From Aquilaria yunnanensis (lineage: Eukaryota > Streptophyta > Magnoliopsida > Malvales > Thymelaeaceae): a DNA stretch of 64,000 nucleotides. Position numbers and translations under genes: made by a program. Under the pieces are notes generated by a model that saw only the letters and a program-made list of their open reading frames with translations, did not search any database and had not been told where the DNA came from. The stretch spans positions 116,925,413 through 116,989,412 of the forward strand of contig CM077593.1 of the NCBI GenBank assembly GCA_039654915.1. The letters run 5' to 3'. Numbering within the stretch: position 1 is the first letter of the stretch; every line of letters begins with the position of its first letter. Shown piece after piece: positions 1 through 64,000 of the stretch.

Positions 1-50
1 AATTTCGTCCAGCTTAGCTAGGCATTGAAAACCTTCTCGCCGCCTAAACT

Positions 51-1233
51 CTGAGGTTTAAGGAAAGGTCCTTAGAACCTCTAACGATAGGAAAGGTTCT
101 ATCGTTGTAAGATGGACTGAATGATTGATTGTTTGTTTGAGGTTTAAGGAAAGGTCCTTAGAACCTCTAACGATAGGAAAGGTTCTATCGTTGTAAGATG
201 GACTGAATGACTGACTGTTTGTTTGAGGTTTAAGGAAAGGTCCTTAGAACCTATAACGATAGGAAAGGTTCTATCGTTGTAAGATGGACTGAATGATTGA
301 TTGTTTGTTTGAGGTTTAAGGAAAGGTCCTTAGAACCTCTAACGATAGGAAAGGTTCTATCGTTGTAAGATGGACTGAATGATTGATTGTTTGTTTGAGG
401 TTTAAGGAAAGGTCCTTAGAACCTCTAACGATAGGAAAGGTTCTATCGTTGTAAGATGGACTGAATGATTGATTGTTTGTTTGAGGTTTAAGGAAAGGTC
501 CTTAGAACCTCTAACGATAGGAAAGGTTCTATCGTTGTAAGATGGACTGAATGATTGATTGTTTGTTTGAGGTTTAAGGAAAGGTCCTTAGAACCTCTAA
601 CGATAGGAAAGGTTCTATCGTTGTAAGATGGACTGAATGATTGATTGTTTGTTTGAGGTTTAAGGAAAGGTCCTTAGAACCTCTAACGATAGGAAAGGTT
701 CTATCGTTGTAAGATGGACTGAATGATTGATTGTTTGTTTGAGGTTTAAGGAAAGGTCCTTAGAACCTCTAACGATAGGAAAGGTTCTATCGTTGTAAGA
801 TGGACTGAATGATTGATTGTTTGTTTGAGGTTTAAGGAAAAGTCCTTAGAACCTCTAACGATAGGAAAGGTTCTATCGTTGTAAGATGGACTGAATGATT
901 GATTGTTTGTTTGAGGTTTAAGGAAAGGTCCTTAGAACCCCTAACGATAGGAAATGTTCTATCGTTGTAAGATGGACTGAATGATTGATTGTTTGTTTGA
1001 GGTTAAGGAAAGATCCTTAGAACCTCTAACGATAGGAAAGGTTCTATCGTTGTAAGATGGACTGAATGATTGATTGTTTGTTTGAGGTTTAAGGAAAGGT
1101 CCTTAGAACCTCTAACGATAGGAAAGGTTCTATCGTTGTAAGATGGACTGAATGATTGATTGTTTGTTTGAGGTTTAAGGAAAGGTCCTTGGAACCTCTA
1201 ACGATAGGAAATGTTCTATCGTTGTAAGATGGA
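51..1233 (-). repeat. 86-bp hairpin tandem array, element A (about 14 copies)
   Basis: Units of 85-86 bp repeat with very few changes between LOG and the 3' LTR. In the element's sense direction each unit holds a perfect 8-bp stem AACGATAG / CTATCGTT with an 8-nt loop, and a second hairpin GAGG..AAGGA..TCCTT..CCTC. Element B has about 17 copies of the same unit. Tandem repeats in the 3' untranslated region are known for Ogre-type elements and can seed satellite DNA. Confidence 0.9.
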
Positions 1234-1242
1234 CTGAATGAT

Positions 1243-1435
1243 TGATCTCGAGGCAAAGGTTCCATCCTTAAAACCCCGATGATGAAAATTGGTTGTTTTC
1301 GAGGCAAAGGTTCCTTCCTTAAAACCCCGATGATGAAAATTGATTGTTTTCGAGGCAAAGGTTCCATCCTTAAAACCCCGATGATGAAAATTGATTTTGA
1401 GGCTAAGGAGCTTTCCTTAGGACCTCGAGCGAAAT
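1243..1435 (-). repeat. 51-bp degenerate repeats, element A
   Basis: About three copies at 51-bp spacing (shared motif at 1249, 1300 and 1351), next to the 86-bp array on its LOG side. Each keeps the GAGG..AAGG..CCTT..CCTC stem arrangement although loop and linker differ from the 86-bp unit. The counterpart in B has a 47-bp period and different linkers, so this part of the element turns over quickly. Confidence 0.8.
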
Positions 1436-1942
1436 TTATATGAAAGTAATTGAAATTGGAATAATTTTCTTCGAAAGTGTGAATTTTCATAATAGGTGAG
1501 TGCAAAAATTTAAACTTCGATAAGATGAGTGAATCTTGATGATGACAATAACACTGACAAATTATGTAAAGGGAACGGATGTTTGGAATCAATATCCAAG
1601 GTTCATCTAATATTTTCTTCAGTAAATATAGATTCCCTTGTGAGATATGTCATCCAAATAAGGTTAAAGCTTAACTACCCCAAAATGTTATGCCTAGTAG
1701 ACCTAATAGGATGCGTCTCAAGAGTAATAAAAATTACTCTTTACTCAGCCATTCCAACCTAAAGGCATTGTCCCATGGTTTTAATATCAGCATGGACGAA
1801 ACTATCTTATAAGAAAAGAAATTCCTTGAAAAGAAAAACTGAAACGCGAAAGAAAATGCTGATAATAAAACTAAAGGACAAGAAAAACGGATCAGATCGC
1901 TTCTTTCTTCCACAATACTTCAACAGGGTGAGTAGAGGACCA
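1436..1942. other. Spacer between LOG and tandem repeats, element A
   Basis: About 500 bases, AT-rich, collinear with 56804-57360 of element B. It presumably holds the LOG 3' untranslated region. I see no coding sequence, hairpin series or other motif I can support. Confidence 0.5.
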
Positions 1943-2572
1943 TTATGGGAGTGAACTGGTCGGGAAAGACTGTCGTGTCCAGTCTATCTGAATCATTGCT
2001 GGATCTGGTTCAGGAACAAAAGCTTGTATTTTATCTAGCAATTCTTCAGCAGTTGTTGCGGATATTATGATTCGCCGTGCCACTCTTGATATGAAATTCT
2101 TCTGCATAGCATAATCCATAAAAGCTATCAGACCTGTAAAGAAATTGTTAACATTTAAAAGCCCAATGGGTTTCTTATGCAAATTAAGTTGGGCCATGGA
2201 AGCAATTTGAAAGACTTCTCCCAACGTGCCAAAACCACCTGGTAGAGCGATAAAAGCATCAGCATTTAAAAGCATTTGTAACACACGCTCTTGCAAATTT
2301 TTAACCACTAATTCTTCTCCAATCGTGCCCCCAGAAACAAATTTCAAAGGTCCAGGGATGATGCCCAAAACTTGACTTCCTCCTAAAGATGCTGCTGATG
2401 CTACACCTCCCATTAATCCGACACTACCTCCTCCATAAACTAAATGTATTTTTCGCTCAGCTAATACTCTACCCAAATGGTTGGCTGCCTTTAAATACTC
2501 TTCATCTTTTCCAGGAAAAGCCCCAGAAAATACACAAATACTTCGGGATTTACGAGTTGGGGTTTTCTCCAT
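1943..2572 (-). CDS. LOG: LOG cytokinin riboside 5'-monophosphate phosphoribohydrolase, element A copy
   Basis: An intact intronless 209-aa copy of the LOG enzyme described for element B (56174-56803). By eye it differs there by one conservative residue (V79 instead of I79). The PGGFGTLGE motif and the R and E active-site positions are intact. The reading frame stays open 29 codons further upstream, but that stretch overlaps the TATA box (2606-2612) and lies outside the LOG family alignment, so the start at 2572 is chosen. The sequence before the ATG differs slightly from B. An 86-bp repeat array lies upstream, with about one more unit than in B. Confidence 0.85.
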   Translation of the reverse strand: MEKTPTRKSRSICVFSGAFPGKDEEYLKAANHLGRVLAERKIHLVYGGGSVGLMGGVASAASLGGSQVLGIIPGPLKFVSGGTIGEELVVKNLQERVLQMLLNADAFIALPGGFGTLGEVFQIASMAQLNLHKKPIGLLNVNNFFTGLIAFMDYAMQKNFISRVARRIIISATTAEELLDKIQAFVPEPDPAMIQIDWTRQSFPTSSLP

Positions 2573-2605
2573 TCCTATCCTTATCCTTGTGAGAAAAGAG
2601 GATAT

Positions 2606-3200
2606 ATTTATAGAGATGAAGAGATAAGGCAATAATTTTATTTTCAAGAGTGGATACATTATTGCCAGCTATACACAGTAGTCACGAGTATGACTCTGGT
2701 CAGGTATGGGTACACTATCGTTAAAAGAGGAGGAAAATTTTCAAAATAGCTGCTAGCATGTACAGTAGTCACTACTGTAGCTTACGTCAGGAGTAGGTAT
2801 GTGATTGTTGGAAGGGAAGGAAAATTTCAAAAGTGGCAGCTATATACAGTAGTCCGTGTCAAGAGTGGGTACATTATTGCCAAAGGGGAGGAAAATTTCA
2901 AAAGCGACAGCTAGCACGTACAGTATCGTGACTATGGCTCATGTCAGGAGTGGATACATTATCGCCGAAAGGGGAGGAAAATTTCAAAAGCGACAGCTAG
3001 CACGTACAGTAATCGTGACTTTGGTTTATGTCAGGAATGGATACATTATCGCCGAAAGGGGAGGAAAATTTCAAAAGCGACAGCTAGCACGTACAGTAAT
3101 CGTGACTTTGGTTCACGTCAGGAGTGGATACATTATTACCAAAAGGGAGGAAAATTTCAAAAGCGACAGCTAGCACGTACAGTAATCGTGACTTTGATCC
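2606..3200 (-). promoter_or_regulatory. LOG upstream repeat array and TATA box, element A
   Basis: About six degenerate copies of an ~86-bp unit, each holding a TACTGTA-type box, a CAGCTAGC-like segment and a GAAATTTTCCTCC segment in the sense direction. A perfect 19-nt dyad, TACAGTAGT and its complement around one central base, lies at 2761-2779. A TATAAAT box is at 2606-2612, about 35 bases from the LOG start. The unit is related to the sequence between the CRP genes, so LOG seems to use an amplified version of the CRP promoter region. Confidence 0.6.
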
Positions 3201-3244
3201 TCGTCTTCCACTGGCTTTGCGTCCAGTAATGGCTTCAATGCTTT

Positions 3245-3793
3245 CTATGAATCGGTGATTTGCATCTCATCTAGCTTTCTCACAAACTGGCAAACAGGGT
3301 CGTTTAGGGTCAGATTCCCAAGACTGTAACGATCTCGTTCTTTTTGGAAAATTATCCATAATCCAACAACCTCAAATTGCACTATTCCACAAGAATGCGC
3401 TTCAAGAACCTCTCGAATATCTTCTAGAGATTCCTTACGCAAGCCATTCTTAATGAATCTTATTCTATCATTACGATTTCTGGTGATCACTCATGGAGCA
3501 CGACATTTATTGCCGCAGATCCACCATCCACAATTATGACAAACGCCTAGCCTCTTTGCTCTTCTTTTTTTGGCATAAGCGCTTTTACCAAAGCCGGGCA
3601 TACGGGGAAAGAACGCTTCAGGAACTTCACCAGCTGAACGAACCTTAGCTTCAATTAGCCACCGCACATTATCAGGAATGCCTTTGTGCATAAATACTCT
3701 GAATCGTTCACATCTAGCTTGATAAATCTTTTTAAGAACATTTATTGGGAAGGAAGGAAAATACTTTCGTAGGGCGGAAAGAGAAGACTCCAT
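3245..3793 (-). pseudogene. CRP4, cysteine-rich virus-like protein, element A copy with premature stop
   Basis: Collinear with the intact CRP4 of element B (55025-55573), but an in-frame TGA at 3488-3490 follows the cysteine cluster. The break leaves about 101 residues containing the basic stretch and the C4 finger, and removes the C-terminal 80 residues. Viral CRPs of this type are often only 100-150 residues, so the truncated product might still bind nucleic acid; that is inference. A TATA box is at 3853-3859. Confidence 0.75.
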
Positions 3794-4009
3794 TGATGAA
3801 GGAGGCAAAGAAAGAAATTAGTGATTGTAGGAAACGAACATAACTAACACATATTTATAGTGATGAAAGGGATAATGCGTTTATTACACTTACAGAAGCA
3901 AGTACATTATTGTCAAAAGAAAAGACAAATGACAGCTTATATGTACAGCAATCATGACTGTGGCTCTCATCTTCCACTGATTTATGTCTAGTAACGGCTT
4001 CAATGCCTT

Positions 4010-4558
4010 CTATAAGTCGGGGATTTGCTTCCCATCCAGTTTTCTCACAAACTGGCAAACAGGGTCATTAAAAGTTAGATTTCCAAGACTGTAACGATCC
4101 TGTTCTTTACGGAAAGTCCACCATAAATCCATAATTTCCCATTGCACTATTTCACAAGAATGTGTTTCAAAAGTTAATAGGATATCATCCAAAGATTCCT
4201 TACACAGGCCATTCTTGATGAATTTTCTTTTATCTTCATGATTTCTGGAGATGTATCCTAAAAAGCGACATTTAGTATTACAATTCCATCGTCCACATTT
4301 ATGACAGACACCTAGCCTCTTTGCTCTTCGCTTTTTGGCATAAGCGCTTTTACCAAAGCCGGGCATACGGGGAAAGAACGCTTCTGGAACTTCACCAGCT
4401 GAACGAACCTTAGCTTCAATTAGCCACCGCACATTGTCAGGAATGCCTTTGTGCATAAAGACTCTAATCCTTTCACATCTAGCTTGGTAAATCATTTTAA
4501 GAACATTTATTGGGATGGAAGGAAAGTATTTTTGCATGGCGGAAAGAGTAGAATCCAT
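4010..4558 (-). CDS. CRP3, cysteine-rich virus-like nucleic-acid-binding protein, element A copy
   Basis: An intact 182-aa paralog of the CRP family described under element B CRP3 (54260-54808), from which it differs by two residues by eye (Q for R near residue 9, C for R in the linker after the finger). The basic stretch YAKKRRAKR and the four-cysteine cluster are unchanged. It has its own TATA box at 4679-4685 and GGATAACGTGT box just upstream. Confidence 0.7.
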   Translation of the reverse strand: MDSTLSAMQKYFPSIPINVLKMIYQARCERIRVFMHKGIPDNVRWLIEAKVRSAGEVPEAFFPRMPGFGKSAYAKKRRAKRLGVCHKCGRWNCNTKCRFLGYISRNHEDKRKFIKNGLCKESLDDILLTFETHSCEIVQWEIMDLWWTFRKEQDRYSLGNLTFNDPVCQFVRKLDGKQIPDL

Positions 4559-4834
4559 TGATAAAAGAAGAATTTGAGAGAAGAGATGAAGAAATCAGTT
4601 ATTGTAGGAAACTGAAATAACCGATTATGAGAGTCAGAGAGTATTGTATCCGCTACTTAACCGGAAAGAAGAACACGCATTTATAGCGATGAAAGGATAA
4701 CGTGTTAATTACGCTTACAGGAACAAGTATATTATTGTCAAAAGAAAAGACAAATGACAGCTTATATGTACAGGAATCATGACCGTGGCTCTCATCTTCC
4801 CCTGATTTATGTCCAGTAATGGCTTCAATGCCAT

Positions 4835-5383
4835 CTATAAGTCGGGGATTTGCTTCCCATCCAGTTTTCTTACAAACTGACAAACAGGATCGTTTAAAGT
4901 CACATTCCCAAGACTGTAACGGTTTCGTTCTTTATGGTAAGTCCTCCATAAACTGATAATTTCACCTTGCACTTTTCCACAAGAATGCGTTTCAAGAGTC
5001 TCTCGGATATCTTCCAGAGATTCCTTACGCAGGCCATTCTTAATGAATTTTCTTTTATCTTCACGATTTATGGAGATGTATCCTAAAGAGCGACATTTAG
5101 TAATACAATTCCATCGCCCACATTTATAACACACGCCTAGTCTCTTTGCTCTTCGCCTTTTGGCATAACGGCTTTTACCTAAACCGGGCATGTGGGGCAT
5201 AAATGCATCTGGAACTTCACCCGCCAGACGGACCTTAGCTTCAATTATCCACTGCACATTATCGGGAATGCCTTTGCGTGTAAAAACTCTGATTCTTTCA
5301 CATCTAGCAAGGTAGATCTTTTTAAGGACTTTTATTGGAAAGGAAGGAAAGTATTTTCGCAGTGCAGAAAGAGTAGAATCCAT
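4835..5383 (-). CDS. CRP2, cysteine-rich virus-like nucleic-acid-binding protein, element A copy
   Basis: An intact 182-aa paralog that differs from B CRP2 (53456-54004) by a single residue (H for R just before the basic stretch, residue 64). A TATA box at 5464-5470 and the reverse-strand GGATAACGTGT box at 5481-5491 lie upstream. See B CRP2 for domain positions. Confidence 0.7.
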   Translation of the reverse strand: MDSTLSALRKYFPSFPIKVLKKIYLARCERIRVFTRKGIPDNVQWIIEAKVRLAGEVPDAFMPHMPGLGKSRYAKRRRAKRLGVCYKCGRWNCITKCRSLGYISINREDKRKFIKNGLRKESLEDIRETLETHSCGKVQGEIISLWRTYHKERNRYSLGNVTLNDPVCQFVRKLDGKQIPDL

Positions 5384-5629
5384 TGATGAGAGAAGAATTT
5401 GAGAGAAGAGGGAAATGAATCAGTTATTGAAGGAAACTTAGATAACCGACTGGAAGAACATGCATTTATAGCGATGAAATGGATAACGTGTCGATTACAC
5501 TTACGGGAGCAAATACATTATTAAAAGAAAAATGGAAAATTTTAAATATGATAAATTGTATGTACAGTGATTGTGACTGTGGCTCACATCTTCCACTGGT
5601 TTTACGTCCAGTAACGGGATTAATGGCTT

Positions 5630-6178
5630 CTATGAGTCGAGGATTTGCTTCCCATCCAGTTTTCTTACAAGCTGACAAATAGGGTCGTTTAACGTCAGAT
5701 TCCCGGGACTGTATCGTTCTCGTTCTTCATGAAAAATGCTCCATAAATCGAGAAGTTCACGTTGCACGGATCCACAAGAATGCGTCTCAAAAGTCAATTG
5801 GATATCATCCAATGAGTCCTTACTCAGGCCATTCTTAATGAATCGTATTTTATCTTCTCGATTATCAGAGATCATCCCTAAAGAACGACATTTAGTATTA
5901 CAGGTCCAGCGTCCGCATTTATGACAGACGCCTAGTCTCCTCGCTCTTCGCTTTTTGGCATAAGAGCTTTTGCCTACACCAGGCATGTGAGACACAAATG
6001 CCTCTGGGATTTCACCTGCCAGACGAACCTTAGCTTCAATTAACCACCGCACATCTTCAGGGATTCCTTTATGCATCAGAGCTCTTAATCGTTCACAGCG
6101 AACTTGGTAGATCTTTTTGAGGATGTTCATTGGGAGAGAAGGAAAATATTTTCGCAAAGCAGAAAAAGTAGGATCCAT
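5630..6178 (-). CDS. CRP1, cysteine-rich virus-like nucleic-acid-binding protein, element A copy
   Basis: An intact 182-aa protein, the most diverged of the four paralogs. It differs from B CRP1 (52661-53209) at about three positions in the C-terminal half (I/L, F/L, S/T). The basic stretch and cysteine cluster are intact. Unlike copies 2-4 there is no clear TATAAAT at the usual distance upstream, so it may be read from a different start or as part of a longer transcript. Confidence 0.7.
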   Translation of the reverse strand: MDPTFSALRKYFPSLPMNILKKIYQVRCERLRALMHKGIPEDVRWLIEAKVRLAGEIPEAFVSHMPGVGKSSYAKKRRARRLGVCHKCGRWTCNTKCRSLGMISDNREDKIRFIKNGLSKDSLDDIQLTFETHSCGSVQRELLDLWSIFHEERERYSPGNLTLNDPICQLVRKLDGKQILDS

Positions 6179-7468
6179 TTTCTAGGAGAAAGTAAAAGAA
6201 AGGAGGGAGGAAATGATCAGTTATTATGGGCAACTGAGAGAACCGACTTGAGAGTCACGGAGTACCGCATCCGCCGCTTAACCGGAAAAGTGAATCCTAC
6301 TTTATTTTGATGTGATAGATATTCCATCCAGCTGACGTCGATTCAGTCCTTGATTATTGAATCCATTGTCCGCTTTTGACGAATTTTCAACGACAATATT
6401 TCTTGATGTCTGCCTTATCTTTGACGATAGCTATCACTCATCTTGGATGCTGCTAAGCTGGCATCAATTCTGTTCTTTTAGGTGTAGCCTCAATTGCCAG
6501 GCTTTTGACGATATTGTATGCTTTATCCTTGGATTCCTGATGGGGCTGGGTCCAGCGTATTAGCTATGCATCCAATTAGTAAGAGCTGATGTCATTAAGA
6601 TCTCAGCTTATACTGCTGCAATCATGCTGCGGACATGCTTTTCATTTGATCCCTGTTATGTAAAAGCCATGCATGCATGATGTGAAATGCATGAATGCAA
6701 GGCATGTGTAACTGATGTTTTTTTTTTTTAATCTAGCTCTTCATGTCTTTGCTTTACTTTACTGGATCTTCTTTGTGATTTCCTTCTCGGACTATTATTG
6801 AATCTCTTTATGCTTTCCAGCTGTTGTCCATTGTCTCAAAAGCCCAACTCTGTTCAAAAATCCTCTTTCCTTGCCTTATTTTTGAATTTTGACCTCAATT
6901 TTCTTTAATGCCCGCCTCATATTTTATGCTTCTCTGGATAATTGTCCCTGTTGAAATATTCGTGAGCATGATTCTTTCCTGCTGACATAGACATGTTAAG
7001 ACTTCTGAAATGATCATTCAGGCTACCACCAAGGCTATCTCCCAAAGATTTGTTACTCCTTCTTCTTTGTTAGCCTATGTTCTGTGCTGCTCGCAAAGCA
7101 GGACCTCAATCTTACCTGTTTTAATTCACAAAGCTTATCAAAGTAATCTACGGTCTTTGTTTTTTTCTAAGTTTTAATTATTACTATTCTTCCTTCAAAA
7201 GTCACAATTTATTGCACACTTAAGGCTAGTAGGAATGTGAGATTTGAAGGAAAAGAACTGGATAGAAGCGACTTTAGCATTTTGAACGTGAGAATCTAAG
7301 GTAAGTTAAAGAGAATTGGCTTTTATTTATGGGTAAAAGAATATGAAAATCTTGGGTACAGATAGATAATGAAAGTGTAAGGGAAGAAAGCTCTCTTTGA
7401 CAACTTTGATCAAATAAACTTTGGTAACCCTGTATCCACTTCTCCCCTTCTGTTCGAAAATTTCTTCA
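6179..7468. other. Spacer between pol and CRP1, element A
   Basis: About 1.3 kb, collinear with 51350-52660 in B, no supportable coding sequence. It contains a homopolymer run of 12 T (12 A in the sense direction) near 6718-6729, which is 29 A in B, and CATGCATG-type motifs. Short ORFs here are conserved only because the DNA is conserved. Confidence 0.6.
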
Positions 7469-10400
7469 TTATGCAAAGTATTTCTTTACTGCATCCGAAT
7501 TTACTGGCTTCGGTAATTCTCGTCCATCTATTTCTGTCAGAATTAGTGCCCCTCCTGAAAATGCTTTCTTCACGACATATGGCCCGTCATAATTTGGTGT
7601 CCATTTTCCTCTTGAATCATGTTGCATGGGTAAAATTTTCTTGAGCACTATGTCACCTTCGTGAAATTGTCGTGGGCGAACCTTTTTGTTGTAAGCACGA
7701 ATCATCCTTCTTTGATAAAGTTGCCCATGGCAGAGGGCTATCATTCTTCTTTCATCAATTAGATTTAATTGCTCGTATCTAGCTTTGACCCATTCTGCTT
7801 CTCCTAATTGAGTATCCATTAGTACCCTTAATGAAGGAATTTCAACTTCGATGGGCAATACAGCCTCCATACCGTATACCAGAGAAAAAGGTGTTGCTCC
7901 AGTAGAAGTACGGGTAGAAGTTCTATAAGCATGTAGTGCAAAAGGTAACATCTCATGCCAGTCCTTGTAAGTGACGATCATCTTTTCAACAATTCTCTTG
8001 ATATTTTTATTGGCCGCTTCTACTGCACCATTCATCATCGGTCGATAAGGTGCTGAATTGAGATGCTTGATTTTGAATTGCTGGCACAAAGTCTGCATCA
8101 TTGCATTATTCAGGTTCGTGGCATTGTCTGAGATGATACACTCTGGCGGTCCATAGCGACAAATGATTTCTTTCTTAATGAACCGGCATACCACCTTTTG
8201 AGTTACGCTTGCATAAGACACAGCTTCTACCCATTTAGTAAAGTAGTCAATTGCAACTAGGATGAATTTGTGACCATTGGAAGCTTTAGGGGTAATCGCT
8301 CCAATAACATCGATTCCCCACATGGCAAAAGGCCAAGGTATTGCTGTTACATTAAGAGGAACAGGTGGAGCTTGGATCTTGTTGGCATATATTTGGCATT
8401 TGTGACATTTTCTTACGTGATTGACGCAATCACTTTCCAATGTGAGCCAATAGTAACCAGCCCTCATTATTTGTCTTGCCATAGTATGACCACTAGTGTG
8501 TGCTCCACATATTCCAGAATGAACTTCTTCCATGATCTTTCGTGCTTCATGAGTATCTACACAGCGAAGTAGCATTGAGTCTGGGGTTTTCTTGTAAAGT
8601 ATGTCTAGGTTTAAAAGAAAACCCATTGACAATCTTCGTAGAAATTTCTTGTCATTTTCTGATACTTCTGGTGGATATACTCTTTCTTGGAGGTATTTCT
8701 TGATATCGTGATACCAAGGCTTTCCATCCAATTCTTCTTCGATGCTCATGCAATAAGCTGGAGAATCTATTATTCTCATCTCGAACACAGGAGTATGCTC
8801 GGGGTCACTGATCTTGTACATAGCAGCCAAAGTAGCTAAAGCATCCGGTATTTGATTATCTTCCCTTGGAAGATGATGGAAGCTTATACTGTTGAATTTT
8901 CGAGCCAAGTCTAGTATGAGCTTTTGGTAAGGGATCAATTTTGAATCCCTTGTCTCCCATTCTCCGTTGATTTGATATATGACTAATGCGGAATCCCCAT
9001 AAACTCGGAGATCTCGCACTTTCAATTCCAGTGCCATTTGGAGTCCCATAGCACATGCCTCATACTCTACTATATTGTTGGTACAAGGAAATGTAATTTT
9101 TGCTGTAAGAGGGAATTGCTCTCCACTTGGAGAGATGAGTATGGCTCCAATCCCTTGTCCCAAAGCATTAGATGCTCCATCGAATGCCATTTTCCATGTT
9201 TCATCATCTTTAGAGACTTCCTGTTCTATCGTCATTATATCTCCATCAGGAAACTCCATTTTCATTGGCTCATAATCATCCAATGCTCTATCAGCCAGAT
9301 ATTCAGCAATCACACTCCCTTTTACAGCCTTTTGGGTGACATACTGTATGTCGTATTCAGACAACAGCATTTGCCATTTTGCGATCCTGCCTGATAAAGC
9401 TGGTTTCTCAAAAATGTACTTAATGGGATCAGTCTTGGAGATTAGCAATGTGGTGTTGTTGAGCATGTAGTGTCGTAGTCGGTGTGCTACCCATGCAAGG
9501 GCACAACAGGACTTTTCTACTATTGAGTATTTCGCTTCATATGTGGTAAGCTTCTTGCTCAAATAGTAAATTGCGTGCTCTTTCTTGCCTGTCTCATCAC
9601 GTTGACCCAATACGGATCCTAATGAAGAATCCTGTATGGATAAATATAGAATCAACGATTCTCCAGATCGGGGTGGTACCAAGACTGGTGGATTTGATAG
9701 ATATTGCTTGATTTTCTCGAATGCTTCTTGGCATTCGTTATTCCACTCGATCGGATTGTTCTTCTTCAGTGATTTGAAAAGAGGTTCACACTTGGATGTC
9801 AATTGTGAAATGAACCTTGCTATGAAGTTGATTCTGCCCAGGAAACTTCTTACTTGTTTTGGAGTCTTCGGGGGTTGCATTTCTTGTATTGCTTTGACTT
9901 TACTCGGGTCAACTCGAATCCCATCCTTGCTGACCATGAAACCCAATAACTTTCCTGAAGAGGCTCCAAAAATACATTTGGCAGGATTCAACTTCAGTTG
10001 ATATTTGCGAAGTCTATCGAATAGTTTTCTTAGCACTTTTAGATGCTCCTTAGCAGTGAAAGTTTTGGCGATCATGTCGTCTACATATACTTCAATTTCT
10101 TTATGCATCATGTCATGGAATAATGCAACCATGGCTCTTTGATATGTAGCACCAGCATTCTTTAACCCAAAAGGCATCACCTTGTAGTAGAAGGTACCCC
10201 AAAGGGTTATAAAGGCAGTTTTTATCATATCATCTGGATCAAGTTTGATTTGATTGTATCCAGAGAAGCCATCCATGAAGGAAAAATAGGAGTTTCCTGC
10301 GGTATTATCCACCAGCGTATCAATGTGAGGAAGTGGGAAGTTATCTTTAGGACTGGCTTCGTTCAATGGCCGGTAGTCCTGACAAACTCTTAGTTTCCCG

Positions 10401-10867
10401 CTTTCTTTCTTTTCGACTGGAACAATGTTAACCACCCATTCTGTATATTCAGCGACCCCAAGGAATCCTGCATCCCACAGCTTTCGAATCTCATCTTTCA
10501 CTCTTAAGATTAGATCCGGCTTTAATCTTCGTAATTTTTGTCTGACAGGCTTCGCCCCAGGTTTCAAGGGTATTTTGTGTAGTACTATGTCTGAGCTTAG
10601 GCCAGGCATATCTTGGTATGACCAAGCAAACACATCCACATATTCTTTCAATAAATGGACTAATTCTTCTTTTTCTTCAGGAGGGAATAAAGTGCCAATC
10701 TTGACTTTTTTTACATCCTGACTGTCTCCCAGGTTGAATACCTCAGTTGGTTCTTGACTTGTTGCTCTTTCTTTTTCATCTCGCTCAATCATTTTTAATA
10801 GCTCAGGAGATACTTGAAGATCTTCGTCATCCGAGTCGGTAGTGTTTACAGGATTATCAAAGTTCAT
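7469..10867 (-). CDS. pol: Pol polyprotein (RT, two RNase H, integrase), element A
   Basis: An intact 1132-aa ORF that differs from the B Pol at six positions by eye (residues 54, 274, 343, 682, 727 and one near the C-terminus). None hits a catalytic residue: the YVDD box, the second RNase H acidic residues and the integrase D,D-35-E are all present. See element B Pol for positions. Probably made as a Gag-Pro-Pol fusion after removal of the intron at 10899-11101. Confidence 0.95.
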   Translation of the reverse strand: MNFDNPVNTTDSDDEDLQVSPELLKMIERDEKERATSQEPTEVFNLGDSQDVKKVKIGTLFPPEEKEELVHLLKEYVDVFAWSYQDMPGLSSDIVLHKIPLKPGAKPVRQKLRRLKPDLILRVKDEIRKLWDAGFLGVAEYTEWVVNIVPVEKKESGKLRVCQDYRPLNEASPKDNFPLPHIDTLVDNTAGNSYFSFMDGFSGYNQIKLDPDDMIKTAFITLWGTFYYKVMPFGLKNAGATYQRAMVALFHDMMHKEIEVYVDDMIAKTFTAKEHLKVLRKLFDRLRKYQLKLNPAKCIFGASSGKLLGFMVSKDGIRVDPSKVKAIQEMQPPKTPKQVRSFLGRINFIARFISQLTSKCEPLFKSLKKNNPIEWNNECQEAFEKIKQYLSNPPVLVPPRSGESLILYLSIQDSSLGSVLGQRDETGKKEHAIYYLSKKLTTYEAKYSIVEKSCCALAWVAHRLRHYMLNNTTLLISKTDPIKYIFEKPALSGRIAKWQMLLSEYDIQYVTQKAVKGSVIAEYLADRALDDYEPMKMEFPDGDIMTIEQEVSKDDETWKMAFDGASNALGQGIGAILISPSGEQFPLTAKITFPCTNNIVEYEACAMGLQMALELKVRDLRVYGDSALVIYQINGEWETRDSKLIPYQKLILDLARKFNSISFHHLPREDNQIPDALATLAAMYKISDPEHTPVFEMRIIDSPAYCMSIEEELDGKPWYHDIKKYLQERVYPPEVSENDKKFLRRLSMGFLLNLDILYKKTPDSMLLRCVDTHEARKIMEEVHSGICGAHTSGHTMARQIMRAGYYWLTLESDCVNHVRKCHKCQIYANKIQAPPVPLNVTAIPWPFAMWGIDVIGAITPKASNGHKFILVAIDYFTKWVEAVSYASVTQKVVCRFIKKEIICRYGPPECIISDNATNLNNAMMQTLCQQFKIKHLNSAPYRPMMNGAVEAANKNIKRIVEKMIVTYKDWHEMLPFALHAYRTSTRTSTGATPFSLVYGMEAVLPIEVEIPSLRVLMDTQLGEAEWVKARYEQLNLIDERRMIALCHGQLYQRRMIRAYNKKVRPRQFHEGDIVLKKILPMQHDSRGKWTPNYDGPYVVKKAFSGGALILTEIDGRELPKPVNSDAVKKYFA

Positions 10868-10898
10868 TCTTTCATTGTCATCAAAGAGAGTTTTGGGT

Positions 10899-11101
10899 CT
10901 GCATTATCCAGAGAGAAAAGAAAGAGAAGAAAAAAAAAAAAAATGGCACGAATGAGATGGATGCAAACTGGTACTTTATTTACAATGTGCATAAATCACA
11001 ACTTTATTGGAATAAAAAGCAATAACTAAAAGGTTCACTTAAACAAAGACTACACCCTATTGATTGAACCTTTCTTTAGGAGGTTTTTACTATTAGATTA
11101 C
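10899..11101 (-). other. Predicted intron joining gag-pro to pol, element A
   Basis: Sense-strand donor GTAATC at the last gag-pro codon, a long T/C-rich tract, and an acceptor ATAATGCAG. The length is 203 nt, so unspliced the two ORFs are out of frame; splicing puts them in frame, at exactly the same exon junction as in B, where the intron is 201 nt. The stop codon of gag-pro lies inside the intron. Confidence 0.75.
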
Positions 11102-14100
11102 TTTGGAAAGCTTTCGATTATAACAGGCAGTTCTATCGCCTCCCAATTGTTCAGCACATCCCGTGGGCCACAAGGTTGAACAAGCTCCTCCTCTTCAGGT
11201 GAATCGCTGATGATTGCCTGAATAGAAAGACTTTCAAAAGACTTGTTGATGTTGATAGTCAGTTTGCCTTCATTGTCATTTTTTGGAATGAGACCACCAC
11301 TCACGAACGTTTCGGTGATTTCAGGGATATCCAGATTTCTTTCCTGGAGAGGATGCCCCGTTAATCGTGCAATCCTCTTTTCTCTCTTTTCAGCTATTGC
11401 CTTCATTTTATCATGTCTTGTCGGTGTGAAGCCTAGGCCGTATTTCCCTTCATTTGTGGTGATTTTCAATGGTTCTGTGATTCCTTGTAAATCTTGTCCC
11501 AGTCCTAACCCCGGTGAGTATCCTCCTTTTATCATGAGTTTGGCAACCATGCGACTTGTTTTAGAGATGCTAGGAATGGGTTCTTCTCCATATTCGCTGA
11601 CATAAGCAGCATTGACAATCTCAAAAGACCTGAAGGAGCAATCAGGTATATTTTCATTGACTTCGACATATTGAGCATCCGCAGGTCTTGATAGCAGGAT
11701 GTCTTCTTTAGCGAAGACCGTGATTATCTTTCCTTCAATAATGAATTTCATTTTCTGGTGTAATGAAGAAGGAATTGCTCCGGCCATATGGATCCATGGT
11801 CTTCCCAGCAGGCAGGTATAAGATGGACAAATATCCATGACTTGGAATGTGATGTGGAAAAGACAGGGACCAATCCCTATTGGTAGCTCTATTTCTCCAA
11901 CAACATCTCTCTTCGTTCCGTCAAATGCTCGAACAACAATATGACTGTTGTTGAGGTATGATGGGTCTAAACCAATCTTATGTAAGGTTTCGAGTGGCAT
12001 TACATTTAGAGCTGACCCATTGTCGATAAGAACTCTGGCCATAATCCGATCTTTGTATTTAATCGAAATATGCAGAGCCTTAGAGTGACCCCTTCCTTCT
12101 GCTGGTATCTCATCGTCAGTGAATGTGATGAGATTTTGTGCCGTGATGTTGTTGACAAGGTGGTCAAAGTTGTTCACGGAGATATCTTGTTCAACATAAG
12201 CCTTATTCAGGACTTTGAGAAGAGCTTCTCGATGGGCATCAGAACTTAAGAGTAATGAAAGTATGGAGATCTTTGCTGGCAGACGGTTCAACTGCTCCAC
12301 GATACTGTATTCACTTTGCTTTATGAGTTTGAGAAACTCAGTAGCTTGTTCATCTGTTACTGCTCGAGGCATCTCTTGCTCTTTAGATGTGTTAATAGGT
12401 CCATTTGCTGGATCCGTAACATTCTTCTCTTGTTGGAGCTTGTTCATTTGCTCGGGAGAATAACACCGACCGCTTCTAGTCATGCCCCCAACTTCTAACG
12501 GAGTTGATGTGATGTTAGAAGTATAGCCATAGTTCCATGGAACAGTTTTGTCTGATTTATACGGGAATGGCTTTGGAACTTGAATTCTTAAAGGCTTGAG
12601 AGCAGATTTTGATATTGGAATGACTAGTGGTCTTGGCATGATATTGACTTCTTGTTCTTTAATTATCACATTCACGTCATCCTCTTTATCTGACATAAAA
12701 ACGATGATTTGGGAGGAGTCCATAAGACTTTGTAGACTTTTACGGAATTCTGGGCATTCTTGGATAGAATGACTCTTACTGTTATGAAAGTTGCACCACT
12801 CCTCATCCTCGACTTCTTTATTTCCAGAAGACTTTCCTATGATAATCCCTTCTTTCACAAGGCATGAATATACATGCTTAAGAGGGGTTATGATATCATT
12901 GACTGTTTTCTTCATCGGCCAGTATTCTTCCATCATATTGACTGGTTTGGCTTGATGAGGAGGCAATGGATTATGAGTGACGTTTGGTTCATCGGAAAAG
13001 TCCAACCACTTTGACTCAATTAATTGTTGGACTATACGCTTCAATGCTATGCAATTTTCCAGTCCGTGGCCCACGGTACCATCATGATATGGGCAATTTA
13101 TGTTAGGGTCATACCACCTTGGATACGGGGGTTCCAATGGCCTTGTAGGGATTGGGCGAATAAGTTGACTTTCGATGAGTTTTGGATACAGCTCAGTGTA
13201 AGTCATGGGAATTGGTGCGAAGATTTCTCTTGGTCTTGGTGCAGGTACTGGAGGAGTTGGAACAGGTGGCCGTAACTGATTAGGTCTGTTGGGAGGATAA
13301 TTGTTGGGTCTATTGGGAAGATAATCATTGGGCCTATTGAGAGGATAATCATTGGGCCTATTGGTAGGATAATAATTGGGCTTATTGGCAGAATAGGATA
13401 GGCGAGGTCCGGTGGCCACAGTGCCCACGAAGGGAATCCCTCTTCCTCTTCCTATTTGTTGTATTTCTTCATCTTTTCTTCTGGAAGGTCCTCCTCTTTT
13501 CATAGGATCGCTAAAGGATTCAGTAATCTTCCCAGTCCTGATACCATGCTCGATCCTTTCTCCAGACATTACTACGTCGGAGAAGTTAGTTGCCGCATTG
13601 CCAATAAGTTTGTCATAATATGGGTATTTCAGTGTCTGGACAAACAAAGTGACCATTTCTCTTTCTGTCATGGGTGGCTGAACCTGTGCAGCTAAGTCCC
13701 TCCACCGCTGCGCATATTCCTTGAAAGTTTCTAGCTTTTTCTTCTCCATGTTTTGGAGAGTTTGGCGATCCGGAGCCAAGTCCATAACGTGTTTATAGTT
13801 GCCGATGAAGGCCTGAGCAAGGTCATTCCAAGTTTTTATGTTCCTTGGACCTTGGCTTAGATACCACTGTAATGCTGATTTTGTGAGACTTTCCTGAAAA
13901 AGTACGATCCACACCTTTTCATCTTTTGTGAGTGGTTGTAGTCTCCTTAGGAACAATGTGATGTGAGTGATGGGATCACTCGTTCCATCGTATTTCATGA
14001 AATCTGGCACCTTAAAATCTGAAGGGATTACGACATCTGGCACTAAGCAGAGGTCATCTACCGAGAGAGATCCGAATATAGTGCCTCCTTCAATGGCTCG

Positions 14101-14409
14101 CAGTCGCTTTTCTATTGTTTCGAGTTTTTGAGATTCTGCTTCTTCTTTTGGTAATGTCTTCTTCTCTTCCTGTACAGTGTCTTGTTTCAGGTGAACACTA
14201 GCAGACGGTCCTGATTCTTGAAACAGGTTTTCTTGGACTGAGACTCGTTGCGGGGTGAATCCCGGGGGATAAGTGGGATCTTGCACTTCTTTGATGGGGA
14301 CTTGAGTTGCTTTCCCTTTGATTAATTCCATCAATTGTCTCATCTGTTCTGACATACTTTCAATCTTGGACTCCATCTCCATGAGACGTCCTTCGGCTTG
14401 TTCTGCCAT
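11098..14409 (-). CDS. gag-pro: Gag-protease polyprotein, element A
   Basis: An intact 1103-aa ORF that differs from B at about seven positions (138, 169, 341, 357, 505, 766, 901). One change is in the NRPN-type proline/asparagine repeats. Capsid region, C-X2-H-X4-H-X4-C finger, D-N-G protease site and G-patch are all present as in B. Confidence 0.93.
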   Translation of the reverse strand: MAEQAEGRLMEMESKIESMSEQMRQLMELIKGKATQVPIKEVQDPTYPPGFTPQRVSVQENLFQESGPSASVHLKQDTVQEEKKTLPKEEAESQKLETIEKRLRAIEGGTIFGSLSVDDLCLVPDVVIPSDFKVPDFMKYDGTSDPITHITLFLRRLQPLTKDEKVWIVLFQESLTKSALQWYLSQGPRNIKTWNDLAQAFIGNYKHVMDLAPDRQTLQNMEKKKLETFKEYAQRWRDLAAQVQPPMTEREMVTLFVQTLKYPYYDKLIGNAATNFSDVVMSGERIEHGIRTGKITESFSDPMKRGGPSRRKDEEIQQIGRGRGIPFVGTVATGPRLSYSANKPNYYPTNRPNDYPLNRPNDYLPNRPNNYPPNRPNQLRPPVPTPPVPAPRPREIFAPIPMTYTELYPKLIESQLIRPIPTRPLEPPYPRWYDPNINCPYHDGTVGHGLENCIALKRIVQQLIESKWLDFSDEPNVTHNPLPPHQAKPVNMMEEYWPMKKTVNDIITPLKHVYSCLVKEGIIIGKSSGNKEVEDEEWCNFHNSKSHSIQECPEFRKSLQSLMDSSQIIVFMSDKEDDVNVIIKEQEVNIMPRPLVIPISKSALKPLRIQVPKPFPYKSDKTVPWNYGYTSNITSTPLEVGGMTRSGRCYSPEQMNKLQQEKNVTDPANGPINTSKEQEMPRAVTDEQATEFLKLIKQSEYSIVEQLNRLPAKISILSLLLSSDAHREALLKVLNKAYVEQDISVNNFDHLVNNITAQNLITFTDDEIPAEGRGHSKALHISIKYKDRIMARVLIDNGSALNVMPLETLHKIGLDPSYLNNSHIVVRAFDGTKRDVVGEIELPIGIGPCLFHITFQVMDICPSYTCLLGRPWIHMAGAIPSSLHQKMKFIIEGKIITVFAKEDILLSRPADAQYVEVNENIPDCSFRSFEIVNAAYVSEYGEEPIPSISKTSRMVAKLMIKGGYSPGLGLGQDLQGITEPLKITTNEGKYGLGFTPTRHDKMKAIAEKREKRIARLTGHPLQERNLDIPEITETFVSGGLIPKNDNEGKLTININKSFESLSIQAIISDSPEEEELVQPCGPRDVLNNWEAIELPVIIESFPK

Positions 14410-14597
14410 TAATCTTGTTTGGAGTCGAGTTGAATATCGGTGTTGAGGTCCAATTTTACCCTTTTAAAGGAATATTTATTTTATTAGATTCTATGTGTGT
14501 ATGATTGATGTGATGGATGCATGCATGAATATTGTAAATACTTGGTGAAAGAAGAACTATAATGGAATTTCTCAATTACATTCAGCAAAAGGTTTGT

Positions 14598-16292
14598 TTA
14601 AAAGAAACGACCCAAAGTACAATACTGCTTTCTGGCCTTAGATATGAACTCCATCATTCTTTGAACATTTACTGATGGAGTAGGACAGCTCAGTTCTTCT
14701 AACTCCTTGGCTTCTTCGCCCATTAGTTGGGCTTGTTCTGTAACTTTTCTGACTTCTACCAAAAATGTTTGCAATTGATCTTGAGAAAATCTGTATTGAT
14801 CTTCCCAGTATCTGACTCTCATCTCTTTTTGATCGGTTTCATCAACCAATTGGGAGATGACTTGTTTTTGGTATTCAACTTTCTCTTCGAGGAGTTGTGT
14901 TTTGTGACCGAGCTGTTGCATGTCAAGGAGCATCCTCTTGTTCTTCTCCTTTTCTTCCTCTAGTTCTTTCTCCAACTCTCTTTTCGCCAATTTTCTGATG
15001 ACCTCTTCAGATAGAACTATTCCTTCCTTCCGGTTATTTCTCCATTCATAATAAGCAGTGGGAGAAATAATAGGCCCCGACTTCAATATGAAAATTCTTT
15101 TCCACGCAACTGAAATACCCATTGCGAGCTTATTTGAATTTGGATCTTCGTGTGAAAATTCCAACTTACTCAGATTATGCGTCATGGGTATAAATTGCAT
15201 GGACCCAAATTGTTTTCGTACTTGAGCTGGGGCATAACTTGTTCCTCCCCATATACCTAAGAGAGGAACCCACGGGCAATTGCCGCATCGGTAGACAACG
15301 CGGGTGGAGGTAGACCAGGGGGCTCTCCATTCAATTTGGAATTCGGTGATGTTCTTGAAATAATCAACCCATGCTTCCTTGCTGTCGTGATGAATGGTTT
15401 CACTTTTCAAAAAGGCTTCGATTGGGATGAAGTCCTTTGAAAAGCGATTTCCAAAATGTTGCTTCTCACAAGGAAGGTGGCTTTTGATCCAAATGTTGAG
15501 GAGATGTGAACATCCTATGAATTTGCCCCCTCTTTGGCGACAAAAGTTTAATGCCCTGATAGTTTCACATAATATTACTGAGGTCGGATTTATTTGAGCA
15601 TTGCAGATTTGCTCAAATAGTGTAATGATGTCTCCTTCAATGAATCCGACGATTCTTGGGAAGACTACCAGGCCATATATCGCCAAGGCGAAAAGCTTGC
15701 GTCGTTGATTTTTCTGAGGGAGAACGTGACTTAATTGTTTTAAGTCGATCCAACTGATAAATTTTCGAGATCCTTTTGTTGCAAACTTGGTTTGAAGACT
15801 GGAAGCTGGCATATCCAATAATTTTGCTAGGGCTCGATGAGGCTCCGTTCTTCTATCATGTTGATAAGTCTCGATTGGATAGTCGGAGGACCAACCCAAG
15901 AGGCTGTTGTATTCTTCAATGGTTGGAACCAGATCCATCTTATCGAAAGAAAAGCATCGATAAAATGGATCCCAAAATTGTATTAGAGCCCGGACAAGTG
16001 ATGCATCAACGGTAACCTTTAGTAGGCAAGTGATGTGACCATATTTTGCCGTAAAAGCTTCCCGATCAGCAGAATTCCAACTATTCCAGACTTGCAATAA
16101 TTCCGTGGTGTCGTTCTGATTTATCCGGACCGATACCTGGTCCTTAAGCTGTACGTGAGAATGGGATGTCAGAGCATCTCCGTGAAGCTTTTGAGCCGTT
16201 TCGGAATATTCCATAGCTTCAGGCTGAGTTTCGATTACCGTGTCATTCCATGATCCAGTAACAGCCGTGGGAAGATAATCGAGAATATCCAT
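14598..16292 (-). CDS. ORF1, DUF7745/plant-mobile-like protein with coiled coil, element A
   Basis: A 564-aa ORF upstream of gag, apparently identical in protein sequence to B ORF1 although the DNA carries at least one silent change. No other ORF of the element is this well conserved between the two copies, which argues that the protein matters. See B ORF1 for domains. Confidence 0.85.
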   Translation of the reverse strand: MDILDYLPTAVTGSWNDTVIETQPEAMEYSETAQKLHGDALTSHSHVQLKDQVSVRINQNDTTELLQVWNSWNSADREAFTAKYGHITCLLKVTVDASLVRALIQFWDPFYRCFSFDKMDLVPTIEEYNSLLGWSSDYPIETYQHDRRTEPHRALAKLLDMPASSLQTKFATKGSRKFISWIDLKQLSHVLPQKNQRRKLFALAIYGLVVFPRIVGFIEGDIITLFEQICNAQINPTSVILCETIRALNFCRQRGGKFIGCSHLLNIWIKSHLPCEKQHFGNRFSKDFIPIEAFLKSETIHHDSKEAWVDYFKNITEFQIEWRAPWSTSTRVVYRCGNCPWVPLLGIWGGTSYAPAQVRKQFGSMQFIPMTHNLSKLEFSHEDPNSNKLAMGISVAWKRIFILKSGPIISPTAYYEWRNNRKEGIVLSEEVIRKLAKRELEKELEEEKEKNKRMLLDMQQLGHKTQLLEEKVEYQKQVISQLVDETDQKEMRVRYWEDQYRFSQDQLQTFLVEVRKVTEQAQLMGEEAKELEELSCPTPSVNVQRMMEFISKARKQYCTLGRFF

Positions 16293-16896
16293 GATAATAG
16301 TTCTTTCACCAAATACTTATCTTTAATGATGAAATGTATATGCCGGAAAAATAAGGAAAAATAGAGTTAGTAAAAAAAATAACACATAGGATCATACAAA
16401 CATATAGATAAAACAAAACCTATGGAAATGGGAACCGAGGTATGGGAAATTCTTAATGGCTGGTTCTAAGGTGGAGTAAGGAATTCTACATGCAGAAGGT
16501 GGTTTATCAAAAAGGCAAGGGATAGTTCCCGAATCCCGTCACTGAATCATAGTGACGGCCCGATTCCTTACCCTCTAGGGTTTATGTAAGGAATGGATTA
16601 ATTCGAGTCGTAGCTTTTCGTGGGCCCATGCAGAGACTAACCGTCTCAGAAGGCAATACACTACTTTGCTACTTTGAAACCGGTGAAGGCTTGGAGACCG
16701 TGGCCTCACAAGGACAGCAACACCAATTCCGCTTAGAAAGAATCGTGTTTGATTTAAGGAAGCTCGGGTATAGAGCTTCATTTTGTGAATGCATTATGCA
16801 TGTTTACTTAAGTAAATATAATATATAAATCCACATAATAGTAAAGCAAAGTAAATAAAAACAAATCAACTTTAGGCTCGACTCACTAACGTCGAC
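16293..16896. other. 5' leader of element A
   Basis: About 600 bases between PBS and ORF1, with no supported gene. It holds a conserved hairpin: an 8-bp stem CCGTCACT (16536-16543) and AGTGACGG (16551-16558) with a 7-nt loop, flanked by complementary GAATC/GATTC. This is a candidate packaging or dimerisation element. Confidence 0.5.
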
Positions 16897-16914
16897 TCCC
16901 CAGCGGAGTCGCCA
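16897..16914 (-). other. Primer-binding site, element A (one mismatch)
   Basis: Sense sequence TGGCGACTCCGCTGGGGA, three bases inside the 5' LTR. It differs from B by one base (CGCT instead of CACT). Tat/Ogre elements typically use a tRNA-Arg type primer; I recall rather than checked this tRNA match. Confidence 0.8.
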
Positions 16915-19289
16915 AGCTGTGGCAACGTCGGGTTTTCTGGAGTCGCCACCAATCGGTTTTCGCTCAGGTCGATTGGATACCTTAAAATATGGTCTGCGAG
17001 AGTTCGGGGATCGGGAGTACGGTTACGCTAAAACAATATTGTTATAGCGCCCAAAATTGGCACCTTAGTTGATTTTAATTTTGTTTTACTTTGCTTAAAA
17101 AAAATTCAGTTAATTTTCAAACTAGAAATTTTAACTGAATTAGTTGAATGCGGATTTTTGGAAATTAATTTGTATAGAATTTTATACTTCCGAACCATGG
17201 ACTCTGCCGAGTCATTTGGACACGGAAGATTTTGATTCCGAACCATGGACTCTGCCGAGTCATTTGGACACGGAATTTGGTGAAATTTTAAACAATTTTA
17301 TCCATATTGTAAAAATATGGATTTTTATCTGTTTATTTAATTTGTTTATTTTAAAAAGTTTGATATTTTCCAAACCGTAGATCCTATCGGATCATCCGGA
17401 TATGGAAATTGATTTATCGTAATTATTTAATTCTTATTATTATGAAATTAATTTTTAAATGGTAATTCTTTTTGTTTATGAATGATTTTTAATACTAACT
17501 AAAAAATTTATCTTTATATTTTTTACTTCTTTTTTTTACTTTCTTTCTTTTTCTTCTTTTTTTACTTATTTTTACTTCTTTTTTTTAATTTCTTTTAATT
17601 TCTTTTCTTTTCTTTCTTTTTTATTCTTTTCTTTCTTTCTTTGCTTTTTCTTTTTCTTTCTTTTATCTTTCTTTTCTTTTTCTTATATTTCCTTTTTTTC
17701 TTTATCTTATCTTTCTTTTATTTTTCTTTCTTATCTTTCTTTTATTTTTCTTGTCTTTTCTTTCTTTCTTTTCTTATCTTATCTTTTCTTTTATATTTTT
17801 TTTATCTTCCTTTTCTTTCTTATCTTTCTTTTATTTTTGTTTCTTATCTTTCTTTTATTTTTCTTATCTTTCTTTTTTTTCTTGTTTACTTTTTTTGTTT
17901 TTCTTGTTTAATGAAAGATATTTATTATTTTAAAGGATTACTCAATTTATAAAAGAATTAAAAAAAAATAATAATTAATTTTTATTTAATAAGAAGTTAA
18001 TTTAAAAGAATTAAAGAGTTTAAAAATAAAAATTTTGATCATGGTACGGGGCGTTGTTACTCAGCCAGACCCTCTTCACCAGGTGAAGCAGCTCAAAAGC
18101 GGGCACGAGACAGTTTCCAGCCAATATACCATGAACTAAAAAAATTTTTATTTTTATTTTTATTTTTTATTATTTTTTTATTATTATTTTTTTTTTATTA
18201 AGAGAATCAAAAATTTTAAACAAAAGAAGAAAATTTTTGATATTTATTTAATTTATTTTTGGAATAAAAGATTATTTAACCGAAAACTTATATGTATTTT
18301 AAAACAAAAGTCTTGATATTTTTATTTTTATATTCTTCTTTGTTTGATGAAAGATTTTTTTTTTAATTTTAATTTATATTTCTGAAAATATATCTAATCA
18401 ATAAGTCAAAAATATTTAAGAGAAAATTCAATTATTTTTGTTTTATTTTTTATTATTTTGAAATTATTTGATTAAGATTTTTATAAAGGAAACAAAAAGT
18501 TATATCTTTTAATAAGTAAAATATTACTGAATAACATATTAACCCAAAATTTTTATTCTTTTCATTCTTTTTATTAATAAAGAAAACTAAAAAAAAATTA
18601 TATTTTTAAAAGAAATAAATAAAATATTATTGAAAAATATTAACTCAAAAATTTTACGCTTTTTATTCTTTTTAATAAAGAAAACTAAAAAAAATTATAT
18701 ATTAATAGATAATTAATATATTAGTCTAAAGTTTTTTTTTTATTTTTTATAAAGAAAAAAAAAATTTATTTATATATTTTATTTTAAAAATATTTCTGAG
18801 CCATGGATCCTGGCGGATCATTTGGTCATGGAGTTTTAATTAAATTTTTTTATTTCATTAATTATTAATTTTAAAGATGTATTAAAAGAATGGTTTTATG
18901 TTTATTTATTTATTTATTTTATTTTTGAATTATTTCATTATGTTTGTTTATTAAAAGGAATAAAAACTTTGTTTCAAAATAAAAAAAAAAGTAATTTTTA
19001 TTAGCCTTTAGAAAATTATTCACATAAAATTCCTTTTTTTATCTTTTAATCATAAAAAAAATTCAATTAATAAAGTGGGGCTTTTTGGCCATCCACTTTA
19101 ATAACACAATAATAATAAAAGTTAGCACAATTAATATAGTTAGATTAGTTGGATTAGTTAGTTAATAACAATAAAAAAGGTTAGTAAAAGTTAGATTAAA
19201 TTAATTAACAACAATAATAAAAATTAGCCAAGTTTAATTAAATTAATGGTTAACAACAATAATAAAAAGTTAGTCAAGTTAATTAAGTT

Positions 19290-19830
19290 AATTAATTACA
19301 ACAAAAATAAAAGTTAGACAATTTAATTAATTTAATTAATTAACAACAATAATAAAAGTTAGCCAAGTTTAATTAAGTTAATTAATTAACAACAATAAAT
19401 AAAAATTAACCAAGTTTAATTAAGTTAATTAATTAACAACAATAAATAAAAGTTAGCCAAGTTTAATTAAGTTAATTAATTAACAACAATAAATAAAAAT
19501 TAGCCAAGTTTAATTAAGTTAATTAATTAACAACAATAAATAAAAGTTAGCCAAGTTTAATTAAGTTAATTAATTAACAACAATAAATAAAAATTAGCCA
19601 AGTTTAATTAAGTTAATTAATTAACAACAATAAATAAAAGTTAGCCAAGTTTAATTAAGTTAATTAATTAACAACAATAAATAAAAATTAGCCAAGTTTA
19701 ATTAAGTTAATTAATTAACAACAATAAATAAAAGTTAGCCAAGTTTAATTAAGTTAATTAATTACAACAAAAATAAAAGTTAGACAATTTAATTAATTAT
19801 TAACAACAATAATAATAAAGGTTAGTAAAA
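19290..19830 (-). repeat. AT-rich ~50-bp tandem repeat inside LTR of element A
   Basis: About ten units of ~51 bp sharing TTAATTAAC, AACAATAAATAAAA and TTAGCCAAG (plus strand), alternating in small variants (AAAATTAGCC / AAAGTTAGCC). B's LTR has more copies (about 38800-39600), which accounts for much of the LTR length difference. Confidence 0.85.
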
Positions 19831-20059
19831 ATTAGCAAGTTAGTTGTTAGTTGCTAATAACAAAAAAAAAAAAAAAGGTTAGTAATAATAACAATAATAA
19901 ACAAATAAATAAACAAGTAAAAAAATAAATGAGTTAGTTAATTAATTTTCTGCAAAGACAAAATAAAAAGGTTAGTGACCTAATAGAAAGAAATTGAAAA
20001 GATGATGGGTGAAACAAGGGTTTACCCTTTTGAATTAAAATTTTGAATTCCTGAGAAAC

Positions 20060-20359
20060 GAGAACGACGACGGCGCGAGGGGGGGAAAAGGGAGGGGCAG
20101 CTGGCGGCACGGCCAGGGGCAGGGGGCGACGGCGTGGGGCACGGGGGGGGGGGGGGCCGGCGGCGAGGGCGGCGCGGCGGCAGGCAGGGGCGGCGCGGCG
20201 GCGGGCAGGGGCGGTGCAAGGGGAAAAAGGAAGGTGAGGCGGGGGGAACGGCGTGGGCGGCTGGCGGCGAGGGCGAGCGCGGCGGCGGCATGTGCGGCGA
20301 GGGGAGGGCACGGCGGCGGCGAACGGCGTAGGGCGGCGGCGGCGGGCGGCGAGGGGCAC

Positions 20360-20406
<47 letters not shown>
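20060..20406 (-). repeat. GC-rich island with (GA)n tract in LTR, element A
   Basis: A (GA)n run of about 42 bases at 20364-20405 followed (in sense) by ~300 bases made almost only of CCG, CCC and GCC words, in an otherwise AT-rich LTR. It lies about 150-500 bases downstream of the TATA box, so in the transcribed leader. Long ORFs across it on both strands result from the lack of A/T. Confidence 0.8.
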
Positions 20407-20409
<3 letters not shown>

Positions 20410-21065
20410 ACAGCAGTGAAAAAAAAATTTTGGCTTTCTGGGGAAGAAGGGAAGAGGGCTGGGGCTAAGGGCTGTAATTTTCTCTTTTTTTTGAAACGGA
20501 GCTCTAAGTTTTTTTGCTATTTTTTTCTGTGTTCAGCACGAAATTTGGGGGGCTATTTATAGAGGAAGTTTAGCTGAACTGTTGATGGATAAATTAATAA
20601 AAAATTTCAAACTTATCTCTTAAATTGGTAAAATGACAGTTTTAGTCCTTTACGTCTCTCAGCCTCTGGATAAGTTCCTGAAGCTTCTGATTTTGACAAT
20701 TTTGTCGTTTTCTGTCAATTTGAGACAAAAACGTCGGCAGGCTCAAAATTTTATGTGACAAACTGCCAAATGCTCCTGAAACTTTCAGAATTTGTCAATT
20801 TTGCCTGAAACTTCTTAATTTTGTCATTTTTACCTCAAACTTTTAAATTTTGTCATTTTTATGGAGTTTTTCTTTTTTTTCTTTCAAACATACACATATA
20901 CACAAATATATCAAATCTTCACAAAACAAAATAAAAATATATTTTAAACTAATTAAAAAAAAATTAGTAATAATAATAACAATAATAATACATTTTTTAT
21001 TTAAATTTTTTTATTTAAATTTTTTTAAAATTATTTTAATGGCCGGACGAAATTGGGTGTCAACA

Positions 21066-21386
21066 ATAGGTTTTGGCATAGCATGACAATGAGAGCAGAG
21101 GGAATCCTTGAAGCCCCCATGACTTGCAAGATTAGCCTTTGCTAGAAGAGTTTTAGATGGGCTTGCAGGGGAAAGCAATCCCACTGGCTACCTTCGGAGC
21201 TCAAGATTATATCTCTATGTCACTATAAAGAAAACCCCAGGCACTGCCTAGCTAAAAAAGCAGAATCAGTGTTGACTTGAGACAAGGAAGAAGGGGATAA
21301 TTGCTTAATCAGATCAATTAATTATGGAGGAAAATGTTGCTGGAGAGTGGACTGGTTCCAACAATTCCTTTGAGGATAAAAAGGTA
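21066..21386. other. Host flank next to element A
   Basis: Less AT-rich than the surroundings. A 20-codon open stretch begins with ATG at 21324 and ends in AAG before GT at 21384, which could be a first exon, but nothing downstream supports a gene. I treat it as unannotated flank. Confidence 0.3.
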
Positions 21387-21621
21387 CTCACTCCGTCCCA
21401 TATTTTTTGCACCATTCACGTTTTACCAATTAATCTATAATTTTTTATTTTAGACATTTTAACATATAAATGAAAAACTTTTATATGTGAATGATAAATC
21501 AAGACCTATAGTTTCTAAATATATATTTTTTAATTTTTTTCTAACAATCAATAATATAAAAAAATTCAAGTCAAACTAACCCAAAAAGTCAAATGGTGCA
21601 AAAAATATGGGACGGAGGGAG
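21387..21621. mobile_element. Stowaway-like MITE (235 bp)
   Basis: Terminal inverted repeats begin CTCACTCCGTCCCATATTTT on the left and mirror as AAAATATGGGACGGAGGGAG on the right, about 33 bp long with few mismatches. A TA duplication flanks both sides (21385-21386, 21622-21623). CTCCNTCCGTCCC termini and TA target sites are the signature of Stowaway (Tc1/mariner) MITEs. Confidence 0.92.
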
Positions 21622-21623
21622 TA

Positions 21624-22429
21624 TTTAACATGGAGGTTAGGGTCTTTTTCAACATTCCCTAAAATTGAGTCTTGGTGAAACTGTGAGTAGGAAGTTGATA
21701 AGTACCTGAAATAAATAGTAGTACTACGTGACCAAACACTAGAGTTCGGAGGCCCAGGTTGTCCCAACATTAATAACAGCTTGTAGGCTGTTCCATTTAT
21801 AGAATGCCGCAAACTTTTGGTGGGTCCACAGGCCCCATCTTTCACCGGCCATTTTTTTAATTCGTCATCCTTTTATTTTTTATTTTATTTCCGCTGAGAA
21901 GCTTTTGTCGTCTTTTTATATTTTTATATTTTTTGTACTCGTAATATAATACTATAAAGTATTAAAATTTTTATACAAAATAAACATCTATGATGTAGAG
22001 TATGGAATCTAATCCGACTCACTCTTACAGTAGCGAATGTTTAATGTAACTACTAGATACTAAAAATTTTGCATAAAAATAAATGAATAAATAAATAAAA
22101 TAAGTTTTTAAAGGGGATAAAAGGGGATAATTTAATAAAGGGTTGGTTTTTTACCTCCATGCTCTATAGGCAACCATGATATGCAAACTAGGCATTAAAC
22201 CAAATCTTTAAGTGCTTTTATATTTTTAATTTTATTTTATATTCGGAAGCTTTATAAGAGAAGAGTTACAAAATATATTAAATCTTGAGTAAGTATTACG
22301 TACACCCGACGAATTTTCATTTTGACCCCACACTTCTAAAACTAGCTATATAATTTCTGCACATTATGGATGAAATTTGGGGTTGAGACTTGGGCGAAGT
22401 GGTAAGCGCGCGTTGTGGTAATAATACAA
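21624..22429. other. Host intergenic DNA, no gene seen
   Basis: AT-rich. At about 22385-22430 there is a GCGAAGTGGTAAGCGCGCG stretch resembling the start of a tRNA-derived SINE, without a convincing B box. Nothing else can be supported. Confidence 0.4.
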
Positions 22430-24070
22430 TTTTCCTTTTCTTAAAAAAAAATAAAATTGTTTTTGACGTTTTCAGTTTCATTTTTTTTTTAATTTTCGTT
22501 TTTTATGTTTTTCAGTTTTTTTTTCTCATTTTCCCTATTCTTTTCGGTTTACCTTTTATATCTTCGTTTCTATTTTCTTTTTACAGTTATATTTTTTTAT
22601 TTTCCTTCTCTAATGTTTGTCTAGTTTTTCTCTTTATTTTCCATTGTTTTGTATTATTTCTAGTTTTGTATGCTATTTTGTTTTTTAATTTTATCTCTTC
22701 AATTTTTATACTTTTTCTTCTTAGTTCTGTTTCATTTTTTATTTCTTATGTCATTCTTCTTTTTAAAAAATTTATCTATTTTTTTCATTTCTTTGTTTCA
22801 AAATTTTCAACTAACTAAAGAACAATAACTGGCTAAGCTAAAACAGCAAACAATAACTTATAAAAGAACAAATGGTTCCTTAATAAGAACAAACCAATAC
22901 TAATAAAATACTAACAATTAATTTCTAAAAAGAAAACTAACAGACACAAAAAAACAAACACATAATAATAAATGAATAAAAAAATATTTTATTTAAATTG
23001 ATAAAAGAATAGATAAAATTGATAAAAGAACAAAGAAGAACTAAAAAAATAGATAAAATTGATAAAAAAACACATGAAATTGATAAAAGAAATAGATAAA
23101 TATAATAAAAAAATAAATAAAAACTGATAAAAGAACAAACACATACTACTAAAAGAATAAATAGCTACTATTGAAAGAGCAAACATCTAGTTCATCTAAA
23201 TAAACAAACTTAAACTAACAAAAGAATAAATACAAACACTAAAAGAACAAATAGCTACTAATAAAAAAAATAAATATCAAGTTCATCTAAATGAATAAAC
23301 TTAAACTAACAAAAGAACAAACATCAACTAATAAAAAACCAAAGCATCGCTAATAAAAGAACAAAGAACTATTAATGAGAGAAAAAAATAGTTTCTCCAA
23401 AAGAACAATATGAATTTATAAAAGAACAAACTGTTACTAATAAAAGTATAAATAGCTACTAATAATAGAACAAATAACTAGTTCATCTAAAGAATGAATA
23501 TGAACAAATAAAAGAACAAACACATACTGATAAAAGAACAAAGAGATATTAATAAAAGAATAAACATCAAGTTCATCTAAAGGGACAACCACAAGCTAAC
23601 AAAAGAATAAACACCTACTAATAAAAAAAATAAAAAGATACAAATATAAGAACAAAAAATTAATAATAATAGAAAAAAATAGTTTCTCTAAAAGAACAAT
23701 TAGAAACTTATAAAAGAACAAATTGTTACTAATAAAAAAAGAAATAACTATTATAAAAAGAACAAATAAATAGTTCATTTAATCGAACAAACTAGTTTTA
23801 TTTAAAAGAACAAACATGAACTGATAAAAAAATGCCTACTAATTAATAAAGGAAAAAATAACTAATTAAATAAAGAAAATAAGATGAAAAAAATATAAGA
23901 GAAAAGGAATGAAAAAAATTGGAAAGAGAGAAAAATGGAAAAGTAAAAAAAAACTACAAAAAGAAAACATAAAATAAAAGTAAAAAAGAATAAAATGCAA
24001 AAACATCTAAAAGAAAAAAAAATAAAAATGAAAAGGAAGAAAAAATACCAGAAAAAAAAGTAAAAATAAA
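22430..24070. repeat. AT-rich low-complexity block
   Basis: A T-rich half (22430-22800) is followed by an A-rich half (22801-24070) made of degenerate repeated words such as AAAAGAACAAA, CTACTAATAAAA and AAGTTCATCTAA with irregular spacing. The second half looks like a decayed tandem repeat. There is no coding content. Confidence 0.6.
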
Positions 24071-24099
24071 AAAATAAAAGTTATTTCATAGAACCAAAA

Positions 24100-27000
24100 T
24101 GAAAACCAGATGTAGGTGCTAGGGTTTTGCACTACCAGGCTATGGTACAAGCCTAATCGATGGTTGAAGGACAGTTGTTTTAATGATGCAAAAGTGGGGT
24201 AAGCTAAAGTCGGAGGGCTCATCTTCATTGGTTTCTCAGGAAGTGTTTAATCAACTTCAGAAAGCTAAGCAGTTTACAATTGAGGAAGCATTGGATCACA
24301 AGGAGGTTATGCCAATGAAAGTTGAGAAATAATATGCTATGGAATAGGCTGATCAAGTGGAAGAAGAATTGGTGGATAACTCGGATATGTAGAAGTCTTG
24401 GGAAAAAGATGAGCCCAAGTGATCTTATAGCCAAGTTTTGGCTCACAATAAGCACCTTAATAATGGAATGAAGCTTCAATATTATTCAAGTCAGGTTTTA
24501 AAGGATCCTATAGAAATCGAGCTGGAAGTCATTAAAAAGGAGTTGCTACATTGGGAAAATAGTTTGGTTGGCTACATAGTTGGAGGGCCGACCAACTTCA
24601 TCAAGGTTAAACAGTTTATGGAAGAGCATTGGGAGTCCCTTGAAATTTATAAGCTTGAGATTTATTCCCACCTTTTGGATTGGTTTGTCTTTAAATTCCC
24701 ACATTCATGTGATTGTGACAATGTCTTGGCTCAGGGAGTTTGGTATCTGAAGGTCTGACTTTTGGTTCTCAAAAGGTAAACAGTGGACTTCAATTTCCAT
24801 AAGGAGGATGCTTCAATTATGGAACTCTAAAGCACTGAGTAAGATGGTGAGTAAGATAGGGCACTATGTAATGTCTAATAAATTGATGGCTACTAAGGAT
24901 CAAACCTCTTTCATAGGAGTACTAGTTGAGGTGGACCTAGCTACTTCAATTGTTAATTTTGAACAGGTTAAACCCCCATATTGATGTTTTTTTTATTTAT
25001 GATAAGTTGCCCAAGTTCTGCACTGATTATGTGATGGTTAGTCATTATAATTTTAATTGTAGAAAGAAAGTTAAGAAGCATAATAAGTGTAGTAGGTCTG
25101 GACCCCTGAACAGATGCTAATCTATGAAAAAACTCATTGGTCCAAAGTAATGTACAGGAGGTTAGAGGGTTGCTTTCAAGGAGTAGAATCCACAAACTAC
25201 TACTAGGTGTGCACCTAAAATGAATGAGGGATGCATGAAGGCTGAGAAGGTGATTTTAAATTTATCTAATAAATTTCAGTCCCTTAATAAAAAGGTGGAT
25301 ACAAAGGGATGGCCTACCAAGAGTTTGAGTGTTACTGTTAAATATGATTTTGTGAAAAATCTTATGGTGGATAAAGGGGGAGTGTCTCCACCTTAAAAAA
25401 AATGAATCTAGCAACTTGGAATGTTCGAGGTTGTAATAAGCCTTAAACTTTTTGAAGTTTTGAAGTTTTTTATTGTAAATAAAGTTCAAATTGCAGTTAT
25501 ACTTAAAAGTAAAATTAAAGTGTCTAAGTTAAAGGATTTGGCTAGAATCTGGCAAAGGGACTGGAGGCACATTAGCAATCATGCTATTCATGGTAATGGT
25601 AGCATCGTTGTGCTATGAAGACATTCAGTAAAGGCTTCCCTAGTTAATGTTTTTGCTCAGATGATCACTAAGAAGTTTTCTACTGGTAATGTTATTGAGT
25701 CTTTATGCTCTTTTTATTTATGCCTTAAATTTTGATGTTGAGAGGACATCATTATGGAGGGATATTCAAAATATGCATACTCGGGTTCTTGGATCATGAG
25801 GGTATTCATCTTATGTTGGAGACTGAGATCTCTCACATAAATGATTGCTTTGATGCTCTACGTATTGATGACTTACCATTTTCTAGTTGTTATTTTACCT
25901 GGAAAAACCATTAAGACCTTGGGATTTCGGTTTGGAGTAAATAGATAAGGTTGTTGCAAATGCTGATTGGCTTCAGGTGTTTTTTTATTTACTTTTCCTA
26001 ACCTTTAATTGTCTGATCATTCCCCCATGATTGTTAAAATCTATGAAGTTGTGCATATTAGGAAACCTTAGTTTAGGTTTCTCAATTATTGGCTTGAAGA
26101 CCCCTAGTTTGATTGGTGCGTACAGCAAAGGATTTATTATGAGGTTTATGGTTGTAAAATGTTTCAGCTTTGTCAAAAGCTGGCTCGTGTGAAGCAAGAA
26201 CTGAAAAAGTTAAATAGGAGGCATTATAGTAATATACAACAAATGGTAAGCATTGTTTAAAAACAGCTGGTTGAAGTTCAGGAAAAATTAGAGCATGACA
26301 AACATAACTCTAATTTGGCGAATCAAAAGCGAGAAATTATAATGTGCTTATAGAAGTTGCTAAGGGTAAAAAGTTGCTATTACAGATAGAAAGCAAAGTT
26401 AACTTGATGAGGGAAGTTGATACAAACACAAAGTTCTTTACTAAAATGTAGCAATGTAGAGCCTATTCTAGAATCTGGGAGTTGGAAGACTGTGATGGCT
26501 TAATTAAAAGTAGTCATCAATAGGTTTTAGAGGCTTTTGTGGTATTTTATAAGAAGTTCTCGGGAACTCGGGATGTCATACAGAGCAGGTTGAGTTTTGA
26601 TATTGTTCAATTGGGTACTTACTTATCTGATACTTATGTTTAGGATCTAATTGTCCTTATGTCTGTTGATGAAGTTAGGGCTACTTTGTGGTCCATCATT
26701 ATGGATAGTGCCCTAGGTCCATATGGTTTTATAGCAAAGTTTTATAAAGCTGTTTGGACAAGATTTGGTCCTTTATTGGTGAAGGGAATTATTGAATTCT
26801 TTGTCTCAGTTAAACTTTTAAAGTCATTAAATTCTACTAACCTGGTCCTTATTCTGAAGACAAATAATGCTTCTAGAGTTGGTGATTTTAGGCCTATTAC
26901 CTGCTGCAATGTGCTTTATAAATGTTTAACAAAGGTCTTAGCTAATCGAATGAAGTCTTGCACACTCTCATTAGCCTACTTTAAGCTGCCTTTGTAAAAT

Positions 27001-28793
27001 GCAGGTTCATTCATGAGAACATTTTTTTAGCTAGTGAATTATTGAATCATTATTCAATGAAGCACATCTCCTCAAGATGCATGATTCAGTTAGGCATAAT
27101 ATGACTCAGTGGATTGGCATTTTCTGAAAAATGCTTTGTTAGCTCTGAAGTTCTTTGTGCAATTTTTTTTTTGGATTATGAAGTGTGTTTCTTCCCCAGT
27201 GTATTCTATTTATGTTAATAGTATAATGAAGGCTTTTATTTTTTTTAAATGGGAAAAGGGGTTAAGATAGGGGGATCTTTTGTCTCCTCACATATTTGTG
27301 ATCTATATGGAAGTTTTCTCTCGTTATAATTTGTCCATTCATTCTGTTTAGGGTTTTCATTTCCACCCAAAATGCTTTTAACAAAGTTGACTTATCTGGC
27401 ATTTGCAGATGATCTTTTGTTATTCTATAGGGGAATATTACTTCTATTCAAATTCTTTGGGATCTTGTGTTGAATTTTATAGCTTTCTCGGGTTTAAATC
27501 CAAATCAAGAGAAATCCAAGATTCATTTTGGGGGAGTGGATATATTAGTCAAGTAGGAGATTTTTCACAGTCTTGGTTTTCAGGAAAGTTCTATTCCATT
27601 CAAATATTTAGAAGTCCCTTTAAGTTCTTCTTAATTAAAAATAAAGGAGTTTGATGGTCTTGGGGATAAAATAACAGAGACAATTGATGTTTGGGTGCAA
27701 AATTGCTTTCTTATGCTGGTAGATGGCAACTTGTCCAATCTATTCTTCAAAGCCTGACAATCTTCTATATGTTTGTCTTTGTTCTGCCTAAGGCAATTCT
27801 TAGTAAGATTGAGCGAAAATGTAGAAATTTTTTGTGGAACGGTGCTATTAATGTTAAATTCAGACAACCATTGGATGGAGTAAAGTCAATTTGCCAAAAA
27901 AAAAAAGGCATGGTAGCAAGATAGTTGGGTTTTTGGAACCAGTCCCTCCTTATTCATTTATTATGGCTATTCATAAGAGAGGAAAAAAAAAATCCTTATG
28001 GGTGCAATGGGTTCATAGTTACCATTTAAAATGTAAGGGGATTTGGGAGGTCTTAAAGATTTCAACTGATTCATTTTTTTGTCAAGACCTCCTGAAAGTT
28101 AGAAAAGTTTTGTGTTTAAAACTAGGGTCAGTGGATAGGGCAAAAACCTTTATGGATGCTTCACTTTCTTAGGTGGATGTTCAAATGAAGGCCTATAATA
28201 TTCTATGAATGAAGCACTATCCTCAAGAGATGGTCTTCTATGTGATGTGAAACATTATCTGGTCCCAAATTTAATTTTCTTTTTAGTAGATTATGCAAGA
28301 TGGCTTTTTGGTGCATACAAATCTCTCTGGTTAGTCGGTGTTATTTGTGTGAAAGTGATGTTGAATACTAGGAGCATCTATATTTTCTCTGCCCCTATTT
28401 GTGGTAGGTTTGTTTAGTAGTTGCATTTAGACCTGATTAATGGGAATTTTTTTGAATTGGAATAGGTTTTCTTCAACTTTTAGAGGGCATCACCTCCTTC
28501 ACAGGATCAAAAGAGCAAGCTTTCTCACCTTGGTTTACCACATTTGGCAGGAAAGGAATGGGAGAAGTCATGCAGTAAGGCTCGAAGAGTTGGAGAGGTT
28601 ATTAATGATATAAAAGTGGATGTTTGTAAGTGTTTGTCTAAAATCCTGTTGCCTCGCCTACTAGCTTCTAGTTGGTGTAGTAGGTCACTTATACTATGAG
28701 GTTTCTTTGAGTTCCCTGGGTATGCCTGGATGTAAGTGTACTTGAGGCATTCTAATGAAATTTTGCCTTTTCCCTTCAAAAAAAAAAAAAAAA
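24100..28793 (+). pseudogene. Decayed L1-like LINE, 3' poly(A) at 28778-28793
   Basis: Fragments in order on the plus strand. An ORF1 DUF4283-like piece covers 24438-24758 (residues around WENSLVGYIVGG and FVFKFPH). The endonuclease start MNLATWNVRGCNK is at about 25403, with DLPFSSCYFTWKN at about 25870. RT pieces are FRPITCCNVLYKCLTKVLAN at about 26890-26950 and LAFADDLL at about 27395, followed by a LPKAILSKIERKCRNFLWNG stretch at about 27785. Frames are interrupted by many stops and shifts. The element ends in an A-run. The 5' boundary is approximate and I could not define target duplications. Confidence 0.8.
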
Positions 28794-29146
28794 CGAAAAA
28801 GAAAACTAGAATGATACAAAACCTAAACTAAGAAACAAAACAAGGAAAACAAAAGAAAAAGTTAAGAGTGCTTTAGTAAGATTCAAACCCCGCCTTAATT
28901 GCAAAGGATAGGTCTTTGTTGCCACTCCAACTGAAGCTCTGAATGTTATGGAACCTTGCCAAAATATATAAGTAGACTTGTGTGTCCGGGTTCATGCATA
29001 AGCCCAGCACACACAAGTTTATTCCTTAAATCTTTACCATTATTTGCAAAGGAAATAAATCTCTTAAATAAGTCAAGATTCAAACTTGATCGACTAGATG
29101 ATATTATGATATTGATTCTAATTAGGCTAAAACTCGTTTTAACTTA
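28794..29146. other. Host intergenic DNA, no gene seen
   Basis: The sequence after the LINE tail is partly A-rich. A GATTCAAACCCCGCC stretch at about 28880 resembles a B box in reverse complement, but no full tRNA-like structure can be drawn. Confidence 0.35.
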
Positions 29147-29520
29147 CCAATTTATTTTAAGTTAAGTCAGTATAATTTAAAATGATTTATTTTTATTTTT
29201 ACATTATTTTACTTGGAATCAATTTTATTTGAAAGTTAATATTATACAGGTGTAATGATCTATTAGAAATATAATTTTTGCACTGTTATTTTATATTAAA
29301 TTTTTGTGAGTTTTTTAATGACTAATGAATTAAAATTCAGAAAAAATTATAAAAATTATAAAAATTTATTTCCAAATGAATTTTTCCCTACATAATATTT
29401 TATTTTAAATGGAATTACTTCCAAGTAAAAAAATGTAAAATTAAAAATAAGTTATTTAAAAATATAAAAGTAAAAATAAGTTATTTAAGATTAAATTAAC
29501 TTAAATTAAGATGAATTTGG
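29147..29520. mobile_element. MITE-like inverted-repeat element, diverged copy
   Basis: AT-rich, with imperfect terminal inverted repeats (CCAATTTATTTTAAGTTAAG on the left, matching CTTAAATTAAGATGAATTTGG on the right). Internal sequence such as GATTTATTTTTATTTTTA and AATATAATTTTT matches the better preserved copy at 35849-36180, so the two are members of one family. Confidence 0.55.
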
Positions 29521-30564
29521 TTAACCAACAACTCCCGTTTTCATTTTATCATGAGTTCAGCAATATGTCCCGATCCCAAATGAAGTTACTTATTTTGTGC
29601 ATGATTCTTCCACTACTACCGACCGTTACACATGACCTTACCTATTTCAAAAGATTAATGTGTAATGGAAAATTTAAATCTTATTGCAACAAATTTCGAC
29701 CACCTCTTCGTAAAGAAAAACTCAATTCAATTGTTTTGTGCGAATCAAACAATTCAGCAAGCCTACTAGGTCAAATGTGTGTTCTCCCGTAATGGATGAA
29801 GTATTTTTTGGGTATGGAAATTAAGTTGTGTGTAAATTAGTTTGTTCTTTTTAGTTTGACTCCTAAAAATTTTTGGGTTTCTTTTGTAGAAAGAGTATAA
29901 ATAAGGAATAAAAATAGCATTTTTTTTTTTGTGTATTAGGTATTAAAGTAAATTAAATGTTAAAAAAATTTTAAAATGAAAAACAACTCAACCTCTTCGG
30001 GATATCCAAAAACGGATTTGTTGCCTTTTTTGCATGGATTGAGTATAATTTTTTTGGTACAAACATTAAGAAATATGACAAACAACTCAACCTCTTCGGG
30101 ATATATTATTTTCATGTTTTTATTTAACTTTTGAAATAATCAAGAAATGCGGAACAAGTGAATATTGAAATAATAGTTCTATATATAATAAAGCAATTTA
30201 CTAAATATAAAAATATTATAAAGAGTTGAGATGGCTGAAAATAATAGATATTGCAAAAAATATGAGACAAAGTGTAATCAATGATAACTAGTTTACACAC
30301 TAGACTTTGCATCGGGATTTCAAATTTATTTAGATAAAATATTATATATGTATGTGTGTATGTGTGTCTCATACACAAATATTATTAAAATTCATATTTC
30401 CATTAAATTGATAATATTAAAATTACCAAATTATACCAGTGTTATTTTGAATATTGTGAATATATCTATCCATCAACATAAAATATTTTGTTACAAATAA
30501 AAACAATTTCATCTAGACGCAACATTATCTTCTACTGGTTTTGTCTGAGCTTACTCCTGAATTA
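29521..30564. other. Host intergenic DNA, no gene seen
   Basis: AT-rich. A short direct repeat of ACAACTCAACCTCTTCGGGATAT occurs at about 29982 and 30079, and a small TG/TA microsatellite at about 30350. No gene is supported. Confidence 0.4.
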
Positions 30565-30723
30565 AGCCCTGTTTGGGAATAGCTTTTGTAATCAGCGTTA
30601 AAGTTTTGAATAATTTATTTAACGGATGTGATGAAAACGCTGAAGCTAAACGCTAAAAGCTACCATTGAATAGCTTTTTCAAAACTCTAACGCTAATCGC
30701 TGACGCTAATGCTAAACGAGGCC
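30565..30723. mobile_element. Tourist-like MITE candidate (159 bp)
   Basis: TTA on both sides (30562-30564, 30724-30726) and imperfect inverted ends AGCCCTGTTTGGGAATAGC / GCTAAACGAGGCC. The internal sequence has repeated AACGCTAA words. The TTA target duplication and GGCCTTGTTTAG-type ends fit PIF/Harbinger (Tourist) MITEs. A second relative is at 36342-36499. Confidence 0.6.
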
Positions 30724-30726
30724 TTA

Positions 30727-33700
30727 GGGCAGTCTGATGACGTTTATATATACTAACTTTTCATTGTAATGTTCCAAATTTAAAAAATAAATGAAAAATT
30801 ATATTACTAATCAGTGACACTTGCTAATTTTAGGATTTTTGCACAGCAATCTGTAGTGGTATTCATTACTTTAATAAATGAGATGTTGCAGTGAATAAAA
30901 TAAGTTTGTAATAGTCACGTTTTAGGTTTAAATAACCTTCAATTAGTGGGCTTTTGAAGAAAAAATTAAGTCAAATAATATGAATCAAATAATGATCTGA
31001 TCAAATTTTCAAATATATAATATTCATACTATGATTTTATCATGATTAAATTTCATTTTTTTAGAAATGAATATATCCCAAAGCAATCAAAACATTCAAA
31101 ACTTTGAATAGAAAGTATGTAATGAAAAAAAATTAGTGTACAACTAATAAACACTTTAATTTCTAGGATATAAAATAAATGTGGAACTTGGTTATCCCTG
31201 AAGAATTAAGCGATTGTCTCCTTGATAAAAGACATCTCTTTGAGTATGTTGTGGAAAACATGACTTGTTGTGAATACAAAGAATCATATGTTTAATTAAC
31301 TTGAACACAAGTAACTAAATATGTGGTTCACATCCAATACTTGACCAGAATTCTTTTTATGGTGATAGAGAAGTGTGTGGAGTGAAATAAAACAAGTAGA
31401 ACCTCCAGAAGTTGTGTTCAAAAACCTTTTGCACAATTTCTACTGCCTTTTATTTTATAAGGGGTAAATTGGTACTTATAGAGAGTCATAATCCTTTACA
31501 AAAGAGTCACAACTCTTCATTAATGGTTATATTATTTTGCCAAAAGGTATCTTTATTTACCCATAACTTCTTTCCTTAAAATAAGGTCATTGCTACCCTT
31601 AGAATGAATGTGTTTGTTTGGTTATAGAGTCACAACTCTTCTAAGAGTTGTGTCTTCTTAAATCATAACCCTTCACTAAAATTCATATTATTTCACTAAC
31701 TAGGATAATTATAGTGTATAACTGCCCCCCAAGAGTCGTATATGTTGGAATGGGCATGTCTTTTCAATTAAATATCATATACCTTCATAATATGAATAAT
31801 TATGGAGTAGTTTTTAAGCAATTATCTCATGTGTCAAAGTGTGTATATACTCATCACATAGTAGCCATATGGTATCTTTCTATTAGTTCTAAGATAATAA
31901 TGTGTCACACATGTGTACCATATGATCCTAACCACTTAACTAATTCAAGTTATTATTAAAGGAGATTATGTGAGTTGGTGTGATGACACCAACATATGAT
32001 ATGACCATACCAACTAATAGTAAAAACAAGTATATTTTAATGTGTCTATGAAATTTAGCAATTACTCTTACTAACTAAATTCCAACATATCATATGGTAG
32101 CTCTATATTGAGTTGGAGATTGAGGTATTTTCATGACTAATGATGTAAAAACTAGAGATTAACCCACTATAATGGAAGGAATGTCAGGTTTGCGCACCAT
32201 ACTTACTTAATTATAGAAAATATCTAAAACACTTTTAGATGTGTCATACAATATATATGGAGAGAGAGAGACTGCAAACTGGCAACGATAAATTTTAGCC
32301 ACCATAGATTTATTGTTCATTCCACTGGAGAACCAATGAATCTCCTCTCTCTCCATCTAAACGGTTTCCTCTTAACTTCCAGCCACTTCAAGATTTGAGT
32401 CCTTGACTGGTTGACGAACTTGCAATCGAAAAAGAGATTTTAGAATTTCATGAATATATTTATGTGAATTTACAAAATGAATTTAAAACCAAAAAAGGGT
32501 TAACAAAGAGAAAATCTATGGAAGCAGAATTATTTGGGGACACGATCAGACGGATGACGGTGATCTGAATAAAGTCGGATTGGACGGCTGCATGTAACTC
32601 ACGACTCAAAAGTAGGAGTAGGAGGAGTGGCATGTGGCATACCTGGCAAGCATCAATAAGTCGGACCCACAAACTTGAAAGACAGCTCAATCAGATAACG
32701 CCACGTCTGAATTCATTCCTCTAATGGGCCCACGTGGGTGTCGGATTTGGATGTTCGAGATCGCATCGCGTTTGTTGGTTTAGATTCTTAGATGGACCCG
32801 GGTCCATGCGGATCCTCTTTCTCTGGACAATAATACCCCCATCAGGAGATTAATAGGTGCCGGACCTTTCTAAAATTCACACCTCTGGTAGAAAAATTTA
32901 ATAAATTGAGTGAAAAATCAGATTTTATTTATTGTATACTATGGTATTTCATCCTTCAGTTGGCTTTGAGGAAGTATGAATTATGAAATTAGTAAGAAAA
33001 GTGATTGACAGCTTGTGGTCAATTTTTTTCATGAGGAATACATGAGAGAAAGAAAGAGACTTGGCAGAAGAAGAGTTATTTATCCAAAAACCAAAAAAAA
33101 AAAAACAAAGAGAGAGAGAGAGAGAGAGCGTCTAATGTCCATACATACAAGAGAGAGAAACATTACTATCCATTTCCAACGCTAATATTTCCAATAGCCA
33201 TCGCAAAATGTCAAAAGAGTCAAGATGCTTCAGGTCGTTGGTAATTTGATAAAAAGCCTCTAGGTTTAGGCTATTAGTAATTGTCTTCTCCAAAAGCAAA
33301 GCTGACGGTAATTACCAATGATCTACTCTTTGGCTATTGAATTTTTTTTCCCACCAATCATGCTTAGAAACTTGACTTTTCCAATACTTGCTCTTGGAAA
33401 AGGCAGCCGAAAATGAGTTTTTTATAGTAGTAATCAGTGAATTTCATCAATTACTTTTTGTTATATAATCAATGGGATTAATTTAAGAAGTAAAAATATT
33501 TTGAGATGTGAAAAGATATTGCTCATGCAATTAAAATATGTGATCACGTACTGCTGCGCCGCTCTCCCCCTTCCTTCCATATCAACTTTCTCTTTTTTTT
33601 CCCAGTGTGCTCTGGCCAAGTTTGAATTTTAATTCAAATCTGGTCAATTGAATTGTTGTTATTGTTCCACCCAATTAATCATCTCAATCTCTTTTTTCAC

Positions 33701-33938
33701 CATTTCTTCCTTCTCCTTATTTACAAAACTCTTATCACAGTTAGCAAGAACATTATTTGATTCATCCAACGCTCTATAGCAAATAGATCAGGGTGATTTG
33801 TTTTGATGTCAATGGATCAATCGAAGTGTGAAAAACAGTGAGACAAGGATAGTGAGGTGTTTCCAAATAATAGATTGGATGACGGTTTTTTTTTTTAATT
33901 TTTCATCTGTTTGAATCATCATCCATATTTTGCACTTG
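30727..33938. other. Host intergenic DNA, no gene supported
   Basis: AT-rich with short ORFs that show no family signature. GA-repeats occur at about 32259-32270 and 33111-33129. The stretch 32470-32830 is more GC-rich and contains a palindromic G-box CCCACGTGGG near 32729, as in plant promoters, but no gene follows that I can defend. Confidence 0.4.
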
Positions 33939-34973
33939 CACTACCAGAAAGATACGTTAGAGTAACTGAAATTAGCCACTAAAATTTCAATTACTTGTGT
34001 GTGGACTAGTAAAATATTGTAGCTGACTAGTAACTAAATATCTTCAGCTGCTAGTCAGTCACTCATAAGAAATTTTAGTCATTATTTCAGTTGCTATTTC
34101 AGTTACTAATTTAGTTGCTCATAGCAAATTTCAGTTGCTTTTAGTCACTCATAACAAATTTCAGTCACTAAATAACTTTCTGTCACTAAAAAAAAAAAAA
34201 AAACTCTTAGCTTCGACCTCTTTTCTCATTCCTCATCCTTTTTCTCTTTTTTTTTTCTTCTCTGTTTCTCTTATGATGTTCTTTTTCCTCCTCATTATTC
34301 TCTGTTTTTCTCCTGCTTCTTCTCTGGTTCTCTCATTCTTCTTCTATGCTTTTCTTCCTCCTTATTTTTCTCCGTTTCTCTCATCCTCTCATTCTTTTTG
34401 TTCCTCTCGACCTCCTTATTTCTTTTTCATCTTTTTTTCTTTTCTATTTCTTCTATTTCTTCCTCTTTCTCATTCTATATTTCTTTTATGTTTCTCTCTT
34501 TGTTTCCTATCCTTCAGCCTAATGAGCCCGACTAGCAAACTTGGACATATCTACTTGATCAGGAGGATGGTTAGCACGACCGTGACACTAATGCCCTCCT
34601 CAACTTCAGATTTCTTTAGTTCATTTATTTTATTGTTAGATGAAATTTAATTGTATTTTATTATTTTTAAATAAACAATTGAACTTTTATATCATTAAAA
34701 ATCATTATTAAACTTAGTACATTATGTGTGTGTGTGTGTGTGTGTGTGTGTATTAAATTTACACACACACATCACCAATAAAAACTTTTTTTAACAAATA
34801 AAATTGGTTGGAGTGGTTGAAAAGATTCATTCGCTAGTTTTAGTCCACACTCAGTTGCCAGTGATATAGCAACTAAGGATTTTGCCACTGACCGTTTCAA
34901 TTGCTATTCAGTCACTACGAGTGACAGAAAGTGACTATTTCATCAATTGTTATCCTTTGTTTATGTTGTAGTG
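33939..34973. mobile_element. Non-autonomous CACTA transposon (1035 bp)
   Basis: Starts CACTACCAGAAAG and ends TTATGTTGTAGTG, so both termini carry CACTAC in inverted orientation. The 3-bp duplication TTG flanks it on both sides (33936-33938 and 34974-34976), as expected for CACTA (En/Spm). Subterminal zones are full of short words such as TCAGTTGCTA, AGTCACT and their complements, typical transposase-binding arrays. The interior has T/C-rich sequence and (TG)n followed by (AC)n near 34725-34770. No transposase is encoded. Confidence 0.88.
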
Positions 34974-34976
34974 TTG

Positions 34977-35848
34977 GATGGTGATTTGTTAGTCCAACCA
35001 CTTGTTGATTTGTTAGTCTAATAGAGTGTTGGTTTATTAGTGTGCTAGATCATTTTTTTTGTTTATATTCTTGGTTTATCTCTTTTAGTTTGTAAATTTG
35101 AATACCGGATTTATTTTGGTTATTCACTTTACAATATCATGGGGACTAAAAAATGCATAATGCCTATAGTTGAGTCAAACGTTTTCTATTCCTCAGTGCT
35201 CTATTTCTGCACCAGATGCAATTAATGAGAATGATCTTTCTTAAAAAAAATGTGATCACGTAAATAAATTTAGTAGCTCATTAACATTCATTCACCATTT
35301 CTTAATTATAGCGGATCAAGATTTACATACTACTCACACAAGAGGTTTTTGCCCATCTAATTGTTTAGATAAAATAGAAGTCTAGTATAGAATATATTTT
35401 ATTATATAATTTGTCTTGCAATTCTTTATTATAATTTTCTATTTATCACAGAATGTGATCAGAGTACCATACAAATACATGTACATTTCTAATATAATGA
35501 AATAGCTGCGGTGATCTGTCTACAATGTGTGATCATATGAGTATGGTATATTTTGATATTTGTGCGTATTTGACAAGGAGTACTATTATCGACAACGTAA
35601 CAGTATGGCAGTTTTTTACACCAATTAACTGTACGGTTTTACATTTAACATTTACAACTACTACACCAGCTGTACAATAATTACATATTAGTTTAAAACA
35701 AAAAACAGTACAAACATTACCCCAGCTTTTTTTTTTTTATTATCGTTTTCCGTAACAGCGTGAGGAGGTAACAAAAATTACTGCAGTAGGAGTACACTTT
35801 AGCCCTTGCGTATCTGAAATTAGCAATTATAACGCTGATGTAACACCC
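34977..35848. other. Host intergenic DNA, no gene seen
   Basis: AT-rich with no open frame of note, no hairpins and no recognisable transposon ends. Confidence 0.4.
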
Positions 35849-36180
35849 AATTCATTTTAATTTAAGTCAATTAATTATAAAATAATTTATTTTTATTTTT
35901 ATATTTTTTTACTTGAAATTAATTTTAATTAAAAATTAATATTATATAGCTATAATAATCCATTAAAAATATAATTTTTATAATCTTACTAATTTTTTAT
36001 AAATTTTTTTAATTTAAAGCCTTAAAAAAGAGAATTTCATAAAAATGTAACAACATCATAAAAATTTACTTTCATATGGATTATTGCATCTACATAACAT
36101 TAGCTTTCAAATGAAATTAGTTTCACATAAAAAATATGTAAAAGTAAAAATAAGTCAATTGACTTAAATTAAAACGATTT
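35849..36180. mobile_element. MITE-like inverted-repeat element (332 bp)
   Basis: 24-bp terminal inverted repeats with two mismatches: left AATTCATTTTAATTTAAGTC, right GACTTAAATTAAAACGATTT. The interior is related to 29147-29520. The target duplication is not clear, so the superfamily is open. Confidence 0.65.
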
Positions 36181-36341
36181 TACCAGTGTCTTCTTTCTTC
36201 TTTTCCCTGGTGCATTCGGAGTACCTTTCATCCATCTAGGACTAAAATGAAAATCCCCATCATTCTTTTTTATAAAATTTTGAATTGAACTCAAAATCTT
36301 TTATTTAATATATCTCAACTCTTTATGTCTATAGCAACTTA

Positions 36342-36499
36342 GGCTCCATTTGATATTAGCGTCAGCTATTAGTATTAGAGTTTTGAAAAAAATTATTATA
36401 AGGTAGTTTTTAACTTTTAACTTCAGCATTTTCATTTCAACTGTTTAAGAAGTTACCTAAAACTAATGTTAATCACAAGAGCTATTTTCAAATGGGGCA
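36342..36499. mobile_element. Tourist-like MITE candidate (158 bp)
   Basis: TTA duplications at 36339-36341 and 36500-36502. Terminal inverted repeats are GGCTCCATTTGATATTAGC and GCTATTTTCAAATGGGGCA, 19 bp with three or four mismatches. Similar ends and size to 30565-30723. Confidence 0.7.
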
Positions 36500-36502
36500 T
36501 TA

Positions 36503-36857
36503 TATTGACGTTTTTTTTTTCAAGGATGTTGGTTCCCCCATATACGAAAAAGCTAAAATAACATTCCTCTAATCTAGAAAATAGGACTTTAGTATTCAAT
36601 CTATCTCTTATTCTTGATTCCATTTTACTTTTTATATTTAAATTTGACTTCAATTTATTTATATAATTATTTTTTAGAAAATTTTTGTAAAAAATTATAT
36701 TTAGAAAATTTAAATCTTCATTATCATTCATGTATAAAATTTTTTTCATTTATATACTAAAATTTTGAAGATAAAATCATAAATTAATTGTTATGAATAG
36801 TAAATGGTGTAAAAAACTTGAGACGGATACAGTATAATAGTAGATAGAAACACAAAC

Positions 36858-36890
<33 letters not shown>

Positions 36891-37329
36891 CATTCTGAAT
36901 GAATAGAACGAACGTTCTTTAATTCGATTGAACAATCTAAAGTCTTTTTCTTATTTAAAAAAGAGAAAAATCTACAGGTTTTCCCCCCCAAAGATTTATG
37001 ATTATTTACATCAAGTTTAAAAGTTCAACTATTTGTTTAGTTTGAGCTAGAAATATTTGAATCTTTTTCTACGAATTTCGTTAAAAAAAACATAATATTA
37101 TATGCTATTTGTTACGAAGTAGGAAAATTTATCATTTATAGTTTTAGAAACTAAGAAAATAGTATTTTCGAAGTCTACAAATTAATTCACACCCTCTATA
37201 TTCTCTCCAACAACATTAACTCACTATAACCATTGGAAAGTAAAAATACAAAAATATTTACAATTAGATGAACCCACAAATATTCGTGTAAACGTTTATC
37301 TTTCTACAAAAAAAAAACCAAAAACAAAA
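36503..37329. other. Host intergenic DNA with (TA)(TG) microsatellite
   Basis: AT-rich. The only clear feature is a compound (TA)n(TG)n microsatellite at about 36859-36891. No gene is supported. Confidence 0.5.
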
Positions 37330-37420
37330 TCCACTCGCCTTTAGTATAGTGGTTAAGGTGCTGAGTGGATATGAGGAAGGTCTAGAGTTTAAACTCCAAA
37401 CATTGTCCTCCACACTTCAT
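37330..37420 (+). repeat. tRNA-derived SINE head candidate
   Basis: An A-box-like TAGTATAGTGGTTAAGG at 37342-37358, close to the 5' half of tRNA-Asp, and a B-box-like AGAGTTTAAACTCC about 30 bases later, then sequence unlike a tRNA. The arrangement suits a SINE promoter. The 3' end is not defined, and element B inserted about 135 bases downstream. Confidence 0.4.
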
Positions 37421-37551
37421 ACAATATGCTACAACAAAGCTGATTCTTACATTATGCCATAATAAAACTAATTCAATTATCATTCTAATTCTAAAAAAGT
37501 TGATATGTTCATTTCCTTAACTTGTAATAATTGTATATTTCTTTGTTGTAC

Positions 37552-37556
37552 ATGTG
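37552..37556. repeat. Target-site duplication ATGTG, left of element B
   Basis: ATGTG directly before TGTTGACACC of the 5' LTR, matched by ATGTG at 63394-63398 directly after the 3' LTR. A 5-bp duplication is normal for Ty3/gypsy integrases. Confidence 0.92.
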
Positions 37557-38065
37557 TGTTGACACCCAATTTCGTCCGGCCATTAAAATAATTTTAAAAA
37601 AAAATTAAATAAAAAAAATTAAATAAAAAAATGTATTATTATTATTATTGTTATTATTATTACTAAATTTTTTTTTAATTAGTTTAAAATATATATATAT
37701 ATTTTTTTTAAGATTTGATATATGTGTGTATATGTGTATGTTTGAAAGAAAAAAAGAAAACTCCATAAAAATGACAAAATTTAAAAGTTTGAGGTAAAAA
37801 TGACAAAATTAAGAAGTTTCAGGCAAAATTGACAAATTCTGAAAGTTCCAGGAGCATTTGGCAGTTTGTCACATAAAATTTTGAGCCTGCCGACGTTTTT
37901 GGCTCAAATTGACAGAAAACGACAAAATTGTCAAAATCAGAAGCTTCAGGAACTTATCCAGAGGCTGAGAGACGTAAAGGACTAAAATTGTCATTTTACC
38001 AATTTAAGAGATAAGTTTGAAATTTTTTATTAATTTATCCGTCCACAGTTCAGCCAAACTCCTTC

Positions 38066-38073
38066 TATAAATA
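38066..38073 (+). promoter_or_regulatory. TATA box of element B LTR
   Basis: TATAAATA in a CTTCTATAAATACCCC context, conserved in the A LTR (20554-20561, minus) and repeated in the 3' LTR at 59557-59564. Transcription would start about 30 bases downstream, near 38100. The 3' LTR copy points into the flanking host DNA. Confidence 0.8.
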
Positions 38074-38223
38074 CCCCTCCAAATTCAGTGATGAACACAG
38101 AAAAAAATAGCAAAAAAACTTAGAGCTCCGTTTTAAAAAAAAATAAAATTACAGCCCTTAGCCCCAGCCCTCTTCCCTTCTTCCCCAGAAAGCCAAAACT
38201 TTTTTTTCTTTTCTCTGTTCCGT

Positions 38224-38560
38224 CTCTCTCTCTCTCTCTCTCTCGCCGTGCCCACCACCGTCGTCCGCCGGCCACCACGCCTCCGCCCAGCCGTCCTGCC
38301 GCCGTCGTCCGGCCGTCCCGCCGCCGTCGCCGTCGTACCCAGCCTGACGTCCGCCGCCGCGCCGTTCCCCTTTTCTTCTTCTCTCCCTGCGCCGGCTGCT
38401 GCCCGCCGCTCCTCCACCGCCCTCCGCTTCGCGCCGTTGCCCCTCCGCCCGTGCTCGCCGTCGCCCTGCGCTTCCGCCCCCACGCCCTTGCGCCCCGTGC
38501 CCTCGCCGCCGCTCGCCTGGCTGCCCCTCCCTCCCCCCACGCCGTCCGTGTCGCGCCTCT
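38224..38560 (+). repeat. (TC)n and CCG-rich island in LTR, element B
   Basis: A (TC)n run of about 20 bases followed by ~310 bases of CCG/GCC-rich DNA. It sits where the A LTR has a similar but non-identical island with a longer TC run. The open frames across it are in different frames in A and B at their shared 3' part, so they are not a conserved protein. Confidence 0.8.
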
Positions 38561-38590
38561 TTCCTGGGATTCAAAAACAAAAACTAAAGG

Positions 38591-38666
38591 GTATAACTCT
38601 TGTTTTGTCTTCTATCTTTTCAATTTCTTTCACTTTGGTCACTAACCTTTTATTTTGTTCTTGCAG
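38591..38666 (+). other. Possible 76-nt leader intron in LTR, element B
   Basis: Donor AAAGG|GTATAAC, branch-point-like CACTAAC, T-rich tract and acceptor TTCTTGCAG. In element A the same place reads AAAGG|GTAAACC ... CACTAAC ... CTTTGCAG although the sequence between differs. All three splice signals are kept while the rest changes. Whether it is used is unknown. Confidence 0.4.
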
Positions 38667-38799
38667 AATTAATTCCTAACTATTTTAATTTTTATTTGTT
38701 TATTATTGTTATTATTACTAACCTTTTTTTTTTTTTGTTATTAGCAACTAACAACTAACTTGCTAATTTTTACTAACCTTTATTATTATTGTTGTTAAT

Positions 38800-39600
38800 A
38801 ATTAATTAAATTGTCTAACTTTTATTTTTGTTGTAATTAATTAACTTAATTAAACTTGTCTAACTTTTATTTTTGTTGTAATTAATTAACTTAATTAAAC
38901 TTGGCTAACTTTTATTTTTGTTGTAATTAATTAACTTAATTAAACTTGGCTAACTTTTATTTTTGTTGTAATTAATTAACTTAATTAAACTTGGCTAACT
39001 TTTATTTATTGTTGTTAATTAATTAACTTAATTAAACTTGGTTAATTTTTATTTATTGTTGTTAATTAATTAACTTAATTAAACTTGGCTAACTTTTATT
39101 ATTATTGTTGTTAATAATTAATTAAATTGTCTAACTTTTATTTTTGTTGTAATTAATTAACTTAATTAAACTTGGCTAACTTTTATTTTTGTTGTAATTA
39201 ATTAACTTAATTAAACTTGGCTAACTTTTATTTATTGTTGTTAATTAATTAACTTAATTAAACTTGGCTAATTTTTATTTATTGTTGTTAATTAATTAAC
39301 TTAATTAAACTTGGCTAATTTTTATTTATTGTTGTTAATTAATTAACTTAATTAAACTTGGCTAACTTTTATTTATTGTTGTTAATTAATTAACTTAATT
39401 AAACTTGGTTAATTTTTATTTATTGTTGTTAATTAATTAACTTAATTAAACTTGGCTAACTTTTATTATTGTTGTTAATTAATTAAATTAATTAAATTGT
39501 CTAACTTTTATTTTTGTTGTAATTAATTAACTTAATTAACTTGACTAACTTTTTATTATTGTTGTTAACCATTAATTTAATTAAACTTGGCTAATTTTTA
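38800..39600 (+). repeat. AT-rich ~50-bp tandem repeat inside LTR, element B
   Basis: About 16 units built from TTAATTAACTTAATTAAACT, TGGCTAACTTTTATTT and TGTTGTTAA, with mixed variants (GTTGTAATTAATTAAC or GTTGTTAATTAATTAAC). The same array recurs in the 3' LTR at about 60290-61090. Confidence 0.88.
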
Positions 39601-39982
39601 TTATTGTTGTTAATTAATTTAATCTAACTTTTACTAACCTTTTTTATTGTTATTAATTAACTAATCCAACTAATCTAACTATATTAATTGTGCTAACTTT
39701 TATTATTATTGTATTATTAAAGTGGATGGCCAAAAAGCCCCACTTTATTAATTGAATTTTTTTATGATTAAAAGATAAAAAAAGGAATTTTATGTGAATA
39801 ATTTTCTAAAGGCTAATAAAAATTACTTTTTTTTATTTTGAAACAAAGTTTTTATTCCTTTTAATAAACAAACATAATGAAATAATTCAAAAATAAAATA
39901 AATAAATAAATAAACATAAAACCATTCTTTTAATACATCTTTAAAATTAATAATTAATGAAATAAAAAAATTTAATTAAAAC

Positions 39983-41631
39983 TCCATGACCAAATGATCC
40001 GCCAGGATCCATGGCTCGGAAATATTTTTAAAATAAAATATATAAATAAATTTTTTTTTTCTTTATAAAAAATAAAAAAAAAAACTTTAGACTAATATAT
40101 TAATTATCTATTAATATATAATTTTTTTAGTTTTCTTTATTAAAAAGAATAAAAAGCGTAAAATTTTTTAGTTAATATTTTTCAATAATATTTTATTTAT
40201 TTCTTTTAAAAATATAATTTTTTTTAGTTTTCTTTATTAATAAAAAGAATGAAAAGAATAAAAATTTTGGGTTAATATGTTATTCAGTAATATTTTACTT
40301 ATTAAAAGATATAACTTTTTGTTTCCTTTATAAAAATCTTAATCAAATAATTTCAAAATAATACAAAATAAAACAAAAATAATTGAATTTTCTCTTAAAT
40401 ATTTTTGACTTATTGATTAGATATATTTTCAGAAATATAAATTAAAATTAAAAAAAAAAATCTTTCATCAAACAAAGAAGAATATAAAAATAAAAATATC
40501 AAGACTTTTGTTTTAAAATACATATAAGTTTTCGGTTAAATAATCTTTTATTCCAAAAATAAATTAAATAAATATCAAAACTTTTCTTCTTTTGTTTAAA
40601 ATTTTTGATTCTCTTAATAAAAAAAATAATAATAAAAAAATAATAAAAAATAAAAATTTTTTTAGTTCATGGTATATTGGCTGGAAACTGTCTCGTGCCC
40701 GCTTTTGAGCTGCTTCACCTGGTGAAGAGGGTCTGGCTGAGTAACAACGCCCCGTACCATGATCAAAATTTTTATTTTTAAACTCTTTAATTCTTTTAAA
40801 TTAACTTCTTATTAAATAAAAATTAATTATTATTTTTTTTAATTCTTTTATAAATTGAGTAATCCTTTAAAATAATAAATATCTTTCATTAAACAAGAAA
40901 AACAAAAAAAGTAAACAAGAAAAAAAAGAAAGATAAGAAAAATAAAAGAAAGATAAGAAACAAAAATAAAAGAAAGATAAGAAAGAAAAGGAAGATAAAA
41001 AAATATAAAAGAAAAGATAAGATAAGAAAAGAAAGAAAGAAAAGACAAGAAAAATAAAAAAAGATAAGAAAGAAAAATAAAAGAAAGATAAGATAAAGAA
41101 AAAAAGGAAATATAAGAAAAAGAAAAGAAAGATAAAAGAAAGAAAAAGAAAAGCAAAGAAAGAAAGAAAAGAATAAAAAAGAAAGAAAGAAAAGAATAAA
41201 AAAGAAAGAAAAGAAAAGAAATTAAAAGAAATTAAAAAAAAGAAGTAAAAATAAGTAAAAAAAGAAGAAAAAGAAAGAAAGTAAAAAAAGAAGTAAAAAA
41301 TATAAAGATAAATTTTTTAGTTAGTATTAAAAATCATTCATAAACAAAAAGAATTACCATTTAAAAATTAATTTCATAATAATAAGAATTAAATAATTAC
41401 GATAAATCAATTTCCATATCCGGATGATCCGGTAGGATCTACGGTTTGGAAAATATCAAACTTTTTAAAATAAACAAATTAAATAAACAGATAAAAATCC
41501 ATATTTTTACAATATGGATAAAATTGTTTAAAATTTCATCAAATTCCGTGTCCAAATGACTCGGCAGAGTCCATGGTTCGGAATCAAAATCTTCCGTGTC
41601 CAAATGACTCGGCAGAGTCCATGGTTCGGAA
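39983..41631 (+). repeat. Four covarying hairpin modules in LTR, element B
   Basis: Modules at 39983-40020, 41411-41452, 41544-41583 and 41592-41631. Inner stems are GATCC/GGATC (first two) or GACTC/GAGTC (last two) with 4-nt loops GCCA, GGTA, GGCA, GGCA. Middle stems are CCA/TGG or CCG/CGG, outer stems TCC/GGA, TTTCCA/TGGAAA or TTCCG/CGGAA. Both sides of each stem change together. The last two are a 48-bp direct duplication. Confidence 0.8.
40895..41300 (+). repeat. Long purine-rich tract in LTR, element B
   Basis: About 400 bases composed mostly of A and G with scattered T, in words such as AAAGAAAGATAAG. Mirrored as a pyrimidine tract in A (17510-17910) and repeated in the 3' LTR. ORFs rich in Phe, Leu and Ser on the other strand are by-products. 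Confidence 0.8.
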
Positions 41632-41904
41632 GTATAAAATTCTATACAAATTAATTTCCAAAAATCCGCATTCAACTAATTCAGTTAAAATTTCTAGTTT
41701 GAAAATTAACTGAATTTTTTTTAAGCAAAGTAAAACAAAATTAAAATCAACTAAGGTGCCAATTTTGGGCGCTATAACAATATTGTTTTAGCGTAACCGT
41801 ACTCCCGATCCCCGAACTCTCGCAGACCATATTTTAAGGTATCCAATCGACCTGAGCGAAAACCGATTGGTGGCGACTCCAGAAAACCCGACGTTGCCAC
41901 AGCT

Positions 41905-41922
41905 TGGCGACTCCACTGGGGA
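41905..41922 (+). other. Primer-binding site, element B
   Basis: TGGCGACTCCACTGGGGA, three bases after the LTR end. It begins TGG as expected for pairing with the CCA end of a tRNA. From memory this sequence is the tRNA-Arg type site seen in Ogre-like elements. Confidence 0.85.
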
Positions 41923-42527
41923 GTCGACGTTAGTGAGTCGAGCCTAAAGTTGATTTGTTTTTATTTACTTTGCTTTACTATTATGTGGATTTATATATTA
42001 TATTTATTTAAGTAAACATGCATAATGCATTCACAAAATGAAGCTCTATACCCGAGCTTCCTTAAATCAAACACGATTCTTTCTAAGCGGAATTGGTGTT
42101 GCTGTCCTTGTGAGGCCACGGTCTCCAAGCCTTCACCGGTTTCAAAGTAGCGAAGTAGTGTATTGCCTTCTGAGACGGTTAGTCTCTGCATGGGCCCACG
42201 AAAAGCTACGACTCGAATTAATCCATTCCTTACATAAACCCTAGAGGGTAAGGAATCGGGCCGTCACTATGATTCAGTGACGGGATTCGGGAACTATCCC
42301 TTGCCTTTTTGATAAACCACCTTCTGCATGTAGAATTCCTTACTCCACCTTAGAACCAGCCATTAAGAATTTCCCATGCCTCGGTTCCCATTTCCATAGG
42401 TTTTGTTTTATCTATATGTTTGTATGATCCTATGTGTTATTTTTTTTTACTAACTCTATTTTTCCTTATTTTTCCGGCATATACATTTCATCATTAAAGA
42501 TAAGTATTTGGTGAAAGAACTATTATC
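41923..42527. other. 5' leader of element B
   Basis: About 600 bases to ORF1. It contains the conserved hairpin CCGTCACT (42261-42268) / AGTGACGG (42276-42283), extended by GAATC/GATTC across a GGG bulge. A 68-codon ORF at 42038-42244 is present in both elements but has no recognisable features, and the antisense frame is open as well, so I do not call it a gene. Confidence 0.5.
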
Positions 42528-44222
42528 ATGGATATTCTCGATTATCTTCCCACGGCTGTTACTGGATCATGGAATGACACGGTAATCGAAACTCAGCCTG
42601 AAGCTATGGAATATTCCGAAACGGCTCAAAAGCTTCACGGAGATGCTCTGACATCCCATTCTCACGTACAGCTTAAGGACCAGGTATCGGTCCGGATAAA
42701 TCAGAACGACACCACGGAATTATTGCAAGTCTGGAATAGTTGGAATTCTGCTGATCGGGAAGCTTTTACGGCAAAATATGGTCACATCACTTGCCTACTA
42801 AAGGTTACCGTTGATGCATCACTTGTCCGGGCTCTAATACAATTTTGGGATCCATTTTATCGATGCTTTTCTTTCGATAAGATGGATCTGGTTCCAACCA
42901 TTGAAGAATACAACAGCCTCTTGGGTTGGTCCTCCGACTATCCAATCGAGACTTATCAACATGATAGAAGAACGGAGCCTCATCGAGCCCTAGCAAAATT
43001 ATTGGATATGCCAGCTTCGAGTCTTCAAACCAAGTTTGCAACAAAAGGATCTCGAAAATTTATCAGTTGGATCGACTTAAAACAATTAAGTCACGTTCTC
43101 CCTCAGAAAAATCAACGACGCAAGCTTTTCGCCTTGGCGATATATGGCCTGGTAGTCTTCCCAAGAATCGTCGGATTCATTGAAGGAGACATCATTACAC
43201 TATTTGAGCAAATCTGCAATGCTCAAATAAATCCGACCTCAGTAATATTATGTGAAACTATCAGGGCATTAAACTTTTGTCGCCAAAGAGGGGGCAAATT
43301 CATAGGATGTTCACATCTCCTCAACATTTGGATCAAAAGCCACCTTCCTTGTGAGAAGCAACATTTTGGAAATCGCTTTTCAAAGGACTTCATCCCAATC
43401 GAAGCCTTTTTGAAAAGTGAAACCATTCATCACGACAGCAAGGAAGCATGGGTTGATTATTTCAAGAACATCACCGAATTCCAAATTGAATGGAGAGCCC
43501 CCTGGTCTACCTCCACCCGCGTTGTCTACCGATGCGGCAATTGCCCGTGGGTTCCTCTCTTAGGTATATGGGGAGGAACAAGTTATGCCCCAGCTCAAGT
43601 ACGAAAACAATTTGGGTCCATGCAATTTATACCCATGACGCATAATCTGAGTAAGTTGGAATTTTCACACGAAGATCCAAATTCAAATAAGCTCGCAATG
43701 GGTATTTCAGTTGCGTGGAAAAGAATTTTCATATTGAAGTCGGGGCCTATTATTTCTCCCACTGCTTATTATGAATGGAGAAATAACCGGAAGGAAGGAA
43801 TAGTTCTATCTGAAGAGGTCATCAGAAAATTGGCGAAAAGAGAGTTGGAGAAAGAACTAGAGGAAGAAAAGGAGAAGAACAAGAGGATGCTCCTTGACAT
43901 GCAACAGCTCGGTCACAAAACACAACTCCTCGAAGAGAAAGTTGAATACCAAAAACAAGTCATCTCCCAATTGGTTGATGAAACCGATCAAAAAGAGATG
44001 AGAGTCAGATACTGGGAAGATCAATACAGATTTTCTCAAGATCAATTGCAAACATTTTTGGTAGAAGTCAGAAAAGTTACAGAACAAGCCCAACTAATGG
44101 GCGAAGAAGCCAAGGAGTTAGAAGAACTGAGCTGTCCTACTCCATCAGTAAATGTTCAAAGAATGATGGAGTTCATATCTAAAGCCAGAAAGCAGTATTG
44201 TACTTTGGGTCGTTTCTTTTAA
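42528..44222 (+). CDS. ORF1, DUF7745/plant-mobile-like protein with C-terminal coiled coil
   Basis: 564 aa, upstream of gag in its own frame. Residues about 65-330 resemble the plant DUF7745 / plant-mobile-domain-like region found in many Ty3/gypsy-linked ORFs (landmarks KYGHITCLL near 83, QFWDPFYRCFSF near 105, PTIEEYNSLLGW near 123). Residues about 440-535 are rich in E, K, Q and L with heptad spacing and should form a coiled coil. ORF1 of Ogre elements has no established function; roles in assembly, localisation or host interaction are guesses. The start ATG sits just after a short AT-rich leader end and matches in both elements. The protein appears identical in A and B. Confidence 0.85.
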   Translation: MDILDYLPTAVTGSWNDTVIETQPEAMEYSETAQKLHGDALTSHSHVQLKDQVSVRINQNDTTELLQVWNSWNSADREAFTAKYGHITCLLKVTVDASLVRALIQFWDPFYRCFSFDKMDLVPTIEEYNSLLGWSSDYPIETYQHDRRTEPHRALAKLLDMPASSLQTKFATKGSRKFISWIDLKQLSHVLPQKNQRRKLFALAIYGLVVFPRIVGFIEGDIITLFEQICNAQINPTSVILCETIRALNFCRQRGGKFIGCSHLLNIWIKSHLPCEKQHFGNRFSKDFIPIEAFLKSETIHHDSKEAWVDYFKNITEFQIEWRAPWSTSTRVVYRCGNCPWVPLLGIWGGTSYAPAQVRKQFGSMQFIPMTHNLSKLEFSHEDPNSNKLAMGISVAWKRIFILKSGPIISPTAYYEWRNNRKEGIVLSEEVIRKLAKRELEKELEEEKEKNKRMLLDMQQLGHKTQLLEEKVEYQKQVISQLVDETDQKEMRVRYWEDQYRFSQDQLQTFLVEVRKVTEQAQLMGEEAKELEELSCPTPSVNVQRMMEFISKARKQYCTLGRFF

Positions 44223-44410
44223 ACAAACCTTTTGCTGAATGTAATTGAGAAATTCCATTATAGTTTTTCTTTCACCAAGTATTTACAATATTCATGCATG
44301 CATCCATCACATCAATCATACACACATAGAATCTAATAAAATAAATATTCCTTTAAAAGGGTAAAATTGGACCTCAACACCGATATTCAACTCGACTCCA
44401 AACAAGATTA

Positions 44411-47400
44411 ATGGCAGAACAAGCCGAAGGACGTCTCATGGAGATGGAGTCCAAGATTGAAAGTATGTCAGAACAGATGAGACAATTGATGGAATTAATC
44501 AAAGGGAAAGCAACTCAAGTCCCCATCAAAGAAGTACAAGATCCCACTTATCCCCCGGGATTCACCCCGCAACGAGTCTCAGTCCAAGAAAACCTGTTTC
44601 AAGAATCAGGACCGTCTGCTAGTGTTCACCTGAAACAAGACACTGTACAGGAAGAGAAGAAGACATTACCAAAAGAAGAAGCAGAATCTCAAAAACTCGA
44701 AACAATAGAAAAGCGACTGCGAGCCATTGAAGGAGGCACTATATTCGGATCTCTCTCGGTAGATGACCTCTGCTTAGTGCCAGATGTCGTAATCCCTTCA
44801 GATTTTAAGGTGCCAGATTTCGTGAAATACGATGGAACGAGTGATCCCATCACTCACATCACATTGTTCCTAAGGAGACTACAACCACTCACAAAAGATG
44901 AAAAGGTGTGGATCGCACTTTTTCAGGAAAGTCTCACAAAATCAGCATTACAGTGGTATCTAAGCCAAGGTCCAAGGAACATAAAAACTTGGAATGACCT
45001 TGCTCAGGCCTTCATCGGCAACTATAAACACGTTATGGACTTGGCTCCGGATCGCCAAACTCTCCAAAACATGGAGAAGAAAAAGCTAGAAACTTTCAAG
45101 GAATATGCGCAGCGGTGGAGGGACTTAGCTGCACAGGTTCAGCCACCCATGACAGAAAGAGAAATGGTCACTTTGTTTGTCCAGACACTGAAATACCCAT
45201 ATTATGACAAACTTATTGGCAATGCGGCAACTAACTTCTCCGACGTAGTAATGTCTGGAGAAAGGATCGAGCATGGTATCAGGACTGGGAAGATTACTGA
45301 ATCCTTTAGCGATCCTATGAAAAGAGGAGGACCTTCCAGAAGAAAAGATGAAGAAATACAACAAATAGGAAGAGGAAGAGGGATTCCCTTCGTGGGCACT
45401 GTGGCCACCGGACCTCGCCTATCCTATTCTGTCAATAAGCCCAATTATTATCCTACCAATAGGCCCAATGATTATCCTCCCAATAGGCCCAATGATTATC
45501 TTCCCAATAGACCCAACAATTATCCTCCCAACAGACCTAATCAGTTACGGCCACCTGTTCCAACTCCTCCAGTACCTGCACCAAGACCAAGAGAAATCTT
45601 CGCACCAATTCCCATGACTTACACTGAGCTGTATCCAAAACTCATCGAAAGTCAACTTATTCGCCCAATCCCTACAAGGCCATTGGAACCCCCGTATCCA
45701 AGGTGGTATGACCCTAACATAAATTGCCCATATCATGATGGTACCGTGGGCCACGGACTGGAAAATTGCATAGCATTGAAGCGTATAGTCCAACAATTAA
45801 TTGAGTCAAAGTGGTTGGACTTTTCCGATGAACCAAACGTCACTCATAATCCATTGCCTCCTCATCAAGCCAAACCAGTCAATATGATGGAAGAATACTG
45901 GCCGATGAAGAAAACAGTCAATAATATCATAACCCCTCTTAAGCATGTATATTCATGCCTTGTGAAAGAAGGGATTATCATAGGAAAGTCTTCTGGAAAT
46001 AAAGAAGTCGAGGATGAGGAGTGGTGCAACTTTCATAACAGTAAGAGTCATTCTATCCAAGAATGCCCAGAATTCCGTAAAAGTCTACAAAGTCTTATGG
46101 ACTCCTCCCAAATCATCGTTTTTATGTCAGATAAAGAGGATGACGTGAATGTGATAATTAAAGAACAAGAAGTCAATATCATGCCAAGACCACTAGTCAT
46201 TCCAATATCAAAATCTGCTCTCAAGCCTTTAAGAATTCAAGTTCCAAAGCCATTCCCGTATAAATCAGACAAAACTGTTCCATGGAACTATGGCTATACT
46301 TCTAACATCACATCAACTCCGTTAGAAGTTGGGGGCATGACTAGAAGCGGTCGGTGTTATTCTCCCGAGCAAATGAACAAGCTCCAACAAGAGAAGAATG
46401 TTACGGATCCAGCAAATGGACCTATTAACACATCTAAAGAGCAAGAGATGCCTCGAGCAGTAACAGATGAACAAGCTACTGAGTTTCTCAAACTCATAAA
46501 GCAAAGTGAATACAGTATCGTGGAGCAGTTGAACCGTCTGCCAGCAAAGATCTCCATACTTTCATTACTCTTAAGTTCTGATGCCCATCGAGAAGCTCTT
46601 CTCAAAGTCCTGAATAAGGCTTATGTTGAACAAGATATCTCCGTGAACAACTTTGACCACCTTGTCAACAACATCACGGCACAAAATCTCATCACATTCA
46701 CTGACAATGAGATACCAGCAGAAGGAAGAGGTCACTCTAAGGCTCTGCATATTTCGATTAAATACAAAGATCGGATTATGGCCAGAGTTCTTATCGACAA
46801 TGGGTCAGCTCTAAATGTAATGCCACTCGAAACCTTACATAAGATTGGTTTAGACCCATCATACCTCAACAACAGTCATATTGTTGTTCGAGCATTTGAC
46901 GGAACGAAGAGAGATGTTGTTGGAGAAATAGAGCTACCAATAGGGATTGGTCCCTGTCTTTTCCACATCACATTCCAAGTCATGGATATTTGTCCATCTT
47001 ATACCTGCCTGCTGGGAAGACCATGGATCCATATGGCCGGAGCAATTCCTTCTTCATTACACCAGAAAATGAAATTCATTATTGAAGGAAAGATAATCAC
47101 GGTCTTCGCTGAAGAAGACATCCTGCTATCAAGACCTGCGGATGCTCAATATGTCGAAGTCAATGAAAATATACCTGATTGCTCCTTCAGGTCTTTTGAG
47201 ATTGTCAATGCTGCTTATGTCAGCGAATATGGAGAAGAACCCATTCCTAGCATCTCTAAAACAAGTCGCATGGTTGCCAAACTCATGATAAAAGGAGGAT
47301 ACTCACCGGGGTTAGGACTGGGACAAGATTTACAAGGAATCACAGAACCATTGAAAATCACCACAAATGAAGGGAAATACGGCCTAGGCTTCACACCGAC

Positions 47401-47722
47401 AAGACATGATAAAATGAAGGCAATAGCTGAAAAGAGAGAAAAGAGGATTGCACGATTAACGGGGCATCCTCTCCAGGAAAGAAATCTGGATATCCCTGAA
47501 ATCACCGAAACGTTCGTGAGTGGTGGTCTCATTCCAAAAAATGACAATGAAGGCAAGCTGACTATCAACATCAACAAGTCTTTTGAAAGTCTTTCTATTC
47601 AGGCAATCATCAGCGATTCACCTGAAGAGGAGGAGCTTGTTCAACCTTGTGGCCCACGGGATGTGCTGAACAATTGGGAGGCGATAGAACTGCCTGTTAT
47701 AATCGAAAGCTTTCCAAAGTAA
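44411..47722 (+). CDS. gag-pro: Gag-protease polyprotein with G-patch
   Basis: 1103 aa. A coiled N-terminus (1-110) is followed by a Retrotrans_gag-type capsid region at about 140-290 (ALQWYLSQGPRNIKTW, FKEYAQRWRDLAAQV). An N/P-rich repeat NRPNxYPP lies at 345-377. Cys/His clusters are C439-X2-H-X5-H-X4-C453 and C539-X2-H-X4-H-X4-C552; the second resembles a modified zinc knuckle. The retropepsin site is I-D796-N-G with LLGRPW at 867-872. DNG instead of the usual DSG/DTG may alter activity, though both elements share it. A G-patch at about 951-995 (GYSPGLGLGQ, GKYGLGF) could bind RNA. The last codon overlaps an intron donor that leads into pol. Confidence 0.94.
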   Translation: MAEQAEGRLMEMESKIESMSEQMRQLMELIKGKATQVPIKEVQDPTYPPGFTPQRVSVQENLFQESGPSASVHLKQDTVQEEKKTLPKEEAESQKLETIEKRLRAIEGGTIFGSLSVDDLCLVPDVVIPSDFKVPDFVKYDGTSDPITHITLFLRRLQPLTKDEKVWIALFQESLTKSALQWYLSQGPRNIKTWNDLAQAFIGNYKHVMDLAPDRQTLQNMEKKKLETFKEYAQRWRDLAAQVQPPMTEREMVTLFVQTLKYPYYDKLIGNAATNFSDVVMSGERIEHGIRTGKITESFSDPMKRGGPSRRKDEEIQQIGRGRGIPFVGTVATGPRLSYSVNKPNYYPTNRPNDYPPNRPNDYLPNRPNNYPPNRPNQLRPPVPTPPVPAPRPREIFAPIPMTYTELYPKLIESQLIRPIPTRPLEPPYPRWYDPNINCPYHDGTVGHGLENCIALKRIVQQLIESKWLDFSDEPNVTHNPLPPHQAKPVNMMEEYWPMKKTVNNIITPLKHVYSCLVKEGIIIGKSSGNKEVEDEEWCNFHNSKSHSIQECPEFRKSLQSLMDSSQIIVFMSDKEDDVNVIIKEQEVNIMPRPLVIPISKSALKPLRIQVPKPFPYKSDKTVPWNYGYTSNITSTPLEVGGMTRSGRCYSPEQMNKLQQEKNVTDPANGPINTSKEQEMPRAVTDEQATEFLKLIKQSEYSIVEQLNRLPAKISILSLLLSSDAHREALLKVLNKAYVEQDISVNNFDHLVNNITAQNLITFTDNEIPAEGRGHSKALHISIKYKDRIMARVLIDNGSALNVMPLETLHKIGLDPSYLNNSHIVVRAFDGTKRDVVGEIELPIGIGPCLFHITFQVMDICPSYTCLLGRPWIHMAGAIPSSLHQKMKFIIEGKIITVFAEEDILLSRPADAQYVEVNENIPDCSFRSFEIVNAAYVSEYGEEPIPSISKTSRMVAKLMIKGGYSPGLGLGQDLQGITEPLKITTNEGKYGLGFTPTRHDKMKAIAEKREKRIARLTGHPLQERNLDIPEITETFVSGGLIPKNDNEGKLTININKSFESLSIQAIISDSPEEEELVQPCGPRDVLNNWEAIELPVIIESFPK

Positions 47723-47919
47723 TCTAATAGTAAAAACCTCCTAAAGAAAGGTTCAATCAATAGGGTGTAGTCTTTGTTTAAGTGAACCTTTTAGTTATTG
47801 CTTTTTATTCCAATAAAGTTGTGATTTATGCACATTGTAAATAAAGTACCAGTTTGCATCCATCTCATTCGTGCCATTTTTTTTTTTTCTTCTCTTTCTT
47901 TTCTCTCTGGATAATGCAG
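47719..47919 (+). other. Predicted intron joining gag-pro to pol, element B
   Basis: Donor AAA|GTAATC, acceptor ATAATGCAG|ACCC, with a ~35-base T/C tract before it. Splicing removes the gag-pro stop codon (47720-47722), completes a Lys codon across the junction and continues without stops through ten codons into the pol ATG at 47951, in frame. Ogre elements are known to have such an intron between protease and RT. Unspliced RNA would yield Gag-pro and genomic RNA, spliced RNA the full Gag-Pro-Pol. Confidence 0.78.
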
Positions 47920-47950
47920 ACCCAAAACTCTCTTTGATGACAATGAAAGA

Positions 47951-50900
47951 ATGAACTTTGATAATCCTGTAAACACTACCGACTCGGATGACGAAGATCT
48001 TCAAGTATCTCCTGAGCTATTAAAAATGATTGAGCGAGATGAAAAAGAAAGAGCAACAAGTCAAGAACCAACTGAGGTATTCAACCTGGGAGACAGTCAG
48101 GATGTAAAAGAAGTCAAGATTGGCACTTTATTCCCTCCTGAAGAAAAAGAAGAATTAGTCCATTTATTGAAAGAATATGTGGATGTGTTTGCTTGGTCAT
48201 ACCAAGATATGCCTGGCCTAAGCTCAGACATAGTACTACACAAAATACCCTTGAAACCTGGGGCGAAGCCTGTCAGACAAAAATTACGAAGATTAAAGCC
48301 GGATCTAATCTTAAGAGTGAAAGATGAAATTCGAAAGCTGTGGGATGCAGGATTCCTTGGGGTCGCTGAATATACAGAATGGGTGGTTAACATTGTTCCA
48401 GTCGAAAAGAAAGAAAGCGGGAAACTAAGAGTTTGTCAGGACTACCGGCCATTGAACGAAGCCAGTCCTAAAGATAACTTCCCACTTCCTCACATTGATA
48501 CGCTGGTGGATAATACCGCAGGAAACTCCTATTTTTCCTTCATGGATGGCTTCTCTGGATACAATCAAATCAAACTTGATCCAGATGATATGATAAAAAC
48601 TGCCTTTATAACCCTTTGGGGTACCTTCTACTACAAGGTGATGCCTTTTGGGTTAAAGAATGCTGGTGCTACATATCAAAGAGCCATGGTTGCATTATTC
48701 CATGACATGATGCATAAAGAAATTGAAGTATATGTAGACGACATGATCGCCAAAACTTTCACTGCTAAGGGGCATCTAAAAGTGCTAAGAAAACTATTCG
48801 ATAGACTTCGCAAATATCAACTGAAGTTGAATCCTGCCAAATGTATTTTTGGAGCCTCTTCAGGAAAGTTATTGGGTTTCATGGTCAGCAAGGATGGGAT
48901 TCGAGTTGACCCGAGTAAAGTCAAAGCAATACAAGAAATGCAACCCCCGAAGACTCCAAAACAAGTAAGAAGTTTCATGGGCAGAATCAACTTCATAGCA
49001 AGGTTCATTTCACAATTGACATCCAAGTGTGAACCTCTTTTCAAATCACTGAAGAAGAACAATCCGATCGAGTGGAATAACGAATGCCAAGAAGCATTCG
49101 AGAAAATCAAGCAATATCTATCAAATCCACCAGTCTTGGTACCACCCCGATCTGGAGAATCGTTGATTCTATATTTATCCATACAGGATTCTTCATTAGG
49201 ATCCGTATTGGGTCAACGTGATGAGACAGGCAAGAAAGAGCACGCAATTTACTATTTGAGCAAGAAGCTTACCACATATGAAGCGAAATACTCAATAGTA
49301 GAAAAGTCCTGTTGTGCCCTTGCATGGGTAGCACACCGACTACGACACTACATGCTCAACAACACCACATTGCTAATCTCCAAGACTGATCCCATTAAGT
49401 ACATTTTTGAGAAACCAGCTTTATCAGGCAGGATCGCAAAATGGCAAATGCTGTTGTCTGAATACGACATACAGTATGTCACCCAAAAGGCTGTAAAAGG
49501 GAGTGTGATTGCTGAATATCTGGCTGATAGAGCATTGGATGATTATGAGCCAATGAAAATGGAGTTTCCTGATGGAGATATAATGACGATAGAACAGGAA
49601 GTCTCTAAAGATGATGAAACATGGAAAATGGCATTCGATGGAGCATCTAATGCTTTGGGACAAGGGATTGGAGCCATACTCATCTCTCCAAGTGGAGAGC
49701 AATTCCCTCTTACAGCAAAAATTACATTTCCTTGTACCAACAATATAGTAGAGTATGAGGCATGTGCTATGGGACTCCAAATGGCACTGGAATTGAAAGT
49801 GCGAGATCTCCGAGTTTATGGGGATTCCGCATTAGTCATATATCAAATCAACGGAGAATGGGAGACAAGGGATTCAAAATTGATCCCTTACCAAAAGCTC
49901 ATACTAGACTTGGCTCGAAAATTCAACAGTATAAGCTTCCATCATCTTCCAAGGGAAGATAATCAAATACCGGATGCTTTAGCTACTTTGGCTGTTATGT
50001 ACAAGATCAGTGACCCCGAGCATACTCCTGTGTTCGAGATGAGAATAATAGATTCTCCAGCTTATTGCATGAGCATCGAAGAAGAATTGGATGGAAAGCC
50101 TTGGTATCACGATATCAAGAAATACCTCAAAGAAAGAGTATATCCACCAGAAGTATCAGAAAATGACAAGAAATTTCTACGAAGATTGTCAATGGGTTTT
50201 CTTTTAAACCTAGACATACTTTACAAGAAAACCCCAGACTCGATGCTACTTCGCTGTGTAGATACTCATGAAGCACGAAAGATCATGGAAGAAGTTCATT
50301 CTGGAATATGTGGAGCACACACTAGTGGTCATACCATGGCAAGACAAATAATGAGGGCTGGTTACTATTGGCTCACATTGGAAAGTGATTGCGTCAATCA
50401 CGTAAGAAAATGTCACAAATGCCAAATATATGCCAACAAGATCCAAGCTCCACCTGTTCCTCTTAATGTAACAGCAATACCTTGGCCTTTTGCCATGTGG
50501 GGAATCGATGTTATTGGAGCGATTACCCCTAAAGCTTCCAATGGTCACAAATTCATCCTAGTTGCAATTGACTACTTTACTAAATGGGTAGAAGCTGTGT
50601 CTTATGCAAGCGTAACTCAAAAGGTGGTATGCCGGTTCATTAAGAAAGAAATCATTTGTCGCTATGGACCGCCAGAGTGTATCATCTCAGACAATGCCAC
50701 GAACCTGAATAATGCAATGATGCAGACTTTGTGCCAGCAATTCAAAATCAAGCATCTCAATTCAGCACCTTATCGACCGATGATGAATGGTGCAGTAGAA
50801 GCGGCCAATAAAAATATCAAGAGAATTGTTGAAAAGATGATCGTCACTTACAAGGACTGGCATGAGATGTTACCTTTTGCACTACATGCTTATAGAACTT

Positions 50901-51349
50901 CTACCCGTACTTCTACTGGAGCAACACCTTTTTCTCTGGTATACGGTATGGAGGCTGTATTGCCCATCGAAGTTGAAATTCCTTCATTAAGGGTACTAAT
51001 GGATACTCAATTAGGAGAAGCAGAATGGGTCAAAGCTAGATACGAGCAATTAAATCTAATTGATGAAAGAAGAATGATAGCCCTCTGCCATGGGCAACTT
51101 TATCAAAGAAGGATGATTCGTGCTTACAACAAAAAGGTTCGCCCACGACAATTTCACGAAGGTGACATAGTGCTCAAGAAAATTTTACCCATGCAACATG
51201 ATTCAAGAGGAAAATGGACACCAAATTATGACGGGCCATATGTCGTGAAGAAAGCATTTTCAGGAGGGGCACTAATTCTGACAGAAATGGATGGACGAGA
51301 ATTACCGAAGCCAGTAAATTCGGATGCAGTAAAGAAATACTTTGCATAA
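47951..51349 (+). CDS. pol: Pol polyprotein: RT, RNase H, second RNase H, integrase
   Basis: 1132 aa. RT spans about 110-350 with VCQDYRPLN (161-169), MPFGLKNAGATYQR (231-244) and the catalytic YVDD (261-264). A first, Ty3-type RNase H at about 385-515 looks degenerate (QDSS where an acidic-Ala-Ser site is usual). A second RNase H at 555-690 keeps the acidic set D563, E603, D625 and D675; two RNase H domains are the mark of the Tat branch. Integrase: zinc domain H783/H790/C821/C824, core D853, D914, E950 (D,D-35-E). No chromodomain is seen. Translation probably begins as a fusion with Gag-pro after splicing; the ATG at 47951 is only the first in the ORF. Confidence 0.96.
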   Translation: MNFDNPVNTTDSDDEDLQVSPELLKMIERDEKERATSQEPTEVFNLGDSQDVKEVKIGTLFPPEEKEELVHLLKEYVDVFAWSYQDMPGLSSDIVLHKIPLKPGAKPVRQKLRRLKPDLILRVKDEIRKLWDAGFLGVAEYTEWVVNIVPVEKKESGKLRVCQDYRPLNEASPKDNFPLPHIDTLVDNTAGNSYFSFMDGFSGYNQIKLDPDDMIKTAFITLWGTFYYKVMPFGLKNAGATYQRAMVALFHDMMHKEIEVYVDDMIAKTFTAKGHLKVLRKLFDRLRKYQLKLNPAKCIFGASSGKLLGFMVSKDGIRVDPSKVKAIQEMQPPKTPKQVRSFMGRINFIARFISQLTSKCEPLFKSLKKNNPIEWNNECQEAFEKIKQYLSNPPVLVPPRSGESLILYLSIQDSSLGSVLGQRDETGKKEHAIYYLSKKLTTYEAKYSIVEKSCCALAWVAHRLRHYMLNNTTLLISKTDPIKYIFEKPALSGRIAKWQMLLSEYDIQYVTQKAVKGSVIAEYLADRALDDYEPMKMEFPDGDIMTIEQEVSKDDETWKMAFDGASNALGQGIGAILISPSGEQFPLTAKITFPCTNNIVEYEACAMGLQMALELKVRDLRVYGDSALVIYQINGEWETRDSKLIPYQKLILDLARKFNSISFHHLPREDNQIPDALATLAVMYKISDPEHTPVFEMRIIDSPAYCMSIEEELDGKPWYHDIKKYLKERVYPPEVSENDKKFLRRLSMGFLLNLDILYKKTPDSMLLRCVDTHEARKIMEEVHSGICGAHTSGHTMARQIMRAGYYWLTLESDCVNHVRKCHKCQIYANKIQAPPVPLNVTAIPWPFAMWGIDVIGAITPKASNGHKFILVAIDYFTKWVEAVSYASVTQKVVCRFIKKEIICRYGPPECIISDNATNLNNAMMQTLCQQFKIKHLNSAPYRPMMNGAVEAANKNIKRIVEKMIVTYKDWHEMLPFALHAYRTSTRTSTGATPFSLVYGMEAVLPIEVEIPSLRVLMDTQLGEAEWVKARYEQLNLIDERRMIALCHGQLYQRRMIRAYNKKVRPRQFHEGDIVLKKILPMQHDSRGKWTPNYDGPYVVKKAFSGGALILTEMDGRELPKPVNSDAVKKYFA

Positions 51350-52660
51350 TGAAGAAATTTTCGAACAGAAGGGGAGAAGTGGATACAGGGTTACCAAAGT
51401 TTATTTGATCAAAGTTGTCAAAGAGAGCTTTCTTCCCTTACACTTTCATTATCTATCTGTACCTAAGATTTTCATATTCTTTTACCCATAAATAAAAGCC
51501 AATTCTCTTTAACTTACCTTAGATTCTCACGTTCAAAATGCTAAAGTCGCTTCTATCCAGTTCTTTTCCTTCAAATCTCACATTCCTACTAGCCTTAAGT
51601 GTGCAATAAATTGTGACTTTTGAAGGAAGAATAGTAATAATTAAAACTTAGAAAAAAAAAACAAAGACCGTAGATTACTTTGATAAGCTTTGTGAATTAA
51701 AACAGGTAAGATTGAGGTCCTGCTTTGCGAGCAGCACAGAACATAGGCTAACAAAGAAGAAGGAGTAACAAATCTTTGGGAGATAGCCTTGGTGGTAGCC
51801 TGAATGATCATTTCAGAAGTCTTAACATGTCTATGTCAGCAGGAAAGAATCATGCTCACGAATATTTCAACAGGGACAATTATCCAGAGAAGCATAAAAT
51901 ATGAGGCGGGCATTAAAGAAAATTGAGGTCAAAATTCAAAAATAAGGCAAGGAAAGAGGATTTTTGAACAGAGTTGGGCTTTTGAGACAATGGACAACAG
52001 CTGGAAAGCATAAAGAGATTCAATAATAGTCCGAGAAGGAAATCACAAAGAAGATCCAGTAAAGTAAAGCAAAGACATGAAGAGCTAGATTCAAAAAAAA
52101 AAAAAAAAAAAAAAAAAAAAACATCAATTACACATGCCTTGCATTCATGCATTTCACATCATGCATGCATGGCTTTTACATAACAGGGATCAAATGAAAA
52201 GCATGTCCGCAGCATGATTGCAGCAGTATAAGCTGAGATCTTAATGACATCAGCTCTTACTAATTGGACGCATAGCTAATACGCTGGACCCAGCCCCATC
52301 AGGAATCCAAGGATAAAGCATACAATATCGTCAAAAGCCTGGCAATTGAGGCTACACCTAAAAGAACAGAATTGATGCCAGCTTAGCAGCATCCAAGATG
52401 AGTGATAGCTATCGTCAAAGATAAGGCAGACATCAAGAAATATTGTCGTTGAAAATTCGTCAAAAGCGGACAATGGATTCAATAATCAAGGACTGAATCG
52501 ACGTCAGCTGGATGGAATATCTATCACATCAAAATAAAGTAGGATTCACTTTTCCGGTTAAGCGGCGGATACGGTACTCCGTGACTCTCAAGTCGGTTCT
52601 CTCAGTTGCCCATAATAACTGATCATTTCCTCCCTCCTTTCTTTTACTTTCTCCTAGAAA
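51350..52660. other. Spacer between pol and CRP1, element B
   Basis: About 1.3 kb without a supportable gene. It contains a run of 29 A (52093-52121; 12 in element A) and CATGCATG motifs shortly after it. The last 120 bases (TTTTCCGGTTAAGCGGCGG, 52551-52569, onward) recur as a shorter version before CRP3, so this is where the CRP leader begins. Confidence 0.55.
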
Positions 52661-53209
52661 ATGGATCCTACTTTTTCTGCCTTGCGAAAATATTTTCCTT
52701 CTCTCCCAATGAACATCCTCAAAAAGATCTACCAAGTTCGCTGTGAACGATTAAGAGCTCTGATGCATAAAGGAATCCCTGAAGATGTGCGGTGGTTAAT
52801 TGAAGCTAAGGTTCGTCTGGCAGGTGAAATCCCAGAGGCATTTGTGTCTCACATGCCTGGTGTAGGCAAAAGCTCTTATGCCAAAAAACGAAGAGCGAGG
52901 AGACTAGGCGTCTGTCATAAATGCGGACGCTGGACCTGTAATACTAAATGTCGTTCTTTAGGGATGATCTCTGATAATCGAGAAGATAAAATACGATTCA
53001 TTAAGAATGGCCTGAGTAAGGACTCATTGGATGATCTCCAATTGACTCTTGAGACGCATTCTTGTGGATCCGTGCAACGTGAACTTCTCGATTTATGGAG
53101 CATTTTTCATGAAGAACGAGAACGATACACTCCCGGGAATCTGACATTAAACGACCCTATTTGTCAGCTTGTAAGAAAACTGGATGGGAAGCAAATCCTC
53201 GACTCATAG
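52661..53209 (+). CDS. CRP1, cysteine-rich virus-like nucleic-acid-binding protein
   Basis: 182 aa, first of four tandem paralogs, and the most diverged. It has a basic N-terminal helix-like region, then GVGKSSYAKKRRARRLGVC with the cluster C85-X2-C-X4-C-X3-C97, then an acidic/basic C-terminal half ending VRKLDGKQILDS. The combination of G-x-G-K/R-S-x-Y-A-x-K/R-R-R-A followed by clustered cysteines is what I recognise from carlavirus/allexivirus-type cysteine-rich proteins, which bind nucleic acid and act as RNA-silencing suppressors. Those viral proteins are usually shorter. No obvious TATAAAT upstream. A plant zinc-finger origin is the main alternative. Confidence 0.65.
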   Translation: MDPTFSALRKYFPSLPMNILKKIYQVRCERLRALMHKGIPEDVRWLIEAKVRLAGEIPEAFVSHMPGVGKSSYAKKRRARRLGVCHKCGRWTCNTKCRSLGMISDNREDKIRFIKNGLSKDSLDDLQLTLETHSCGSVQRELLDLWSIFHEERERYTPGNLTLNDPICQLVRKLDGKQILDS

Positions 53210-53347
53210 AAGCCATTAATCCCGTTACTGGACGTAAAACCAGTGGAAGATGTGAGCCACAGTCACAATCACTGTACATACAATTTATCATATTTAAAAT
53301 TTTCCATTTTTCTTTTAATAATGTATTTGCTCCCGTAAGTGTAATCG

Positions 53348-53375
53348 ACACGTTATCCATTTCATCGCTATAAAT
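53348..53375 (+). promoter_or_regulatory. CRP2 promoter: ACACGTTATCC box and TATA box
   Basis: ACACGTTATCC at 53348-53358 and TATAAAT at 53369-53375, 87 bases before the CRP2 ATG, followed by a T/C-rich leader. The same pair in the same spacing precedes CRP3, and a variant precedes CRP4. Confidence 0.6.
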
Positions 53376-53455
53376 GCATGTTCTTCCAGTCGGTTATCTA
53401 AGTTTCCTTCAATAACTGATTCATTTCCCTCTTCTCTCAAATTCTTCTCTCATCA

Positions 53456-54004
53456 ATGGATTCTACTCTTTCTGCACTGCGAAAATACTTTCCTTCCTTT
53501 CCAATAAAAGTCCTTAAAAAGATCTACCTTGCTAGATGTGAAAGAATCAGAGTTTTTACACGCAAAGGCATTCCCGATAATGTGCAGTGGATAATTGAAG
53601 CTAAGGTCCGTCTGGCGGGTGAAGTTCCAGATGCATTTATGCCCCGCATGCCCGGTTTAGGTAAAAGCCGTTATGCCAAAAGGCGAAGAGCAAAGAGACT
53701 AGGCGTGTGTTATAAATGTGGGCGATGGAATTGTATTACTAAATGTCGCTCTTTAGGATACATCTCCATAAATCGTGAAGATAAAAGAAAATTCATTAAG
53801 AATGGCCTGCGTAAGGAATCTCTGGAAGATATCCGAGAGACTCTTGAAACGCATTCTTGTGGAAAAGTGCAAGGTGAAATTATCAGTTTATGGAGGACTT
53901 ACCATAAAGAACGAAACCGTTACAGTCTTGGGAATGTGACTTTAAACGATCCTGTTTGTCAGTTTGTAAGAAAACTGGATGGGAAGCAAATCCCCGACTT
54001 ATAG
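53456..54004 (+). CDS. CRP2, cysteine-rich virus-like nucleic-acid-binding protein
   Basis: 182 aa, 246 bases after CRP1, same strand. Residue positions: conserved start MDSTLSALRKYFPSFP; KGIPDNVQW at 37-45; EAKVRLAGEVP at 48-58; GLGKSRYAKRRRAKRLG at 67-83; cysteines 85, 88, 93 and 97; C-terminal segment RYSLGN..LNDPVCQFVRKL shared by all copies. The arginine-rich stretch could serve as RNA binding and nuclear localisation signal. No transmembrane segment or signal peptide. Start chosen at the first ATG, which follows a T/C-rich leader and is shared by all paralogs. Function is inferred from the motif only. Confidence 0.68.
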   Translation: MDSTLSALRKYFPSFPIKVLKKIYLARCERIRVFTRKGIPDNVQWIIEAKVRLAGEVPDAFMPRMPGLGKSRYAKRRRAKRLGVCYKCGRWNCITKCRSLGYISINREDKRKFIKNGLRKESLEDIRETLETHSCGKVQGEIISLWRTYHKERNRYSLGNVTLNDPVCQFVRKLDGKQIPDL

Positions 54005-54127
54005 ATGGCATTGAAGCCATTACTGGACATAAATCAGGGGAAGATGAGAGCCACGGTCATGATTCCTGTACATATAAGCTGTCATTTGTCTTTTCTTTTA
54101 ATATACTTGTTCCTGTAAGCGTAATTA

Positions 54128-54154
54128 ACACGTTATCCTTTCATCGCTATAAAT
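54128..54154 (+). promoter_or_regulatory. CRP3 promoter: ACACGTTATCC box and TATA box
   Basis: ACACGTTATCC at 54128-54138 and TATAAAT at 54148-54154, 112 bases before the CRP3 ATG. The longer leader contains the GGTTAAGTAGCGGATAC segment also seen in front of CRP1. Confidence 0.6.
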
Positions 54155-54259
54155 GCGTGTTCTTCTTTCCGGTTAAGTAGCGGATACAATACTCTCTGAC
54201 TCTCAGTTTCCTACAATAACTGATTTCTTCATCTCTTCTCTCAAATTCTTCTTTTATCA

Positions 54260-54808
54260 ATGGATTCTACTCTTTCCGCCATGCGAAAATACTTTCCTTC
54301 CATCCCAATAAATGTTCTTAAAATGATTTACCAAGCTAGATGTGAAAGGATTAGAGTCTTTATGCACAAAGGCATTCCTGACAATGTGCGGTGGCTAATT
54401 GAAGCTAAGGTTCGTTCAGCTGGTGAAGTTCCAGAAGCGTTCTTTCCCCGTATGCCCGGCTTTGGTAAAAGCGCTTATGCCAAAAAGCGAAGAGCAAAGA
54501 GGCTTGGTGTCTGTCATAAATGTGGACGATGGAATTGTAATACTAAATGTCGCTTTTTAGGATACATCTCCAGAAATCATGAAGATAAAAGAAAATTCAT
54601 CAAGAATGGCCTGCGTAAGGAATCTTTGGATGATATCCTATTAACTTTTGAAACACATTCTTGTGAAATAGTGCAATGGGAAATTATGGATTTATGGTGG
54701 ACTTTCCGTAAAGAACAGGATCGTTACAGTCTTGGAAATCTAACTTTTAATGACCCTGTTTGCCAGTTTGTGAGAAAACTGGATGGGAAGCAAATCCCCG
54801 ACTTATAG
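54260..54808 (+). CDS. CRP3, cysteine-rich virus-like nucleic-acid-binding protein
   Basis: 182 aa. Differs from CRP2 mainly in the first 60 residues and in the linker after the finger; shares GFGKSAYAKKRRAKRLG with CRP4, so copies 3 and 4 are the most recent duplicates. The cysteine cluster is CHKCGRWNCNTKC. The duplication unit (gene plus promoter) is about 0.8 kb. The 3' flank after the stop is also conserved between copies, and its third-copy version (about 54860-54930) is recognisable in the LOG promoter array. Confidence 0.68.
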   Translation: MDSTLSAMRKYFPSIPINVLKMIYQARCERIRVFMHKGIPDNVRWLIEAKVRSAGEVPEAFFPRMPGFGKSAYAKKRRAKRLGVCHKCGRWNCNTKCRFLGYISRNHEDKRKFIKNGLRKESLDDILLTFETHSCEIVQWEIMDLWWTFRKEQDRYSLGNLTFNDPVCQFVRKLDGKQIPDL

Positions 54809-54935
54809 AAGGCATTGAAGCCGTTACTAGACATAAATCAGTGGAAGATGAGAGCCACAGTCATGATTACTGTACATATAAGCTGTCATTTGTCTTTTCT
54901 TTTGACAATAATGTACTTGCTTCTGTAAGTGTAAT

Positions 54936-54965
54936 AAACGCATTATCCCTTTCGTCACTATAAAT
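54936..54965 (+). promoter_or_regulatory. CRP4 promoter: diverged ACGCATTATCC box and TATA box
   Basis: A diverged box (AACGCATTATCC) followed by TATAAAT at 54959-54965, 66 bases before the CRP4 ATG. Same layout as before CRP2 and CRP3, with a shorter leader. Confidence 0.5.
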
Positions 54966-55024
54966 ATGTGTTAGTTATGTTCGTTTCCTACAATCACTAA
55001 TTTCTTTCTTTGCCTCCTTCATCA

Positions 55025-55573
55025 ATGGAGTCTTCTCTTTCCGCCCTACGAAAGTATTTTCCTTCCTTCCCAATAAATGTTCTTAAAAAGATTTATCAAG
55101 CTAGATGTGAACGATTCAGAGTATTTATGCACAAAGGCATTCCTGATAATGTGCGGTGGCTAATTGAAGCTAAGGTTCGTTCAGCTGGTGAAGTTCCCGA
55201 AGCGTTCTTTCCCCGTATGCCCGGCTTTGGTAAAAGCGCTTATGCCAAAAAAAGAAGAGCAAAGAGGCTAGGCGTTTGTCATAATTGTGGATGGTGGATT
55301 TGCGGCAATAAATGTCGTGCTCCAGGAGTGATCACCAGAAATCGTAATGATAGAATAAGATTCATTAAGAATGGCTTGCGTAAGGAATCTCTAGAAGATA
55401 TTCGAGAGGTTCTTGAAGCGCATTCTTGTGGAATAGTGCAATTTGAGGTTGTTGGATTATGGATAATTTTCCAAAAAGAACGAGATCGTTACAGTCTTGG
55501 GAATCTGACCCTAAACGACCCTGTTTGCCAGTTTGTGAGAAAGCTAGATGAGATGCAAATCACCGATTCATAG
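55025..55573 (+). CDS. CRP4, cysteine-rich virus-like nucleic-acid-binding protein, intact in element B
   Basis: 182 aa from the ATG at 55025, which aligns with the starts of CRP1-3 (MESSLSALRKYFPSFP). The frame is open five codons further up (55010), but those codons belong to the leader. The finger is CHNCGWWICGNKC, more diverged than the others, with a hydrophobic WWIC centre. The element A copy has a premature stop after the finger. The gene ends 600 bases before LOG and its downstream DNA grades into the LOG promoter array. Confidence 0.66.
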   Translation: MESSLSALRKYFPSFPINVLKKIYQARCERFRVFMHKGIPDNVRWLIEAKVRSAGEVPEAFFPRMPGFGKSAYAKKRRAKRLGVCHNCGWWICGNKCRAPGVITRNRNDRIRFIKNGLRKESLEDIREVLEAHSCGIVQFEVVGLWIIFQKERDRYSLGNLTLNDPVCQFVRKLDEMQITDS

Positions 55574-55618
55574 AAAACATTGAAGCCATTACTGGACGCA
55601 AAGCCAGTGGAAGACGAG

Positions 55619-56140
55619 GATCAAAGTCATGATTACTGTACGTGCTAGCTGTCGCTTTTGAAATTTTCCTCCCCTTTTGGTAATAATGTATCCACTCCTG
55701 ACGTGAACCAAAGTCACGATTACTGTACGTACTAGCTGTCGCTTTTGAAATTTTCCTCCCCTTTTGGTAATAATGTATCCACTCCTGACGTGAACCAAAG
55801 TCACGATTACTGTACGTACTAGCTGTCGCTTTTGAAATTTTCCTCCCCTTTGGCAATAATGTACCCACTCCTGACATAAGATACAGTTATGATTACTGTA
55901 TATAGCTGCCACTTTTTAAAATTTTCCTTCTCTTCCAACAATCACGTACCTACTCCTGACGTAAGCTACAGTAGTGACTACTGTACATGCTAGCAGCTAT
56001 TTTGAAAATTTTCCTCCTCTTTTAACGATAGTGTACCCATACCTGACCAAAGTCATACTCGTGACTACTGTGAATAGCTGGCAATAATGTATCCATTCTT
56101 GAAAATAAAATTATTGCCTTATCTCTTCATCTCTATAAAT
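55619..56140 (+). promoter_or_regulatory. LOG promoter: five-copy ~86-bp array with TGACGT boxes and TATA
   Basis: Units start at 55623, 55710, 55797, 55883, 55968 and (partial) 56049, spacing 87, 87, 86, 85 and 81. Units contain a GATTACTGTAC box and GAAATTTTCCTCC. TGACGT, the core of as-1/TGA-bZIP sites, lies at 55699, 55786 and 55957, with decayed versions in the others. A perfect 19-nt dyad (TACAGTAGT, G, ACTACTGTA) is at 55967-55985. TATAAAT at 56134-56140 lies about 34 bases before the LOG ATG, so the 5' leader would be very short. Confidence 0.65.
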
Positions 56141-56173
56141 ATATCCTCTTTTCTCACAAAGGTAAGGATAGGA

Positions 56174-56803
56174 ATGGAGAAAACCCCAACTCGTAAATCC
56201 CGAAGTATTTGTGTATTTTCTGGGGCTTTTCCTGGAAAAGATGAAGAGTATTTAAAAGCAGCCAACCATTTGGGAAGAGTATTAGCTGAGCGAAAAATAC
56301 ATTTAGTTTATGGAGGAGGTAGTGTCGGATTAATGGGAGGTGTAGCATCAGCAGCATCTCTAGGAGGAAGTCAAGTTCTGGGTATTATCCCTGGACCTCT
56401 GAAATTTATTTCTGGGGGCACGATTGGAGAAGAATTAGTGGTTAAAAATTTGCAAGAGCGTGTGTTACAAATGCTTTTAAATGCTGATGCTTTTATCGCT
56501 CTACCAGGTGGTTTTGGCACATTGGGAGAAGTCTTTCAAATTGCTTCCATGGCCCAACTTAATTTGCATAAGAAACCCATTGGGCTTTTGAATGTTAACA
56601 ATTTCTTTACAGGTCTGATAGCTTTTATGGATTATGCTATGCAGAAGAATTTCATATCAAGAGTGGCACGGCGAATCATAATATCCGCAACAACTGCTGA
56701 AGAATTGCTAGATAAAATACAAGCTTTTGTTCCTGAACCAGATCCAGCAATGATTCAGATAGACTGGACACGACAGTCTTTCCCGACCAGTTCACTCCCA
56801 TAA
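56174..56803 (+). CDS. LOG: LOG: cytokinin riboside 5'-monophosphate phosphoribohydrolase, captured host gene
   Basis: 209 aa, a typical LOG length. LOG enzymes cut ribose 5-phosphate from cytokinin nucleotides and release active free-base cytokinin in the cytosol. Landmarks: SICVFSGAFPGKDEEYLKAA at 11-30, a Rossmann-type nucleotide-binding VYGGGSVGLMGG at 45-56, R96, and PGGFGTLGE at 111-119 with E119; family catalytic residues are an Arg and the Glu of PGGxGTxxE at these spots. AQLNLHKKPIGLLNVNNFF follows. It is clearly a plant-type LOG and intronless, while host LOG genes have several introns, so it was probably acquired through RNA. FSG replaces the usual FCG near the N-terminus. Activity is inferred from intact motifs. 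The start follows family alignment, not the longer frame from 56087. Confidence 0.9.
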   Translation: MEKTPTRKSRSICVFSGAFPGKDEEYLKAANHLGRVLAERKIHLVYGGGSVGLMGGVASAASLGGSQVLGIIPGPLKFISGGTIGEELVVKNLQERVLQMLLNADAFIALPGGFGTLGEVFQIASMAQLNLHKKPIGLLNVNNFFTGLIAFMDYAMQKNFISRVARRIIISATTAEELLDKIQAFVPEPDPAMIQIDWTRQSFPTSSLP

Positions 56804-57366
56804 TGGTCCTCTACTCACCCTGTTGAAGTATTGTGGAAGAAAGAAGCTATCTGATCCGTTTTTCTTGTCCTTTAGTTTTATTATCAGCATTTTCTTTCGC
56901 GTTTCAGTTTTTCTTTTCAGGGAATTTCTTTTTTTTATATATAAGATAGTTTCGTCCATGCTGATATTAAAACCATGCGACAATGCCTTTAGGTTGGAAT
57001 GGCTGAGTAAAGAGTAATTTTTATTACTCTTGAGACGCATCCTATTAGGTCTACTAGGCATAACATTTTGGAGTAGTTAAGCTTTAACCTTATTTGGATG
57101 ACATATCTCACAAGGGAATCTATATTTACTGAAGAAAATATTAGATGAACCTTGGATATTGATTCCAAACATCCGTTCCCTTTACATAATTTGTCAGTGT
57201 TATTGTCATCATCAAGATTCACTCATCTTATCGAAGTTTAAATTTTTGCACTCACCTATTATGAAAATTCACACTTTCGAAGAAAATTATTCCAATTTCA
57301 ATTGCTTTCATATAAATTTCGCTCGAGGTCCTAAGGAAAGCTCTTTAGCCTCAAAATCAAACAATC
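56804..57366. other. Spacer between LOG and tandem repeats, element B
   Basis: About 560 bases, collinear with element A, presumably the LOG 3' untranslated region plus older element sequence. Its end (about 57320-57350) holds a single GAGGTCCTAAGGA..CCTC hairpin that looks like the ancestor of the arrays that follow. Confidence 0.5.
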
Positions 57367-57512
57367 CGGGGTTTTAAGGATGGAACCTTTGCCTCGAGAT
57401 CAATCAATCAATTTGAGGTTTTAAGGATGGAACCTTTGCCTCGACATCAATCAATCAATCCGAGGTTTTAAGGATGGAACCTTTGCCTCGACATCAATCA
57501 TTCAGTCCATCT
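57367..57512 (+). repeat. 47-bp hairpin repeats, element B
   Basis: Three copies with period 47 (GCCTCG at 57391, 57438 and 57485). Each has GAGG..AAGG..CCTT..CCTC stems. The linker (ATCAATCAATCAAT) differs from the A version, which has period 51. Confidence 0.8.
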
Positions 57513-57513
57513 T

Positions 57514-58945
57514 ACAACGATAGAACCTTTCCTATCGTTAGAGGTTCCAAGGACCTTTCCTTAAACCTCAAACAAACAATCAATCATTCAGTCCATCTTA
57601 CAACGATAGAACCTTTCCTATCGTTAGAGGTTCTAAGGACCTTTCCTTAACCTCAAACAAACAATCAATCATTCAGTCCATCTTACAACGATAGAACCTT
57701 TCCTATCGTTAGAGGTTCTAAGGACCTTTCCTTAAACCTCAAACAAACTATCAATCATTCAGTCCATCTTACAACGATAGAACCTTTCCTATCGTTAGAG
57801 GTTCCAAGGACCTTTCCTTAAACCTCAAACAAACAATCAATCATTCAGTCCATCTTACAACGATAGAACCTTTCCTATCGTTAGAGGTTCTAAGGACCTT
57901 TCCTTAACCTCAAACAAACAATCAATCATTCAGTCCATCTTACAACGATAGAACCTTTCCTATCGTTAGAGGTTCTAAGGATCTTTCCTTAAACCTCAAA
58001 CAAACAATCAATCATTCAGTCCATCTTACAACGATAGAACCTTTCCTATCGTTAGAGGTTCCAAGGACCTTTCCTTAAACCTCAAACAAACAATCAATCA
58101 TTCAGTCCATCTTACAACGATAGAACCTTTTCTATCGTTAGAGGTTCCAAGGACCTTTCCTTAAACCTCAAACAAACAATCAATCATTCAGTCCATCTTA
58201 CAACGATAGAACCTTTCCTATCGTTAGAGGTTCTAAGGACCTTTCCTTAAACCTCAAACAAACAATCAATCATTCAGTCCATCTTACAACGATAGAACCT
58301 TTCCTATCGTTAGAGGTTCTAAGGACCTTTCCTTAAACCTCAAACAAACTATCAATCATTCAGTCCATCTTACAACGATAGAACCTTTCCTATCGTTAGA
58401 GGTTCTAAGGATCTTTCCTTAACCTCAAACAAACAATCAATCATTCAGTCCATCTTACAACGATAGAACCTTTCCTATCGTTAGAGGTTCTAAGGATCTT
58501 TCCTTAAACCTCAAACAAACAATCAATCATTCAGTCCATCTTACAACGATAGAACCTTTCCTATCGTTAGAGGTTCTAAGGACCTTTCCTTAAACCTCAA
58601 ACAAACAATCAATCATTCAGTCCATCTTACAACGATAGAACCTTTCCTATCGTTAGAGGTTCTAAGGACCTTTCCTTAAACCTCAAACAAACAATCAATC
58701 ATTCAGTCCATCTTACAACGATAGAACCTTTCCTATCGTTAGAGGTTCTAAGGACCTTTCCTTAAACCTCAAACAAACAATCAATCATTCAGTCCATCTT
58801 ACAACGATAGAACCTTTCCTATCGTTAGAGGTTCTAAGGACCTTTCCTTAACCTCAAACAAACAATCAATCATTCAGTCCATCTTACAACGATAGAACCT
58901 TTCCTATCGTTAGAGGTTCTAAGGACCTTTCCTTAAACCTCAGAG
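57514..58945 (+). repeat. 86-bp hairpin tandem array, element B (about 17 copies)
   Basis: Units of 85-86 bp, nearly identical. Each has stem AACGATAG/CTATCGTT with loop AACCTTTC, then the GAGG..AAGGA..TCCTT..CCTC hairpin, then a CAAACAAACAATCAATCATT linker. Frequent single changes (CTAAGG or CCAAGG; AAACCTC or AACCTC) recur in several units, a sign of unequal exchange within the array. Confidence 0.92.
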
Positions 58946-59034
58946 TTTAGGCGGCGAGAAGGTTTTCAATGCCTAGCTAAGCTGGACGAAATTTGGTAAC
59001 TAACTTTGCATACATCATGTCCCATGAAGCATGC

Positions 59035-59046
59035 AAAGGGGGGCAG
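59035..59046 (+). other. Polypurine tract, element B
   Basis: AAAGGGGGGCAG, ending two bases before the 3' LTR start TGTTGACA, preceded by a T/A-mixed stretch. It is the expected plus-strand priming site. Confidence 0.85.
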
Positions 59047-59047
59047 C

Positions 59048-62000
59048 TGTTGACACCCAATTTCGTCCGGCCATTAAAATAATTTTAAAAAAAAATTAAA
59101 TAAAAAAAATTAAATAAAAAAATGTATTATTATTATTATTGTTATTATTATTACTAAATTTTTTTTTAATTAGTTTAAAATATATATATATATTTTTTTT
59201 AAGATTTGATATATGTGTGTATATGTGTATGTTTGAAAGAAAAAAAGAAAACTCCATAAAAATGACAAAATTTAAAAGTTTGAGGTAAAAATGACAAAAT
59301 TAAGAAGTTTCAGGCAAAATTGACAAATTCTGAAAGTTCCAGGAGCATTTGGCAGTTTGTCACATAAAATTTTGAGCCTGCCGACGTTTTTGGCTCAAAT
59401 TGACAGAAAACGACAAAATTGTCAAAATCAGAAGCTTCAGGAACTTATCCAGAGGCTGAGAGACGTAAAGGACTAAAATTGTCATTTTACCAATTTAAGA
59501 GATAAGTTTGAAATTTTTTATTAATTTATCCGTCCACAGTTCAGCCAAACTCCTTCTATAAATACCCCTCCAAATTCAGTGATGAACACAGAAAAAAATA
59601 GCAAAAAAACTTAGAGCTCCGTTTTAAAAAAAAATAAAATTACAGCCCTTAGCCCCAGCCCTCTTCCCTTCTTCCCCAGAAAGCCAAAACTTTTTTTTCT
59701 TTTCTCTGTTCCGTCTCTCTCTCTCTCTCTCTCTCGCCGTGCCCACCACCGTCGTCCGCCGGCCACCACGCCTCCGCCCAGCCGTCCTGCCGCCGTCGTC
59801 CGGCCGTCCCGCCGCCGTCGCCGTCGTACCCAGCCTGACGTCCGCCGCCGCGCCGTTCCCCTTTTCTTCTTCTCTCCCTGCGCCGGCTGCTGCCCGCCGC
59901 TCCTCCACCGCCCTCCGCTTCGCGCCGTTGCCCCTCCGCCCGTGCTCGCCGTCGCCCTGCGCTTCCGCCCCCACGCCCTTGCGCCCCGTGCCCTCGCCGC
60001 CGCTCGCCTGGCTGCCCCTCCCTCCCCCCACGCCGTCCGTGTCGCGCCTCTTTCCTGGGATTCAAAAACAAAAACTAAAGGGTATAACTCTTGTTTTGTC
60101 TTCTATCTTTTCAATTTCTTTCACTTTGGTCACTAACCTTTTATTTTGTTCTTGCAGAATTAATTCCTAACTATTTTAATTTTTATTTGTTTATTATTGT
60201 TATTATTACTAACCTTTTTTTTTTTTTGTTATTAGCAACTAACAACTAACTTGCTAATTTTTACTAACCTTTATTATTATTGTTGTTAATAATTAATTAA
60301 ATTGTCTAACTTTTATTTTTGTTGTAATTAATTAACTTAATTAAACTTGTCTAACTTTTATTTTTGTTGTAATTAATTAACTTAATTAAACTTGGCTAAC
60401 TTTTATTTTTGTTGTAATTAATTAACTTAATTAAACTTGGCTAACTTTTATTTTTGTTGTAATTAATTAACTTAATTAAACTTGGCTAACTTTTATTTAT
60501 TGTTGTTAATTAATTAACTTAATTAAACTTGGTTAATTTTTATTTATTGTTGTTAATTAATTAACTTAATTAAACTTGGCTAACTTTTATTATTATTGTT
60601 GTTAATAATTAATTAAATTGTCTAACTTTTATTTTTGTTGTAATTAATTAACTTAATTAAACTTGGCTAACTTTTATTTTTGTTGTAATTAATTAACTTA
60701 ATTAAACTTGGCTAACTTTTATTTATTGTTGTTAATTAATTAACTTAATTAAACTTGGCTAATTTTTATTTATTGTTGTTAATTAATTAACTTAATTAAA
60801 CTTGGCTAATTTTTATTTATTGTTGTTAATTAATTAACTTAATTAAACTTGGCTAACTTTTATTTATTGTTGTTAATTAATTAACTTAATTAAACTTGGT
60901 TAATTTTTATTTATTGTTGTTAATTAATTAACTTAATTAAACTTGGCTAACTTTTATTATTGTTGTTAATTAATTAAATTAATTAAATTGTCTAACTTTT
61001 ATTTTTGTTGTAATTAATTAACTTAATTAACTTGACTAACTTTTTATTATTGTTGTTAACCATTAATTTAATTAAACTTGGCTAATTTTTATTATTGTTG
61101 TTAATTAATTTAATCTAACTTTTACTAACCTTTTTTATTGTTATTAATTAACTAATCCAACTAATCTAACTATATTAATTGTGCTAACTTTTATTATTAT
61201 TGTATTATTAAAGTGGATGGCCAAAAAGCCCCACTTTATTAATTGAATTTTTTTATGATTAAAAGATAAAAAAAGGAATTTTATGTGAATAATTTTCTAA
61301 AGGCTAATAAAAATTACTTTTTTTTATTTTGAAACAAAGTTTTTATTCCTTTTAATAAACAAACATAATGAAATAATTCAAAAATAAAATAAATAAATAA
61401 ATAAACATAAAACCATTCTTTTAATACATCTTTAAAATTAATAATTAATGAAATAAAAAAATTTAATTAAAACTCCATGACCAAATGATCCGCCAGGATC
61501 CATGGCTCGGAAATATTTTTAAAATAAAATATATAAATAAATTTTTTTTTTTCTTTATAAAAAATAAAAAAAAAAACTTTAGACTAATATATTAATTATC
61601 TATTAATATATAATTTTTTTAGTTTTCTTTATTAAAAAGAATAAAAAGCGTAAAATTTTTTAGTTAATATTTTTCAATAATATTTTATTTATTTCTTTTA
61701 AAAATATAATTTTTTTTAGTTTTCTTTATTAATAAAAAGAATGAAAAGAATAAAAATTTTGGGTTAATATGTTATTCAGTAATATTTTACTTATTAAAAG
61801 ATATAACTTTTTGTTTCCTTTATAAAAATCTTAATCAAATAATTTCAAAATAATACAAAATAAAACAAAAATAATTGAATTTTCTCTTAAATATTTTTGA
61901 CTTATTGATTAGATATATTTTCAGAAATATAAATTAAAATTAAAAAAAAAAATCTTTCATCAAACAAAGAAGAATATAAAAATAAAAATATCAAGACTTT

Positions 62001-63393
62001 TGTTTTAAAATACATATAAGTTTTCGGTTAAATAATCTTTTATTCCAAAAATAAATTAAATAAATATCAAAACTTTTCTTCTTTTGTTTAAAATTTTTGA
62101 TTCTCTTAATAAAAAAAATAATAATAAAAAAATAATAAAAAATAAAAATTTTTTTAGTTCATGGTATATTGGCTGGAAACTGTCTCGTGCCCGCTTTTGA
62201 GCTGCTTCACCTGGTGAAGAGGGTCTGGCTGAGTAACAACGCCCCGTACCATGATCAAAATTTTTATTTTTAAACTCTTTAATTCTTTTAAATTAACTTC
62301 TTATTAAATAAAAATTAATTATTATTTTTTTTAATTCTTTTATAAATTGAGTAATCCTTTAAAATAATAAATATCTTTCATTAAACAAGAAAAACAAAAA
62401 AAGTAAACAAGAAAAAAAAGAAAGATAAGAAAAATAAAAGAAAGATAAGAAACAAAAATAAAAGAAAGATAAGAAAGAAAAGGAAGATAAAAAAATATAA
62501 AAGAAAAGATAAGATAAGAAAAGAAAGAAAGAAAAGACAAGAAAAATAAAAAAAGATAAGAAAGAAAAATAAAAGAAAGATAAGATAAAGAAAAAAAGGA
62601 AATATAAGAAAAAGAAAAGAAAGATAAAAGAAAGAAAAAGAAAAGCAAAGAAAGAAAGAAAAGAATAAAAAAGAAAGAAAGAAAAGAATAAAAAAGAAAG
62701 AAAAGAAAAGAAATTAAAAGAAATTAAAAAAAAGAAGTAAAAATAAGTAAAAAAAGAAGAAAAAGAAAGAAAGTAAAAAAAGAAGTAAAAAATATAAAGA
62801 TAAATTTTTTAGTTAGTATTAAAAATCATTCATAAACAAAAAGAATTACCATTTAAAAATTAATTTCATAATAATAAGAATTAAATAATTACGATAAATC
62901 AATTTCCATATCCGGATGATCCGGTAGGATCTACGGTTTGGAAAATATCAAACTTTTTAAAATAAACAAATTAAATAAACAGATAAAAATCCATATTTTT
63001 ACAATATGGATAAAATTGTTTAAAATTTCATCAAATTCCGTGTCCAAATGACTCGGCAGAGTCCATGGTTCGGAATCAAAATCTTCCGTGTCCAAATGAC
63101 TCGGCAGAGTCCATGGTTCGGAAGTATAAAATTCTATACAAATTAATTTCCAAAAATCCGCATTCAACTAATTCAGTTAAAATTTCTAGTTTGAAAATTA
63201 ACTGAATTTTTTTTAAGCAAAGTAAAACAAAATTAAAATCAACTAAGGTGCCAATTTTGGGCGCTATAACAATATTGTTTTAGCGTAACCGTACTCCCGA
63301 TCCCCGAACTCTCGCAGACCATATTTTAAGGTATCCAATCGACCTGAGCGAAAACCGATTGGTGGCGACTCCAGAAAACCCGACGTTGCCACA
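59048..63393 (+). mobile_element. 3' LTR of element B (4346 bp)
   Basis: Copy of the 5' LTR at a constant offset of 21491, rising to 21492 after a T-run near 61542-61552. No substitution was noticed by eye. It carries the same TATA box, CCG island, repeats and hairpin modules, and could drive read-through into 63394 onward. Confidence 0.95.
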
Positions 63394-63398
63394 ATGTG
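63394..63398. repeat. Target-site duplication ATGTG, right of element B
   Basis: Pairs with 37552-37556 and confirms that both LTRs belong to a single insertion. Confidence 0.92.
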
Positions 63399-64000
63399 TA
63401 TGAAGCTTCTAAAAAAAAAAAAGAAAAATCTTGTCATGCTAAGTAAAATACACTAGGAGCAGATTAATTGATTAAAGTGGGATTCTTGGGATTTTAGATC
63501 ACAGATTAAAGTTAGATAGCTAGGTATATTCAGTTCCGGACCCACGTGAAAACAATAATCTTTACAGCTAAATCAAATGACATTGGAAGAACATGAGCGC
63601 ATGATAATTACAGTAGAGAAGCCCACTCAAACCGAAAAGCAAAAAGCAAGGCATAGGCTCGCATGCTTGATGCTGCGATCCAAAAATAATTTACCGTTAA
63701 TAGATTGTCGTCTCATTGATATATGAATATATATGAACAACCTCATATTATGTGATTGGTAGAGTTGAGTCTTAACTTGTAGTTCCTGATTTTTTTTTTC
63801 TATTTAATTAGTGGTTGACAGATCAGATAAAAAAGTGAATATAAAAACGTTGAAACATTTGTATTTAAATTTAAGATTAAGAAAAAAAATATTTTTGCAA
63901 TATTTTTACATTTATCCTTATAGTTTAAGAAAGATGAAGAAAGTGACTATTAAAATGATAATTTAAAGATAATTTGATTAATTAATTTACTAAATATGAA
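63399..64000. other. Host intergenic DNA right of element B
   Basis: About 600 bases of AT-rich sequence without an ORF, hairpin or transposon end that I can support. Confidence 0.5.

Follow-up and report, generated by a model that had tools for sequence, protein, structure and literature searches.

In the 64-kb window, that is, the whole stretch of Aquilaria yunnanensis DNA that was analysed, an Ogre-like LTR retrotransposon of the Tat clade, ~26 kb long, is present in two copies on opposite strands, and in both of them a tandem family of virus-like cysteine-rich protein (CRP) genes and a LOG-type gene lie between pol and the 3' LTR. Purifying selection keeps LOG, CRP1 and CRP4 between copies and all CRPs between paralogues. 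The explanation we favour, which we hold with even confidence, is that of a recent Ogre-like element with a CRP and LOG module under purifying selection, whose products likely weaken silencing and would increase the active cytokinin of dividing cells that could pass on new copies.

The elements and their cargo

Element 2, the + strand copy, is young and recently inserted, as its LTR pair is 99.98% identical (4346 aligned columns) and it is flanked by a 5-bp target duplication. The structure of both elements was read as follows:

37557..63393, + strand: Element 2, complete Ogre-like LTR retrotransposon, 25.8 kb (TSD and LTR pair)
37552-37556 and 63394-63398: TSD ATGTG, 5 bp, flanking Element 2
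37557..41901, + strand: 5' LTR of Element 2, TG...CA ends (LTR-pair alignment, ends read)
Starting 2 bases 3' of this 5' LTR, + strand: TTGGCGACTCCACTGGGGA, candidate primer binding site, tRNA-Arg being the primer in the Ogre lineage (read from sequence)
42528..44222, + strand: ORF1, DUF7745 / plant mobile domain (ORF, Pfam)
44411..47722, + strand: gag-protease ORF with Retrotrans_gag and G-patch (ORF, Pfam)
47723..47950, + strand: gag-pol gap, 228 bp, with a polypyrimidine tract and GCAG ending at 47919; putative Ogre-like spliced region
47951..51349, + strand: pol ORF with RT, RNase H, second RNase H (RVT_3) and integrase (ORF, Pfam)
57493..58942, + strand: 86-bp tandem repeat array, 16.9 units
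59048..63393, + strand: 3' LTR of Element 2, with a purine-rich tract AAAGGGGGGCAGC 5' of it
1..21065, - strand: Element 1, same family as Element 2, 3' end beyond the window
Element 1 cargo, - strand: LOG 1943-2659; CRP4 3245-3793, with premature stop; CRP3 4010-4558; CRP2 4835-5383; CRP1 5630-6178
Element 1 backbone, - strand: pol 7469-10867; gag 11098-14409; ORF1 14598-16292; 5' LTR about 16918-21065

Within pol, the Pfam matches follow the order RT_RNaseH (residues 403-505), RVT_3 (570-680), Integrase_H2C2 (770-827) and rve (846-943), while ORF1 matches DUF7745 (E 5.2e-56) and PMD (35.2 bits, cut-off 34.9). We read RVT_3 as the aRH domain, and by this domain reading, with aRH between RH and INT, a PMD ORF and split gag/pol, the elements are Ogre-like members of the Tat clade. 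The RH-aRH-INT order is a feature of Ogre and Retand, PMD was found in 57% of Ogre elements, and the intron-like gag-pol region of Ogre has a mean length of 274 bp (PMC6317226). With Ogre (Tat clade, Ty3/gypsy) the window element shares the 5' plant-mobile-domain ORF, the gag-protease and RT-RH-aRH-INT ORFs (228 bp apart here), the long LTRs and the tandem repeats 5' of the 3' LTR, but it differs from Ogre as described in the literature consulted in having a sense-strand CRP and LOG module from pol to the 3' LTR.

A sequence-only reading of this DNA had described the tandem CRP family and LOG gene inside a retrotransposon, and they are real: ORFs and Pfam matches place four open 182-aa CRP genes and one LOG-type gene of the + copy between pol (ending at 51349) and the 3' LTR (from 59048). 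Chance ORFs are ruled out by the Pfam matches, conservation and selection. The genes and candidate promoter features are:

52661..53209, + strand: CRP1, virus-like zinc-finger protein, 182 aa (ORF, Pfam)
53369..53375, + strand: TATAAAT, 87 bp 5' of the CRP2 ATG
53456..54004, + strand: CRP2, 182 aa (ORF, Pfam)
54148..54154, + strand: TATAAAT, 112 bp 5' of the CRP3 ATG
54260..54808, + strand: CRP3, 182 aa (ORF, Pfam)
54959..54965, + strand: TATAAAT, 66 bp 5' of the CRP4 ATG
55025..55573, + strand: CRP4, 182 aa (ORF, Pfam)
55622..56047, + strand: about five 87-bp tandem repeats 5' of LOG, some with TGACGT; putative promoter array
56087..56803, + strand: LOG-type gene, 238 aa (ORF, Pfam); second in-frame ATG at 56174 gives 209 aa
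56134..56140, + strand: TATAAAT, 40 bp 5' of the second LOG ATG, within the longer 238-aa frame

The LOG-type gene likely starts at 56174 (209 aa). The internal region of 17 kb has seven TATAAAT words, four of which sit 40-112 bp 5' of cargo ATGs, and CRP2-4 and LOG would be expressed from these putative TATA promoters of their own; CRP1 has no TATA-type word within 200 bp upstream and a splice-acceptor-like TTTCTTTTACTTTCTCCTAG directly 5' of its ATG, and may be expressed from spliced RNA. The earlier statement that both copies keep four CRPs and LOG is true of their order and fails for their intactness, given the premature stop in CRP4 of Element 1. Nor is the region between pol and the 3' LTR normally non-coding, as had been assumed, since extra ORFs, there included, are common in Tat-clade elements (PMC6317226, PMC11963269, PMC7264820).

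The sequence-only reading knew the cargo from two copies, while many family members carry it: CRP2 and LOG each encode an identical protein at 150 of 150 scored loci, and the module was present in 20/20 sampled genomic copies, a sample picked for identical CRP2 and so skewed towards intactness of CRP2 and linked genes. These counts rule out a two-copy curiosity. Damage in the sample comprised a stop in CRP3 (two copies), a stop or frameshift in CRP4 (four) and a stop in LOG (two), and in five of the 20 copies the pol end was absent from the stretch read, with the cargo present. When the distant CRP P0009 was used as genome query, the 150 scored of 8380 candidates matched nearly the full query at 69-73% identity, and no separate CRP family closer to P0009 was seen among them.

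Kinship of the CRPs and the LOG-type protein

All four CRPs exceed the Pfam gathering score for both PF01623 (Carla_C4) and PF05515 (Viral_NABP), and the virus-like kinship claimed for them holds on that basis. A CxxCx4Cx3C finger behind a basic stretch occurs in 4/4 window CRPs, and a looser pattern (H allowed, or one extra residue before the last position) in 109 of the 120 CRP relatives listed. The basic stretch, the CxxC-type zinc finger and the two Pfam families are shared with the CRPs or nucleic-acid-binding proteins of carla-, allexi- and mandariviruses; unlike these, the window CRPs are retrotransposon-borne, tandem and 182 aa long, with long conserved parts outside the Pfam matches, which span at most residues 34-122. 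For viral CRPs it is indeed in print that they suppress silencing, and for one that it acts as a transcription factor; an NLS and a zinc finger are the two conserved motifs of mandarivirus and allexivirus CRPs, and p12 of chrysanthemum virus B suppresses silencing weakly and, as a transcription factor, induces hyperplasia (PMC12172455). When a CRP model was compared with viral structure models, the first four ranks went to RNA silencing suppressors of plant viruses and the fifth to a plant-virus 15kDa protein; none of them reached E <= 0.001 (lowest E 0.02; TM by query 0.19-0.25), and the query model was of low confidence (pLDDT 66.7, built from 117 sequences; a model from 25 sequences gave 63.5). 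A search of IMG/VR for viral CRP relatives gave 33 pattern matches, none of which was confirmed.

The window LOG matches Pfam PF03641 and PF18306 ('SLOG cluster4 family') and scores 149.6 bits against TIGR00730 (cut-off 96.35), with the motif PGGFGTLGE kept. Against the NCBI LOG equivalog model it reaches 98.7 bits, below the cut-off of 300, and is therefore filed as LOG-type and not as a proven LOG; its relatives P0141 (117.1 bits) and P0205 (122.7 bits) also stay below that cut-off. Residues 7-202 of 209 align with Arabidopsis At2g37210 (2a33), PGGxGTxxE included, and the solved structures nearest by sequence are Arabidopsis LOG-type proteins. TIGR00730 membership and PGGxGTxxE are shared with the plant LOG cytokinin riboside monophosphate phosphoribohydrolases, from which window-type LOGs differ by their separate branch and one uninterrupted frame, and by an EAR-like tail in most relatives listed, though not in the window LOG. 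In a tree of 46 rows, which covered them and LOG1-like proteins as the one other LOG subfamily, they stood apart from 17 LOG1-like proteins with support 100/100. Relatives of both the CRPs and the LOG were found in several plant orders. Contigs of equal length give no more than a hint that the two genes are linked there, as the lengths 905, 1006 and 1018 also recur among contigs that could not contain both genes complete.

Selection and the possible role of the module

Nonsynonymous changes between copies were set against the numbers expected for the same mutation types and CG/CHG contexts. For LOG, which showed the strongest constraint among the genes tested, 10 of 55 distinct variants were nonsynonymous against 38.4 expected, and 0 of 100000 simulations gave a value as low; depletion was also found for CRP1 (16/42 variants, 31.0 expected) and CRP4 (16/39, 27.8 expected). 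The pol end, taken as a reference, had 20/35 against 26.0 expected. CRP3 gave no constraint signal between recent copies (8/11, 8.2 expected). The matched expectations rule out, for LOG, CRP1 and CRP4, a synonymous excess as by-product of C-to-T decay, which they do not do for CRP3. The dN/dS was 0.12-0.41 for CRP paralogue pairs and 0.20-0.49 for the CRPs against a diverged copy. A dN/dS near 1 had been named earlier as refuting; against it stand the depletion of nonsynonymous change in LOG, CRP1 and CRP4 between copies and the values of all CRP pairs compared (0.12-0.49), with CRP3 undepleted between recent copies. LOG carries a stop in the diverged copies L035 and L037, and L036 has only 16 synonymous versus 12 changed codons. 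These defects and the CRP3 result weigh against the explanation we favour, as do the low equivalog score of the window LOG and its missing tail.

Under the explanation we favour, the CRPs would be nuclear, nucleic-acid-binding proteins with a suppressor or transcription factor role, by analogy with carlavirus CRPs, LOG would release free cytokinin, and the element would gain via meristem or germ-lineage cells. A broader version, which we put forward only tentatively and as less likely than not, sees a T-DNA-like growth module in plant giant retrotransposons. It would pair a cytokinin-activating enzyme of the elements' own clade, which ancestrally bore a nuclear co-repressor (EAR) tail as a fusion, with zinc-finger transcription factors of viral origin, most of them under a promoter of their own; the cassette would be exchanged among autonomous and pol-less elements as well as across the Tat and Athila lineages, and host cells would be reprogrammed so that the element can transpose and be inherited.

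Ordinary gene capture, with the genes as hitchhiking passengers of a recent amplification burst, is already disfavoured and appears improbable: very recent amplification (LTR identity 99.98%; identical protein at 150/150 scored places) can spare passengers for a time, and CRP3 is unconstrained between recent copies, but nonsynonymous change is depleted in LOG, CRP1 and CRP4, the CRPs have dN/dS of 0.12-0.49 between paralogues and against the diverged copy, and the single Rhamnella gene model P0090 holds CRP-like and LOG-like parts together. A benefit of the module to the host, or a cis effect on the copy that carries it, as the reason why elements without pol keep it, would agree with the open cargo of copies lacking the pol end. 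Two such pol-less elements (LTR pairs 99.63% and 99.96% identical) nevertheless have cargo 95-97% alike to that of the window, versus 67-88% for most LTR and gag pieces, and recent exchange by recombination suffices for this without any host benefit; we consider the proposal quite unlikely.

The LOG clade might instead consist mainly of nuclear co-repressor recruiters acting through a basic C-terminal LxLxL tail, with enzyme activity secondary and the role absent from the source genome. LxLxL (EAR-like) lies in the last 20 residues of 99/120 LOG relatives listed, and in 93 of the 120 it is terminal with two adjacent basic residues shortly before, compared with 0/120 among the best 120 matches of one LOG1-like query, a control that covers relatives of that query only, so that another host LOG subfamily may carry the tail. 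PGGxGTxxE is, however, kept in 108/120 of the relatives listed, and the window LOG has the strongest constraint without having the tail; lacking what is common among its listed relatives, it may also lack a function. No LOG with an EAR-like tail was seen in the source genome, where the 150 scored matches to P0141, out of 3605 candidates, all end at residue 201 of 215. We consider the recruiter role quite unlikely. A role in counter-defence only, with the CRPs as element-encoded silencing suppressors and LOG as a metabolic or signal-cleaving enzyme in the same conflict, e.g., cleaving the base off a nucleotide immune signal, with no growth role, is unlikely to a lesser degree. LOG is part of the SLOG superfamily, which has members that remove the base from nucleotide immune signals, and the window LOG also matches PF18306. 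Silencing suppression by viral CRPs (PMC12172455) fits this role too, against which stands the fact that Arabidopsis LOG-type proteins are nearest, by sequence, among solved structures.

Accessory genes in other plant elements

LOG domains in plant LTR elements have already been reported. Two Athila-like elements resembling LOGL4 were reportedly described by Steinbauerova in 2011. LTR elements of Citrus and Populus with a YgdH/LOG domain (PMC9289625, citing Steinbauerova 2011) share the LOG-type domain with the window element; in the main text of that source the terms 'carlavirus' and 'cysteine-rich' do not occur, and its section 12 has neither a LOG selection test nor the tail motif. A published report of CRPs, or of a CRP and LOG pair, in such elements was not found in the literature searched. 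Orchid Ty3/gypsy elements with a 2-ODD m6A demethylase, Tat-clade and Ogre-related, likewise have an added host-type enzyme domain (PMC9289625), but the enzyme is another one and a single domain takes the place of a gene cluster. Grande gene23 (PMC7264820) and the Retand TRP28 ORFs are, like the window cargo, accessory genes in a long region between pol and the 3' LTR; in contrast to it they are antisense. Retand extra ORFs, as far as described, are mostly antisense, with no sense one having a known domain.

Plant LTR retrotransposons differ widely in their extra ORFs, most of which have no known role (PMC6317226). In the recently amplified family described here, a putative hormone-activating enzyme is found alongside a putative virus-type suppressor or transcription factor. 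With these two recognisable functions combined and under selection, host manipulation by plant transposons becomes directly testable. The survey of extra ORFs in PMC6317226 counted only those of at least 250 codons and would thus have missed proteins of 182 aa and 209-238 aa, which may explain why the module was overlooked.

Two Ogre-like elements and the genes downstream of pol

Two members of a single LTR retrotransposon family lie in the window, one on each strand. The LTRs of the plus-strand copy are 99.977% identical over 4346 columns, start with TG, end with CA and are flanked on either side by a 5-bp duplication (ATGTG), and the copy is therefore a recent insertion. Its first ORF matches DUF7745 in Pfam, plus the plant mobile domain barely over the cut-off, the second contains Retrotrans_gag and G-patch, and pol encodes RT, RNase H, a second RNase H (RVT_3), the integrase zinc-binding domain and the integrase core. 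The gap between the gag-protease and RT-INT ORFs is 228 bp long and contains a polypyrimidine tract and GCAG. According to PMC6317226, Ogre and Retand typically carry an additional RNase H that lies between RNase H and integrase, and Ogre typically also has the plant mobile domain and a short interval separating these ORFs; as the plus-strand copy shares these features, we classify the family as Ogre-like based on its predicted domains and the gag/pol gap.

Features of the plus-strand copy (window coordinates)
37557-63393, +, LTR retrotransposon with LTR pair, TG...CA ends and 5-bp duplication
37557-41901 and 59048-63393, +, LTRs
38828-39608 and 60319-61099, 47-bp arrays within the LTRs
52661-53209, +, CRP1
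53456-54004, +, CRP2
54260-54808, +, CRP3
55025-55573, +, CRP4
56087-56803, +, LOG-type gene (second in-frame ATG at 56174)
57493-58942, tandem array of 86-bp units, upstream of the 3' LTR

Downstream of pol and in sense lie four 182-aa ORFs (CRP1 to CRP4, virus-like zinc-finger proteins) followed by the LOG-type ORF, and this cargo, as described in the sequence-only reading, is borne out on stronger grounds than could be known at that stage. All four CRPs exceed the gathering scores of both Carla_C4 and Viral_NABP in Pfam and carry a basic stretch and CxxCx4Cx3C. The window LOG is over the TIGR00730 cut-off and below the NCBI LOG equivalog cut-off, retains PGGxGTxxE, and aligns with Arabidopsis At2g37210 (2a33) over residues 7-202 of 209 and with At5g11950 (1ydh) over residues 7-189.

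Distribution, selection and probable exchange of the module

The genome (842 Mb, 345 contigs), a plant genome judging by its genes, was searched with CRP2 and LOG, and all of the 150 places scored for each (from 8739 and 3666 first-look candidates, respectively) had 100% protein identity. Twenty places were fetched for a copy survey, all from the CRP2-identical list, and every one contained LOG, CRP1, CRP2 and CRP4-type sequence, which extends the cargo beyond the two window copies where it had been noticed. A separate CRP3 was present in 18/20, the other two (L022, L027) having a single gene at the CRP3/CRP4 place. LOG was open in 18 copies and had an identical early stop in the remaining two, while stops were seen in CRP3 (two copies), stops or frameshifts in CRP4 (four copies), and a length difference of one base in CRP1 (one copy). 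A diverged copy, L037, had three open CRPs and a LOG with one stop. By-eye comparison of some listed places gave CRP-to-LOG distances of ~1.9, 2.7 and 3.6 kb, suggesting elements with two, three or four CRP units.

For the selection test, distinct variants relative to the window copy were counted, and the nonsynonymous expectation was matched for mutation types and contexts (100000 simulations); L012 (CRP1), L022 and L026 (CRP2), L022 and L027 (CRP3), and L024 (CRP4) were removed beforehand. Nonsynonymous variants were depleted in LOG (10/55 vs. 38.4 expected, 21 other copies; 0 simulations as low), CRP1 (16/42 vs. 31.0, 20 copies; 0 simulations) and CRP4 (16/39 vs. 27.8, 20 copies; 2 simulations). 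The pol end gave 20/35 vs. 26.0 in 16 copies (1861 simulations as low). CRP2, the criterion by which the copies were chosen, had only four variants in 19 copies, one of them nonsynonymous. The dN/dS values were 0.12-0.41 among the four window paralogues and 0.20-0.49 between window and L037 CRPs (CRP1 pair 0.21-0.26 at dS 0.26-0.30, CRP2 pair 0.43-0.47). The constraint expected across copies (dN/dS below 1) was thus seen for LOG, CRP1, CRP4 and the CRP pairs, whereas CRP3 gave no selection signal between recent copies (8/11 vs. 8.2, 19 copies). Of two further LOG copies, picked for closeness to a foreign LOG, L035 had 28 synonymous changes vs. five changed codons, one a stop, and L036, the weakest case, 16 vs. 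12.

The pol end was absent from the fetched stretch in 5/20 copies (L009, L016, L019, L022, L026), all with the CRP-LOG module. Two such elements were compared piece by piece with the window, and in both most LTR pieces were 67-88% similar. In L031/L019/L034 the cargo reached 96-97%, with gag at ~85% and the stretch directly after pol at 76%; in L029/L009/L033 a block starting at 51894 and spanning the cargo, the tandem array and the first LTR bases was 95-97% like the window. The raised similarity of this block points to exchange by recombination. Within each of the two elements the LTRs match one another closely (99.96% and 99.63% identity), so the module is present in pol-less elements that inserted recently.

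Predicted expression signals and proposed function

Seven TATAAAT words occur in the 17-kb internal region of the plus-strand copy, four of them near upstream of cargo ATGs.

TATAAAT consensus matches upstream of cargo genes
40 bp, LOG (second ATG)
66 bp, CRP4
87 bp, CRP2
112 bp, CRP3

The CRP spacers are related to one another, so three of these four boxes are not independent. None of the seven is close upstream of CRP1, where a splice-acceptor-like tract immediately precedes the ATG. Directly upstream of LOG, about five 87-bp tandem repeats (55622-56047), some with TGACGT, could form a promoter array. All of these are putative expression signals, consensus matches rather than proof.

According to PMC12172455, the CRPs of carla- and mandariviruses suppress silencing, and p12 of chrysanthemum virus B is also a transcription factor that induces hyperplasia. 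LOG (YgdH) domains in LTR elements were already reported for Citrus and Populus (PMC9289625), the main text of which contains neither "carlavirus" nor "cysteine-rich"; "cytokinin" and "zinc" are both absent from that of PMC11963269. The literature searched, most subscription journals being outside its scope, yielded no report of LTR elements with CRP genes, or of CRP paired with LOG. The extra-ORF survey of PMC6317226 used a threshold of at least 250 codons, so both CRP and LOG would be missed. The interpretation in the sequence-only reading, that the module would jointly counter silencing and promote growth, is plausible, its copy-number and selection parts having been tested here and expression and activity predicted; such a joint function is, in our view, the leading single explanation, about as likely as not to be right.

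Relatives in other plants and the LOG tail

With the CRP query, 141 of 189 candidate proteins had E values of at most 0.001; the best 120 were listed, and their named sources were Xanthoceras, Acer, Rhamnella and Orobanche. Of these 120, 109 fit a somewhat less strict finger pattern, and some basic cluster, a weak test, was present in all. In a 74-row tree, the window CRPs and two proteins from short contigs formed one clade (support 95/96), in which CRP1 with P0002 was sister to CRP2-4 with P0001, which suggests a tandem duplication specific to this lineage. For LOG, the best 120 of 7998 scored candidates came, among named sources, from Reevesia (40/120), Xanthoceras, Paulownia, Populus, Diplodiscus, Parasponia and Thalictrum, the last canonical in look. 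The plant orders looked up were Malvales, Rosales, Sapindales and Lamiales.

One Rhamnella gene model (P0090) joins CRP-like (56% identity over 98% of the query) and LOG-like parts, our Pfam scan detecting the LOG part only and the CRP domain coming from a precomputed list. CRP and LOG matches on contigs of equal size (8723, 4511, 2128) with compatible source labels hint at linkage outside this genome. In P0078 (Rhamnella) and P0106 (Orobanche minor), the CRP, the only part seen by Pfam, is fused to further sequence that we take to resemble Athila-type integrase and protease, a hint that the module may also sit in a second lineage, the Athila elements.

LxLxL is the EAR motif, which recruits TOPLESS. 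The window LOG has a different C-terminal end without this tail, which was also reached by 0/150 scored matches to a tailed LOG query in this genome and was found in 0/120 best matches to one LOG1-like query. Among the 120 listed LOG relatives (P0121-P0240), 99 had LxLxL within the final 20 residues, and 93 had a terminal LxLxL shortly preceded by two adjacent basic residues (e.g., KRKLDLTLRL). In a tree of the window LOG, 28 relatives chosen from these 120 (assumed to be located in retrotransposons) and 17 chosen LOG1-like rows, the first 29 rows were split from the LOG1-like ones with support 100/100.
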